Assembly: GCA_907163375.1 (NCBI GenBank)
Contig: CAJQUW010009010.1
Coordinates: 124,001-188,000 of the forward strand
Reading direction: 5' to 3'
Origin: Prostheceraeus crozeri
Taxonomy: Eukaryota > Platyhelminthes > Polycladida > Euryleptidae
DNA: 64,000 nt
Each line of letters starts with the position of its first letter. Position 1 is the first letter of the stretch. The notes under the pieces are model-generated. The model did no database searches, was not told the origin of the DNA, and worked only from the letters and a program-made list of their open reading frames with translations. Positions 1-64,000 of this stretch are shown piece after piece. A program made the translations under genes and the position numbers.

Positions 1-2265
1 GAAAATGGTGGTGGTATTTTGGTATGCTATCGTCACTGCTTCACATCGTCACCATGTTCATGCTTCCTACCAAATCTGCACAATCGTAAGACCGAACTTC
101 TATACCAGGTGTGCGTAACCTTAAACATTTTTCGGCCGCCATTTTTTGAAGGCCGAAAGAATCACGGCCGCAGTTGATATGTGTGCAAACAACTAGGTCA
201 ATAGCCAATCCTTTTTATATTCCACCACTCAAATTAGCTTTCCATGATGAATGACGCAGTGAAAATCGCATAAAGGCCTACTTCGTAAAGAATGAGTTAG
301 TAAGTTAACCTATATGCGACCGACGGTCATTTTTGACTTGAAAATATTTTAAGCTTAAAGTATTATTAGCACTTGAAAAGTTGAAAGCATGTTTTTGCTA
401 GGGCAACCGAAGGAGAAAACACTTCACTACATACAAGATTCATTCATCATTCATTCATCACAGAGCCGGTCTATTCTGGGCATTCACTCGTATATGGGCC
501 TACGCATTTCTAGAACCTCGTATATAAGCCTGCCTACCTTACGTTATTATTGAAGTTATGAAGTGTCATATTATTGCTAATCATAGTTCTTTCGCAACAC
601 AAAACGTGAGCTTTACATTTAATGATAAATGTGAAATAAAAACACAGCTGAAATTTTAACATATTTCATTTATGAAAATACACAAAATCTGAATAGGTAG
701 AAATACAATATCTCGTAAAGAAATTACAACATCTTTCGATCCAATCCGTTGTTTCACACAAGCACACAACACTACCGCTGCAGAAACTGATCTAGCAGGC
801 ATCCCTATTCAGGTCATGGACTTGAAGCTAATGCGCGGACAATTCGAGCATACAATACAATTGTCCCTTTTGTTTCCTTTAGCTGATGACTCTAGCCATG
901 AATGCACATGAATGTAACCTCCCCAAAAATATTCTATTCATGAGTTAACGAACTGCTGCTTGAACGCCTTCATCGCGCCTGCGGGCGCGCATTTTTCCAA
1001 GCAGTATGGGCATAAAGGTGTTCGACAGTTACAAAGTGACTAGTATGCTACTATAGTGACGATTGTTTTTCGATTACCATGAACTCCAGAAATATTTGCA
1101 ATATTCTTTTTCATTTACTTCTCATTGTCACGGCCACAGGTTGCGCACCCCTGCTTTATGCTATGGAATAACCAATCACTTAGTTGTAAGATGGCGCGTG
1201 AAGGAGCTGATTGATTGGGGCAACATATTCCAGAATTCGGCAACTCACTTCACGCTTCGATATCTGTCAGGATGGCAATCAGAAGCGTTCCACCAAGCTC
1301 CTGTTGTACATTTGAGAGTTAACTACTAATTGGTACAATTTACTGCACGCATAGATGAGTTTCTGAAGTCCTAAAACATGAGAGTTCATGGTGATGACTG
1401 TGAGCTGACCCCTTGCCCAACTGGGGAATGAGCGTTTCCCCCCCCCATGGCGAAGTTTTTGAATATCTTTTAAACCAAGAAACCTACAGCTAGTTCTGCA
1501 TGTGATCAGCAATTATTGAAATTTTTCAGAATTTCATTGCTTTTAGCCTCATGGTCTGGAGAAAAGTTACCGAATTGAGTTATTTCTTCACTTACAGAAA
1601 CTAAATACTAAAATGTGCGATTTTAGTGCTATTTGAGTTGAACTGAATGTTTGAATCATTTAAACTTTGACATCATCTAATACAATGATGTAATCTCAGA
1701 GCGATTATCATCGTTTTATTAACCACCTTAACCAGATCTTAGAATTAGTGTATGGCATGTTAGTTTTTGTTGTCATTTCCCATTTAAAATATTGACCTAA
1801 AGGAAATTTGTTAAAAATTGGCGTTTATTTACCATTGACCCCCACCTTAGAAGTAAAACTTATGCTGTTTTTCTGAATCCCCTTTCAATGCGTATTCGAT
1901 TGATGTTTGGTTTTGGCAAAATTGATGCAATAGTTTGGGATATCCGTAGGGCCCCACAGGGCGCGTTCACCACCTCCCCAATGATACGAGGGCTAAAAGG
2001 CTGAAACAAAGAGTTTGCCAAATTTGTCATCAGCATGTCGTATCACGAACTGCTCCTGGTCTTTTCCTGGTTAAAACTGCATCGCGTGCCGTTAACTTAT
2101 TGAACACGTGTTCTATGCTCCACTTCAAATGTTTAGGAATTAGACCCTACCCTACCACAGAGATAAATTTTCCTTGCCTGCGTGTTTGGGTCCAGCAGAG
2201 ATGACTTTCCTCAATACCGATGGTCACGGCCAGGAGTAGTCTCGAGGGACAAGAAGACTAATTTT
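1..2265. other. No gene recognised
   Basis: AT-rich DNA without a convincing reading frame, RNA gene or repeat boundary. The few short open frames here have no recognisable motif and are treated as chance. Confidence 0.5.
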
Positions 2266-2818
2266 CCAATTAGTTTAGGAGCTACTGACGCTTTCTTCCT
2301 AAATTCACGCACAAATGACGCAATAGCATGGATTTGTAGATCTTGAAACGATGAATACAAAAATCAAATTTTTAAATGTCACAGCCAGTCGCTACAAAGC
2401 CTCTACAAAATGAGTAAATTTCATCTTTTGACTTAATTTTGGCGATGTTGCTCATTTTGTAGAGGCTCTCAAACATTAATTGCTGAATCACGTGACTTAC
2501 TTCAATTTTTATATCGCAGTTGATGTTCTGAACTCAATCATGTTTTAAATTTCTTGGCCTTCAGATAAATAGTTTCTTTTCTGCAAAAGAAAATGTACGA
2601 AAATTGCCAGGTGTTTCACAATCCATAGATGTTTCTTGAATTTTAGCGTTGGATTTCAATGGGAATCCTTTAACCCTACCTATATTCGGAAGCGACTGGC
2701 TGCGACACTCAAGAATTTGATTTTTGTATTCAGCGTTTCAAGATCTACAATTCCATGCTATTAAGCCCTTTGTGCGTGAATTTAGGAAGAAAGCGTCAGT
2801 AGTTCCCATCCTAATTGG
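2266..2818. repeat. Foldback (hairpin) repeat with 128-bp arms
   Basis: The arms at 2266-2393 and 2691-2818 are reverse complements with roughly 90% matching by eye; both contain the string CTACTGACGCTTTCTTCCTA in opposite orientation. Inside the loop a second, shorter inverted pair (about 2397-2417 and 2450-2470, containing CTCATTTTGTAGAGGC) would form a nested stem. There is no coding capacity. It is probably a foldback MITE; the superfamily is unknown because no clear target duplication was found. Confidence 0.75.
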
Positions 2819-2849
2819 ACGTAATGCACATTCAAGCCTGAATTATGAC

Positions 2850-3200
2850 TGTCTAGAACATTGATGCCACATGAAAACGCACAAAGTCAGGAAATTTAGA
2901 TCGTGAAGAGTCGAGCGGTGTGAACGATATTTCCATTTGATGAATTCATCACTAAGAAAAATTGAATTAAAGATGTATACTTTTCATTTGGCAAGCCTGT
3001 CTGCAATCTGACCGTTCGTGAGTTCTCTCGTAAACTTCTGCAATGCGCACGTTTGACCTATCCCACAAGTTAAAAAGCGACGAATATCTATGTCAATCCC
3101 TACTGCTTGCTGCCATTGCATGAAATGGCTGGGATGGGGTTATGTCCGCTCTAGACGAACCCAAACGCAAGTGAATCTATATCTGTAGACCCTACTCCTA
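2850..3200 (+). repeat. Dispersed repeat R1, copy 1
   Basis: Aligns collinearly by eye, at about 70-75%, with 6765-7100. Shared landmarks are an ATATTTCCATTTGA string, a CTGTCTGCAATCTGACCGTT-like string, an AATGCGC.CGTTTGACC string and ATATCTATGTCAATC. A shorter third copy lies near 42230-42410. No protein is encoded; it is probably an old, inactive mobile element or a local duplication. Confidence 0.6.
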
Positions 3201-3640
3201 TTACATGCGGTTTCATTGAATTCTAATCATTTAGTGCATCTCATGAGCTCCAAGTACTACATAATCTGTATAATGCAATGAAAATATTCTAGATATGGAG
3301 AAATTTTAAGATAGGTATGCCTACAGGCAACTACAGGGCGACTGAAAATTTTGAATGCTTAATTACTACTTACTAATTTTGAATCACAAGAAGAGTTATT
3401 GAAGCATCGACTTCAAATACACGGATCATCAGCAGAAACCCCTTGAGACGCGTGAAACGCTTTGCGAATGATGCGAATTAAACACATTAAACTTTTCAAA
3501 GGAAATTACCTTTTGAAGCATCTTAACTTTAAGTGGACTCTTGACAATGCATTTTATGCCAAACGGCAAGAAGCATCCTTTCTTTAGATTCTATCATTCA
3601 TACTCTTTCTAATTCAAGTAACAGTAAATAGAATAATGAA

Positions 3641-3725
3641 ATATTGAGTTACATCCTCAGTTGAAAAATGCAAGCAAACTTGAATAGCTGATGTTTCATC
3701 CAATATCAAGAATGATCATCAGTCC
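3641..3725 (+). repeat. Dispersed repeat R2, copy 1
   Basis: About 85 bp similar to 6231-6315; both contain CAGTTGAA and TTTCATCCAATATCA. It ends directly at the left boundary of the 3728-6032 element. No coding capacity. Confidence 0.55.
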
Positions 3726-4156
3726 TAAACTGTAAATCGCTGGATACGAAAATTACATACAAACATATACCAAATTCACATACAAGTTGAAACTAACATT
3801 TGATACGAGATTCTCGTATGTTTACAGAGATCTGGTATGTCTTTCATACGACAGCTCACTAACTTTCGTATGTGATTGGTAAGAAGCGATACAAACTATT
3901 CTATCTGTAATTGGCTACTGTTTTACAAAGAAATACGAGTTGTTGGTGTGTTTTATATACGAGACCAGATGCAAATTCATCATCATTCGTATGCCTCTGG
4001 TATGTAGAGCTTCAAGTCACATAGCAGCAAATATGTATGTGTTTCGTATGAAGAGCAAAAAATATGTATATATACCATACTTCTGTCAAATAACTTTTTT
4101 CAGTCATACCAGTCATGAATATTTCTTTGTGACAGTGTGGTTTTTAACTACACCAT

Positions 4157-4283
4157 TCGGCATTCAAGTTTGACAAACCGGCAATCAACTTTGACAAACC
4201 GGCATTCAACTTTGACAAACTGGCAATCAACTTTGACAAACCGGCAATCAACTTTGACAAACCGGCATTCAACTTTGTCAAAC
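4157..4283 (+). repeat. Left terminal 21-bp tandem array
   Basis: Six consecutive 21-bp units, differing at one to three positions (CCGGCAATCAACTTTGACAAA versus CCGGCATTCAACTTTGACAAA, etc.). A 62-residue open frame across it is only the translated repeat. The period equals two helical turns, suggesting repeated transposase sites on one DNA face. Confidence 0.9.
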
Positions 4284-4571
4284 TTTTTTGGCACGGTCTA
4301 TACTTTTATCAACTTTGAGAAGTAACTATATTGATTTTTCATTAATCAATTATATCTAATCACTAAATTAGCTATCTAAATTAAGTATATCTAATCACTA
4401 AATTAACAACATATGCAATTAATACTTAATTACAATTTCAGCTTCATCTCATCAAACCCACTGGTTTTATAATTCAATTTCAATGGTATTCTAACTCTAA
4501 AGAGAGGAGAAATTCTTTCAACTCTGAAGAACTTTACTTCTGCAACGTTGGGCAACAGACGGTTATGGAAG

Positions 4572-5215
4572 TCACTGTAAAGGCTCTCTTGCCACGCACT
4601 TTGCTGCAACACGGTCTACCTCTTGATAGAATCCTCGAATTTTTTCACGTGTTAGTTCTTGGAAACTCTGAGGTACCAACTGCAAAAGACGACCTTCTCT
4701 ATATGCAGCTAGAGATTGTCCAGCTTCACGTGCATTTTCAGTATCCAACTCTGGCTGAAATTCTCGCAGCTGACGTTTGATGCAGGCTTTGAGGACACTG
4801 AAGCACCCCTCCACTGGGTTGAGCTGGGGTGAGTAAGGAGCATCGAATCTCCGAATCTCGTGCTGCTGCTGGACTCCAATAAAATTGTCACCACATCTAT
4901 GCAATGGGGTATTGTCCATATAAATGACACAAGCCTCACCTCCAATTAAAGCAGACAATTCTGTCATGAACTCCGCGAAGTGAGCCGCCGCTCCACCAAC
5001 ATAGGCCTCGTGGTGAATGATTGCACCACTGTCATCAACGGCTAAAATGATGTTGATATTCTTTCCCCGACAGTTACGAATCCTCGTCATTGCTCGGGAA
5101 CCAATTCGGCTCCTTCCTTGAGTTCGTCTGGTGTATAAATCAACGACTGTTTGTTAGCAACTTCTGAAATGTAAGATTCTTTCAATGCACCACGCTCACT
5201 CAGTTCAATCCAGTG
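4572..5215 (-). pseudogene. Broken IS630/Tc1-family transposase (DDE_3-type)
   Basis: Cuts and pastes the surrounding element in members of this family. A 172-codon open frame (4572-5090) holds the C-terminal half of the catalytic domain: an ILAVDDSG strand, a YMDN motif with the second catalytic Asp, and PYSPQLNPVEGCFSVLK with the final acidic residue. The same frame continues upstream as YTRRTQGRSRIGSRA, typical of the strand after the first catalytic Asp. Further upstream, to about 5215, protein-like sequence is in another frame, so one frameshift lies near 5130. No N-terminal helix-turn-helix domain fits in the 120 bp left before the right array, and the first catalytic Asp is not visible. 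Presumably inactive, possibly an internal-deletion derivative. Confidence 0.8.
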
Positions 5216-5334
5216 GAGGGATTACACAGCGATTTTTATGAGTACTTGAAATTTTCAAATGCGTAATCAACATACACTGTAATTAATTGAAAAAGTTGAT
5301 AAAAGTATATCACTACGTCTACATGCCAAAACAT

Positions 5335-5424
5335 TTTGTCAAAGTTGAATGCCGGTTTGTCAAAGTTGAATGCCGGTTTGTCAAAGTTGATCGCCGGTTT
5401 GTCAAACTTGAATGCCGAATGGTA
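5335..5424 (-). repeat. Right terminal 21-bp tandem array (inverted)
   Basis: Four 21-bp units in the opposite orientation to the left array (TTTGTCAAAGTTGAATGCCGG and variants), ending at the transposon terminus. Confidence 0.9.
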
Positions 5425-6090
5425 TAGATTAGATATATTGTGAATTTGATCCTCTACTAGTATATCGCCGTTTCTACTTGCCTAATAGCATTAACAGGAC
5501 GCTTATCTAACTCTACATACATGTAATGATCCAAGTTGATTAACATCAATTCATTCAAACGATATCTTTTGTACAACCATGCTGACTTATATATCTCAAA
5601 CATAGCTATTTTTGCGTTCATGAATTATAAAGTGCTTTTATTTCGGATTGATAATATGCTTAGTTTCAAAATTACATAATGACATAATGCATAGTTGTTG
5701 ATGGTTAAATTCTTATTGATTATTCGTGAAATGCCTTAGACTTACATGTATTAAAATCGAATTCAGTATTGCAAGTTTGACTATTAAAAGTCATTATCTC
5801 ACTACTTACAAAATAGTAGTTACATTAGTGTGATCTTTATTGACAAAATGCCTTAAATCAACATATTCTAGACATCATTAATGCTTTCCTTTAACATTGT
5901 GATGGTATGGCTTTAACATGCAAAGCACATTTGAAATAACATACAAAAAGCATACAGATGGACACAGAAATACACCAAAAACATATTTTGGTTTATCCAT
6001 CGTATGTGATTGGTATTGAGCGATGTACAGTGTAGTTTACATCTCACAACTTCCTATTTGAGGTTGCTGCCATGCCCGAGTCAATTTTAG

Positions 6091-6417
6091 ATTGACAAGT
6101 TAGTAAGATTTCGACGGGGATTCATTAAACATCAATTTAAACACGCTGCTGGTAAATCGCCTAACTTAGTGCGCCTGCAATAACAAATAAATGCTGCATT
6201 TTGCAAAGACAATTTAAATAGAGCAATTAAATATTGAGGTCCATCTTCAGTTGAAGTGTGGGAACAGACCTGAACAGCTGCTATTTCATCCAATATCAGG
6301 AATCATTAGCAGACGTAGTTTATATCCCTCAACATCTACTAACTTAGGCGATTTGCCAGTAGTGTGTTTAAAGTGATGTCTAATGAATGCCCGTCGAAAT
6401 TTCACTAACTTGCCAAT
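6091..6417. mobile_element. Foldback MITE with 80-bp arms
   Basis: Inverted arms at 6091-6170 and 6338-6417 share ATTGRCAAGTTAGT at the outer end and GGTAAATCGCCTAACTTAG-like sequence at the inner end. The loop (about 165 bp) contains repeat R2 copy 2. There is no coding capacity. Confidence 0.7.
6231..6315 (+). repeat. Dispersed repeat R2, copy 2
   Basis: Similar to 3641-3725 over about 85 bp; it lies within the loop of the 6091-6417 foldback. Confidence 0.55.
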
Positions 6418-6764
6418 TGCAAATTTCAGGCTTCAATAGACAGGCCATCTATGGTGTTTCATTAGAAGCTATTATGCTACATTGCTATTGTCAAATTGTC
6501 AATTACTTAAATTAGAATTCAACAGGTTTGAAGAAAATTCAATACAAAACAAACAAAAATAAAGATTCTGCGAAGCAATTCGAGAAATATCAAGCGAATA
6601 TTCCATTATGAAAGGAAGGACTTTTTTGAGTGTTAATTTTATATGTGTGGTTGAATGAAGAAGCATCATATTCATTTCTGGAAAAACAGTAATCTCCATG
6701 AGATAATCGAATCGTCTTAACATCAGTCACGCACGAACCGCGTGGGCGACAAACTAGAAATTGA

Positions 6765-7100
6765 CACCACATTCATTGACCGTACACAGTCAGTACATTT
6801 AGATCCTGAGGAGGCGAACGTCGTGAATAATATTTCCATTTGACGAATTTGTCATGAAGCAAAATTAAGTGAAAGATAATACTTTCAACTTCACACACCG
6901 GTCTGTAATCTGACCGTTGGAAGTTATGGGTTCTCTGATAAGAGATGCTTGTGCAATGCGCGCGTTTGACCGATCATACAATCCAAAGAGAGGCAAATAT
7001 CTATGTCAATCTCTATCGCTTGCTACCATTGCATGCAATGTTTCGGATAGGATTATATCCGTTAGACTTACCCACACGCAATCGAATCTATCTCTGTTTC
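6765..7100 (+). repeat. Dispersed repeat R1, copy 2
   Basis: Collinear with 2850-3200 and, over its first part (GACACCACATT... to CTGACCGTT), with 42230-42410. Small open frames inside are not conserved between copies. Confidence 0.6.
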
Positions 7101-8315
7101 AATTGCAGTTATCTGTTTCCTTTAGTAGGCTATTTTCAGACGTTTTTTATAACTAGAGCATTTGCTTTGTAGTGTACGAGTATTTTCGATATTTTTGTAC
7201 CAAGTTCGAGTATATAACAAGCCCTATGGAAACTCGCTTTAAGACGGTTTTGTCTTCTGTGCATAAAAGTAGATAACTTTCAAGCGTGAGCTAGAGTTCC
7301 AATATTCAGGGAAGTGCTTTCGCAACACAAACCACATTCAATTTTCAACTGAATGATCAGAAATTGCTGAGTGTGTTGTCGGCTATGAACTTGAACAGTG
7401 GAAGCTTTTTAGGTTTGACCGATCAACAAGCTGATCATCCGTTTCATATCAGTCAGAGACATTTCAACTACAGAATGACATCACCGTTCGCAGCATTGAC
7501 GCATCGAGCTCATCGCTGACCTTTCAGCAGAAGAATTACCGAAATGAGGTGAAACGTTCCAGTTTCAAATTCAATTTGTCATATCAACAGCACAATGAAG
7601 ACAAAATCTGAGGTGATTTCAACCAAATCAATGTCGATCTGCAGCTACAGGTATAAAACTTCCAAATCGAGTGCAACATTGTCTTTTAAAATGAAAATAT
7701 CGTAACTGAAATTCGAATATGTAATACAGATTAATCTTGGCTATACGTGAAAGCTGAAGAGATAGCAGATGAGCATCTCAGCTTCATAGAACATCAGAAA
7801 AAAGCATCGAAATCCAGACGTAACTCGAATTTGCCCGCCACACAATGAGACTGCTTCTATGAATCAAATATTGCCGTTTAGATAACTATAGAGCAGTCAA
7901 CTGCAAGCTTTGTTCCTGCTTTGTACCAGGTCATGAATGGTCTACTAGGTTATAAAGTCACCGTTTTCTGCTGCAGAATACAAAGAATTCAAATGTGAAA
8001 ATTATAAAAGTAATATATACAATCCTAATGCATTCCGCCTAAGCTTACAAGAACTTTGATGAGATCCGAATAAATTTCTTATTAGGTTCTTACTATTTAC
8101 ACAAAATTATTAGTTGAGCAATTCATTGTAATTGAAAAGCTTAGTTTTGCTTATCTAAACAAAGCAAAACTGAGGGAAAGAGCGTAAAGACGGAAATAAC
8201 AACTAACAAGTGAGGGCTGGAGCAAGTATCGTGAACAACATGAAGATGTCTGCCTTCGTGATAACGATCGAGAAGTCTTGGAATGCATTCTTCCATGGTT
8301 AGGAATCATTACACA
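7101..8315. other. No gene recognised
   Basis: About 1.2 kb of AT-rich sequence; no coding signal, RNA gene or clear repeat boundary seen. Confidence 0.5.
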
Positions 8316-8319
8316 TTAA

Positions 8320-9221
8320 CCCTCAGAGACTTGAGGGGAGGTCCAGTGGACCCCTGAGCCACATTTTTCTATTTCATTTTTTACGCTGACGATATGTCAA
8401 CCACTCAAGCCCATACAAAATCATCATTTCTGACAGTGAATCTGCATGTGTTATTTCATTTCAATTGAATCAGTAGAAGTATGCCAGATAGGCCAAGGGG
8501 GTCCACTGGACCCCCCTCACGTCTCAGAGGGTGTAGAAATTCCATCACAAAATTTTTGTAATTAGATGAAAAATGATTTCGAACATGTCCACGATGGTGT
8601 CCACGATGGTGAAAGTCATTTATTCATTGTTTGCATCATGCTCGTAGATGTGCAATGTGTTGGAAGATCGCAAAATGTGAATATTTTGAAATGAAAGCTA
8701 TCATTATATTCATAGTTGAGCACCAAAAACTGACTGATGACAAACTTTTCGCAGCAGTAATGAAACGTTTGAGATCTTCACAGCTGTTTTTGGTTCTAGA
8801 AGTACAGCAATTTTGATTCATTTTAGGTCTATTTCTCATAGCTTTGGATAAATTTGAAGGAATCTACAAATGGAAAGGATTAGCTGCATGAATTAAATCA
8901 ATTTCATCAAAATCAACTATCTGAGGCTTTATGGTGACACAAAATATCGTAAAGCCGCCTCCTAGTACAAATGATGCTGTAGTAAATGTGGTTGACTTAC
9001 AAAAACACCATATTTTCGCACGTGTTTATTGAGAAGGCTGAAAGTCACTCAAGGGATTCGTTATACTGACCTGTTACACGCAAACATCATTGTTTTACTT
9101 AAAATCAACTTTCCTAATGTTTTGATATCGATTTAAGCAGGTAAACTAAGAATATGTTAAAGGGGTCCTCTAGACCCCTCTCAGGTCTCAGAGGGTGTGA
9201 AAAAGCTCAGGTCTCTGAGGG
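8320..9221 (+). mobile_element. piggyBac-type MITE, copy 1
   Basis: Bounded by TTAA on both sides (8316-8319 and 9222-9225), the piggyBac target duplication. The terminal inverted repeat is CCCTCAGAGACYTGAG. Near each end the sequence repeats a palindromic GGGGTCCASTGGACCCC block followed by another CTCAGAGGG box facing the terminus, so each end is a miniature inverted-repeat unit. No transposase is encoded in 902 bp; presumably mobilised in trans. Copies 2-4 in this window share the full interior. Confidence 0.85.
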
Positions 9222-9225
9222 TTAA

Positions 9226-10149
9226 TGTCGAAGGATCTCATGATCGATATGCTTTATGAAATCTATTGATGTTGATTTGATTGCATTCATTTGCATTGCA
9301 AGTTTATATAGACACAGTGGAACAGAGAATATCATGCATCGATTGATAGATAAAACGATCATTGGTACATCAGCTTAGCCCAAAGCTTTGATCTGTTTAG
9401 CTCAGAGGATGCGCACCTGCCTCATCAGTCATCATTACACAAGTATAGCTGACAAATACGTGCAGTGTCGGTTCCGTAAGCCATATTGCATCCATCCAAC
9501 CAATCGGTTGAGCAGTCCATTTCATTCCCCAATTGCTAATAGAATATATGCAGGACTTTCTAAGGACGTGCAGTCATTCGAAAAGACCAGTCATTTGGAA
9601 AAAAGAAGAATGATGCAGATGTTTCTCGACCTAGAAAACCCTGGAAGAGTGATATCACAGCGTGTTCTACTCATTTTATTAGTCAAGATATTGCAATTCT
9701 AGTTTCAAGTGGCGGCCATCTTAGATTTTTGCTTATCAGCCCCGCGGGCCTCCTCCAAGTTGTGTGCGGTGGTTTTTGAAAACGTTGGATCCATTTCTAA
9801 CACCAATCAAAGTTAAAAAGTTATCAGAATGTGCAAAATTCTTCTAATTTTTGACATATTCCCGCCCTGCTATATAAGCAGTTTGAATGATTTTGTCTAA
9901 ATAGGATAAAAGAATAATGAAAAACGCTGGGTCTTTATTGCCTTCATTGTTTCATTGTGTATTTGGAACGATATTACTGCAGTTAAGTTGGTAAAGACCA
10001 GCAGTGTACGCATTCTAGCCGGTAAAAATGCTCTTGAAATGACTGCTGCACCTTCATAACATTATAAATCTTGAAAGGACAAAACTCGTTCTTGACTGGT
10101 CAAACCTAGCAGTAGAAGTAAATTTATTGAGTCAATGAAAATCATTTAT
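9226..10149. other. No gene recognised
   Basis: A 104-codon open frame on the plus strand (9388-9702) has no recognisable motif and is not supported. The interval may include the 3' untranslated region of the LINE to its right. Confidence 0.4.
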
Positions 10150-10232
10150 AAGTACACCGATGCAGTAATCACAATTATAATGAAAAAATAAGGAGAACGT
10201 GAACACATGAATACACGCAAAAATTTGTTAAG

Positions 10233-12055
10233 TCAAATTGTGTGTAAATTTTCAACAATTGCACAACAGTACGGAACAAAAAGAATGCAGACGCCGAGTC
10301 GTACTACAAGATGGTAAAATATAACGCTGAGATCTAAAAGAGCGCTCTGGCATAATGGAGTATAAGATATGTACAGTAGGTGGTCTGTACTGGTTTTCAT
10401 AAACAACCGCTTTGCTGCGTCGACTCTACGCTCTTTCAACTGCGGAAACCCACGGCACTTACAGTTGCCCACGTGAAAATATTTTGGCAAAGAACACACA
10501 AGTTTGTGAACACGATTTTGAAATCGATCGATTTGGGTTTCCAGTGACACCGGCAATTTAAGAAAACACAGGAGGCATACTCGAAAACACTTCGTATCAA
10601 TGCACAATAAATAACAGTTAGCTCATGAGGGGAAAGTATAGGTCGAAGCAGTCGCATTCCATACAATCTCTGATTGGCGATCCTGAGGACATAATCAATG
10701 TGAGTATCCCACGAAAGCTTATTGTTCAAGAAAACGCCTAGCAATTTGAGTAAACCCACTTCTTGAACGTCAGGATGTTCTTCCGAGTGACAGTCCGTAA
10801 ACTTTTGAATAAACATTTTCCTCGATTTCGCGCAGTTTAAGGTCAGACCATGCGTTGCAGACCACTGGGATACGTGCTGGTGTTCAGACACAAAAGAGTT
10901 CAAAGACACATCGCGAAATACAGGAATGCAGTATGCAACATCATTGACATACTTCACTATTGATGTTGTGGATTGGACTGGTGACAAAGATGCTGCAACG
11001 ATGCAATAAAGGTACGGGCCAAATAACGAACCTTGAGGAACGCCTGATGGAACGTCTATGATAGTATCAACGCAGTCGCCAATCCTCACGGCTTGTGTGC
11101 GATTAGAGAGATAATTGTGCATCAGTCGGACAAAGCCAAGGGGCAAGTTGATTTCACTGAGTTTGTGAAGGATGACGTCGTCCGGAGCTTGTCGAACGCT
11201 TTCGTGTAATCATAGGATACGATTTGAACACCTCCAACATCATTCTTATCAAGCAAAAGAGTAGGATCATCGAGAAGTTTTAGAAGCGCTGCTGTGTGGA
11301 TGAACCGGGTGTACATCCAAATTGGTTGGAACTGAAGGCCTGGATTAATGTATGCTTGATAGATCCACGTAATACGAAATACTCAAACAGTTTCGCAGGC
11401 ACAGGTAACAAAGAAATTGGTCTGATGTTGTACAAATCGAAATGTCCGTGTTTGGGAATCGGTGAAACATGGCTATGCTTCCAAAGTGATGGCACAGACC
11501 TTTGTATGACGCACAAGTGGAATAGGTGTCACAGTGGACCTGCTATGATATGCGCGGTAGCTTTGTAAATAATTGTCGGCATGCGATCGCTCCCTGGGGC
11601 TTTCTTCTCTTTGATGTCACTCAACTGTTTCTGAACATCGATGCGGGAAATGTCTATTGACCAATCGACGTCATCAGGTTCAAGTGAATCAAGAGAATGT
11701 CCACTTAAGAAAACTTCTCCGAGGGCATGATTTATTAAATTGGTAGCGTTTTGAGGACCACCAAGTTGAGTACAAAGGCGATATATTGGATAAATGGACT
11801 TCGTTCCTCGGGTCTGATTCACAACTTGCCAAAGATTCTTAGGGTTGTCGTTGACGCGTTCAGACCAGTTCGTCTTTGCCTTCACAATTTCATTTTGCAC
11901 CTTAAGCTTCCAATAGTTGTAAGACTCGAAATCTCGTCGCCTGTAGGCATCCCATCTTCGTTGAATGAACATCTTGAGCAGAGGGGTAATCCAAGGTTTA
12001 TCCTTTGGAGCTAGCGAGACCGTGTGCTGTGGAATGTACGTGTTAACAAAATCAT
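10233..12055 (-). pseudogene. LINE ORF2 reverse transcriptase and C-terminal part, frameshifted
   Basis: Consecutive open pieces in different frames (about 11529-12014, 11280-11516, 11122-11316, 10436-11146, 10233-10607) carry one reverse transcriptase. Readable motifs: KKAPGSDRMP; SPIPKHG then YNIRPISLLP; QFGCTPGSSTQ; YDYTKAFDKL (motif A with its Asp); GVPQGSLFGP (motif B); KYVNDVAY (motif C); LTLNCAKSRKM; LLGVFLNNKLSWDTHI; FEYAS and DRFQNRVHKLVC in the C-terminal region. Motif C has Asn instead of the first catalytic Asp of the usual [YF]xDD (codon at 10943-10945). The frameshifts make it inactive. Confidence 0.85.
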
Positions 12056-12853
12056 TCAGGAGGTTGTGAAAAAATATACAGTTACTCTCACTTGAGTCAT
12101 CAGATTAAATAAACGGCTCCAGTTAATCTTGCTCATTTCCGAGACCAAAATACTCAGATTAGACCGTCGCACATCGAAGACCCGCTTCTTTACACAAGCT
12201 CGATCTAGATTAGAGCTATTATTAGGATACATCAAGACACAACGGTGATCGGAATTAGCAACTGTTGCTGTTACACAGATCTTGCAACGTGAACTTATCT
12301 CTTCACAAGCAAAAAATATATCAGGAATAGCCTCGCCACGGGTAGCTGAGGTCACAAGATTAACGATATTCAAATCATCCGCAAAAGAACAACCCATACG
12401 ATTAAAGTCATCGCCAATGACAACATGAAACTCGGGATGCTTCGATAGTCCAACATCGAAGTTCTCTACAATATAATGATTAATTTCATTGATGAATGAC
12501 ACAGTGCGGTTTGGAGTCACATAAATACACATTACAACAGTTTTCAACTGTGTAAAAATCAACCATACATCATCATTAACGTCTTTTGGTGAACTAGAAG
12601 TAAGAAATCGCTGAAACATGATATTGTTCTTTATAAAAATCACTCCTCCACCGCCACGGTGCGCAGATGATCTATCATTGCGAACAATAGTATATCCAGG
12701 AATATGCACGAGGGAATCCATTATCAAAGGGCTTAACCAAGTCTCGGTGAAGAGAAGCACATCTGGCGAAGTTGAACCTGCAACAGCGCGAACATCGTCG
12801 ATTTTTGGGAGAAGAGAACGCACATTAGCCAAAAGAAAGGAAGGCAAAAACAA
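12056..12853 (-). pseudogene. LINE ORF2 N-terminal part: endonuclease/exonuclease/phosphatase domain
   Basis: This domain nicks the target DNA to prime reverse transcription. Visible catalytic landmarks in order: ANVRSLLPKID (Asn), LLFTETWL (Glu), GYTIVRNDRSSAHRGGGG (substrate loop), VVIGDDFNRMG (Asp/Asn) and VANSDHRCVL (Asp/His). All are present, so the domain may have been functional. The frame ends at a frameshift near 12105; the missing continuation (HNLLNDFVN, then PWITPLL) is readable in the next frame. No convincing ATG was found at the start. Confidence 0.8.
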
Positions 12854-12892
12854 CTTATAAGTATTTTGACCATAACACTCGTTAAAAAAACT

Positions 12893-13627
12893 TTACCGAA
12901 AAGGAGCAGGAAAGTCATCACTTATCTTCACGTCGTCAACGAACAAATCACCCTTGTGGATATAGACCCTTTTCCCGTCGTTTTGTGGTTTTGCTTTTTC
13001 ATCATCTCTTCTTTGTCTTAATCGTTTCTCCTGCAGTTGTTGAATAGGTGTTAGATCTTTGTTTACATATACACGGGAAAAGTTCACGGATTGCTTCAAA
13101 GATTTTGAAGCTTTCAAAAAATCCCACTTCTTCTGCATACTGCGGAAAACGACTTTAATCGGACGGTTATATCCATTGCCTGGTTTGCCAATTCGTTGGA
13201 CACTCTGACAATCAACTTTGACACTCAGTGGGATATTGATAGCGTCAGCAATGCCATTTACAGCTGTTTCGGGATCTTGTGATTCTTCAACTCCTCTAAG
13301 GACCAGGTTGTTCTTGCGCATTTCGGCATCGTGCTTTTCAATTGCAGCGCCCTGGATTAAGACAGTTTTCTTCAATGCCTCTACCTCACTTTGCAATGAA
13401 AAGTTTTCAGCAACAAGAATATCTAACTTCTTGTTCATTTCAACAAGCATGTTATTAGACCACTGGTTACCGTCGTCAATCGAAACATCTGATTGAGTAG
13501 CATGTATGGAACTTCTGACCTTGATCAGAGCATCGATGAGTTGCGCCTTTGTCACATTACCATGTCGAAGCTGATTATCAGGCATATTCTCAATAGACAC
13601 GACATCCTTGCTGCCTTTCCTTGTCAT
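12893..13627 (-). CDS. LINE ORF1 protein (L1/CR1 ORF1-like, RNA-binding)
   Basis: An open frame of 244 codons. Proteins of this type coat the element RNA and act as nucleic-acid chaperones in the cytoplasmic RNP. Residues about 58-100 form a leucine-rich coiled coil; residues about 105-165 (RKNNLVLRGVEESQDPE onward, then QSVQRIGK and RPIKVVFRS) match the RRM-like core of L1/CR1 ORF1 proteins; residues 187-193 (VYVNKDLT) and the following basic stretch match the C-terminal domain. I chose the ATG at 13627 over upstream TTG codons. It lies about 40 bp upstream of the endonuclease frame, as in two-ORF LINEs. The frame is intact although ORF2 is not. Confidence 0.8.
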   Translation of the reverse strand: MTRKGSKDVVSIENMPDNQLRHGNVTKAQLIDALIKVRSSIHATQSDVSIDDGNQWSNNMLVEMNKKLDILVAENFSLQSEVEALKKTVLIQGAAIEKHDAEMRKNNLVLRGVEESQDPETAVNGIADAINIPLSVKVDCQSVQRIGKPGNGYNRPIKVVFRSMQKKWDFLKASKSLKQSVNFSRVYVNKDLTPIQQLQEKRLRQRRDDEKAKPQNDGKRVYIHKGDLFVDDVKISDDFPAPFR

Positions 13628-13640
13628 GATCAAATGCAAT

Positions 13641-15762
13641 GCAAAAAGAAAAAGTAAGAAATTGAACCAAGAACCTTGCAGTTGCGGGTCGAACGCCCTA
13701 TCACATGTGCCACAGCAGCTGATGACAAATGAACACGATCAGATTGATCTTGGTCCGAGAATTCTGATGACTTCTTGCATAACACCAACTGACCGCTTCA
13801 AGATCGATAGCCACGACAAACACCCAAGTTATGGAATTAGCAAGCAGAGAATTCACGTTGAATGAACACTGATCACAAGGGAGAAATCCCGAAATAGCGA
13901 AGCTGATCGACGAGAAGTCCGAACGGTGATGTCGGAAGTAAACGAAGAATCACGGAAGCTACTGATGCATATAAATTTCAGCGATGGTCGACAGATAGAT
14001 CACAAGATATTCCACACAGAATGACACTAATACGAGAGAGAAGATTCACACAACCGCAGCGTTAGACTGTTGGAACAGGGGAAGCTTTTATGAGATTGCT
14101 ATGTCATCGACAGGAAAATATTCGGTTACATCAACGTAATCCAAATTGTATGTGGCAAAACTTTTTCATAAGACGCACAAGTTGACGTGCTAAGTCTGCA
14201 TCTAAAAACATCATTCAACACTAGCAGTCAATTGCACCATCGTGGAATAGTTATTTCCAGAATAAATCTAATCTCAAGATAGTTTTTCCGTGGCTATTCC
14301 TTTGTGTATCCATCACCACTGATTGCAGGTTGGCTTATTCAAGTTGTTATGCCGCTTTGTGAAACCACCCAAAACCACGAGCCATTGACTGCGCGTCTTG
14401 ACTGCGTCATTTGTCAAACGTTGAACTGTTTAAACTATTTTTTTTCGTGACGTGAATAACAGGTCAATGTGAATTCTTTCGTTCGAAATGATGACAAGCG
14501 GAAATGAGTGGACGCACGACAGCGGCCCATTGAGGATTTTATCGACTTGGAAGCGGCAAATTTCAGGACTACGAGTGGAAGGGAGAGAGAGATGAGAAAG
14601 AATACCAAACGAAGAGAAAACGACGAGAATGAGAGAATGAAAAAAAAGAAAAAAGAAAACGCAATTTAAAGCTGGCAGTGGAAAAGATGAGAAAAAATTA
14701 ACTAAAAAGATGAAGAAGAGCACTTGAAGATCGAAGGACAGTGATGCGAATGCAAAAAAAAAAGAACTGGAGGCGGTTTGCCTTGAAAACTGGAGCACTT
14801 TTGGAACCTAGTTGTGCAAGGTTGTCGGTATCTTTCACTGAGGCAAGGAGCTCGTCTGTCCGGGAAGCCGAAGTGACTCGGTCGGTATGGTCGCAATTTG
14901 ACAGGTAGGCCCTCCGGCTATGGTTTTTCAGAAGGTGGAAAAAGTTTGATAATCTGAATTAATTCTTCAATTTCAGTTACAAGTTTCGAACCCTGCCTTT
15001 CCATTCTTTTTCGATATCATTGACCTCGTTATGAGGTGCCAATTGAAAAAACATTTCTTACAAACAAAGCCTCCGTCACCTTTAAACCGCACAAAACTTC
15101 AACCTTGCAAGCTCCATTAAAAATCAGCGAGTTAAGTTGAAAAATTCCCTATTCTTCGCACGGATTCCATCATTTATTATAAACCTATAAATTTTATCAG
15201 AGATTAACTCAGATCTGGAATAAAGCTTATAGATAATTGTTATTCTGCGTTTATTAAATGTTAATTGCTTATTCCTTATAAGATTCTGTTGCAAGAATAT
15301 TCAATCGACTTTCATTGTGTTTTCAGGAATCTCCTAGGGGTTTTGATGCTGGATTAGTCCATCCATGCACATTTACTGAGAAGATTAATGAAGTCATGAA
15401 ACACAACAAAGAATCATGGAACGATGTCTGAATCAATTCAATGAAAGACTAATTCGAAAGTCAAAGAACTCTTATTTTCTGTTGAATGAAAATCTTCAAG
15501 GAAAGATTGTGGGCGTTCTTTTGGATTATTCTTCTTAATGACTTAAATAGTATCATGAAACAATGTTTTAGTTACTTTTGAGTCGTCACTGCAGAAATCT
15601 GATGAGTGAAATATTGATAAATGTAATGACAAATAAATAGCATGTCCCTACGTGCCATATTCCCTTGCAACGTCAAACACGACAAATGGCGCACAACTGT
15701 AAACAAAATTGCTTACTCCGTACCAATTGAAGCACCTATGGAATTAAAATGTCTGCTTGTCT
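13641..15762. other. No gene recognised; contains a polypurine tract
   Basis: No coding exon, RNA gene or bounded repeat seen. About 14575-14662 is nearly pure A/G on the plus strand (GAGAGAGA and AAAAAAGAAAAAAG runs), which keeps the opposite strand open for about 120 codons without any protein-like composition. Confidence 0.5.
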
Positions 15763-15770
15763 CGCTAAGG

Positions 15771-16295
15771 CAGGGGTTCCCCACCTGGGGTACGCGTAAA
15801 CTCCTTGATGGTATACGCGAAGGAATTTTGAGGGGTGTACAGAATATGGGAGATTTACTATAATTCAATTTTACTTTCATTACTTTCCTGTTCATGGGTC
15901 AGTTGAACTGTGAAACTTTGTGCGCATTCCGTATTGGATTGTCGTCATCTGGCGTTGAAGCAACCGTTGCTAATTAGCGACCACCAACTCGACCCCAACC
16001 ACATGCTTGCATGAATCCGGATTCTCCACCATCATGGTAATGATTAAAGGCAAACCAATAGCTTGTTTGATGTTGGAGCATGGCTTTCCCTCGCTTGTGT
16101 TGCTACACAAGCACGCATCAGTTGCGCATAGTTAAATTTTTGTGTTATTCAATTACGAATTTCTACGGGTAATTAAATTTTAGCATGATTGAATTCTTGC
16201 TATTTTTATATGTTAAGTGAGGGTACGCGGAATAATGAAAAATCCTATGATCTTCTACTTTTGGGTGTGCAACATGAGAAGGTTGGGACCCCCTG
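15771..16295 (+). mobile_element. Non-autonomous hAT element (MITE) with 8-bp target duplication
   Basis: Left terminus CAGGGGTTCCCCACCTGGGG; the right terminus read inward is CAGGGGGTCCCAACCTTCTC. The flanking octamers CGCTAAGG (15763-15770) and CGCTAAAG (16296-16303) are a hAT-type 8-bp target duplication with one mismatch. The interior (525 bp) has no transposase frame. Terminal sequence and duplication length both fit the hAT superfamily. Confidence 0.85.
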
Positions 16296-16303
16296 CGCTA
16301 AAG

Positions 16304-18489
16304 CTTCGTGTTGACGTACGTCCTTCATCCCAGCAGCTTTCTATCACTCCATTGATCACTAACTTCCATGCTGATCCTTGAATGAACATCCATTGATCCT
16401 AACTCTCGCACGCCTTAAGATTGGTAGAGTTCTCGAGATCTCGAGATTGACTTTACTAGTCTACATGCACTCAAGACATGCTGACTGGAGTGGACCTAAA
16501 CTAGCATATACGTGGCAAAGACCATCCATTTTTGGACATGCAAAGTCCTTTACAATCAAATTGTCATAGAAACATACCTACTTACTACGAGCGGATTTTT
16601 TTTGAATAACTTCCGTCAATTGCTGATGAGCTAGATGACGAATATTGTATGTTGTAAACATCGTAGTTAGCTTTCATGGGAAAATGAATAAGTATTAATC
16701 TTTAAAAGCATTTGCTAAAATAATTGCAAAACCTTCGATCAGACTCATTCATTTTTGTGCATGTAGAATGAAATTAAATTGCTCGAGTAAGACTGAAATT
16801 ATTGAAATCCAAGAGTCAAGTCCAAAATTCAAATTTGCAAAATTGATAAAAGGGCTGAGAAAAGAATTGTGCCACTACACTATTGACGAGGCATAGATTT
16901 TGAATACTGATAGCAGGGATCGTTGCTCTCGATCAAACGCGCACAATGATCCTGAGAAATAGCTATATGTGGTCCACTGGCTGTTAAGTATATTTAAATT
17001 GTCAAAAGTTGGAAAATCAGCAACTCTAAAAACTTACAGGAAAATTTTCATCGCAACCTCATGGCTCCTCTTTCTTTCCGTACCGACCAATGATGATCCA
17101 TTCAACAAACGATTTACACAAGCCGGTCAATTCACATCGGACGTGGCGCGGTGCTTCCAACAAAAATGCATGTTCTTACCGAACCACGTAGCGAGGGGCG
17201 GAAGAGGGGAAAGGAGAGGGGGCAACTACAGATACCATATAATTATGGAAACTTCTTATTGCTAAAGAATTAATAATTAGGATGACGCATTAAGGCGTGA
17301 AGCGTGCTTTGGGATGTCACTGATAAATTTTTGATACTACATTGTAAACCGTAGAGCGACACTTATCTTACAAAATTGCTGACAAACTCAACCGACGATT
17401 GTCACCTCCAGTATCCTGCAATATCCGACGAATTTGTAGGTTCTCCACCGACATCGAAACAGATGCTTTGTATGCAAATTAACTAAACAAAAACTGTTGA
17501 ATATTGATTGATTTTTTCGATTAGTAATTGCTTGACTTTTGGGCAATCTGTGTTATTGTGTGGCAAAACCATGATTTATTTTGACATAATTTAATTAATT
17601 ACCTATATTTTTGATAAGATTTAGGCTATAGTTCATTGCTATTCATTTTGTTGCTTTTTGTCAGATATTGTAGGTGTTCACTGGCAATTGTCAGTCAACG
17701 GTTTACAGTGTAGGCCGTTTACATTAATAAATGTTCAAGATCTCCAATTGCGTTTTTACAAATTATGACTTGTGCTTTGGTTAAATTCATACAAATACTG
17801 CTTCATGTTGAAATTCAAATGTTCTCTCCTTTCTGTTCCTCATACATGTCATTTTCATTTCTTTACATTTTATACAGTGTACATTTTTCCCTTCATTTCA
17901 CGTGTACACATTTCATCGCTTTATGCAAATGTAGAATAATCATCTTTGCCATCATTCTGTATTTGTACAAGTCATCATGTATCATCTCATGTTCGTGTTC
18001 TCTCTTTTGAGAAAAAAAACGATTTGATATTTTGATGATTAACATATTCACATTCCTTGTGTTACATGCATTCGAATGAGCCCAAACAAGACACCATTAT
18101 ATGACATTTTCCCGAGATAGTTAAATGACACACTCAGCTTTCAACATTTTCATGAAATCAGATGTAACATTTCAGGCATAATGACTCGAAAATGATGTCT
18201 AATAAACGACACATTTTCGAGGAAATACAAATACATTTTACATTAGATCTACGAGCGTGAACAATGTTTGACGTAATCAGGTTGCTAGATCTGCAAGTTT
18301 CATTCGACAAGGATAGGTCGCTGATGATACAGGCCTCTAACTCTACAAAACACAAAGGCGATTAGCCGATGTGGTCACGGGTTGTTAGAGTGCACCGTAC
18401 TTCCCGCATTGAGTTTCACAGATTATCTTATCCATTTGATCTTGTCTGCAGTTTTTTCGATTCGGTGCTTGACAAATCTACGACTCGAG
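16304..18489. other. No gene recognised
   Basis: About 2.2 kb without a supportable gene or bounded repeat. Short open frames (for example 16969-17265 plus and 17765-18010 plus) are low-complexity or pyrimidine-rich and are not called. Confidence 0.45.
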
Positions 18490-19110
18490 ATGCTTGCGAA
18501 ACAAAGAAAGATTGAGGATGAAAATAGGCGATTTAACGTCGAATGGGAGGAGGAATTCTTCGTAATTGAAGATAACAAGTCATGTGTATGTTTAATTTGT
18601 GACAGTCGCACGAAAGTGTTCAAGAAGAAGAATATTTCTGATCACATCATATCAAAGAATGGGGCACACGACGAGAGGTATCACAAAACACTCCACTGCG
18701 GTCAGCCAGGTTAGCCAATTTGAAGATTGGTAGAGAATCACGGAAACGTTTATTGACGTCGCTTAAGTTTCCATCCTCTCTGAGAAGGCAACTTCAGCTT
18801 CTTTCAAAATTTCATGGGTTGTGGCAAAAGCAAAGAAACCGTTTTCTGAAGTCGAATTAATTAAAAGTGTTGCGAAGTGCTCGTTGAAGAAACTACTGAC
18901 CACCAAAAATTGATCCCCCTGTCAGTTGACACCGCTACTCGTCGTGTACCGTCTTGTATCACCGACATCGATCAGCAGACATCACAAAAAATAAGAAAGT
19001 TTAAGGCGATCTCAATAGCTGCCGATGAAAGCGCCGACATCCGCGACAGCGCTCAGTGTTGCATATTTTTTTCGTGGTGTCGACGATGAAGGATGTCTTG
19101 CATGGAAAAT
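18490..19110 (+). pseudogene. hAT transposase remnant (GTF2IRD2/ZBED5-like)
   Basis: From the ATG at 18490 the frame reads a BED-type zinc-finger N-terminus: KQRKIEDENRRFNVEWEEEF, then CVCLICDS (Cys pair) and a DHIISKNGAHDERY-like His region, as in the hAT-derived GTF2IRD2/ZBED5 proteins. After a stop near 18714, VVAKAKKPFSEVELIK is readable in another frame, then KFKAISIAADESADIRDSAQ, matching the hAT strand with the first catalytic Asp. RGVDDEG follows after a further one-base shift in a run of seven T. The rest of the catalytic domain is missing. Inactive fragment. Confidence 0.75.
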
Positions 19111-19444
19111 TCGAACCTAATTTCAATAAACTTTCCACCGAAATGCAAGCGCATTCTTCACATTGATATTCTTTCTTTTTGCGATCAATTGGGTTTCGTT
19201 CGTTCAATCAATGATTGTTTTCTATCTAATAAATGATGAAATCTAATAAGATATTTTAGTTTGCTTAAAATCTAATAAATAGCAAACTCTATAGTTAGGG
19301 ATCCAATAATAAAATGAAGCAATTAAAATGGCAGTTTTGATACTACTATTCGTATGTAGAGGATGATAATTCTAAAATGCGGCCCCCTGGGTTAACTTAA
19401 AGTTTTGCGGAACCCTGGGTTATATATAGCAAATACAATACGCA

Positions 19445-19735
19445 CGAACTTTCAATGCGCGATATTGTCAAGCCCAAGAAGAAACAGCTAAAAAGCACAA
19501 GCATTTCGTCTTTGAAATATTCTGAATTGAATTGAATTTTGATAAAAGGTTAGAACTCCATACTCCTATCATACAGTTCCCCTAAGATTTAAATCAAAAT
19601 ATTAATTCTTATAACTTGATTTGTATATTCAGCATTAATAGAAGACCCAAGTTTTGTATAGAAAACCCAAATTTTTTATCACTTACTCAATGTCGACACA
19701 AAACCCAATGTTCAACTTTGCACCCAGTGACAACA
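19445..19735 (+). repeat. Dispersed repeat R3, copy 1
   Basis: Collinear with 53965-54272. Shared landmarks: GAACTTTCAATGCGCG, TTTGAAATATTCTG, CCCAAGTTTTGTATAGAAAA and ACCCAATGTTCAA/ACCCAAGGTCAAA. About 290 bp, non-coding, no clear termini. Confidence 0.65.
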
Positions 19736-19793
19736 GATATGCAACAAATCAAGGTAATTTTATATATCAAGTTCCTGTAGATATCTGACAGGA

Positions 19794-20252
19794 TACACTA
19801 GGTAACCTTGCCACGCGTAATTCACGCGCAACTACGGACCCAACATCCCGTGGCATCCGTGGTTAAGGGAATTTTATATTTACACACGCGCACACACCCG
19901 CACTGCACTATGAGTCAGGAATCACTTGATCTGATGCTGTCAAGGCACGGAGAATGTTTATGAATACGGGCGGGCGAGCGCTTATAGTTTACTCGTCGTA
20001 TGTGGTTGCCGCTTGAACCACGGATGAACCGCCAAGCATGTTCTGTCTTCCCTGAGAATGAAATTGAGGTCCCATCACCTTGCCTAGCCTCTGATACATA
20101 GTGACACATGAGACGCAAAGTATATATAACAGGACTGCCGACACACGTTGCAGGAATATCACGCGTAGCCACGGATGTTTAGGGTCATGTGTAATTACGT
20201 GTAGTTTACGCGTGAGTTACGCTTAATTGAGTGTGGCATGTCACCTAGTGTA
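19794..20252. mobile_element. TA-flanked MITE with CACTAGGT inverted termini
   Basis: Left GATACACTAGGTAACCTTGCCAC and the reverse complement of the right end GATACACTAGGTGACATGCCAC match at 20 of about 23 positions. The termini continue as imperfect GC-richer inverted repeats containing ACGCG motifs. If TA is the target duplication, the element proper starts at CACTAGGT. The 3-bp duplication expected for a plant-type CACTA element is absent (ATA versus TAT). No coding capacity. Confidence 0.65.
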
Positions 20253-20527
20253 TCAGCTTGATTTGTTGAATTATGAATATGTCGCGTTTTGAAAGCTACC
20301 GTTTTGAGGAAAGCATGCACTTCTCTATCTTCACATGCATGAAAATATATCTTCTACCAGGCAAACTTGGAATTTGGTGGAATATTGGATGATACGCAGT
20401 ACAACAATATCTTGTTTCATAATTAACCGCAATAGGCTATCATTTTAAAATTCATAGCAGAATTTTGCGGTTAATGAAAAGTTGGAAAAATGGGTGTGTA
20501 GCGTTTTGAAAAATCACTCATCATATA

Positions 20528-21566
20528 CACTGTAAATCGCTCAATACTAATCACATACGAAGGATGCATACCAAAATATTTTTTTGGTATATTTCTGTAT
20601 TCTCTTGGTATATATTTGTATGCTTTTCGTATTTTATTTCAAATGTGGTTTGCTTTACATACTAAAGCCATACCAGCACAATGTTAAAAGAAAGCTTAAA
20701 TCATTTCCAAAGTATGTTGATTTAAGGCCCTTTGTCAATAAAGATCACACTAATGTTACTACTGTTCTGTAAGTAGTGAGATAATGACATTCAAACGTCA
20801 TACTTTCAATAATTACCGGTAATTCTATTTTAGTACACGCAAGTCTAAGGTATTTCATGAATAATCAATAAGTATTCAATCATCAACAATTATGCATTAT
20901 GTAATTTTAAAATTAAGCACATTATCAATCCGAAATAAAAACACATTATAATTCATGAACGCAAAAAATAGTTATGTTTGAGATATATAACTCAACATGA
21001 TTGCACGAAAAATAGCGTTTGAATGAATTGATGTTAATCAACTCGGCCCATAAAGTAGAGCTAATTAAACGTCCTGTTAATGTTGCTAGACATGTAGCAT
21101 CGGCCGCATAGTCGTGGAACATAAAATCACAATAGATCTAATGTACTCAAATATCACTTTATCAAACAAAAAATTTTCACCAATTGTATTACCGAAAAAA
21201 GTAATTTGACAGTAGTATGTAATACATACATTTTTTTGCTTTGTGACTTGAAGCTGCACATACCAAATGGATACCAGAGTCATACGAATAAGGATGAATT
21301 TGCATCGGGTCTCGTATATAAAACATACCAACAATTCGTATTTCAGTGTAAAATATCCAATCACAGATAGAATAGTTCGTATCGCTACATACCAATCACA
21401 TACGAAGGTAAATGAGATTTGGTATGAAAAATATACCAGATCTCTGTAAACATACGAGAATCTCGTATCAGATGTTAGTTTCAAATTGTATGTAATTTTG
21501 GTATATGTTTGTATGTAATTTTGGTATATGTTTGTATGTAATTTTCGTATCAAGCGATTTACAGTG
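20528..21566 (+). mobile_element. TA-flanked MITE family 'A/B/C', copy B (uninterrupted)
   Basis: Termini CACTGTAAATCGCT in inverted orientation flanked by TA (20526-20527 and 21567-21568). It is 1039 bp and collinear with copy A (reverse) and copy C. The interior carries many GGTATG, CATACC and TCGTATG motifs, most densely in the 200 bp next to the right end, where GGTATATGTTTGTATGTAAT occurs twice in tandem. No conserved protein frame. Confidence 0.8.
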
Positions 21567-21568
21567 TA

Positions 21569-22582
21569 GAATTACAGTTCCCTGTAGTGATATAACATTT
21601 GGTATGCTGTTCTGGCACTAATTATTTTGTAACACAACACTCCTGATTCCATTGGCTGACTCAAATAACTCCTTCTACAATTTTTCCATCGTTAATTACA
21701 TGCCATGCATCAAATAATTTTGAATCAGCCCGAAAACGTGTAATATTGCAACACAACCGCGGCAGACATCACATGATTTGTATTACGCATATTATCCTGG
21801 AAGTGAGAGCTGAGTTTCAACTTCAAAATGTCTGTTTGAAAATCGGATTGCATTTTCCACTCCGATTGATATGCGGTCCTAAAATTTCTTCCGAAAAGAA
21901 GTTTAATTCATTAAAATGCATTCATGAGTTGCAAAATCATCATGTGTGCACCACACCTACTCTCTTGGGTAGCACTCTAAAAGACCCGAATATTACTGAC
22001 GCTGGAAACGTAAACCGGTCTGATTTATTCTTCTGCAAACTTTTATCGTTTTTTGGATTCAGACAGAATAGGAAAAGTTTGAAATGTGACATTTTTATGT
22101 CACTGGCATATTTCATTTCAAACACACTTTTATGCACCTGATGGTAATCAGAAATTTCTGTTCAACAAGATCACAAATCGATTTTCACGAGCTTTCTTTT
22201 GAATACGAGCAGTCGAACATTTTGAGTGTTTGTCTTTGGCGAACTGCGATGCATTTTGTACGAGATATTATCAATAATTATATATTTATCCTATAAATAT
22301 TTGGTCTCTAATGAACCATTTCAGCTTAGAATTATGATAGAAAGTGTATCTGCATTGAGGAATAGTTGACGGTCGAGCAATAAATAGTTGACAGGCTTTC
22401 TGCAGTTAAAAGTTACGACTTCTGCTTGTTTTCAGCTCTTCGCATGAGTCTTCATTTTTTCAAATACTCCAATGTTTGCAGTGGTACCTAAACGATAGCG
22501 ACTTCCACTGGTTCATTATTGCTAGTTTCCGATCGTGTCAGTGTGCCTATTTTGCCAAGATTCAAAATGCATTAATTTCTCT
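21569..22582. other. No gene recognised
   Basis: A 131-codon plus-strand open frame (21746-22141) has no recognisable motif. Nothing else supportable. Confidence 0.45.
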
Positions 22583-22586
22583 TTAA

Positions 22587-23516
22587 CCCTCAGAGACCTG
22601 GAAACCCCGGATACCCTGGAGAGCCACATTTTTCTATTTCATTTTTTGCGCTGAGGATACATCAACCGCTCATGCTCATGTAAAATCATCATTTTTGATG
22701 GTGAATATGCATGTGTTATTTCATTTCAATTGAATCAGTAGAAGTATGCCAGATACACCCTCAGGTATCAAAGGGTTGAGAAATTCCCATCACAAATTTC
22801 TTATAATTAGATGAAACATGATTTCGAACTCGTCCACGATGGTGCATAAAGAGTGAAAGTCATTTATTCATTGTTTGCATCATGCTTGTAGATGTGCATT
22901 GTGTTGAAAGATCGCAAAATGTGAATATTTTGCTTTCGCACATAATTTTGCGTGACTGGTTGGCCTATATGAACAACTCGACATACATCAGTGCCCGAAA
23001 TGAAAGCTATCATTATATTCATAGTTCAGCACCATACACAGGCTGCTGGCAAACTTTTCACAGCAGCAATTGATGAGTTTGAGATCTCCACAGCTGTTTT
23101 TGGTTCTAGAAGTACAGCAATTTTGACTCATTTAGGCCTATTTCTGATAGCTTTGGATAAATTTGAAAGAATGGACAAATGGAAAGGTTTTGCTGCATGA
23201 ATTAAATCAATTTCATCAAAATCAACTATCTGAAGCTTCATGGTGACAAAAAATACCGTTAAACCGCCTATTAGTACAACTGATACTGTGCTATATGTTG
23301 TTGACTTATAAAAAAAAACATATTTTCCCATGTGCTTACTGAGAATGCTGAAAGGCACTCAAATCATTAGTTATATCGACCTGCTACACACAAACATCAT
23401 TGTTTTACTTAAAATCAACCTTCCTTATGTTTTGATATCGATTTTTGCAAGTAAACTAAGAATATAAGAAAGGGGTTTACTAGACCCCCTCGTGAAAAAG
23501 CTCAGGTCTCTGAGGG
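22587..23516 (+). mobile_element. piggyBac-type MITE, copy 2
   Basis: Same interior and orientation as copy 1. Left flank TTAA (22583-22586), right flank CTAA (23517-23520), i.e. a one-base decayed duplication. The palindromic GGTCCASTGGACC blocks near the left end are partly deleted or mutated, making this a more decayed copy than copies 1 and 3. Confidence 0.85.
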
Positions 23517-23520
23517 CTAA

Positions 23521-25689
23521 ATATAGTACTATAATTTTTATAAAAGAACTTTCACTATCGCCCCATGGCTAGAACTTACAACTATTGCAATATTCAGTAA
23601 CTTAATTATTCTTAATATCTATCAACATTGACATAGATTGGCCGCTGGCGCCTATTTGACCACTTAAACAAAGCGAAAAGTCGAATGTCTATGGCTACAC
23701 TTTTTCAAATGGGACTTGGGTGGAGCTTCAGCAACATATGACGGAGCGAAGTGAGAGAACTGAATGCATGTAGATGTAAGTGCAATTACTCGGTAATAGG
23801 GTTTTACAACATCCGAGGTTAATGTTGTATGAATGTACTGTGCTTCTGTGTCACACAATGGAAGACTAACATACTTATCCGGATAGATCCACAACGTGGG
23901 ATATTCGGCCCACTGTATTTCTGTTGTAGACCCTGTGCAACAAAGGTGGTCGACCAACGGTTTCGTCATTTTCTGTTTTAGTGCATTCTCCAGCTTTTGG
24001 ATTTGAACCAATGGAATGCATTTCAAAAAGTGCTTTTTTTGAATATCGAAATTTTTCCACTTTTGCAGCCATTTTGTGGTGGGAAGACTTTAATTTGGGA
24101 ACGTCGCTCGCTAATATCAAGAGATTATCTGGTAAGTTAGCAATTTTGTGCCTAAATCTATTTTTTGCTCAATTCTGTAACAAAATTATCGCAAGATGCA
24201 AAAGTCACTTATATTTTTTGAAATGCGTCTAGCAATAGGTGGCGAGCAAGTAGCTATAAACACTTGATACATGTTTGTTAGTTATCATAATTGGAGGTGA
24301 TTTTTCGCCAACCGACGAGGTAATGAATGTTGTAGCAACTAATTAGCAGTAGGTAGTAATAAAAATCGTATATTACCTGCATATCAAAATACATTGTATA
24401 CTTAGTCTGATCCCTTAAAGAGGGATTTTTATTTGAATTCATGAAAGCTTAAACTAAAAAAGTATTTATCTTCAACAAATGTCGTAGTCAATACTGTGAT
24501 ATTACGTATTCAAATATTTGATATTGTTGTAAAATCATTGAATGTTAAGAGATGTTATGCAAATCGATATCAGCAGATTTTCTCATCACAATAAAAAAAT
24601 GCGATGGTCGGCACTTATTTCTTAGATTGATTAGCCATATGTGGGCAATGGCAAGTAGTGTGGGAGAAAATGAAGTCTCGGCAGTAGAGGCGGATTACTA
24701 GAGAAAATAACAGTTAAAGGTGAAAAATAGAGCGCAAATTCGCGAATTGTGGCCGGCGAACTTCACCAGCGAATATGCCGTAAATATGACTGTAGCATGA
24801 CATCCGCCAGCCTTTCGCAAGATTCGTTCCCACAGGGTAGAAGCATTTGATTTTGCGACTTTTCCAATGCTTTCTGCTTTATGATGACCACAAATTAAGT
24901 TGCTCAGAATTGTGGAACATCGTTTCACAGATATATTGAAACAGTATCTTTTGAATGAAAATCTTCAGCATGTCATACATGTCCTCATGCACATGTTTGA
25001 GTCACATTCGTTTCAGAAATCAATCTTGTCAATCTCCTTATGCGTTCACAAGCAACTTTTCTGCACATTCAACTAGTTTGGGATCACAGCAATCGTAAAG
25101 GTAATTTATAGCAAAAATTCGGAAAATTTCAAAATTTCCAAAAATCGGTTACATTTGATAAATTTAAATTTCAACTGTCATTTATAATGCGGAGATGGAC
25201 GAGTTATATCCTTAACCGAGAGTATTTTATCTCCATCAGACAACAAAAGAAACCGCAATACGCATGGTCATTCTTACTTGGAATAATTGCGTAATTTATG
25301 ATGTCAGGTCAGACAATGAGTAACTATTCAATTGATTTGAAGGAACTTGATCGGTTATATAAGCCGCAGTTTGTTCCTTATTTGAATTGCTTGACCCTTA
25401 TACTGCTTTCCTGAAGATATGCTAAGCATTCTGTCAGTTTGCAACTACTACTCCAACTTTGCATCTGATCCCTCATGAATCACTTATCAATCATCCCAAC
25501 TTGATAAGGGCTGTTTGAATGACAAGGAGGAAACGTGTGAGAAAACGTGTCCACGCAGGTGTTAAAGAAGTGCACTGAGCGAGCTGGAAGGTAGGTGGAG
25601 TGCTTGGATTGCTTCACTTCGTAAACTTGCCAATCACTGCTGATTACTTGTTGTTTACTTTATCCGTTTAACGTCCTTTTCTCCTTTTT
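23521..25689. other. No gene recognised
   Basis: Two overlapping minus-strand open frames (23664-24026 and 23875-24120) have fairly protein-like composition but no motif I can name; the plus strand there has a GTAAGT-like site at about 24131. About 23606-23690 resembles repeat R4 weakly. The rest is featureless. Confidence 0.4.
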
Positions 25690-26335
25690 GGCGATGATTC
25701 TTCATCCAGAATGTTCTGATCGAGGGAGTCGGCTTCTCTGAGCCCCAATTGCCGACAGCCTGTAGACAGTTTTTTCCAGGTCATCTTTTGGTAGCCTCTT
25801 AGTGTTGATCTTCATTTTCAATGCTTTCTACACCCAATTGATGTTATCTTTCCGCGCCACATGGACACACCATCGCAATCAGCAGACCCTCATGGTTTCA
25901 TCGATCGACCGCACGTTCAGGCGCGTCAGAAGGTCTTCAGTGGAAATTCTATCTTCGAGAGATATACATCCATCCATCTGATCATCCTTCCGTATGCTAC
26001 CTCCATTCTCCTCTATTATACAGCTGTCAAAGCCCAAGTCTCACTTCTGGAAGGTCTCAGCCACACTGAAAGCAAAGCAAACAAGAGCGTCCTGAGCTCA
26101 TCGAGCAAACGTATGCCGCCGGAATCCAACATGTCTCCCAAGTAGCAGAAACGGGCAACAGTGTCGCACTTGCCTTCTACCAAAGGCAATCGCTTTTATT
26201 GGGGTTCTGTTTCTCACCACGGGCAGTTATCATCAGAGCATCCACTACACAAAAAGTTCGACACCGATCATGTCCGACAGACTTTTACACCACTACAACG
26301 TCCGTGAGTCCATGACCGACAGCTGGTGTACTGTA
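25690..26335 (-). pseudogene. LINE reverse-transcriptase C-terminal remnant
   Basis: The minus strand gives, in pieces, VEGKCDTVARFCYLGDMLDS, then SETWALTA, RMIRWMD, ISTEDLLTRLNVRSIDETMR and GHVARKDNINWV. This succession (FCYLGD, SETWALT, MIRWM, RLN.RSI, GHV.R.D) is the region after the catalytic core of a widespread animal LINE type. Small deletions and several stops show it is dead, and the polymerase core and endonuclease are absent. The Tc1-like transposon begins 20 bp to the right. Confidence 0.75.
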
Positions 26336-27015
26336 TTGAGTTAACAACCCACACTACAGGGTCGGCAAAAATAAGTGGGACACGTATTTTTCAGTGTCAT
26401 TTCTTCCATCAAATGACTTTAGAATGTTGTGCATCTAATTGATCGATATTATTCTCGTTAAGTAACCGCCATTAGTGTTCAATATTCCACTAGCACTTCA
26501 TTATAAGTTTACGTCATGTCATTCAGGTAAAATTTAGACCCACTCAAGTCATTGAATTCCCAATAGGCACAGAAAGGCAAAAACACAATTTTGGAAACCC
26601 TCCCACTTTATAAGTTATTTTGCTTCAAAATCATCATGCCTTGTTAATAGTGACAAATATTCAATTGAAGCACTCGACACTTCATAATTTTGTGATTAAT
26701 GATTTGTCTTGAATGTCTGTCAGTAAGCCATAGTAGGCCTATCGATCTTCTGTCATCATCACTGAAAAAAACAATTTTGTCGTAGAATGACTTTATTGAA
26801 AGGCCACAAATTTATTGTCAAATCTGTTGTCAGCTTTCTATGAACAGATTCTTGTCAAATCTATTGTCAGCTTTCTACGAACACATTATTTTCATGTGAG
26901 ACGCTGCTTGTTCGCATCACTTATAATTTGAAAAAATTGAATTTGAATATGAAAAGCAAGCAAGATTAAGTCATTATCGCGCTATTGAAGTCAATTGAAT
27001 CTTTGAGACACCTCC

Positions 27016-28099
27016 AATGATGAGCAACCTGACAAATAACCAACGTCTACAAATTATTACTTTGAGAAAGAACACCTTCAAATCCATACATTAAATTGCC
27101 GATGGCTTGAATGTTACAAAGAGTGCTATTGGGAGAGTAGTGAAATCGTACGAAGAGACTGGTTCGCATGAATCGCAAAAGTCTTTGTGTGGTCGTCATC
27201 GAGCAATAACTGAAGCTGAAGACCGACTGATTGTCCGAATCAGCAAACGCAATCCTCATGCCAGTTCTGTGGACATCCAAGGAGAGATGTCAGCATTCGG
27301 GACAAACCTTAGTGAGCGAACTGTTAGGAATCGACTGACTGAGGCGGGTCGAAGTGCGTATAAACCAATACCATGCCAAGTTCTAACTGACAACATGAAG
27401 GCTAAGCGTCTGCAGTGGGAAAAGGATCACCAGGATTGGACCATTGATATGTGGAGATCAGCAAGTTGATGTCAAAATGATACTCACAGATAAAATGTAA
27501 AACTACAATTTTTATGGCAGGTTATTTTCTCGGACGAGACGATGGTAGAGTTGCAGCCTCCCAAGACACAATTCGTTCGTCGGTCGTGGAATGAAGCCGT
27601 GTCAGAGGTCCATATGCGCCAGCCGTTTAAGCATCCTGTAAAACTCATGTTCTGGGGCTGCATGAGCTTCCAAGGAATGGGACGACCCCACCTTTGCGAG
27701 GGCTCAATGAACGCTGACCAGTATCTGAACGTACTGCAGCATCGTGTTGTGCCCCAGTCAGCAGAATGGTACGAAGGGACTAATTGGGTATACCAGCACG
27801 ATTTGGCCCCATGCCACACTGCAAAGAGGGTGAAATCATTCATGATTTCGAAAGGGTTTGAAGTATTGCAATGACCAGGAAATAGTCCTGATTTAAACCC
27901 GATTGAGAACCTGTGGGGTTGCCTCAAAAATCGATTTCGTAAGCTGGGAATTCAGCAGAAATCAGAGGCAATCCGATGGTTTTTGAACACTGCCCACCAC
28001 TGTGATGATGTCATCACAATCTGTGAAAATCTCGTCGATTCCATGCCTGATCGAATCGAGAGGTGTATTGCAGCAAGAGGAGGACATATCAGGTATTGA
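27016..28099 (+). pseudogene. Tc1-like transposase, two exons, lightly damaged
   Basis: DDE transposase that would bind the 452-bp ends and insert at TA. Exon 1 (27016-27460) starts at the first of two adjacent ATG codons and carries a helix-turn-helix (NNQRLQIIT, then ADGLNVTKSAIGRVVKSYEE) and an AT-hook-like box (KSLCGRHRAITEAEDRLI). Exon 2 (27521-28099) carries VIFSDETMV (first Asp), VYQHDLAPCHTA (second Asp) and PGNSPDLNPIENLWG (final acidic residue). Lesions: one extra T in a T4 run at 27060-27063, a TAA at 27092-27094 where CAA is expected, and a TGA at 27872-27874 where TGG is expected in the WPGNSPDLNP motif. All catalytic residues survive, so the copy was inactivated recently. Confidence 0.85.
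27461..27520 (+). other. 60-bp GC-AG intron in the Tc1-like transposase
   Basis: The two coding parts join in phase 0 only if 27461-27520 is removed. The intron starts GCAAGT, the canonical form of the minor GC donor, and ends ATGGCAG. Removal places the VIFSDE strand directly after the DMWRS end of exon 1, where Tc1 proteins have W..VIFSDE. It contains an in-frame TGA if retained. Confidence 0.75.
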
Positions 28100-28675
28100 T
28101 GAGCTTTGGATCAGTTTACTTGTGGCCTTTCAATAAAGCTATTCTCTGACAAAATTGTTTTTTTAGTGATGATGACAGAAGATCGATAGGCCTACTATGG
28201 CTTACTGACAGACATTCAAGACAAACCATTAATCACAAAATTATGAAGTGTCCAGTGCTTTAATTGAATATTTGTCACTATTAACAAGGCATGATGATTT
28301 TGAAGCAAAATAACTTATAAAGTGGGAGGGTTTCCAAAATTGTGTTTTTGCCTTTCTGTGCCTATTGGGAATTCAATGACTTGAGTGGGCCTAAATTTTA
28401 CCTGAATGACATGACGTAAACTTATAATGAAGTGCTAGTGGAATATTGAACACTAATGGCGGTTACTTAACGAGAATAATATCGATCAATTAGATGCACA
28501 ACATTCTAAAGTCATTTGATGGAAGAAATGACACTGAAAAATACGTGTCCCACTTATTTTTGCCGACCCTGTATACCCGAACAGACACTATGCAGGTATT
28601 TGCATGTTGTTAGGGTCTTTACATCCTCTAGTACAGCTCTCATAATTTTATTTTTGGCCACATTGACTTTTCAAT

Positions 28676-29109
28676 GTTTCGTCCGTTCTCTTTCATGTTG
28701 AACACGGAAGTGAACAACAAATATGCAGCATGACGATGTTAGTATAAAATATCAGTAGTCAGTTAGTCATCAAGGCAGACGCAAAGTGAACAAGATATCT
28801 TTCTGGGCACAAAGGTCGGCTGCGAACCGTTTAATACCCAATACCTCGTAGATGGACAATAGCTGGAAATTACGAGGACGGAAAACAATCTTAAAGCGAT
28901 CCAATGCGTCATCAACATTACAAAAACATAATTGAAGATGACGAGTGATGGTTTTGGATGCTGGCCGTTTGGAACGCGGTCGACAGTGGTTTGTGCTGTG
29001 AAGCCAAGTAGGAACATGCTCACGAATTCTGTCACCAAGCCGCCTACCAGTTCTCCCATGTACTTGCTACTGCAAGTGCAGTGAAAACTGTAGATAACAT
29101 GTTATGATA
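28676..29109 (-). mobile_element. Penelope-like element, 5'-truncated copy 1
   Basis: Minus-strand end of a Penelope-like retroelement, carrying the GIY-YIG endonuclease and about 95 bp of 3' untranslated sequence. Near 29105-29112 it abuts a second fragment of the same family in the opposite orientation (29110 onward); the two share about 165 bp as inverted repeats (28676-28850 and 29110-29275). The reverse transcriptase that precedes the endonuclease in complete elements is absent. Confidence 0.75.
28770..29107 (-). pseudogene. Penelope-like GIY-YIG endonuclease domain
   Basis: This domain cleaves target DNA for Penelope-like retrotransposition. The first 15 codons (YSFHCTCSSKYMG: the GIY strand with a Cys pair) are in one frame and the rest, after a one-base shift, in another: RTGRRLGDRIREHVPT (catalytic Arg in RIREH), ITRHLQLC, FKIVFRPRNFQLLSIYEVLG (catalytic Glu in YEVLGI), ADLCAQKDILFTLRLP then stop. 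The core residues are present; the single shift and the missing reverse transcriptase make it non-functional here. Confidence 0.8.
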
Positions 29110-29535
29110 GGCATTGTGTATTAAACGGTTCGCATCCGACTTTTGTGTTCAGAAAGATATCTTCTCCACTCTACGTCTGCCTTGGTGACTAACTGACTAT
29201 TGATCTTTTGTACTAACATCGTCATGCCGCATATTTGCTATTCACTTCCGTGTTCAACATGAAATAAAGCGGACGAAAGCGCTCCTTGATGAATTTAGTG
29301 TTTTTGTTTATTTGTAAATTGCTTAAGGGGTCAAATTTCTTTCGTAAATAGTAAATTGACAACATATTTTGTAAGAGATGGCTGATGGCGGGAGGACCAT
29401 AATGAATCAATAATGTGAAAAATATATTTTTTCTCTCCCGAGCAATTTTGATGGCAGCAAGTTAAATAATCACGAATACAAAAAATATATACACACAGCC
29501 GACGTTTCGAGTCCAGACCCTTTCTCAAGGCAATG
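29110..29535 (+). mobile_element. Penelope-like element fragment, copy 2, with terminal-repeat-like sequence
   Basis: The plus strand begins within the end of the endonuclease (KRFASDFCVQKDI, then TLRLPW) and runs through the same 3' untranslated sequence as copy 1. At 29498-29531 there is a GCCGACGTTTCGAGTCCAGA block followed by CCCTTTCTCAAGGC, the kind of motif known from Penelope-like terminal repeats. The join between the untranslated part and this block (about 29290-29495) is AT-rich and not otherwise recognised. Confidence 0.6.
29498..29531 (-). ncRNA. Degenerate hammerhead-ribozyme-like motif
   Basis: The minus strand reads CTTGAGAAAGGGTCTGGACT then CGAAACGTCGGC. The second part fits the GAAA-stem III-GUC cleavage side of the minimal hammerheads known from Penelope-like terminal repeats. 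The first part occupies the place of the conserved CUGAUGA box but reads CUUGAGA, so the core is probably no longer catalytic. Assignment rests on motif and context only. Confidence 0.4.
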
Positions 29536-32339
29536 CAGCAATAAATGACAGTGTCTAAACTGGCTGTTAGATACGCAGTATAGCTCCGGTTGTCTCATGA
29601 CGTCTGTACCTAAAGGATTGCACTTATTGATTAATCGCGATTCTACCACGCTTGTTACAACAGGATCATTTAAGTAGCAAATAAATTCAACATCAAAATC
29701 ATCAATCGAACCGTTAACAAGACAGGTCTTGTTATACTAACTAATACTACTAACTAATACACTAACTAATGTATTATAATATTACCTATTATATTACCTA
29801 TATATTTATCATCACACTTTCAACAAGAGAATTGATAAACAACACACGATGTCTCACAGTCATGATTTTGGGATAGCTTGTTGCATATTCTGCAATCATA
29901 ATGTTTACTTTTTTGAATTTTTTCTTCAAAACGATACGCAGTTTTTCGTTGCCCGCACTGACGAGACGGACATTCAACCTATGTTTTCTTATTTGTTAAT
30001 TAATATTCCGAGCAAGACTGTCGTTTATAAACGGTAACTTCAAAATGCTGTTTTTTGTCATCATTGATTTTACTAGTTTTATTTTCTTGGGTATTTCTAT
30101 CAGACACGCTCAAATCCTTAGTAGTAGTGTATCCATTAAATTTTAAATTTTCTTTACATTTTTCTCCGATTCCATTTTAATGTTATCAGAGAGCGTTGAA
30201 CTACACGGATTACGTGTGTCTATTATGCTCTGTTTAGTGAATTAAAAAAATTTTGAAATAACAAAACTTTTTATGGATATACAACTCTTACTTAAATAAT
30301 CCGAAGATCCTCAATGGAATTTTGGTCCGAACAGACATGCTCTTTCTATTGGAATTATTTAAGAAGAAATGTTCGTATCTCTCTTTATTCCATTTCATCT
30401 GATCTCTCGAGAGACGGGCTCCTTTGTTTTCTTTCTTTTCTGTTCAATTCATCTTGAAATCCTTTCCATAACCACACGATACTTGCTTCAATGAAACTTT
30501 GAATTGGTGTCGAAGAAGCGACATCAAAAATTGAGAAATTCTCAAACTATTTGTCATCCATGCCAATAGAATCGACTTAATTTCAGGAATCTTCAGTCAA
30601 CCAGCCAAAAAAAATAAATGGAAGTTTACTGCATCTCAGATTTCAGGAATCGGAGTGAGTCACAGACAAAGACATGCGAATGAAAGCAAAATTGTAAAAG
30701 ACTTATAAGCAAAGTCGAAGTCAGGAAAAATGTGAAATTGGCATATAATTACGCCCATACTGCTGCACTGTCTAGCGGAGCCTACCGTAGAAAGAAGTCA
30801 TTCCTTCAATCGCAAATGTAGACATCACGATGACCTAATAATAGATACATGTACTTCGAACAAGTGTGTGTTCGTCAAACGTCTCACCTTGTGCTGTGTT
30901 CATGTTTTTACTTTTAGAGCATAGAATAAGTACATTAGGTAGAGCAGCAATTCGACATTAAATTAATCCCCAATGTATATGCAGTTTCGGTGTTATTAAA
31001 TGAACTCGAGCTGAGACATGTGAAATAAGCAAATTTTTGCAGTTTTGAAGAAATCACTACGGCATTGACCGATCATGATAGCAATACAGAAAGTATCATA
31101 GTATTTTACAAATCCTCCGAGTCATGACAACTTTGGAGAGTTTATTTCTGTTGAATTAGCATTTCGATGGATTACTATTACTTAAATGTTCAGCCTTATT
31201 AAAAAGTAGGAGTATTTTCTTAAGCGTGATCATATCACAAACTGCCGCCACTGAAAGAGCAAAATAACATCCATCTAATCAAAGGAAATGATCATAACTT
31301 TTGAAGATGTAAATGGGTCCACATTGCTATTCAGATTCAAGAAATGACGCATGAATTTAGTGAATCAAAAAATTATGACGGTGAAAATTGAATTAAAAAC
31401 TTGAAATTTCAACCTAGAAACACAATGAGATCTCAAATATTCCGTAAAGACGTGAATTATAATGTGATTCATGACATTTCCTTGACTATCAGCTCAATTT
31501 CCGCTTAATTAAGATACCTGTTATTAACGTCAATAAATGTTCACAGCCTTTGATGTCCAATTAGTTTCATACTACTTACACGGAGGTACCAAATCGCTAG
31601 TATATAAACACAGGAATCATTTGCAAAACTTTGCTTCTTAAAAATTGATCAAATGGTCTTTAGAACGCATGAATGCTATCTCCACAAAAACTGAATCTTT
31701 TGATATATAAATCTTTACTGCATGCTGACACCTTTTTTTGAGTCGACACTCTACCTGCTATATACATGTACATGTACTTGCTCTATGATTTGGAGTCATG
31801 TTCTATTTTCGTAATGAAAAAGATTTATTATAACCTGTTTTTAATACGTGTGAAAGTTTGATGATTTAGCATGATGCAGCTAAAGATAAGCTAATCTAGA
31901 ATCCACTTTATTCCACGACAATGAAGGACAAATGAACAGCATTCTTTCATTACACTTTCACTGATAGATCGGCTGAGGAATCAATCCTGAGTGGACGAGC
32001 AGCACCAGCCGCCTCAGAAGACCCTACTGTGCATAAAGAAAACCCGAGCCGGAGCAGAACAGCCTAGGTGTATAGTCAGTGATTTTTCACAAACATTAGA
32101 TGCTGAGTGCAGAGCAGCTTGACACGCAACTCTCTGTAAACTCAGAGGCTATTCTGTAGCCTTAGGACGTTATCCAAATTTCTTCTATTTGGTAGGATTT
32201 CATTGATGAATATTTGTTTTAAATGATTTTACATAGTTCATCGTGTCAAATGTTTCTTCAATATAAAAGTCATTGCTAAATTGTGAATATGGTAGTACCA
32301 TGACAAACATAAGAAGAATATCTCATAATGAGAATGTGG
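29536..32339. other. No gene recognised
   Basis: About 2.8 kb, strongly AT-rich, with no supportable gene, RNA or bounded repeat. The stretch near 29740-29815 is low-complexity (repeated ACTAACTAAT and ATTACCTAT). It may be intronic or intergenic. Confidence 0.45.
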
Positions 32340-32341
32340 TA

Positions 32342-33436
32342 CACACTGCAAACCGCTCACTACAAGGCACATACGAATGATATGTACATATATACTCATT
32401 GACAAAATTTTTGAAACATTTACTTATTTATCTTCTTTCATTTTTGACTGGTATATATATACATGTATGTATGATACCTTGATAATTTAGTCTCAATCTC
32501 CACCAAGTCGCTAGCACAGAAAAACAACGCATGTAGCAGATTCAACTTTAATAGCGCGTGTGCCCCCCACTCTAGCTCCAATACATTCAGTAATCCGAGA
32601 TGGCATGGATTCACAAAGTTTCTAAATGAAGGATGTTTTAAAGAGAAGCCACTGCTCTGTCAGTCTTTCAGAGAGAATCTTCAGGGACACTGGTGGAAGT
32701 GAATAGCGGTCTCTCACTCGCCGCCCATGCTCGTCCCAGACTTGTTCAATGGGTGACAAGTCAGGTGAGCGTGCAGGCTAGTCAAGGGTTTGAATGTTCA
32801 ATCTCCTAACAGTGGCAATGACAGCCGAGGAGCGATGTGGTCTTGCGTTGTCGTCTTGGAAGACGAGATCCTCCACCCTGACCACTGGGGCAACAACAGG
32901 AAGCACAACTTTTGCCACAACGAATCATCCCAATAGCCATCCATACTTCTGGTAAACTAATGGTGTGCCATTTTATTTTACAAAAGCTGGATTTCAGTTC
33001 TCGTTAATGTTCAATTTGTAAAAGCAATTGTGACAGTTGTATCGATATCAAAATTTGAAATTTGACCACCATAGATCTTTCTCCATTCTCTAATGTGTTG
33101 AATGGTAATACATAGAAAGCGAGATATTGCATCATACATGAGAAAAAAATGAAACAAACTTCAATTCAAGCCAATGATAGTTTGTTTCATTAATTATGTC
33201 AATGAGTATATTTTGGTATGTTGCTTTTAATAGACGAATCACATAAGGTGTTGTTCGAATCGTTGCATACCAAACACATATGAAAATATACGAATAGAAT
33301 TCAATAGTCGCATGCAAAGCATACCAAATCTCTGCAAATATACGAGAATCTCGTATCAATATTATTCTTAATTTCAAGTTGTATGTGAATTTGGTATCAA
33401 TCTGCATGAAATTTTCGTATCCAGCGATATACAGTG
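32342..33436 (+). mobile_element. TA-flanked MITE family 'A/B/C', copy C, with nested transposase fragment
   Basis: Left terminus CACACTGCAAACCGCT, right terminus read inward CACTGTATATCGCTGG, each next to TA (32340-32341 and 33437-33438). The right 250 bp, with TATACGAGAATCTCGTATCA and the GGTATG/CATACC motifs, matches the corresponding ends of copies A and B. The middle is partly replaced by a Tc1/mariner fragment. Confidence 0.7.
32548..32911 (-). pseudogene. Tc1/mariner transposase C-terminal fragment
   Basis: The minus strand reads VFQDDNARPHRS (second catalytic Asp region), then a TAG where Trp is expected followed by PARSPDLSPIEQVWDEHGRR (final catalytic acidic residue), SERLTEQW, a further stop near FKTSFI, and SRITECIGARGGHTRY ending at TAA (32548-32550). 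The N-terminal DNA-binding half and first Asp are absent. It is unrelated at motif level to the transposases at 4572 and 27016. Confidence 0.75.
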
Positions 33437-33922
33437 TACCTCATCCGATGTCGGGAGTGCAGTTCATTCTATATCGGAGAATCCAAGCGAACTATGCCTT
33501 CCGGACCAAAAGAAGACATTCATCGGGTGCATTATTGGTCCACCGACACTTAAGCGAATATCATTGATATCCATGTCCATCGTTGAACAGTCTTCAATGG
33601 CAATGGCACATACAGGTCTCACGAATACTCAATTAGATTGGAGCGCCAAAGCAGAGTTGTGTGAGATTAGAACTCGTAATCCGGACTTAAATGTTCATTT
33701 AGTTGTAGTCTCTGTTTTACCGTTTGCATGACTAAGCCTAGTGGGCAAATCCATTTTAAATGACTGTTTTCACGATGGAAAAAAATGATAAAATAAAATT
33801 CGTCCAATCAATTTAAGTTACATTTTTTCTGGACCACTTCAGCATGCTAGAAACGAATATCGTATTGAAAACCACACCAAACTTAAATATTTTTCGGTAG
33901 CAAAAAAATTTAGAAAATGCTC

Positions 33923-34041
33923 GTAGATCATAACGAAAATTGCGTAGATCATAACGATCACTATGTAGATCATAACGAAAATTTCGTAGATCATAACGAA
34001 CGCCGCATAGATCATGACGAAAATTAACGTAGATCATAACG
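33923..34041 (+). repeat. Left array of GTAGATCATAACG, 21-bp period
   Basis: Six copies of GTAGATCATAACG or one-base variants start at about 33923, 33944, 33965, 33986, 34007 and 34029, i.e. nearly exactly every 21 bp, all in the same orientation. A further partial copy (AGATCATGAT) lies at about 34071. The right array at 38933-38987 carries the same motif inverted. The array lies about 600 bp beyond the 3' end of the 34646-37481 gene. Confidence 0.9.
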
Positions 34042-34645
34042 GAATATATGTCGACCACAAGAAAGAACACAGATCATGATATTATCATGTTGCTACACAT
34101 ACTGCGGTAGGCCTATACATTTATGATCGATATTGAAGCTGCCACATGAAGCATCACTTTAGTTTTTGTGTTTCTTTTCGGATGTGAATGACCATTTACA
34201 TGGACATGCACGTAGGTTGTATTCTGGATTACTCATGTTTGTGCATTGTTTTAATGTAGATATTGACAATACTTTGTTAACTGTATCGATATTAGTAAGT
34301 CAGTAATTCACCAGAGTCATGTACGTGTACGTGTAGCCAATTCATATCATGCGTATTTTGCAATTCAGACAAACTACGAGTGGACCTATGGGCAAGGATA
34401 TCTTTGTTATAAACTCGTTTGGCTACTTCCCTTCATGATTTCCAATGGTCGAAAATCCCATAATTGATAGATAAGTCTACTGTAAGTCGATTGTGCGTGA
34501 TACCAACAGCTGATTCGAATGCAAAAACCAAACTCCAGGTTTATACAGCACAAATATATGCAATCTATATACTACTTTCTAAAAGGTACCGGTGCACTAT
34601 GAAAGTCAAGTCAACCACACTGATGTTGATGGTTAAGATGCTATT

Positions 34646-37481
34646 TTAAAGTTCTTCATAGATCTTCATTATGTTGTCATATTCTTCCTCAGGTAGAACG
34701 TAGTGGGTGATCCGAGACGTCGATGAACTGGCGACAATGGAGGGTGCACCTGTTAGTTTCCAGATGATTGTGTCCAAGTGGACATTGTCCTCCTCAGGGG
34801 GATCTTTCCACAGAAACCTGCAATCCAAAATGCAATTTTGAATCCCTACATGTAGGCTAATTAGTAATTATGATCACACGAATTTCTTGTTCGAACCTTT
34901 TCTCAAATCTTCAAGGTTTTGAGACAGCCTACATGACTGTATAATAATGCTTCATAACCGCTTAATAATGCAAATAATCATATTTGTGACATTTCGTCAT
35001 GGAGCATAAGCTGAGCTAATGCATATGCGTGCATGCTTATTTCCAATCTCAAATGCATGCTTTTCATTCGTTAAACCAGCAACACTTACTGTATACCTGA
35101 GTCATAATGTATTACTGGGATGCAAATATGATGGCTTTATATGTCTTCATGCAATTCCTATTAATACAAATGTTGAAATTGGGATACTTTTTGCCCTTGA
35201 CTTACCTATTTCGGCTCTTTTCTTTCATGAACACCACGTTTGCATAGCTCTCACTGGTTTCCTTCACCTGCGCCAGATACCATCGTTCGCAGAGGACAAC
35301 GACATAGCTGTTCACCTCAATATTTCTATCCATCTTCTCTTCGCCACGATCGACATCAGCATCATCGGAGCCTATCCATTCCATTGTGGAGAAGCAAATT
35401 GGGTCACCACGCTGGCATGCCAGGTCCCTGATCAACATTCGTGAGACATTTGTATCTTCACATATGACTTGATGTGCACTAGCGATTCCTTTCATTGCCT
35501 TTGTATTCATATGCTCCCTTGTTTCTTTCTTGCGATCAATTTCTTCTTTGCTGACGATTTTGCTTGTAATGACTGTCTCTGAGCTGTACAATAATTGTTG
35601 AATATCTAGTGCGCTGTCAATTTTTCCTCCATTCGAAATGAAGTTATCACAGCGACGTTTCACTGCTGCGCCGACCCCATCAGGGGTTCCCTTACCATGA
35701 CTGCTTTCCGTGAATAACCATTGAAAGGTTCGTATTCCTTTTGTGTGGCAAACGTGCCTGATTAGGTTCAAAGTAAACCTGTTTCTGTATTGAGATGAAG
35801 GTGAATCACTCACAAAGATGATGTTTTCATATTCTCCGACAACGATTTCCTCCAGAATGCTTTCAACGTGAGCTGCTACAGCTTCTGCAGTTTTCCGTGT
35901 GTCGTCTGATAACGTAACAAACGATCTTGGTTCCACGTCCTTTTCGTAAGCAACACCTTGGTGGATGACCACCTGGCTCCTTGACCCGAAATGGGCAGCT
36001 TGCACCTCTTCCCCGAATGCCGTTGAATAGTTTTCGGAAAAATCGAAATGAATCAATAGATCCATCTCGCTCAGGTTTTCTCTGGCTTTTTGAATAGCTG
36101 CATATTGATGTTTGATTCTGAAAGCGTGTCCGGCAAATTCGTTGAGACTTTCTTGAAACATGTTGACAACTTCGACCGCCGACTGATAATGCTCATATGG
36201 CTTTGTTGAAACATGACCGAGGTCATCAGACTTTCTTTCCCATCTGTGAAAGCGAATAATAGCTGACTTCACTTTGCTGGCATCATAAGCTATTTTGTTG
36301 ATGCACTGTTCGCATTTTCTGATGGCACATTGATAATCATTTTCTGTACATATGATGCTTTGGAGAAGAACACTTCTCTCTCTACTTGATACAACGCGGT
36401 TGGCGTAGAGTGCGTCGATTAGGAGTTGTAGGTTTTCGCAACGCATGCAAAGACATAGATCGCGATTGTGCATGTCGGGCTTCTTCAGGTAGAAAACTTT
36501 GTTTGCGTAGGTGTAGAATGTTGATCTTCCGATAATGTTGCCATGTTCGCTGCAAAACGTCGAATACAAAATGTCCAGAGAGAAGTTCAAATACCTTTTC
36601 TGTTCGGTGCGGTCCCCTTTCTTCGCAATTTCCTTTTTGCTGGATGTCATTCTGTAGTTGTCATCTCTACATAAGAACTCTTCAATTTTCTGTGGATCCA
36701 ACTTTGTTGAGCGCGGTGTTTTGTCATCGGCCATTCTGACTGCGCGATCAGACATATGAACTGCTTGTTGCAAGAGTGTCTTTCCTCCTCTTACTTCTTC
36801 GCAAGCCTTCTTGAGGACATTCTTATCTTTTGAAGTTTTCAAAGCTTTCATCATGCCATACTGCAATTTCAATGCGGTTGACATTGTTGGGTAGCCAGAT
36901 TTCACGATCTTCTTCACATATCTATCCGGAGATGACACCGCAGTGGAATCTTTGATTTTCTCAAGCTTTCTCTGTAGTATAGTAACTCTCCTTCTCAATT
37001 TGATGTTGTCAAATTTCAAAAGATGGACTCGCTCCTCCAGGTATTTGTTTCTTCTCCGCAAAATTTTTAAGGTATATTTTCTTTTTTTCTGTTCTCTTGC
37101 CGCTGCTGCTGTACTCTTGGAGCTGGCTGTGGAAATTTCAAGTACGCCAATCTCATGATTTGGATTAACTCTCTCCTCAATATGCGCGTTTTCCGATTGT
37201 TGCTCAGCATCAACCATTCTCCTATCTCCATCTGTCGTGTGGTGAACGATGTCTTCTGGACATTCATGTCCCGATGGACTAGGGTCACTCTTCTTTAAGC
37301 GATATGCATTTCTTCTGTTTCTGTTCATAGCACGCTTTTCTCTTGCTGACATATTCTGCTTCTTTTTTTCATAATATCTTTTTGCTGCAATCTTTCGTCG
37401 TTCGGCATATGTTTCACTGTGCAGATTTTTCATTTTTGAAATATACTTATCGGAGCGTTCTTTCTGAGTTTTCTTGGGCAT
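34646..37481 (-). CDS. Two-exon gene for a putative DDE/RNase-H-fold protein (unassigned transposase family)
   Basis: Exon 1 is 37481-35206 and exon 2 is 34817-34646; the 388-bp intron has donor ATAG|GTAAGT and acceptor ATTGCAG|GTTTC. Splicing gives about 815 residues with no stop. The ATG at 37481 is the first in frame. Domains: Lys/Arg-rich N-terminus (1-65); coiled coil (about 137-175); Cys cluster (C343, C345, C348, C378, C385, C390, C393), probably zinc-binding; then HFDFSENY (D480), IIFVSDSPSSQYRNR (D559) and FTESSHGKGTPDGVGAAVKRR (E592), which have the order and context of an RNase-H-fold DDE triad; then a C-terminal beta-barrel-like part (NSYVVVLCERWYLAQV, VVFMKEKS, FLWKDPPEED) continuing across the splice. 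I recall similar proteins as uncharacterised in other invertebrates. The DDE reading is inference. Flanking 21-bp arrays suggest it is the transposase of its own element. Confidence 0.8.
34818..35205 (-). other. Intron of the putative DDE gene
   Basis: Donor GTAAGTC at 35205 and acceptor GGATTGCAG ending at 34818; it interrupts an Arg codon. Plus-strand open frames over this region (35019-35444) are shadows of the gene. Confidence 0.8.
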
Positions 37482-37532
37482 GTTCAAAAAATCAAAATGA
37501 AATCAAAATGATTCAGGGCTTCGGTGGGAAGT

Positions 37533-37539
37533 TATATAT
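37533..37539 (-). promoter_or_regulatory. Candidate TATA box of the 34646-37481 gene
   Basis: TATATAA on the minus strand, about 52 bp upstream of the ATG, leaving room for a short 5' leader of roughly 20-25 nt. Confidence 0.4.
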
Positions 37540-38932
37540 CGCAGAATAGAAAAGTGATGATGGTATAATTAAGGCAGATATGCGCACAATAGTGCTTGCG
37601 ATTGTAAAACAAGTAAGTATGATTTTTTGGATACTTTTGGATACAGCAATTTACTGGTGCATGATGCCATTATCATAATTTTTGTTAGAAAAGATATTGG
37701 CACTGCACCTCAGGATGATGTTAATATTTGATGCGATTTGCAATTTTCATGAAAAGATCAAAATTGTTATTGAACTGAAGGTAAGCCTATATGTAGGTTA
37801 TCTTATCTGTTTGGCGATAAAGGATAATGAACTTTTAACGGGTAATTGCATGAGTTGTAGCGAGTATCAATTATTAAAAATAATTCAAAAATCAAAAAGG
37901 TTAGGGCTAGGGTAAAGTTAAAGCCCTATGGCATCAATGAAAATGTAGGGGGGGAACTGCACAAGAGCCAGATAAATTTTGTATTTTCATTATCGGTTAC
38001 TTATTTAAACTTTTGCTGCATACTGCATATGATATACTTATATATCTACACATTTCAGTACGTGATATTCATCTATATTTCGTGACATTTACATGTACGT
38101 ACTAAAGATTATTCTTATTGCTACTAGTTTTTGTGTATGAAAACCAAAAGCTGCGTACATGTAGCTTCCACTTACCTCATATGATGAAAGCGAAGGCAGC
38201 AGCGCAATGTAGTATCGATTCGTACGCAATTTCGACGATACGAGACAAGACAATGAACACACAGGTGATGGAATGTTGAGACGTCGCAATACCTTGGTCC
38301 CAGCGTGAGTGGCTTCTATATGGAATGGGATGTCACGCGCGCGAACGCAATGGCAGCTAGCTTTTCTGCGAATGGTGAGAAAGGCTCTTGGGAGGATGAA
38401 TAGGTTATGTAATTTTACGTGTACATAGGTTGTCCGAGGCTGGCTGGCATTATTGCTGAGATGCGCGTGCGACCATGGACACTAGAAGGGGCTGAGACAG
38501 CGGGAATCGCGCTCGCCTTTCCAACCATGCGGACCCACGTGGACCCCTTGTGACAGACGCACGTGTGTTCATACAATCTTACAAAGTGACAGTGGACCGA
38601 GGCGGGAGGCCATGTCGTGGTTCGCGTGGCTAAGATTATTGAGGAACCATCCTCCTCTAAAAGATATTGCATAATGAAACTTGGGGAACCTACAACTCGT
38701 GTGTAACTAGCAGAGAATATTCTATTGTGCTGCCACCAGGGCCCAAGTGATTGACTAATTGGATTTGGAGTCTGTTCACACCTCTCATACATTCTTTAGA
38801 CTCGAGATGAAGAAATCAATGTGATAGTAGAGATAACGTGTTCATTGTTCGCTCATTGCATGATGTGCTGAAGTTGCGTCGCTTATTCTCTCCGCGTGGA
38901 GTAAAGGGATATTAAACTTTCAGCTAATATTT
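37540..38932. other. Non-coding right part of the proposed 33.9-39.0 kb element
   Basis: No recognisable gene. About 38330-38720 is clearly more GC-rich than its surroundings and has a 125-codon minus-strand frame (38415-38792) without any motif I recognise; it is listed so that it is not lost. Confidence 0.35.
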
Positions 38933-39015
38933 CGTTATGATCTACATTTTCTTCGTTATGATCTACACAATTTTGGTTATGATCTACGTAGATCATAACG
39001 AAGTAGATCATAACG
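38933..39015 (-). repeat. Right array of GTAGATCATAACG, 21-bp period, plus head-to-head copies
   Basis: Three inverted copies (CGTTATGATCTAC or GGTTATGATCTAC) start at 38933, 38954 and 38975, a 21-bp period. They are followed immediately by two forward copies at 38988 and 39003. The junction forms a perfect 24-bp palindrome at 38976-38999. Another single forward variant (GTAGATCATAGCG) is at about 39188. Confidence 0.85.
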
Positions 39016-40721
39016 AAATTGTGGTCGTATCTTAGAAAAGATAATACTTAAGAAATTGCTGTGATTTAGGCTGTTGAAATTGTTGTGATTAACTGTTGAA
39101 AAAGTATTGGATTTTTTCATATTTTTCGATAGAGCTATCAAACTTTATGCATTTGAAGTACTTTTTTGTCAATTTGAAATATAAGGCCGTAGATCATAGC
39201 GAAATTTGTGGTTGGACAATAGTTTTTTCGAATTTTAAAGTTGATTTATTGGGCTTAAACAATTTCAGGATGCCTTAACAAATAGGATATTCTTAATCAG
39301 TGAAAAATTCTGCATCTATAGGTGGTGTAGGGTAAAGTTCAAACTTGTCCTTATTGTCTTGAGATTTGATAATGTGTACTGGACCCTTGAAAAAATGTAC
39401 TTGTGAACATAGTAGGGAAAATTGACAAAATGCGCGCCTGAGGTCAGCAAATGATTTATATATCATCAAGTTATACATGTATGGATAGCTGATTTAATTC
39501 TACATCCTCCAGTGCAAATTTCAGTTTATGAATACGGTTTTCCTGGTGTATGGATAATGAACAAGAAGAACATAGATACAAAAAAAACAACCGCATTTTT
39601 GAGGTATGAGAAATTCGAATCGCAATTATATAAAACAATAAATCATAGGATGATTCTGAAAGTTTTCTTGTGGTGGTGGATGGTCAGGCTCTCGCTGAAA
39701 AAAAATCGCTAATGATTTGGATAATTACAGCGGCGACAGGAACGGTTTTAGTGAGAAATATTTCTCATCCTGAAAACAGTCATTTAAAATGGATTTGCCC
39801 TAGTACGAAACGTTGCGTGTACTGTTTTAATACAATTACTCTCGGTCGTAGAACTTCTGAATATTTCTTTACAATAACATCTAAGAACTGCTTTGGCAAT
39901 TAAAGACAAATGCATTTGAATCAACAAAATATGCGCAGGACTCGAAGCGAAGTCGGGGAAGTGGAAACGTTGGCAGGACTCAAAGTGCAGTCGGAGAAAA
40001 TGCAAGACGTTGGTAGAGCTCAAAGCAGTCGGAGAGAATGTCAAGCACTGACAGTCGGCATTATGTCTTTGACCTTCATCGAGCAGGCTAATACGAGCAG
40101 TGATACAATGGAGGAGGCGCTGTGAATTTAATTGTGAAGTGATGTTGTGGAAGAGCTGTGACGAATATCGGTCGATGCATTGCTATTGTACTACCTACCA
40201 ACATTCACGACATAGACGTCATGGATCCTGATTGAATAGTGATAATCTTAATTTTCTGTTTTGTTTAGTTTGGTCAGTAGGCATCGGTGAATGAATTGAC
40301 AAAAAAATTCATACTTTTATGTCTGCTGACCACAACTGACCGGACCCAACCTAATCGCTCTGCAAATCAAAGTACTAAACACAACCTTTCACATGGTATA
40401 GAGTTTATTGAAATTGAGCACCATCATCAATGAAAAGATCATGTCAGACAATTTTAGCAGCATTTTTTTGGTAAAACTTATTTGTACTGTATCTTTTTGT
40501 ACATTCAACGAATCTTAAAATCGTTACATCATGATGAAGCTGAGTGATAGCTCACACTGTCTGTCAGTTTTCATTAAAAAATTCTGTCGACTTCATGCTA
40601 AAATCCTGCATCAAAGAAAACGCTCAATTTTCTTTCAGAAGGCCTACTAACAACAACTGACCAGTTAAGAAAGTAAAATGTATGCCAAAATAATCTATGG
40701 AACATATGGTTTCACATTAAA
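39016..40721. other. No gene recognised; small imperfect tandem repeat
   Basis: Nothing supportable as a gene. About 39936-40045 holds roughly two and a half imperfect units of about 45 bp built on GGACTC.AAG.GAAGTCGG and GACGTTGG, spanned by a plus-strand open frame that is probably only the repeat. Confidence 0.4.
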
Positions 40722-41059
40722 AACAATGAGATTAAATACACGATAGATCAGATTGCCATGCAAAAGATGTGCGGCTGGTAGAATTCGAACCTACGACCAA
40801 GGTTAACTAGACCTGTGCTCTAACCAACTGAGCTACGAGCCACTTACGCGACTCTGTCAATTGGCAGGATCAAACCCTCACTACCACACATCAGTTGTCA
40901 AGGCAATAATAATCAATGAATAAATAACACGTCACAATTGTGACCGCCGACATTAAGGCAAGTAGCGGCGATCCATTGTCCACCAAAGCATCTTAAGCCA
41001 TGTCGTGAAGGCAATTAACAACAATGAGACCAAATACACGATAGATCAGATTGCCATGC
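40722..41059 (-). mobile_element. SINE-like insertion bounded by 40-bp direct repeats
   Basis: 40722-40761 and 41020-41059 are direct repeats of 40 bp with about three differences (both contain ACGATAGATCAGATTGCCAT). Between them lie 258 bp holding the tRNA-like sequence and, near 40861-40885, a second B-box-like string on the minus strand (GGTTTGATCCTG). This looks like a short retroposon with an unusually long target duplication; a local tandem duplication is the alternative. Confidence 0.5.
40770..40843 (-). tRNA. tRNA-Thr(AGT)-like gene or tRNA-derived SINE head
   Basis: The minus strand has an A-box-like TAGCTCAGTTGGTTAGAGC, an anticodon loop CTAGTTA (anticodon AGT, Thr) and a perfect B-box GGTTCGAAT in a five-pair T-stem. 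The 5' part has one fewer nucleotide than a standard acceptor plus linker, and the acceptor stem has a wobble and a mismatch. That, and its position inside an insertion flanked by 40-bp direct repeats, fits a tRNA-derived SINE or pseudogene at least as well as a functional gene. Confidence 0.6.
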
Positions 41060-41886
41060 CATACATGGTATATTAAACCTCGTTAAAGCATATTATGCAT
41101 CATTATTAAAGCATCGTTTATTAAGATTGAACCAGAACTTCAACACGAAAATTGCATTTGAAAATGCGCTAACTTTTTTGTGCAATTATTTATGAAACGG
41201 TCGACGATTTTAAGGAAAAATTATTTAACTAACTTTTTCAAAAGAATTTCTTTGTCGATTATCAGTCTGAGTTATAGAGTTACTCATTCTTGAACAAAAT
41301 GATAAAAATGTAAAAATCACCACTGCTCGAGATTCAATCTTTGCTTAGGAATTACACTTTCACTGCAAAATATTGACACTGTCTGGGAATCGTCTTTCGT
41401 AAACAATGAGAATATTCCAAACACATTCACTTGAATTTGATTATGACTTCCAAATCACACAAAGGTAATTGATTTGTAATTGTCACGCTTGTCTAGACAT
41501 CATGCATAATATGTCAACATAGTGTGTCAAAATAAATGAAATCCGATATTTCTAATGATGGTCTTTGTTTATTGTAGCTCGCTCATCCTTGTACTGCGAA
41601 TAACAATTCAACATTTTAATAGAAAATTTCCCGTGCGAATTCTCTCGAATCATCCAAGAAATAGCTTATTGTGACACTAAAATGGTTACTGAGGCATTCA
41701 TATTCTTGGTACAAAAAGGTACTGGAAAAAAGGATGCAAAAATTACTTGTCTTAGCGAATTTGAACACTACACAAGCGAACCCATATTCTGTAGGCTATA
41801 CTGCAACAGTGTACTCGAACGAGGCATTACATTTTACTTAGCTACTCATTCATTTTGAAGTTGCGCTAAGCCGTTCGGTTCATTTT
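41060..41886. other. No gene recognised
   Basis: AT-rich sequence with no supportable feature. Confidence 0.45.
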
Positions 41887-42165
41887 TCAGTTCACTAGAA
41901 AATTCAGTCGTTCATCTCGCGCAATCTGTTTGACGACATGCATGTCAATGTACATGGCAGGTCCACAGTCCTGTTCAGTGCTGTGTAGGCGGAGGCGTCT
42001 GTTGGGGAAGGCCGTTTCTGCTAGAAGATAGGTTTCTGGCTTAGGTTTGAGGCAATAGCTGTACCATGGATTATCCAATATTCTTACAACTCGTACATGC
42101 ACACAATATTTTGATAGTAATGAATAATTTGAATATTCAAGTCTGCTATAGTCGTCGACAAAGGC
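41887..42165 (-). CDS. Unrecognised exon-like reading frame
   Basis: Open on the minus strand from just after a TGA near 42169 to the TGA at 41887-41889, about 92 codons with no obvious start ATG. The composition is protein-like, not repeat-like (for example RILDNPWYSYCLKPKPETYL and LHSTEQDCGPAMYIDM). GACTATAG and CTATAGCAG near 42136-42145 could serve as a splice acceptor. I do not recognise the family. It might be a terminal exon of a host gene or a decayed domestic fragment. Confidence 0.3.
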   Translation of the reverse strand, partial: AFVDDYSRLEYSNYSLLSKYCVHVRVVRILDNPWYSYCLKPKPETYLLAETAFPNRRLRLHSTEQDCGPAMYIDMHVVKQIARDERLNFLVN

Positions 42166-42229
42166 CTCAAATCAATGGTATTCTAATTGCATTATGTTCT
42201 AAAAATCATCTATTTGACGAACCAGAATA

Positions 42230-42410
42230 GTGACACCACATTAGACAAACATACTTAAGAAATGTATTTCGTGAAGATTCAAAAGTTGTTAATATTATCT
42301 CAGTTGACGAATTTATCGTGAAGAAAGTTTGGGTCAAAACATGCACTATTGAATTGACAGGCCTGAAACCTGACTGTTGCGATTCGTTTACTCCCTAATG
42401 AGGGTTTGAT
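42230..42410 (+). repeat. Dispersed repeat R1, copy 3 (partial)
   Basis: Shares GTGACACCACATT, a TCGTGAAG..TC block, GTTGACGAATTTATCGTGAA and a CTGAAACCTGACTGTTG block with the start of the 6765-7100 copy. It stops where the others continue into AATGCGC. Confidence 0.5.
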
Positions 42411-42750
42411 AGAGTTAATTGTTGATCAATTTGTACAATAATCACATGTCAAAATCACTTTGTTCATTCAATAATAGAAATTACGAGTATCGAAGTGGGG
42501 CACTATGGAGCATGTTCAGAGTGCCCCATCTTAAGTGGTTCAATGTGCCTAATATCGTAGACTATTCAAAAACGTGCGTGTGTGCAAATGAGGCTGTACT
42601 CAAAGAGGTTCTTCTAGATGAATGGAATTGAAAAATAATACTTAAGAAAAAATCTGAAAAATAATGAAAAAATGTGAGGTTTTCGGCTACATCTACTTAC
42701 ATGTAAATAAAGTTCCGATTTTCTGAAAATTAACTTCTCAAGTTGAAATT

Positions 42751-43044
42751 TTGGGAAACAATGATGACCAGCATAAACAGTTGAAATTATCAGGGGAATC
42801 ATGCCTATTTGTTACAATAGAAAATGTCTCAAAGCATAGAGTTTCCACTATTTACACTGCCGCAGAAAAGGCTTGTGGTTCTATGTGCACCACCCTCCCC
42901 TACTATTCCACTTCAGGCGAGGAACTGCACCTTCGAACTCGCATAGCATTCTTTAAATGGCGAAAGGAGCAGAAATCAGAGTGGTCTGTTGAGCAAAGAG
43001 AGCTGAATGACTCTGATTCAACCAAAAAATCTTTTCCTCAATAA
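42751..43044 (+). CDS. Unrecognised reading frame of about 97 codons
   Basis: Open frame without an ATG at its start (it begins at a TTG). Composition is plausible for protein (LHLRTRIAFFKWRKEQKSEW near its end, then a Ser/Lys-rich tail) but there is no motif I can name and no clear splice site. Low support. Confidence 0.2.
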   Translation: MGNNDDQHKQLKLSGESCLFVTIENVSKHRVSTIYTAAEKACGSMCTTLPYYSTSGEELHLRTRIAFFKWRKEQKSEWSVEQRELNDSDSTKKSFPQ

Positions 43045-43227
43045 TCCAAACGGCATGAATCGGAGTATTTTCGTGTAACTGGAGTCTCTCGGAGACAGTG
43101 CTTCCACAAATTTCCTGATGTTTATGAAAAAGACTTAGGTTATAAATTAAGAATTAAGTAAATGCAGAGCAGTTTGGCACATGAGTTTCTGTCAAATATC
43201 TAGAATCCATGACTTTTAATTACCTAA

Positions 43228-43486
43228 TTATTTACAGGATTCTCCACTAGTGTAGTTGTTTATCTTTGGTATCTTCCGTTTCCTGGATCCTTCGATTTTT
43301 TTTTGACCGTGTCGTGTCTTGATTCGATTTAGATGTTTCCTCGAGATGACGCCGATTCTGTCTTCATTTCGATCAAATCCTCCTTCTGAGCCGACTACGT
43401 AGTTTTTGAACTGCTCATTCTGAGCTGTTTGGAATTTTGAAAAACTGATCCAGGGTGTGCCATCCACTATCATTCTACTCTGGCAA
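43228..43486 (-). CDS. Unrecognised exon-like reading frame with basic tail
   Basis: 81 codons from an ATG at 43473, open a few codons further to an ATTGCCAG acceptor-like site at about 43485. It reads PWISFSKFQTAQNEQF, then a strongly basic stretch (RKHLNRIKTRHGQKKIEG, SRKRK). A GTAAAT donor-like site lies just before the stop. Possible exon of an unidentified gene; 41887-42165 lies downstream on the same strand. Confidence 0.25.
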
Positions 43487-44866
43487 TTTCAGTTACGATA
43501 TGCTAAACGGATAGTTTACAGCGTGTAAGAAGCAACGCAATTGTTCACGCCCATTTACTAAAAAAGTAGCAACTTCTACTCATTTTCTCAGATATAATTT
43601 CAAACTAGTAAATTGTAATGAGACGGGAAGTAACTCTCAAAATTCTAAACAAATTGTAGAATTTTCATTGCATTTGAAGGGTATCAGATGCTCAGATATA
43701 TTCAAAAAGAAAATCAGTAAATTAAGACTGTCACTTGCAATGGAAATATATCATGTGGTCTGCATAGACTCATTTAAAAACAACATCACAATTAATACAT
43801 ATTTGTATGGAAAGATGCAGAATAGTGCAGCTTTTATGAAAAAACAAATCTTCAGTTTGCGATCACATATTTAAAGGCGGCATAAAACTTGACTGAAAGT
43901 ATATCTAGTTCGTCAACCCTTTCAGGACCAACGCGTGCAGAACACGTCATACATGAATCGTTCAAAATCCTTCTCACACTGACTATTCATCACACCATCA
44001 ACAATGCACTCTCGGCTGGAATGACAAGACAAAAAGACTTATTCAGGTTTAAACGTGCGCCTCCAGCTGCACACTGACGCACCGAATTTCGCTTCGGATC
44101 GCGTCTCTATATTTCATCATATTAGTACTTAAACAAGCAGTTTAGTACTTCTGTGAATTTACGTTCATCAGTTCTAGTATTCTTCTCTAGTATTCTTCTG
44201 TTTAGTAGTCAGATTCATACTTAAATAGGACGTAACGATTTTCAGTGTACTTATATTCATTTATAGATCACAGATAATTCCGTGTCAAATAACACGAATG
44301 CATTTGCTATCAGCAACATTTAAACGTGCGGAATAACACATGACATATGAACAGAATTACTATTTATGCTGGAAATTAAAATGAATTAACATCTAGAAAT
44401 TAATCGAAACATTTGCAGACCTTTGTATGCGATCCCTCATGGACGAATATGATTCAAAGCTTGCGACGCGTCGGCAAATCGTGACGGTCTAGAGTTCAAC
44501 TTTTTAAAACTTTATCGAAGAATATTTCCGCATGAAAAAGGAAATTCATAAAATTGTTTATAATACTGCGTACAGTGTGTTTGTAAGCAGCAATGTACAA
44601 GAGCTAGCCATCCAACGGGAAAATCCTTGAAATTCAATTTTGTCGATTGGAACCTCGAAATTTGGCATTGAACACCAAAAGAATTTAAAATTTGAAACAA
44701 AAGTCTGACAAACTTGTCGAAATAACAAAAATGACATCTGCATCATCACAACATGCATTACAAGGATGCATGTTGAGAATACTTATAAATAAAGAATTTA
44801 CATTCACCCTCTGCATATGAATAAATTCACTTCATTGAACTTTAAGTCAGAGTTGATGAAGTTGCC

Positions 44867-45650
44867 ATGAAAGGAGTCGGATGCTGCCAGCATCATCGAC
44901 CGAGCATGAAATCTTCTACTGTGCTGTTGCATCTTTACTCGTGCCATTCAAGTTGCATGACAAAATATGTCAATGACATCACGCTATGTAATCCTTTCAT
45001 TCGTGATCATTGCAACAGTATTGTTTTGCGTGAATACTGTGTTTGTAATTGTTCTGATGAACTTGGGCTTACTTTGAATACGTCAAAATCAAAAAACCTT
45101 TTTGTCAGCAAAGCTGCAGATTGCTATCCATAGCTATTAATTGATGGTGCACTGATGGTTGACGAATTGCGCATTTTGGGTGTAATTTTGAATAAGAAAT
45201 TGTCGTGGGATAGTCACACCAATATGATTCTTAAATTAGCCAATCAAAGTCTGTACGGTCTGAGAACTTTAAAACCAATAGTATCAATCTGATTTGAGAT
45301 GCAATGTATATATTTTTCTATAATTCGTAGCCTTTTCGAGTATGCGTCACCACTATTTGTATCTTTGCCTGCAAATACTGAATGTAAAATCGAAAGATTC
45401 CAAAACCGTGTACATAAATTAATTTGTTTCCTACCTAAAGACTTTCATGCATCTGGCTGCACTTGTCCTGGACCTTCTTTAAAGCAGAGGCGTCATGTAG
45501 ATGCTCTTCGTTTATTTCGTGATGTTCTTCATGAAGATTCAAATGTGATTCATCAGATAATGCCATCATGTGTACATCTCCGTCTTCTCAAAACGTCCTA
45601 TGCAACCGATGTCACATTCAGCGCGAAGAAGTGCAGCAGTTCCTCCCTAT
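44867..45650 (+). pseudogene. CR1-like LINE reverse transcriptase fragment, copy 2
   Basis: Same family as the 10150-13640 LINE. In order: a decayed FYCAVASL-type end of motif B, KYVNDITLC (motif C, codons 44963-44977 for KYVND), LGLTLNTSKSKNLF, then in another frame LRILGVILNKKLSWDSHTN, LANQSLYGLRTLKPI, and after a TGA FEYASPLFVSLPA, IERFQNRVHKLICFLPK and RRHVDALRLF. Motif C again has Asn in place of the first Asp. ORF1, endonuclease and RT motifs 0-A are absent. Frameshifts and stops make it inactive. Confidence 0.8.
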
Positions 45651-46400
45651 AACGACCACCTCTCTGCCTAGCAAATAAAGTCAGGTGGTCGTTATTTGCA
45701 GGCAAACTTTTGGCTACCTTTTTACATGATATATGACATTATAGTAATATCCAATCATAAGCCTACGCGTACTCACAAATCCTACACAGCATGATTGCAC
45801 GAATGATACTAGTTTTTATAGTTTCAGGGGCTATAAAAGTATCTATTCAAAAGGCCTATTACGCAAGATTTAATAAAAATTTAGAAAAGTGTATAGAAAT
45901 ATAACAATAATGTGATACACAAACATAAGTATAAAGAACACATTAATCAATGAGAAACTGTGACGATATGCTCTATTAGGCACTGTATGTAGACATTATG
46001 TAAAACTGTAATATTATACTAACGGTGCAATTATGTAGCATGAATTCAGATGTAGGCCTACAGTATGTACATGTATGTGTAGTCGATTGTGCGTATATCA
46101 ATGCTAATTAACTTTCTCTGATATATGCGTCATGAAGTACTAGTATACTACATATATAACACCATTGATGTTTGTCTGTTATTAATACACAAAGTTAGTG
46201 AAACATCTACACGCATTTATCGTTCCAATTCAATCTGCGGTCGTAATAAACAGGGATCAGAGAACAATTTGTCAAATTACTGAGGTCGTAAGTCGCGTTA
46301 GACAGGAAGTCGTTATTTACCGGTTGTGTTATATAGAAGATATAGCAATTTTACATCGGTGCCAATCCTTTTGGTCGTAATCGACAGGAAGTCGTTAAAG
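45650..46400. other. Region with repeated GTCGTTA motifs, possible unclassified element
   Basis: GGTGGTCGTTATTTGCAGG occurs at about 45692, with its inverse (ATAACGACCACCT) 40 bp earlier, and variants GTCGTTATTTACCGG and GTCGTTAAAGGCAG at about 46309 and 46393, plus GGTCGTAA half-copies. The spacing suggests repeated sites or decayed termini, but no clean ends or target duplication were found. Confidence 0.3.
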
Positions 46401-47130
46401 GCAGTTTTGTCAATGACAGGGACTATTGTAACTCATTTGTGCCTTTTATATGCGCTATGTACCTTCAATTGAGGCCTATGTGATTATCAGCACTTTTGCA
46501 GTAACACTTACTTCCCTTTTCTTCTATGACTTTATTGTGTACTTCTGACGCATTTCCAGAGGTATTCAATGTGATTTCCCTTTACGAATAAATACAAATG
46601 CAAATCACCGACTCTCATAAAACTGATGGATGAAAATATGTAAAGTAGAAAGTGGATTGCGATGAATAATTCGAGGACACGTTTATTATATTGATTTTAC
46701 TTAGACCCCCAAGTTCTTAGGGTCTGACTGATTGCTTTGACCTACTCCTGAAAGATAATTAAAAATAACTACGTACAGACCAAACTCGCCACTTTGATTA
46801 GGTAATCTTAGGAAAATGTTTGCGCAGTGACAACCTCTCACTCACAGATCGTCTATTTAGCGGTCCTAATCTCATTAATTGCATGATGATCTTTGATTGT
46901 CCAATGGTTGTAATAATTTAACCTAATCGTCTCCTTTGCTTCTGTAATCCACTAAATCTTCAAATTCAATTTCGTCCCTCACATGAATGGCTGCAACTTT
47001 ACTGACATTATCCATTGGCTATGCTTCAGTCTCCAATGAAAATGCGACTTCTTAGTGGTTTGAACTTTATTTCTTTTCATTCCCAATTCATATACAAATG
47101 ATACAAGACAAATGCTACCGTCAACTCGTG
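46401..47130. other. Upstream region of the GPCR gene
   Basis: No coding or repeat feature recognised apart from the TATA box at its right end. Confidence 0.45.
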
Positions 47131-47137
47131 TATAAAT
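47131..47137 (+). promoter_or_regulatory. Candidate TATA box of the GPCR gene
   Basis: TATAAAT, 60 bp upstream of the ATG at 47197; a start site about 25-30 bp downstream would give a leader of roughly 35 nt. Confidence 0.5.
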
Positions 47138-47196
47138 CTCTCTCCTTTTCATCACCTAAAGACTGATTCAACGGTCTTCTCAATTCTTCAGCCACA

Positions 47197-48453
47197 ATGA
47201 CCACTACTCCAACTGCGCTGCTATTGACGGTCTTTGCTCAAACCGTCAGTCCAGATCCGACTCCTCAAGCCAAATTTTTGTCCAACGCTACCGCTAGTGA
47301 ATGCGCCAAATCGGCGAGCTTAATCAAGAAAAATATTTCTGCAGCAATTTTTCCGATTCAACTTTTCATCGGTTTCTTGTCTCTGTTGAGCAACTTCTGT
47401 AATATTGTCGTGCTGTCTCGAAGAAAAATGATTAATGCTACTAATACTATACTCACAGGTATGGCTGTGTGTGATCTCATTACTTGTGTTTTTTATGTAA
47501 TTCGATGTTTAATGACTCACCTCATTGAGGTTATCTATAATCTGACTCTCAAACGCATTAGCACTATTTTCCTCATGATTTCACTCACTTCACATACCTG
47601 TTCCATTTGGTTGACTGTTCTTCTGTCAATATTTAGATTTTTTATCATTCATACTTCATATGCATCTCCTCGGTCGAGTGAACTTTGGGGACTTCGCCGT
47701 TCCTTGACTGCTACTGTGCTCATCTGCCTCGCGGTAACCTTATTCCTCTTGCCAGTGTACGCAACTATAAGCTATCAAGCGATTGACGACGTACTTAATA
47801 ACATAACTTTACCGAACGGAAAGTTTTATCAGACATTCAACCAAACAGTCTATTTCGCAAAGTTTAACCCCGAAGCTTTCGGAGTTTACAACTTTGCCAG
47901 TAATGCTGTTCTTGCCAAAGTAATCCCTTGTGTGTTGCTAACTTTCTTTGGAGTTCTTCTTTTAGTTACCCTTCACAGAGCAAACAAAAGACGCATGTCG
48001 CTCATGGAGGAATCAAGAACTACCCTGTCAAACCAAGGCGGAGGAAAGGGAATGTCTCGAAGAGAACGAAATAGCCGTCGGATAACTCGAATGCTTTTGA
48101 CTGTAATAATCATTTTTGTGGTGGTTGAACTACCAAATGGATGTCTCATGTGTTTCTCTAGACTGAACCATAAAGTCCGTTGTATCTACACGGCATTCGG
48201 CGAAATTTGCGATTTAGCATCGTTGACTAAGAATGCAGTTACTTTTGTTTTGTACTGTAGCATGTCTACAGAATTCAGACAAACGTTCCGCTCTACTTTT
48301 TGTCATTGTATAAAGCAGGGGAATACTGCCAGTGGTAACGGAAACCACATGACCACAGAAATCGGTGAACGAAAAACAGTTACAACTGCGGCATTTGTTG
48401 TTGATCATCTTACTGCCAAAGGAAAGGCCGGTGGTTATTCTCAAGCTCTTTAG
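47197..48453 (+). CDS. Rhodopsin-family GPCR, peptide-receptor-like (DMSR/sex-peptide-receptor-like), intronless
   Basis: Probable plasma-membrane neuropeptide receptor of 418 residues in one exon, ATG in good context (CCACAATGACC). Extracellular N-terminus with glycosylation sites N30 and N46; further sites N115, N202 and N215. Helices: TM1 about 49-74, TM2 83-104 (MAVCDL, the conserved Asp is D93), TM3 121-149, TM4 170-190, TM5 235-259, TM6 298-320 (ELPNG, conserved Pro313), TM7 337-354. The TM3 end is FRF rather than DRY, and TM7 has NAVTF rather than NPxxY. HTCSIWLTVLLSIFRF and the FVLYCSMSTEFRQTF end recall the myosuppressin/DMSR/sex-peptide receptor group. No Cys is present at the usual TM3 start or in the second extracellular loop, so the canonical disulfide is missing. 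A basic third intracellular loop (SRRERNSRRITRM) is a likely G-protein contact. The ligand cannot be inferred. Confidence 0.85.
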   Translation: MTTTPTALLLTVFAQTVSPDPTPQAKFLSNATASECAKSASLIKKNISAAIFPIQLFIGFLSLLSNFCNIVVLSRRKMINATNTILTGMAVCDLITCVFYVIRCLMTHLIEVIYNLTLKRISTIFLMISLTSHTCSIWLTVLLSIFRFFIIHTSYASPRSSELWGLRRSLTATVLICLAVTLFLLPVYATISYQAIDDVLNNITLPNGKFYQTFNQTVYFAKFNPEAFGVYNFASNAVLAKVIPCVLLTFFGVLLLVTLHRANKRRMSLMEESRTTLSNQGGGKGMSRRERNSRRITRMLLTVIIIFVVVELPNGCLMCFSRLNHKVRCIYTAFGEICDLASLTKNAVTFVLYCSMSTEFRQTFRSTFCHCIKQGNTASGNGNHMTTEIGERKTVTTAAFVVDHLTAKGKAGGYSQAL

Positions 48454-48764
48454 GAATCAAACGTGTATGTATGACTTACTTTTCTGTTGTACCTGAAATT
48501 GTGATTGTGTAAATGGCTGAGAAGATCATTGACATATTCAGATTAAGACTTTCTTTCTTGTGAAATACTGTTTGTGTCGGGTAGAACTCTTCAATGATAT
48601 TTCTTCATAAACATATGATTTAATTGTGGTTATTAAATTGGATTTTGAAAAAGTTCAAATATCAATTTTTACACATCAACTTACAATCAAGACACTATCG
48701 TGTACGGTTAAAATTCATTTTGTACTTATTCACATATTTATCCACAACATTACATCTTCCACAC

Positions 48765-48770
48765 AATAAA
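48765..48770 (+). terminator. Candidate poly(A) signal of the GPCR gene
   Basis: AATAAA 312 bp after the stop codon, followed by a T-rich stretch; no other AATAAA lies closer. Confidence 0.45.
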
Positions 48771-48845
48771 AATTACTTTTATTCATTCAATATTTTCTTG
48801 GAAATTTTCCGGTAGGAAGCCCGTTATAGATTTTTGTAGCAAATG

Positions 48846-49785
48846 AGACAACAAAACAACCACTATTCATGATTAACTTACAGTGAATTCATGCCCAAGG
48901 CCTTTCTCTAGGAACATTAGGGAAATAGTCTAGTAACTGACAAATACATGCATATAAGTTTCTACATAAGATATAGCCTAGTTGAATATGGCTATATCTA
49001 GTCAATGTAATTGAAAATTTAACATTTTCTACGAGTATTAATTCATTGACATAGATTTTATCGTTGAATGAATTGAAATCGTCTAACATTAGGTTAAATA
49101 TTAGGTTACCTTAGGTTACCTTTATGGCATCACCTTCAACTAAATATCGCCAATAAGCAATATTTCTTTGCCAAAGATATTCATTTCATGGATATCATAG
49201 CTACATGTCTCTCCAAATCTATGGCTTGATTCATTGATATGATTTGAATGGTTGATCGCGATGTCTATATTCAACAATAGCAATGCTAATACTCGTCTAT
49301 ACTCATTTAAAATTTAGGACTCGCTGCGCTCGTACATTTTCAATGTTGTATAGACATCGTACTAACATTGCTATATTCAAAATTATAAAGCTGTTCTATG
49401 GAAAATCTATATCTATGACACGCAGAAACTATGATAACTCAAGAAACATTGACGCACCTTATACAGGTGAAGGAGAAAGGTAAAAAAGGGAATTGTAAAG
49501 AAAGGGGATTTTTCTTTCTGTTTTCTAATTTTCTTTTTTACCTTTCTCTTTCACCTGTATACGGTATATCAATGTGTTTAGAGTTATTATAGTTTCTGCT
49601 TGTCACAGATATAGATTTTCCATAGAACAGTTTCATAATTTTGAATATCTTATGTAGAAACTTATATGCATGCATTTCTCAGCTACTAGATTATTTCCGT
49701 GATGACGGGAGGGTGTTCCTAGAGAAAGGCCTTGGCATGAATTTACTATAAGTTAAATATGAATAGTGGTTATTTTGTTTTCTTG
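48846..49785. repeat. Large compound foldback repeat
   Basis: Two inverted pairs: an outer pair (about 48846-48974 with 49649-49785, sharing CCTTTCTCTAGGAAC-type and TTTCTACATAAGATAT strings) and an inner pair (about 49362-49490 with 49537-49648, sharing TCTATGGAAAATCTATATCT and CACCTGTAT.C strings). The inner loop is about 50 bp of A/G followed by T/C sequence that is itself a partial mirror. No protein is encoded. Probably a palindromic MITE or two nested ones. Confidence 0.7.
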
Positions 49786-50343
49786 GAAATTAGTCATCAA
49801 TCAGTATCAGATTCTAGTTGAACTATTGAATTTCATCCATCGATCATGAAAACCTGAAATACCTGTCTGATGCCACTGTTTTCACTGCGGAACAAACAAT
49901 CTAAACGCATAGAATTGTATATTTCTTTACCGATCTAAGTCAATGTTGCCAGATTTTAAGAAGAATCAGATTACTGAAACCGTGCTGCACCTAAAAGAAT
50001 TTCTGTGAATATAATTTTTGAGAGCTGGAAAATGTGCATGTTAACTATTTCGTTGTCATGACGCTTTCATTAGTTTTAACAGAAATTCCTACAAGCCATT
50101 TACACCCGGAAATGTCTCATTTCAACGAACTGCGGACAAGTCTGCCTGAAAAGTGCAATCATAATCGTAAAAATGATCAAATTCATTTTGAATTATTAAA
50201 TGAACGTTAGATCATTGCCTTATTAAATGTCCCGAACTCGGATATGCATACAGAGGGGATTTTGTGATGTTTGCCGCTCTGTATTACAAGACGACTGGAG
50301 TTATAGCTCAAGAATTGTCGTTTTACAGATACTGGGTGACAAT

Positions 50344-51584
50344 CAGTCCGTTTCATAAAAAGTGGATCATCCTAAAATTTGACTAAATACTCGTAAAACA
50401 TAAGTATGATACAGTAACGGTTCTTAAGAAGCTAATATTTTGTGGCCCTACCCTTATTGTCAATGACATTACCAATTCATCTAGGCATTGATTCGATGAT
50501 ATCGTTGATTTTTGACTGATCTAACTTCTCCCCTCTCTTTTTTAACAGTGACGTAAGTTGTGATACGCCATCTGTAGGTACCAGTTAACGACGAACGTTA
50601 CGTTTTAGAATACTCCATACATTTTCTATGGGATTCAGATCAGGAGAACGAGCTGGCCAAGATAATGTCCTAAGCCCTAATTGAGACTTGCATAAGTTGA
50701 CTCTACTACTCCTGTGACACGTATTATCATCCATAAATAACCAAGTCGATGGATCACCAAGTTGATCTGTCATTTGGCCAATGTTCATTCGTAAAACATT
50801 CACACAGCGTTCAGAATTCATGGTTCCTTGCTGTATGTGAAGTTCAGAGAGGCCATTGGTCCAAATGCCAGCCCAAATCAGTAGAGTCGCACCACCTTGT
50901 ACCCGGGGACGATGTAAATGTCTAGTGTAAAAGTCTAGTGCAGCCATCTCAGTTAACGAGAGACTTGGATCAACTTTAACAAATCTCAAAATTAGGCGGT
51001 CTCTACTTTTGGATGTTTTGCGTGGACGGCCAGAGAATGCCGTCCACGCATTTTTCAAAAGGCTTTATGAATTGCCTTTTGTGAATGCGATCTCGTTATT
51101 GTTCATTTGTGCTTTGTATTGTTTTCAACTGGTAAGAGATAGATTTCTAGCTGAAAGCAATCAGGAGTGCTGCCAACACCACCGCAAAGAAGTCAGGAAG
51201 CTATGGAACATGAAGTCCAGTTAATCACATGTAGCAGTTACATTATTGTTGATGAATAATGGTGCTATACTGGCTCTGATTGACCGATTTTCTTTATTTT
51301 TGTTTTGCTTGATAGCTTTTGGCTTGTAGAACAACATATTGCATAACAAAGGAAACAAATGTAATTTCATAAGAGTGAGGTATGATTTTGTGTAACATTG
51401 CTAAATGAAGATCAAATTATCTACTACTTTTTTTATAACAAACAAAATATTCATATTTCCAACAATTTCCAACAATGATATTAGTAAGCGACAGACATAT
51501 TCGTTCAAATTTCAGAGGAGTTAGAAGACAAAGTTGAAGTTAAGGCGATGTTTAAGGGTGATCCATTTTTTATGAAACAATCAG
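50344..51584 (-). mobile_element. Deleted Tc1-like transposon
   Basis: Inverted termini share GTTTCATAAAAARTGGATCA (left at about 50350, right at about 51561-51579 inverted). The right end is followed by TA. It carries an internally deleted transposase. Ends are approximate because the left target dinucleotide is unclear. Confidence 0.65.
50440..51125 (-). pseudogene. Tc1-like transposase with internal deletion
   Basis: The main frame (50585-51058) starts with the end of the paired-type domain (FSGRPRKTSKSRDRLILRFV, then DPSLSLTEMAA) and jumps directly to LDFYTRHLHRPRVQGGATLL, losing roughly 80-100 residues including the strand with the first catalytic Asp. It then has STWLFMDDN (second Asp) and PARSPDLNPIENVWSILKRN (final acidic residue). 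After a TAA the protein continues as VPTDGVSQLTSLLKKRGEK, IIESMPR, stop, IGNVIDNKGRATKY. Upstream, MNNNEIAFTKGNS is followed by a TAA. Catalytically dead. Confidence 0.75.
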
Positions 51585-51760
51585 TACAAATTTAGGAATT
51601 TAGGAAGAAAATGTCACCAACTCTCGCACTATTCGCAGTCATTCACGGTTATTATCGCTTCACTTTATATACAAAGGCATTTTGATGAAATACCTCACAA
51701 TAAATCGTCTTGCGGCAAGAATCTACATCTGTAGTATTCTACAGTAATTTGATTCTTCTT

Positions 51761-51905
51761 AACATCTAGCAGCATTGACCCAGATCGATGCTTAAATGAG
51801 CGGCTGAAATTGACTTCAACAAATAGCTGTTGTCTATTCTAGTTTCACTAATATAAACAAAGCAAGAAGTCGGATTTCTATGGTTATTACAATAGACATG
51901 TGACT
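51761..51905 (+). repeat. Dispersed repeat R4, copy 1
   Basis: Collinear with 52904-53055: both have a GCATTGACC/ACATTGACC start, a CAACAAATRG box, TTTAGTCTCACTAAT or TTCACTAATATA, and AAGTC(G/A)G.TTTCTATGGTTAT. A weaker relative lies at about 23606-23690. Confidence 0.55.
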
Positions 51906-52903
51906 CTGCAATAATAAAGGACCAGAATGGCCGTGGACATTGAAAACAATAGAGCGTCGAGGACATGTGTTGTCATGGCAACCGTACTTAAGCGATAGCG
52001 GTTTCCTGTGTTTGAGAATAGGAAGGTGCCTGCAACTTCTTAGGGAACTTCGAATAGATGACTAGTTGCAGCCAGTAAAGAATCTACGGGGGTATTTCGC
52101 CCCTCCCCCCGGGAGAGATATAACTTACTTTGCCGGTATGGAACGACGTTGTCAGAGTTCATACTGTGCTTGTTTTCATGTACAAGTAGGAATAGCGTGT
52201 TTTTGTATAACAACTGCTTGGCTTTATCTATCAATGTGAATGTAGAATCAGCAGATCGCAGAACACCAAAAGGCATTGGTGATTAATGTCTGTGATGTTA
52301 TGGGTCGTGCTATTTCTATCTTTATCACATGGTTTTATTTTACCATTATGCATTTAAATTGACTTGGTCAATTTGATCAATTTGGTTATAATAGTGTACT
52401 TTGAACACAGGAAGCTCTGCTAGGTGAATTTAAGAAGAATTGTGTAGGCCTAGTAGAGGCCTATACATATATCTACTTTATGTGGGACATTGTGTTATGT
52501 ATTACTGTTTTACTGTTTTTCATCATGTTCAGAATCTTATGGAAAGGTGTGATCTTGTTGGGTGAGCTAATATCAGTAGGCCTATGCTTAAGAGAAAATA
52601 TGAGATTAACATTTTTGATATATTCAGCTCAATCCTATTGCTATGTTTTCTCATCAACTTCTTATGTTCTTCTGTTTATAAAACTACAGCATAGGTACAG
52701 TAAACATTGAAACAAATACACAGTTCTAGCCTGATCAAAGTGCTATAGTTCTTCATGTGTCACACAGGTCATTTTTGACCACATTTACTCGATGCAATAT
52801 AGATTTGGCTTCCCCGGAAACTTCTAGATCTCCCGGAATTCCAACCTACATTCAACACTGGTTGCAACAGCTGTTACATGTTTCTGTCAATTGATTATTG
52901 TTA

Positions 52904-53055
52904 AGATCGAGAAACATTGACCTTCATAGGTGCCTACTGTAGATGCGCGACTGAAATTACTATCAACAAATGGTCATCGTCCATTTTAGTCTCACTAATC
53001 TAGACAAAAGCGAAAGTCAGTTTTCTATGGTTATTACCATGGATAGCTGTGCAAG
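52904..53055 (+). repeat. Dispersed repeat R4, copy 2
   Basis: See the 51761-51905 copy; about 150 bp, roughly 75% similar by eye, non-coding. Confidence 0.55.
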
Positions 53056-53964
53056 ATATCTGCACTAGCTATCCATGTCAATACACAGTGGTTCAAAGTT
53101 GATGATATCTAATTCATTTCGCATGACTGAGTTGAGATTCCGAAAATTTGACTGACTATTCTGAATTCCATATAGTTTTATTTGTATTGAGTAATTTATT
53201 CAGAATGACAAAAAGCCAAATGTTTTTGCATGTCGCTGCCCAATATTTCCACTGTCACAGTCAATGTTGCGGTAAAATGGCAAAACATAAAAGATATGTC
53301 AGAAGATATTTATTAATTGTTAAATGTAATTGAAAGCAATATTTAATACGCACATGAAGATGACGCAGTCATAGAACAAGGTTGGGCAATAACTTGTATT
53401 GGGTACATCCAATACAGGTTTTAGGCCAAAATTTGGGTCAAAACCCAAAACACAAGCCCAAGTTTCAATATATGAGTAGAATCAAATAAACGAAGTGCAT
53501 TCTTTGCATTTTGTGCAGACATGAAGATCCTTCCATGGAACAAAATTCCAACTGCGCCCATGAGAAGGGTGATTTTATTGTGAAACGATAATTTATTGCG
53601 ATAACTGTAATTAGTAGCTTATATGTGCTACGTTACAAAGCTTTCCTTTATTTTAATCTATTTTAATCTACACTGATATTCTGACTAATTGAAGATTTTT
53701 GATTTAATAGTGATTGAATTTAACATTGCTCATAACAGAGCAATCGTTTTCACTTTGTCATTCAGAAATATATACAGATTTGTGACTGCATGGTTAAACA
53801 CAATTAGAATTCGAAATTGGAATGAATTCCTTTTTGGATGACTGTCGGGTATCGCAGAAAGTTTAATGGTGTGAAGATAACTGCGAAGATATAAAATATG
53901 TGAAATAAATAAAGATTCAATATGCACAAATGCAACATAATAAAAGTAAGCTTACAGCAAACAC

Positions 53965-54272
53965 AACATGTATGAACTTTCAATGCGCGGCACTGTCAAC
54001 CCCAAAATGTGACATCCAATCATCACAAGTATTTCATTTTTGAAATATTCTGTGAATCGAGTGAAATTTTGATTAAAAATCAGAACCTTATGCTCTTATC
54101 ATATAGTTCTTCTAAGATTCAAATCTAAATGTCAATTTAATAACTTGATTTGTGTAGGTCCTATATGCAGCATGAATAGTTCAGCAGACCCAAGTTTTGT
54201 ATAGAAAACTGAAGTTTTGTATCACTTACCCAAGGTAGACCCAAAACCCAAGGTCAAACCTTGCATAGAAAG
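53965..54272 (+). repeat. Dispersed repeat R3, copy 2
   Basis: Collinear with 19445-19735, with CAGACCCAAGTTTTGTATAG and the closing ACCCAAGGTCAAAC string. Confidence 0.65.
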
Positions 54273-54812
54273 AAGTAAAAATGAATAAATAATTGTGTTT
54301 AGTGAAATCGTCTGATGTTATTGCGATGTAACAAAAGATTACAAAATATTGCAGTTTTCAATGTAGGCAAAGCCGCTTTTGCCATGTAACCAAAACATAT
54401 CATACACAGCACGATACCATGAGAGCTCCTTGAGTAACCTTATGTGAAGCGTTGTGATAAAGTGTTAGTGCAGATGATAACACGAAAAGAAGGTTATTCA
54501 ATTTTATTCAGATTAATGAGTGTTAGTTTCTTTTCCATTTATGAAGTGTTCTGTATAGTAGTTGATCATGGAGAGAAAGATATTTTTACAAGTATAGAAA
54601 TTCCACAGATGACTCTATCATTTAGTCACTATTAGTTTGCTACCGTAAATAGATAGCTACTTTGAATGGACGATGACTGTTTATGACTGCAAGTTGTGAC
54701 ACATTCATGCCCCTTCTTGACAAGTTTGTCAAGCACAGTAATACCGTTTCTCCTATTCGTAAACCATTTCAGGACAAATGGGTCCCAATGCCGCTTTAAA
54801 TTATAAATTATA

Positions 54813-55492
54813 GGTGCACTATGAAGCCAGAAGGGCAAGAAAATGTAGAAATCCGAGGCTGCGAAGTGGACGATAATTTCTACGAATGCTCTGTCCGCCT
54901 GGATTCATAGAATAGTTTATCTTCTTTATATATGGCAAATGTCTCTTTCGTGTATATACAAAATATTAATACCATCATTTTGATGAGCCATCGACATCGT
55001 TCTGAATGTCTGTCATTGTTTTCATGATTAACCAACAATACATGTAGCCAATGAATCAACGCATTGTTTAACAATGAATGTGTAAAGTAGCTTTAATTAG
55101 TGATTTTTACAATGATAATGAAAATGAACTACATAAGACATTTCTGCCATGAATATGCCATTGAGATTCCCTTTATGCAGGGATATGCATTCTCAAGCAT
55201 GGAGTCCTACAACACATTACTTTCAGATAATGGTAAATTCGTAGACGGAATTCTGGTATTTCGTAGAAGCTCTTATCCTCTAAATCTGTCATGATATGAT
55301 AAATGTCGCTGGGCAATATTTTTATCACTTTTATCCTATAAATACTTTTTTATCCTATAAATTTGCATAGAATTATTTGTATAATCACAGCGGTTATTGG
55401 GCAGTTGCCATAGATTTAGAGGATAAGCTATTCTATGAATCCAGCGGGCAAGAATATCGTAGAAATCCCAGGCTGCGAAGCCCTTCTGGCTT
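54813..55492. repeat. Foldback repeat with about 85-bp arms
   Basis: Arms at about 54819-54915 and 55411-55491 are inverted relative to one another; both contain GAAGCCAGAAGGGC (or its complement), CAGCCT or AGGCTGCGAAG and TCTATGAATCCA or its complement. About 500 bp of loop, non-coding. Confidence 0.65.
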
Positions 55493-56245
55493 CACACAAT
55501 ACCTATTCGAATAGATGCTTTCTGCAGTTTGCTACAGTCAAATGTGGCTGATTCGATGAAGCAAAAAGTCAGTCCTAGAGATAGTTTTGTGCGCAGATTG
55601 AAAAGCTCATAGCCAGCGTTCTAAACTCTTCTCTGCGCTTTACGCCCTCTATCTTAATGCGCCATATCTTAGGATGATAAAGCATCAGTGGATGGATAGA
55701 TTCAGGAAACAGTTTTGAACTACTTTGACTTGGATGCAGACCAGCTTCCAGTTTTAGAATTATGTAGTAGATAATGCATAGATTTGAGGTCATTACTGCT
55801 ATATTACCGAGAGCCGAAGGCTCGAGGTTATTATGGCAAATAATGTTCTAATGCATTACTTTTTCATAGAAGTCTGCACCAGGTTAATAATTTCCAACCA
55901 GGAAAATAATTACCTGCTTCATGGAACTTATTAACCTGTGGACATAGAAAGCCTTGCAAAATCACGCATTATATAATATTAATAAAATTCATCCCCATCC
56001 TTTTTCCGATCTCGTAAGAAATGGCTTCAATGAATTATCTCACAAACGAAATGTTGACTAATCGGTGCAAATGAGAATTTTTCAAGGTTACAGTGACCAG
56101 AGATGTGACTTTTGAACATGACATAAATTCACGCCGTAGTTTTGAATGGAATGTATCATACTCTTCTTCAATAGAGACGACAGAGGCTGTATCATGCGTT
56201 TGTGCAAAAGCATAGAAATAGGTCCTATAAGTTGCGGGCGATCCT
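55493..56245. other. No gene recognised
   Basis: AT-rich interval with nothing supportable. Confidence 0.45.
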
Positions 56246-56249
56246 TTAA

Positions 56250-57215
56250 CCCTCAGAGACCTGAGATTTTTCACACCCTCTGAGACCTGAGGGGGTCCAG
56301 TGAACCCCTTTCACATATTCTTAGTTTACCTGCTTAAATCGATATTAAAACATTAGGAAAGTTGATTTTAAGTAAAACAATGATGTTTGCGTGTAGCAGG
56401 TCGGTATAACGAATCCCTTGAGTGACTTTCAGCATTCTCAGTAAACACGTGCGAAAATATGGTGTTTTTGTAAGTCAACCACATTTAGTACAGCATCATT
56501 TGTACTAGGAGGCAGTTTAACGGTATTTTGTGTCACCATGAAGCTTCAGATAGTTGATTTTGATGAAATTGATTTAATCCATGCAGCAAAACCTTTCCAT
56601 TTGTCCATTCTTTCAAATTTATCCAAAGCTATCAGAAATAGGCCTAAATGAGTCAACACTGCTGTACTTTTAGAACCTAAAAAACAGCTGTGAAGATCTC
56701 AAACTCATCAATTGCTGCTGTGAAAAGTTTGTCATCAATCAGTTTTTGGTGCTCAACTATGAATATAATGATAGCTTTCATTTCGGGCACTGATGTATGT
56801 CGAGTTGTTCATATAGGCCAACCAGTCACGCGAGATCATGTGCGAAAGCAAAATATTCACATTTGGGATCTTCCAACACATTGCGCATCTACGAGCATGA
56901 TGCAAACGATGAATAAATGACTTTCACTCTTTATACACCATCGTGGACATGTTCGAAATCATTTTTCATCTAATTACAAAAATTTTGTGATGGAATTTCT
57001 ACACCCTCTGAGACGTGAGGGGGGTCCAGTGGACCCCCTTGGCCTATCTGGCATACTTCTACTGATTCAATTGAAATGAAATAACACATACAGATTCACT
57101 GTCAGAAATAATGATTTTGTATGAGCTTGAGTGGTTGATATATCGTCAGCGTAAAAAATGAAATAGAAAAATGTTGCTCCGGAGTCCACTGGACCCCCCC
57201 TCAAGTCTCTGAGGG
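56250..57215 (-). mobile_element. piggyBac-type MITE, copy 3
   Basis: Same family as 8320-9221, opposite orientation, with intact TTAA on both sides (56246-56249 and 57216-57219). It retains both end palindromes (GGGGGTCCAGTGGACCCCC near the right) and internal CTCAGAGGG boxes. 966 bp, no protein. The best-preserved copy in the window. Confidence 0.88.
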
Positions 57216-57219
57216 TTAA

Positions 57220-58130
57220 AAAATGTAACAACCGGCTGACAAAATCACATGAATACACCAGATTGATCGATGATGATTATGGACTAATTGAATTGGTAAA
57301 TAAAAGATAGTTTTAGTGCATAGACTTCCTTCAATACAATTTTCATCAATTGCTGAGAAATATAGGACATTGAGCGAGTGCATTACTTTGCAGTCTTTAT
57401 TCATGTGACAAATCAATGTTAGCGCTTTAGGTGATTCTCCATCAAGGCGATTCTATTGCTTGAATTCACCGTAATTGCTTTCTACTTCGGAAATGATTTT
57501 TTTCTCTTTCATTCTGCGTTTACCAAATGTCTCTCCATAGTCAGGAAACACTATTGATTTTTAGCAATAACTTTCCATTATGTGTCCACAAAGTCATATT
57601 CTTGTTTGGTATTACGACTGGATTGGTAGTTTGTTGTTCGTGGAAATAGAATGTCGGCTTTAGCAATGCTTCACTCGATCAACACTCTAAGGCAGTGTCT
57701 TGCATTGTAAATTAACGCTTGGCGATTTTAAAAATGTGGAGAAAGTAGACAGCGATAAAAATAAAGTGTTTGTGTCTCATGCTTTTTCATATGATGTTGA
57801 TGTTTCTGCAGACAGAATGAAGTGTCGTTGTAGTGAGGATCCGGGAAGTTTTTAAAGTTTCATGTCTTGAGATGATGTCTACGAAAGTGCAGCCGTATTG
57901 TTCTATGGAAAATTGTTAAGATATTCATGAGAATTTTGGTGTAAAATGTCACATTGTTTGTTAAACTTAGTATTATCTTTTGTGAAGGTGTGGTCATGTA
58001 ACAAACTCCATTTAGGTCAAAGCGAAATAATTCTCTTAAGCAAGCCTCCTATAATTAGATGGAGAGAAATCCGTCCGTTTCCAATTGATCATAATGGACG
58101 ACTGATTTTATTCACTCGAATCCAATGAAA
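57220..58130. other. No gene recognised
   Basis: Nothing supportable between the two piggyBac-type MITEs. Confidence 0.45.
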
Positions 58131-58235
58131 AGTAAATTCTCGGAGACCTGGGGTGGTCCATGGACCTCATGTCCATGTAGAATCATCATTTCTGATAATG
58201 ATTCTGCATCTGATACTTCATATCAGTTGAATAAG
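58131..58235 (+). mobile_element. piggyBac-type MITE, copy 4, left part
   Basis: TCTCGGAGACCTGGGGTGGT followed by CCATGGACC, AATCATCATTTCTGATAATG and CAGTTGAATAAG is the decayed left end of the same MITE family. It stops at TTGAATAAG, and the matching continuation (TAGAAGTATG...) resumes at 63689, on the other side of the LINE. The left TTAA is decayed to GTAAA. Confidence 0.7.
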
Positions 58236-58631
58236 TATCAGAATATCAGAATATCAGAACGTATATTTTTTCAATTGAAAAACATGTATATGTATGCAAA
58301 AGAGAATGAATGAGATGACTGATTTTAATGCGATTGAGAAATTTACAGAATGATAATAAAGTGGAGGTGAGATTAAGTAATGACACTGAAATACGAGATG
58401 ACACTGTCTGGAAGAAGAGGACATTTTCATTCATATTTAATATGTTGAAGCAAGTCATGATTTCATCTTTTAAATAATTAATTCAAAATTAATAACGCAC
58501 GCCAGCATTCGTCTTGGCTAATTATTAAGTCCTACTTATTAAGAGGTTCGGAACGATAGGTGATATACATGCATGAAACAAGAACATCATATTGTGATCA
58601 TTAGAAAATTCAGTAATTCGCATCATCTTAC

Positions 58632-58707
58632 CTGTAATAGAATCGATTAATGAGAAACGTGAAGTTGTTAGATACGTTACGGACCTCGGTTTTTCGTCTC
58701 ACTAATT
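58632..58707 (-). repeat. Second copy of the LINE 5' leader inside its 3' untranslated region
   Basis: Identical to the 5' leader at 74 of 76 positions and in the same orientation. It ends CTATTACAG and continues GTAAGATGATG, so a consensus splice donor (CAG|GTAAG) sits exactly at the end of the shared unit. From here to the 3' tail is another 396 bp of sequence not recognised elsewhere in the window. Confidence 0.85.
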
Positions 58708-59206
58708 CCCATTGAACAATATGTTGCGCTATCAGAACCTTTAATACATCTGAATACTTATCACGATGTCATTGGTCACTGACACAATTTATCTGCTCTG
58801 ATGCTGTTTGCACTGTTTATGTAGTTGGTTAATGTCACAATTTTACCTATTTCCAAAATTTCTAGCATTACATAAAATCTTGCTTCGAGATATCTACAAA
58901 GAATGGTGTGAAGTGCAGCCTGATATCATTGTACAACGCACATTTACAAATGAAATGGTATACAGTTTCAGTTACTGTTCTATCCATATTGATTGACAAC
59001 AATAAATCCTCTAGAATGGAAGTAAAACATCATGCAATTCACAATAACGGCACATAAATCGCACGCATTTTCACTTAGATACACTTGTCAACGGCTGAAT
59101 CATTGGGTTAGAATCAGTCACATGTGCAGTTCTAAGCTTTTCATTGGTTCTTCATGCCCCAACTTAGTTCCCCCGGCTGTGCCGCGACCTTGAGTCAATT
59201 TCCATT

Positions 59207-62200
59207 CTAGTCAACTTCAGATAAACAGTTTATTTCTATGGTTCTATCATCGCATAAACTGCACAATCTTTCGTCATAGCTCAATCGATTTCTATGACTG
59301 TCATGATTCCTACATCGCAATTTCAACAAAGGTGCTATAATATTTAGTTTTAGATTCAGAGTCAAATAACTTTTCATGCTGCAATCGAATTGACTTAACT
59401 CCAAGTAGTCTATTCCGGTTCTACTTTTCTTGGAATCATTTATCCAAATGGCTCTAAAATGGTCCATTAGTCTGGTTTTTACTATAATTTTGCATTTGCG
59501 CTTATTTATCTCTAAGCTGTTTTGATCTAACCAAAGATGTGATAAATTAATTTGCTTTAAAAGATGCTTTATTCTCCAGCACAATGTATATGAATAATTG
59601 CTATTGTCTAAATTATTTGAAACATGATTATAGCATCTTTTCATGATGCTACTACTTTCATTAAAGATAATTTTAATCCATAAGTTGATTGCAGCTTTTT
59701 CAAAATGATATTCGAGAGGAAATAGTCCAAACTCCTCTATCAAACAATTATTTGCAGTGGTAGTTATCAGATGATAGAAGCGTCTATAGAATTGAAATTG
59801 TATCCTATTGAATTCGGATAATTTATTGTAGAAGCAAAATTCACCACCATATTGCATTTTTGATAATGTCAACATTTCAAAGGTATTTTTCACTATTGTT
59901 CCATTCGCACATCCTATTTCTTTTAGTTTTTTAGCAGTTAGATATGCCGATTTATTACCATTCTTAGTTAATGAAGACAAATGTTTTTTAGTGTTATTTC
60001 CTATCCAAAATCCAAGATATTTATATTAGCGCACTATATCAATTCGTTTCAATTCATTGTTCAAATTAAGTTCTATGTGATCATTTTCATATCTAATATT
60101 TTGAAAAATTAATTTAGTTTTATCGAAATTCATATCCAGGCTGTTGCGTTTACAATATTCACTGACTATCTGTATTTGGTTCATTAGACTGCTTATATCG
60201 TTACTCATCAGAAGTATATCATCAGCATAAATTAGACAAGGTATTTGAGTTTCACCGATATTCACTGCATTCAAATTTCCAAGATTAGCATCAATCTCCT
60301 TTGACAAGTCATTTATAAAAATTAAAAATAACGTTGGTGACAAACTGTCGCCTTGGGGTATTCCATTTTTCAAAGTAAATTTGCAGGATTCATTGCCATC
60401 ATATAAAACTTTGAAACTTTTCTCATTGATCAGTCGATTCAAAAGGTGCTGAAAATTGCCATGAGGAAGTATACTGCCAATCTTGTGAATAAGAATGTTT
60501 TTCGGAACCGTATCAAAAGCCTTTGATAAGTCAATGAAACACATACACAATGGAAATTTTTTGTTTTTGTGAAGTTGCATTATTTCCTTAACTATATATA
60601 TATATTATCCATTGTAGAGCTTCCCTTCATCAATCCTGTTTGGCATTGCATTGATGGATGATACAATTCTTTTTCAACCACTTAGCCAGTCTATTATTCA
60701 TTATTTTGGTTAGCAATTTTTCTATATTCAAACTTAAATTTATTGGCCTATAACTTTTTACCATAGTTTTGTCGCCTCTCTTATGAATAGGTATTACCCA
60801 ACTTTCAGAAAATGGGATTACCTCATTATGATTGTGCAAGAGTTCGTCAAACAAATTCAGTAGTATAGGCAATGTTTTGTCATTTATTTTAAATATTTCT
60901 GTCACAAATTCATCGGGACCACTTGATTTTAAGTTCTTTGTATCTTTAAGATTACTTTGGAACTCATTCATAGTAATTTGAACGTCAAGGATTTCATCCG
61001 ATTGTTCTACCATATTGAAAGTTTCATTATTTACTGCGGTAATACAAGTCTCAACATGTCTAGATAAATAAAAATTTATCATTTTGATTTTGAAGTCATT
61101 CATATTCAGAGTAGATGTAATAGTGGTCCTTTTCTTTCCATTGATTAAGCTCCAATATTCTTTGTGATTTTTATTTTCTTTTGCGATTATCAATTTATTC
61201 AGATGATTAGATTTAATTTTTCTTGTTTCTTTCCTTATTCGCTTTTGCAGTTGCTTTCTCAATAACATCAATCTATTCAAATTACTATTTGATTTATCTT
61301 CTTTGAACATGGCAACCTCCTTTCTATAAACTTTCCGTAAGTTTGTAATATTTTCAGAATATTTTGATGTCTGAGGTTTATAATTGCAATCAGTTGAGTT
61401 ATTCCTTATGTCTAATAATTCAGTATATATTTCATTTGCGTTCATATTCTGAGTAATCAATTTGTTTGATAATGCAGTACATTTTAAGTCAAATTTATCT
61501 ATATCAAATTTTGAGGCTTTTTCTTTTGTCCATTTAAACGGAATTATTTTTTTACTTTGATATTTCCTATTTTTTGTAGTGATTTTTTTATCTGATGCAA
61601 TATTCAATTTTATCTTGAGAAGCGAATGGTCAGTGTACAACACTGGATTACCAATTTCGAACTCATTTAGCCTATTCAAAAAGGGACTCGGATACGATCA
61701 AATAATCTATCATTGATTTTTTAACTTCATCATTTTGAATACAGTGATACGTAGATTTTCCAATGGAGTCTTTATTTTCAAATCTTCCGTTTGCTATTAT
61801 TAATTTGGTTTCATTACAGAACCTTAATATTTCTTGTCCATAGCTATTTAGGGTTAAATCATCAGATTTTCTGTTTGGAAGACCAAGATTTTTATTATCA
61901 TTTTCTAATCCAATTCGTCCATTTAGATCTCCTATTATTTTTACATTTTCCATGTTGTATTGAAGTATGTAGCTTTTTATATTTTCATAGAATTCTTTGT
62001 CATTATATCTAGATTCTCTGTTACTTCTGTAACATATGATTATGAAAATATTTGATGTATGTTCCCTTATTTTAACGATCAATATTCTTCCGTTTTCATT
62101 GACAATATTTTCTAGATTTAAATTCTTTATATTTTCTTTTACATGCAGTGATATACCTCTGATATTTCTTCCAAATTTTGAAGATTTTCTTCCAATTGAA

Positions 62201-62500
62201 TGATAGCCTGTGTAATTTCTAATAACTGGCAGATTGTCTTCACCTTTTAAGTGCGTTTCAACAAAACAAAGCATATCAGCATTATCCATATCTTTGATCA
62301 TATTGGAATTACTTATTTTATTTTCATTTAAGCCGTTCACATTTATGTAACTTATTTTGAGGTCACTGATTTTATCAAAATCATGTTCATTGTCCTCTCC
62401 TTCCTTTAGTGTGCTAAAAATAAGATTGTATTGCTTGTGAGTGATGTCTGTTGTTTTGTTGATTGAGGATGCGCGTTGGTGTGTATTGAATTGGACCGTT
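59207..62500 (-). pseudogene. LINE ORF2: endonuclease and reverse transcriptase, lightly broken
   Basis: Nicks target DNA and copies the element RNA. The open frame runs from 62766 but the protein proper probably starts near 62400-62500, overlapping ORF1. Endonuclease landmarks: DLKISYINVNGL, LCFVETHL, IIGDLNGRIG, SMIDYLIVSE, then YTDHSLLKI after a one-base shift in a T5 run near 61680. RT: SSGPDEFVTEIF, WVIPIHKRGDK, SYRPINLSLNIEK; then a 5-bp tandem duplication (AATGC) near 60640 and a TA-repeat shift at 60594-60607; then CFIDLSKAFDTV (motif A), NGIPQGDSLSPTLF (B), LIYADDILLMS (C, intact). One TAA at about 60026-60028 precedes KYLGFWIG. The C-terminus (CRNHDSHRNRLSYDERLCSL) resembles a zinc-binding end. 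All catalytic residues are present. Confidence 0.85.
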
Positions 62501-63604
62501 TCCGTTGTCCGTTCTGGATACTCGATATCTATCTTCTTCTCTTTCTCTTCGTTCTCTTTCAAAATTGCGTCTTCTGTCTTCTCTATATCTTTGGTTCTCG
62601 TATCTGTTTTGATTTTCGTATCTAGTTTGGTCATATCTTCTACGCTGCTGTTCGTATCTTGGTCTTGTGTTCGCATTGATGTAGTTGTTGTGCCTGTTTC
62701 TGCTATAACCGTCGTTATAGTGTCGATTCCAGCGTGCATGATAACAGTTTCGCATCGGGTGACCACGTCTTCCGCAGTAGAAACAGGTAATGTTCCTTCT
62801 TATTGGTTGTTGTGGTGGTTGCCAGCGATGTTGGTTATCTTCTTGTTGACGATGTTCTACTTGAAGTTCTTGTTGACGCTGCTTTTCTAGTTGGCGCTGT
62901 TCTTCTAGTTGGCGTTGTTGTTGTTGTTGCTTTTCATTCATCTGCTTTTGCTGTCGTTCTATCTGATCCACTTTTTCTGATATTCTGCACAATTTTTCCT
63001 TTATTTTATCGTTTTCATCCTCGGGTTCTGTTTCTTCATCATCGTCACTGTCATCAGATTTGTTGTTGAAGTTGGTTATCCTTCGTTCTTCGTTCAGTTC
63101 TCTTTCTAGTCTTCTAATATTTTCATATGTCAGTGTCAGCTCACATTCACTTCGTGTTAAGTTTTGCTCAAGAGCTTGTATTTTCGTTGAACTTTCTTCG
63201 ATTTCGGTCCTGAGTGCTCCAGCTATTTTGATGAGATCTTCGCTTTTTCTTTGGTATTTGTTTCTCTCTTCTATGATTTCTGTGTTCTGTGTGGTTGACT
63301 CTGAATGTATTCTGTTCTTTGTGTGCTTTGTTATATGTTGTAATTCTGAAGGATATAAACTTTCGATACAATTTTTGCACTGGAATTTCCTTTTATTATT
63401 ATGTTTCAAATACTTTAGTAACTCATAGTCAGGTAGTTCAACACAAAAAATATGGAAAGAGTCTTTACATTTGTCACACTTTACATGTAAGTTCACCTCT
63501 AGATCTTCAAGGTTTTCATGACATGCCTTGCACCTTTCCGTTGTCATCGGGCTCTTTGGTTGCCCAGTGATTGGTTCAATTGATGTTGTCTTCTTTTCAG
63601 TCAT
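62414..63604 (-). CDS. LINE ORF1: PHD finger, coiled coil, CCHC zinc knuckle
   Basis: 396 intact codons. Presumed RNA-binding partner of ORF2 in the retrotransposition RNP. Residues 25-79 give a complete C4HC3 PHD pattern (C25, C28, C43, C46, H51, C54, C76, C79; RCKACHE, VKCDKCKDSFHIFC, FQCKNC). Residues about 110-255 form a long Glu/Gln/Arg-rich coiled coil with an acidic patch (DDSDDDEETEPEDE). C274-C287 is a CCHC knuckle (CFYCGRRGHPMRNC), followed by an Arg/Tyr/Asn-rich tail (RYENQNRYENQRYREDRR) of low complexity. The ATG lies 2 nt after the repeated 76-bp leader. The plus-strand open frames over this gene are shadows. Confidence 0.85.
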   Translation of the reverse strand: MTEKKTTSIEPITGQPKSPMTTERCKACHENLEDLEVNLHVKCDKCKDSFHIFCVELPDYELLKYLKHNNKRKFQCKNCIESLYPSELQHITKHTKNRIHSESTTQNTEIIEERNKYQRKSEDLIKIAGALRTEIEESSTKIQALEQNLTRSECELTLTYENIRRLERELNEERRITNFNNKSDDSDDDEETEPEDENDKIKEKLCRISEKVDQIERQQKQMNEKQQQQQRQLEEQRQLEKQRQQELQVEHRQQEDNQHRWQPPQQPIRRNITCFYCGRRGHPMRNCYHARWNRHYNDGYSRNRHNNYINANTRPRYEQQRRRYDQTRYENQNRYENQRYREDRRRNFERERREREEDRYRVSRTDNGNGPIQYTPTRILNQQNNRHHSQAIQSYF

Positions 63605-63606
63605 CT

Positions 63607-63682
63607 CTGTAATAGAATCGATTAATGAGAAACGTGAAGTTGTTAGATACGTTCCGGAACTCGGTTTTTCGTCTCACTAATT
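63607..63682 (-). promoter_or_regulatory. LINE 5' leader (repeat unit, upstream copy)
   Basis: 76-bp unit starting AATTAGTGAGACGAAAAACC on the minus strand and ending CGATTCTATTACAG, directly followed by AG and the ORF1 ATG. It differs from the 58632-58707 copy at only two positions. It probably contains the internal promoter, as LINE leaders usually do. Confidence 0.7.
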
Positions 63683-63688
63683 AAAAAG

Positions 63689-64000
63689 TAGAAGTATGGT
63701 AGATAGACGGAAAAGGTCAACAGCTGTACCCCCGCCGGCTAGGTCTGAGAGGGAGTAGAAATTCCCATGCTTAATGTATACTTTCAGATGAAAAGCGATT
63801 ATGTGTATCCGTGATGGTGCATAATGCGTGTAATTCATTTATTTGTTACTTACATCATGCCTGCGTAAGCACGTTGTGCTAGAAAATCACAAAATGCGAA
63901 TATTTTGCTTTCGCAAATGATCAAGTGCGACTGGTTGGCCAACATGAACAGCTCGGCATAAATCAGCGTTTAAAATGAAGCTTATCATCATCTAAATAGC
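63689..64000 (+). mobile_element. piggyBac-type MITE, copy 4, right part (runs off the window)
   Basis: Resumes the MITE interrupted at 58235: TAGAAGTATGGTAGATAG, GGTCTGAGAGGGAGTAGAAA, GTGATGGTGCATAATG, ACATCATGCC and GCGAATATTTTGCTTTCGCA align with the interior of copies 1-3. The window ends inside it, so its right terminus is not seen. More diverged than copies 1 and 3. Confidence 0.75.

Follow-up and report, generated by a model that had tools for sequence, protein, structure and literature searches.

An autonomous-looking, low-copy DNA transposon family with inverted subterminal arrays in the polyclad flatworm Prostheceraeus crozeri

A 64,000-nucleotide stretch of the genome of Prostheceraeus crozeri (assembly GCA_907163375.1, contig CAJQUW010009010.1; the whole stretch analyzed is referred to as the window) contains a large intact gene flanked by inverted 21-bp arrays, which raises the question of whether the locus is an autonomous DNA transposon and to which group such an element would belong. 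The original prediction, made from the letters alone, was an autonomous element with a DDE-like transposase gene. In outline this reading holds, as the gene is multicopy and an RNase H/DDE-type product is predicted, but the ends of the element and the third catalytic acid had to be corrected. Positions 33743-39800 are almost certainly a single copy of a DNA transposon family that is young, present in few copies and apparently autonomous, and that encodes a DDE/D transposase of predicted RNase H fold. The general features of a DDE/D cut-and-paste element are present: terminal inverted repeats, a target duplication of fixed length (4 bp) together with empty sites, and a predicted RNase H fold with three conserved acids.

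Ends, copies and subterminal arrays

The element had been proposed to span positions 33923..39015, from the left to the right array. The arrays do lie inside the element, but the element itself is larger, and the arrays are ruled out as its ends because the copies remain homologous beyond them, as far as 33743 and 39800. The ends common to the copies compared define an element 6058 bp long, bounded outside the arrays by terminal inverted repeats of 40 bp (GGGCAAATCC at the left and GGATTTGCCC at the right) and the termini GGGC...GCCC (table 1). The left end was read in nine copies, in one of which GTGC replaces GGGC. All eight copies that were read at both ends share the same ends and carry a perfect 4-bp duplication, which in one copy (L015) is TGTA, without a leading TA. 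For L016 a single right end was read, and TTAA follows there. Paralogous empty sites were found for both insertions tested.

The copies read at both ends are the window copy and seven other full copies. The genome contains 26 matches to the left 180 bp (13 whole or nearly whole at ≥88%) and 29 to the right 180 bp (12 whole or nearly whole at 88-100%), the other matches being weak or consisting of the terminal inverted repeat alone. Three of the 13 near-whole left-end matches are located on contig C4496, and the one read there is a truncated fragment. No swarm of small non-autonomous copies was seen in these end searches. The family is young, low-copy and recently multiplied.

Table 1. Features of the transposon copy (positions within the window;., no strand)
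Feature	Position	Strand	Remarks
Left target-site duplication, TAGT	33739..33742	.	repeated at 39801-39804
Left terminal inverted repeat, 40 bp	33743..33782	+	93% complementary to 39761-39800
Left subterminal array, 6 units of GTAGATCATAACG at 21-22 bp	33923..34041	+	one unit with 2 mismatches
Exon 2, end of C-terminal barrel with stop	34817-34646	-	
Intron, GTAAGT...TTGCAG	35205-34818	-	splice-site letters identical in 8/8 copies
Exon 1, 758 full codons	37481-35206	-	starts ATG, MPKK...
Right subterminal array, 3 inverted units	38933..38987	-	one unit with 1 mismatch
Two forward units, spaced 15 bp, adjoining the inverted units	38988..39015	+	
Isolated forward unit	39189..39201	+	one mismatch
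Right terminal inverted repeat, 40 bp	39761..39800	-	
Right target-site duplication, TAGT	39801..39804	.	

The array motif GTAGATCATAACG occurs 12 times in the window with at most two mismatches, compared with 1.3 occurrences expected; none of 100 shuffles of the window reached this number, and TRF reports a period of 21 at the left and right arrays alike. The six forward units on the left and three inverted units on the right that had been described at a 21-bp period are borne out by these counts. Three forward units on the right side, two of them adjoining the inverted units, were missing from the earlier description. The left array contains four to nine units in the other seven full copies and the right array contains two units in two of these seven. 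Within this genome, the exact two-unit array pattern is confined to copies of the transposon family, including a gene-less fragment on contig C4496, and is not found elsewhere without the gene. The pattern was not found in a related family of this genome that has similar ends, and the arrays are therefore not needed by the wider group. The arrays are family-specific; that they act as repeated sites for the transposase or for a transcription factor is a guess.

The transposase gene and its predicted catalytic core

The two-exon gene of about 815 codons was confirmed in its exons, its splice sites and its 815-amino-acid reading, and it is open in three of the eight copies. Exon 1 encodes a basic N-terminus, a long helix (residues 125-180), a CxC motif and the RNase H core with D480, D559 and D601, and an alignment of relatives indicates that exon 2 continues the C-terminal barrel found in single-frame relatives.

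The structure predicted for the window protein contains an RNase H/DDE integrase core, in line with the DDE-like gene originally proposed. The proposed triad residues D480, D559 and E592 are found at these positions, but D601 is the likelier third acid. Among the rows that reach the position, D601 is conserved in 46 out of 46 relatives, whereas the position of E592 is a glutamate in 44 out of 46 and an alanine in two (P0017 and P0019). E592 is disfavored as the third catalytic residue because of this variability and because it directly follows strand b5 in the predicted structure, whereas the invariant D601 is placed in the opening turn of helix a4. The catalytic core is most likely D480-D559-D601, with D601 rather than E592 as the probable third residue. 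A rough comparison, in which the ranges of the ASV (1cz9) and Mos1 (4mda) alignments were extended without gaps rather than aligned residue by residue, puts D480 on ASV D64 and Mos1 D156, and D601 nearer than E592 to the third acids (ASV E157 and Mos1 D284). The solved cores of retroviral integrase and Mos1 mariner share their strand order with the predicted fold and, like the model, carry acids where strands b1 and b4 end and helix a4 begins, at 8-11% identity to the window protein in the cited alignment rows. The window protein differs from these cores in its 815 amino acids, long N-terminal helix and C-terminal barrel, and mariner has a 2-bp TA duplication as opposed to the 4 bp of the window element.

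We infer catalysis and DNA binding by the transposase, and cut-and-paste movement rather than copying. The transposase would bind the 40-bp inverted ends, with its basic, helical N-terminus as the likely DNA-binding and multimerizing part, cut the element out and join it to the target at positions staggered by 4 bp, and host repair of the gaps would then produce the 4-bp duplication.

Relatives of the transposase and comparison with named superfamilies

Named relatives of the transposase are found in insects, molluscs and amphioxus. Homologues in Helicoverpa armigera (LOC126055567), Macrosteles quadrilineatus (LOC129004253), Haliotis rubra (LOC124258241), Mytilus coruscus and Branchiostoma lanceolatum are 30-46% identical to the window protein across residues 470-620 and have the HGKGxxDGxG motif in common with it. 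A gap at C390 and C393 is present in 28 out of 47 aligned rows, mollusc and amphioxus proteins among them. Database names of the relatives are limited to “uncharacterized,” “hypothetical” or “unnamed.” The original prediction could not place the protein in a superfamily, and the searches named none either: at E 0.01, no Pfam or NCBIfam family matches more than one of the 47 members and no transposase model is listed (five families in the case of Pfam), and the best match of the family profile among PDB sequences (E 0.56) supports no named family. Two other open reading frames in the window match DDE_3. A scan of prokaryote genome contigs, which finds only places sharing one of two short motifs, yielded 42 pattern matches and no confirmed relative, and viral contigs yielded 13 and none. 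No work on this family was recognized in the mostly open-access literature searched, and matches to motif strings such as GHGKGAPDG were unrelated by title. The absence of a match says little, because Sola is not known to have a Pfam model and the comparison covered Pfam, NCBIfam and PDB. The transposase is a member of a family widespread among animals, which matches no named transposon group among those compared.

An intact open reading frame, as the window copy has, would also be expected of a domesticated single host gene that the arrays adjoin by chance; this reading is contradicted by the multiple copies, terminal inverted repeats, duplications and empty sites, which show a multicopy and not a single-copy conserved gene, and is exceedingly improbable. 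Among the named superfamilies, Tc1/mariner has a 2-bp TA duplication, whereas all eight copies have 4 bp (L015 without the leading TA), and its DDE_1 and DDE_3 models are absent from the five Pfam families listed for the 47 members. The TTAA target of piggyBac and Kolobok does not occur among the eight paired duplications, and the 5'-TG...CA-3' termini ascribed to Ginger in the cited passage (PMC10741241) differ from those of the window element. H595 is present in all 46 relatives and is preceded three residues earlier by E in 44 (ExxH) and A in two (AxxH), which would suit distant kinship with the hAT/MuDR/P/Kolobok/Dada group, E592-x-x-H595 taking the place of the C/DxxH motif. The signature of that group requires C or D, however, none of the five Pfam families found at the E 0.01 threshold belongs to it, and we consider the relationship unlikely. 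The duplications of hAT and P (about 8 bp), MuDR (8-10 bp) and Kolobok (TTAA) do not fit 4 bp.

We give an even chance to membership in the known Sola superfamily, with the same way of working; Sola, reportedly described by Bao et al. in 2009, comprises Sola1, Sola2 and Sola3. In the cited passages, Sola elements are described as having a DDD transposase, 4-bp duplications, a length of 2-9 kb in most cases and terminal inverted repeats of 11-1124 bp (PMC10741241), Sola2 of social amoebae as having an 888-amino-acid transposase and AT-rich 4-bp duplications (PMC3627910), and curated bivalve Sola1 elements as averaging 5445 bp (PMC10294476). The window family fits these printed features in its 4-bp duplications (8/8 copies), its compatible length of about 6 kb, its 40-bp terminal inverted repeats and the similar size of its transposase. 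Its triad is probably DDD, with the third residue read from the predicted model (D601 in 46/46, but E592 in 44/46). The likeness is one of printed descriptions. Sola is also reported from bacteria in the cited passage (PMC10741241), whereas the two-motif scan confirmed no bacterial relative of the window family. If the family does belong to Sola, its novelty is limited to the family. A somewhat doubtful reading is that it represents a superfamily of DDE/D transposons in animals that has yet to be named, as suggested by the Pfam, NCBIfam and PDB results, the unrelated literature matches and the uninformative names of the relatives; the scope of the comparison and the case of Sola, given above, weigh against it.

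Significance of the family

The kind of element is already known, and the family is a good new example and not a new kind. It is conceivable, though we hold this only tentatively, that the family is the founding member of a superfamily as yet unnamed and spread across animals. Such a superfamily would be characterized by a DD40-43D transposase with an HGKGxxDGxGxxxKR block that hardly varies, by GGGYAAATCC ends (found in two families of this genome) and 4-bp duplications, and by family-specific inverted 21-bp subterminal arrays of variable unit number; besides the host's own clade it would include two or more deep lineages, one containing insect proteins and another the mollusc and amphioxus proteins. 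The named database entries of the transposase group are otherwise all uncharacterized. With its defined ends, its target duplication and empty sites, and its three near-identical copies of an intact gene, the family is a candidate for testing transposition directly and for labeling genes of animals that lack annotation. The variation in unit number among the subterminal arrays provides a natural test of the effect of inner repeats on transposition.

Ends, copies and insertion sites of the element

A search of the genome assembly (2.05 Gb; the window corresponds to C7484:124001-188000) with exon 1 of the transposase gene returned at least 64 matches, including near-identical, broken and many divergent copies; in the protein and DNA searches the best candidates alone were scored, and their counts are lower bounds. 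Twelve loci from this search were compared with the window copy. Homology between close copies and the window copy begins and ends at common points, window positions 33743 and 39800, and a 40-bp inverted repeat (93% complementary) is located at both limits. The 21-bp arrays are therefore subterminal, the left array lying 180 bp inside the left end and the right array about 0.8 kb inside the right end. The original prediction, which had the element bounded by the arrays, was wrong about its ends.

Both ends were present in eight of the 12 loci, and all eight copies are bordered by a perfect 4-bp duplication (TAGT, TATG, TATA, TATG, TAGC, TAAA, TGTA and TATA; chance probability about 2e-19 in a simple model that assumes 40% G+C). 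Three loci with a single end each (L016, L018 and L019) and a diverged copy (L020) were left out of this count. The eight full copies are 97.3-99.8% identical. With the left 180 bp as query, at least 26 places in the genome matched; 13 of these are complete or almost complete, 10 at 98-100% and the other three, all on contig C4496, at 88%. The right 180 bp matched at least 29 places, 12 of which are complete or almost complete (88-100%). The left-end fragments on C4496 (295794, 309026 and 322299) are spaced 13.2-13.3 kb apart, suggesting a tandemly repeated segment; the one that was read (L025) is truncated, at about 0.76 kb.

For copy L010, the two flanks were fused with one TATG into a 200-base query, which gave at least 33 matches: 27 span all 200 bases at 96-100%, four are partial or weak and two represent the filled site, where the two pieces of the query (1-100 and 97-200) share exactly 4 bases. 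In each of four empty sites that were read, out of the 27, the sequence crosses the junction unchanged. The joined flanks of the window copy gave 42 listed matches (40 of 140 candidates scored), of which two are the filled site and the remaining 40 cross the junction uninterrupted at 81-87%; the surroundings of this copy are thus a dispersed repeat, about 160 bp long and present in at least 40 other places, into which the element has inserted. The suggested comparison of insertion sites with empty sites found such sites for both copies; they are paralogous, not allelic.

Subterminal arrays and a related family

The repeat GTAGATCATAACG was found as claimed, with 12 occurrences in the window (up to two mismatches) against 1.3 expected and a 21-bp period at left and right alike. 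The right array contains the three inverted units described, but two directly adjoining forward units and one more at 39189 had not been mentioned. Forward units on the left number 4 to 9 among copies. Arrays spread through the genome without this gene had been named as counter-evidence; the exact two-unit pattern occurs 48 times across 13 contigs, by search coordinates always within family copies (on C4496 in a family fragment only), and its reversed control gave no matches in the same genome. The arrays may represent extra transposase or regulatory sites.

Four divergent loci were fetched for comparison. Three of these (L021-L023) form one family, matched by window exon 1 at 35% (L022 versus the window protein, about 32% by BLASTP). 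The ends of this family (GGGTAAATCC...) closely resemble those of the window family (GGGCAAATCC...), and 4-bp duplications were identified by eye from the printed flanks of L022 (AGTT) and L023 (ATGT); the right end of L021 lies outside the fetched locus. The array unit (up to two mismatches) is absent from all four loci, so similar ends and a 4-bp duplication are traits of a wider group and the arrays are not. L021 also carries an insert (7321-9577) with 169-bp inverted ends (99% alike). A 21-bp tandem array with the unit TTTCCAATCTTTGCATTGAAA lies in each of these ends, so that the insert is a further array-bearing element, though its arrays differ in sequence from those of the window family.

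Transposase, relatives and classification

Features of the window
Feature	Position	Strand	Remark
Transposase exon 1	37481-35206	minus	
Transposase intron	35205-34818	minus	
Transposase exon 2	34817-34646	minus	
Tc1/mariner-type transposase remnant	4572-5153	minus	Pfam DDE_3
Tc1/mariner-type transposase remnant	50585-51064	minus	Pfam DDE_3
Non-LTR retrotransposon-like	10436-13738	minus	reverse transcriptase match below Pfam's cut-off; endonuclease match
tRNA match	40772-40841	minus	score 37 bits; about 1 kb beyond the right end of the element; may be a gene or a tRNA-derived repeat
GPCR open frame, unbroken	47167-48453	plus	Pfam Srw, 7tm_1; probably host gene
Non-LTR retrotransposon-like region	59207-63673	minus	reverse transcriptase match; weak PHD-finger match in ORF ahead

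The spliced gene encodes 815 residues. Its splice is supported by the homology of exon 2, which continues the C-terminal barrel that relatives encode in a single frame; the splice-site letters are the same in all eight copies. Three full copies (window, L010 and L011) retain an open spliced gene and five carry frameshifts. Together with the relatives and the GPCR frame, the spliced gene points to an animal as the source of the assembly. E592 was probably wrongly chosen as the third catalytic residue of the predicted transposase fold.

A phylogeny of 48 proteins, rooted at the midpoint for display alone, unites the window family with L024, L022 and P0003 in one clade (100/100). This clade shares one side of the tree with a 16-member clade (92/90) containing both named insect proteins; the remaining 28 proteins, the named mollusc and amphioxus ones among them, occupy the opposite side. 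Scans of prokaryote genomes and IMG/VR confirmed no relative. P0026, a transposase of the family, is labelled as coming from a Sedimenticola MAG, perhaps through contamination of the bin by host.

Tc1/mariner, piggyBac, Kolobok and Ginger were each rejected on a tested feature. The chances that the family belongs to Sola are evenly balanced: by description it fits the features printed for that superfamily, namely DDD (probable in the window family), 4-bp duplications, a length of mostly 2-9 kb and TIRs of 11-1124 bp (PMC10741241) and, for Sola2, an 888-aa transposase and AT-rich 4-bp duplications (PMC3627910). An unnamed superfamily is a less probable reading. The criterion that Repbase applies is PSI-BLAST convergence (PMC4455052).

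A dimer or multimer of the transposase would most likely bind the inverted ends, cut the element out and join its ends to the target with a 4-bp stagger. In this scheme the ends, duplications, empty sites and copies have been observed and the fold is a prediction, whereas the chemistry, the excision and the binding of DNA are inferred. The original prediction of a DNA transposon with a DDE-like transposase was correct, and the transposon family represented in the window is real, young and well preserved, its transposase being of the DDE/D type.
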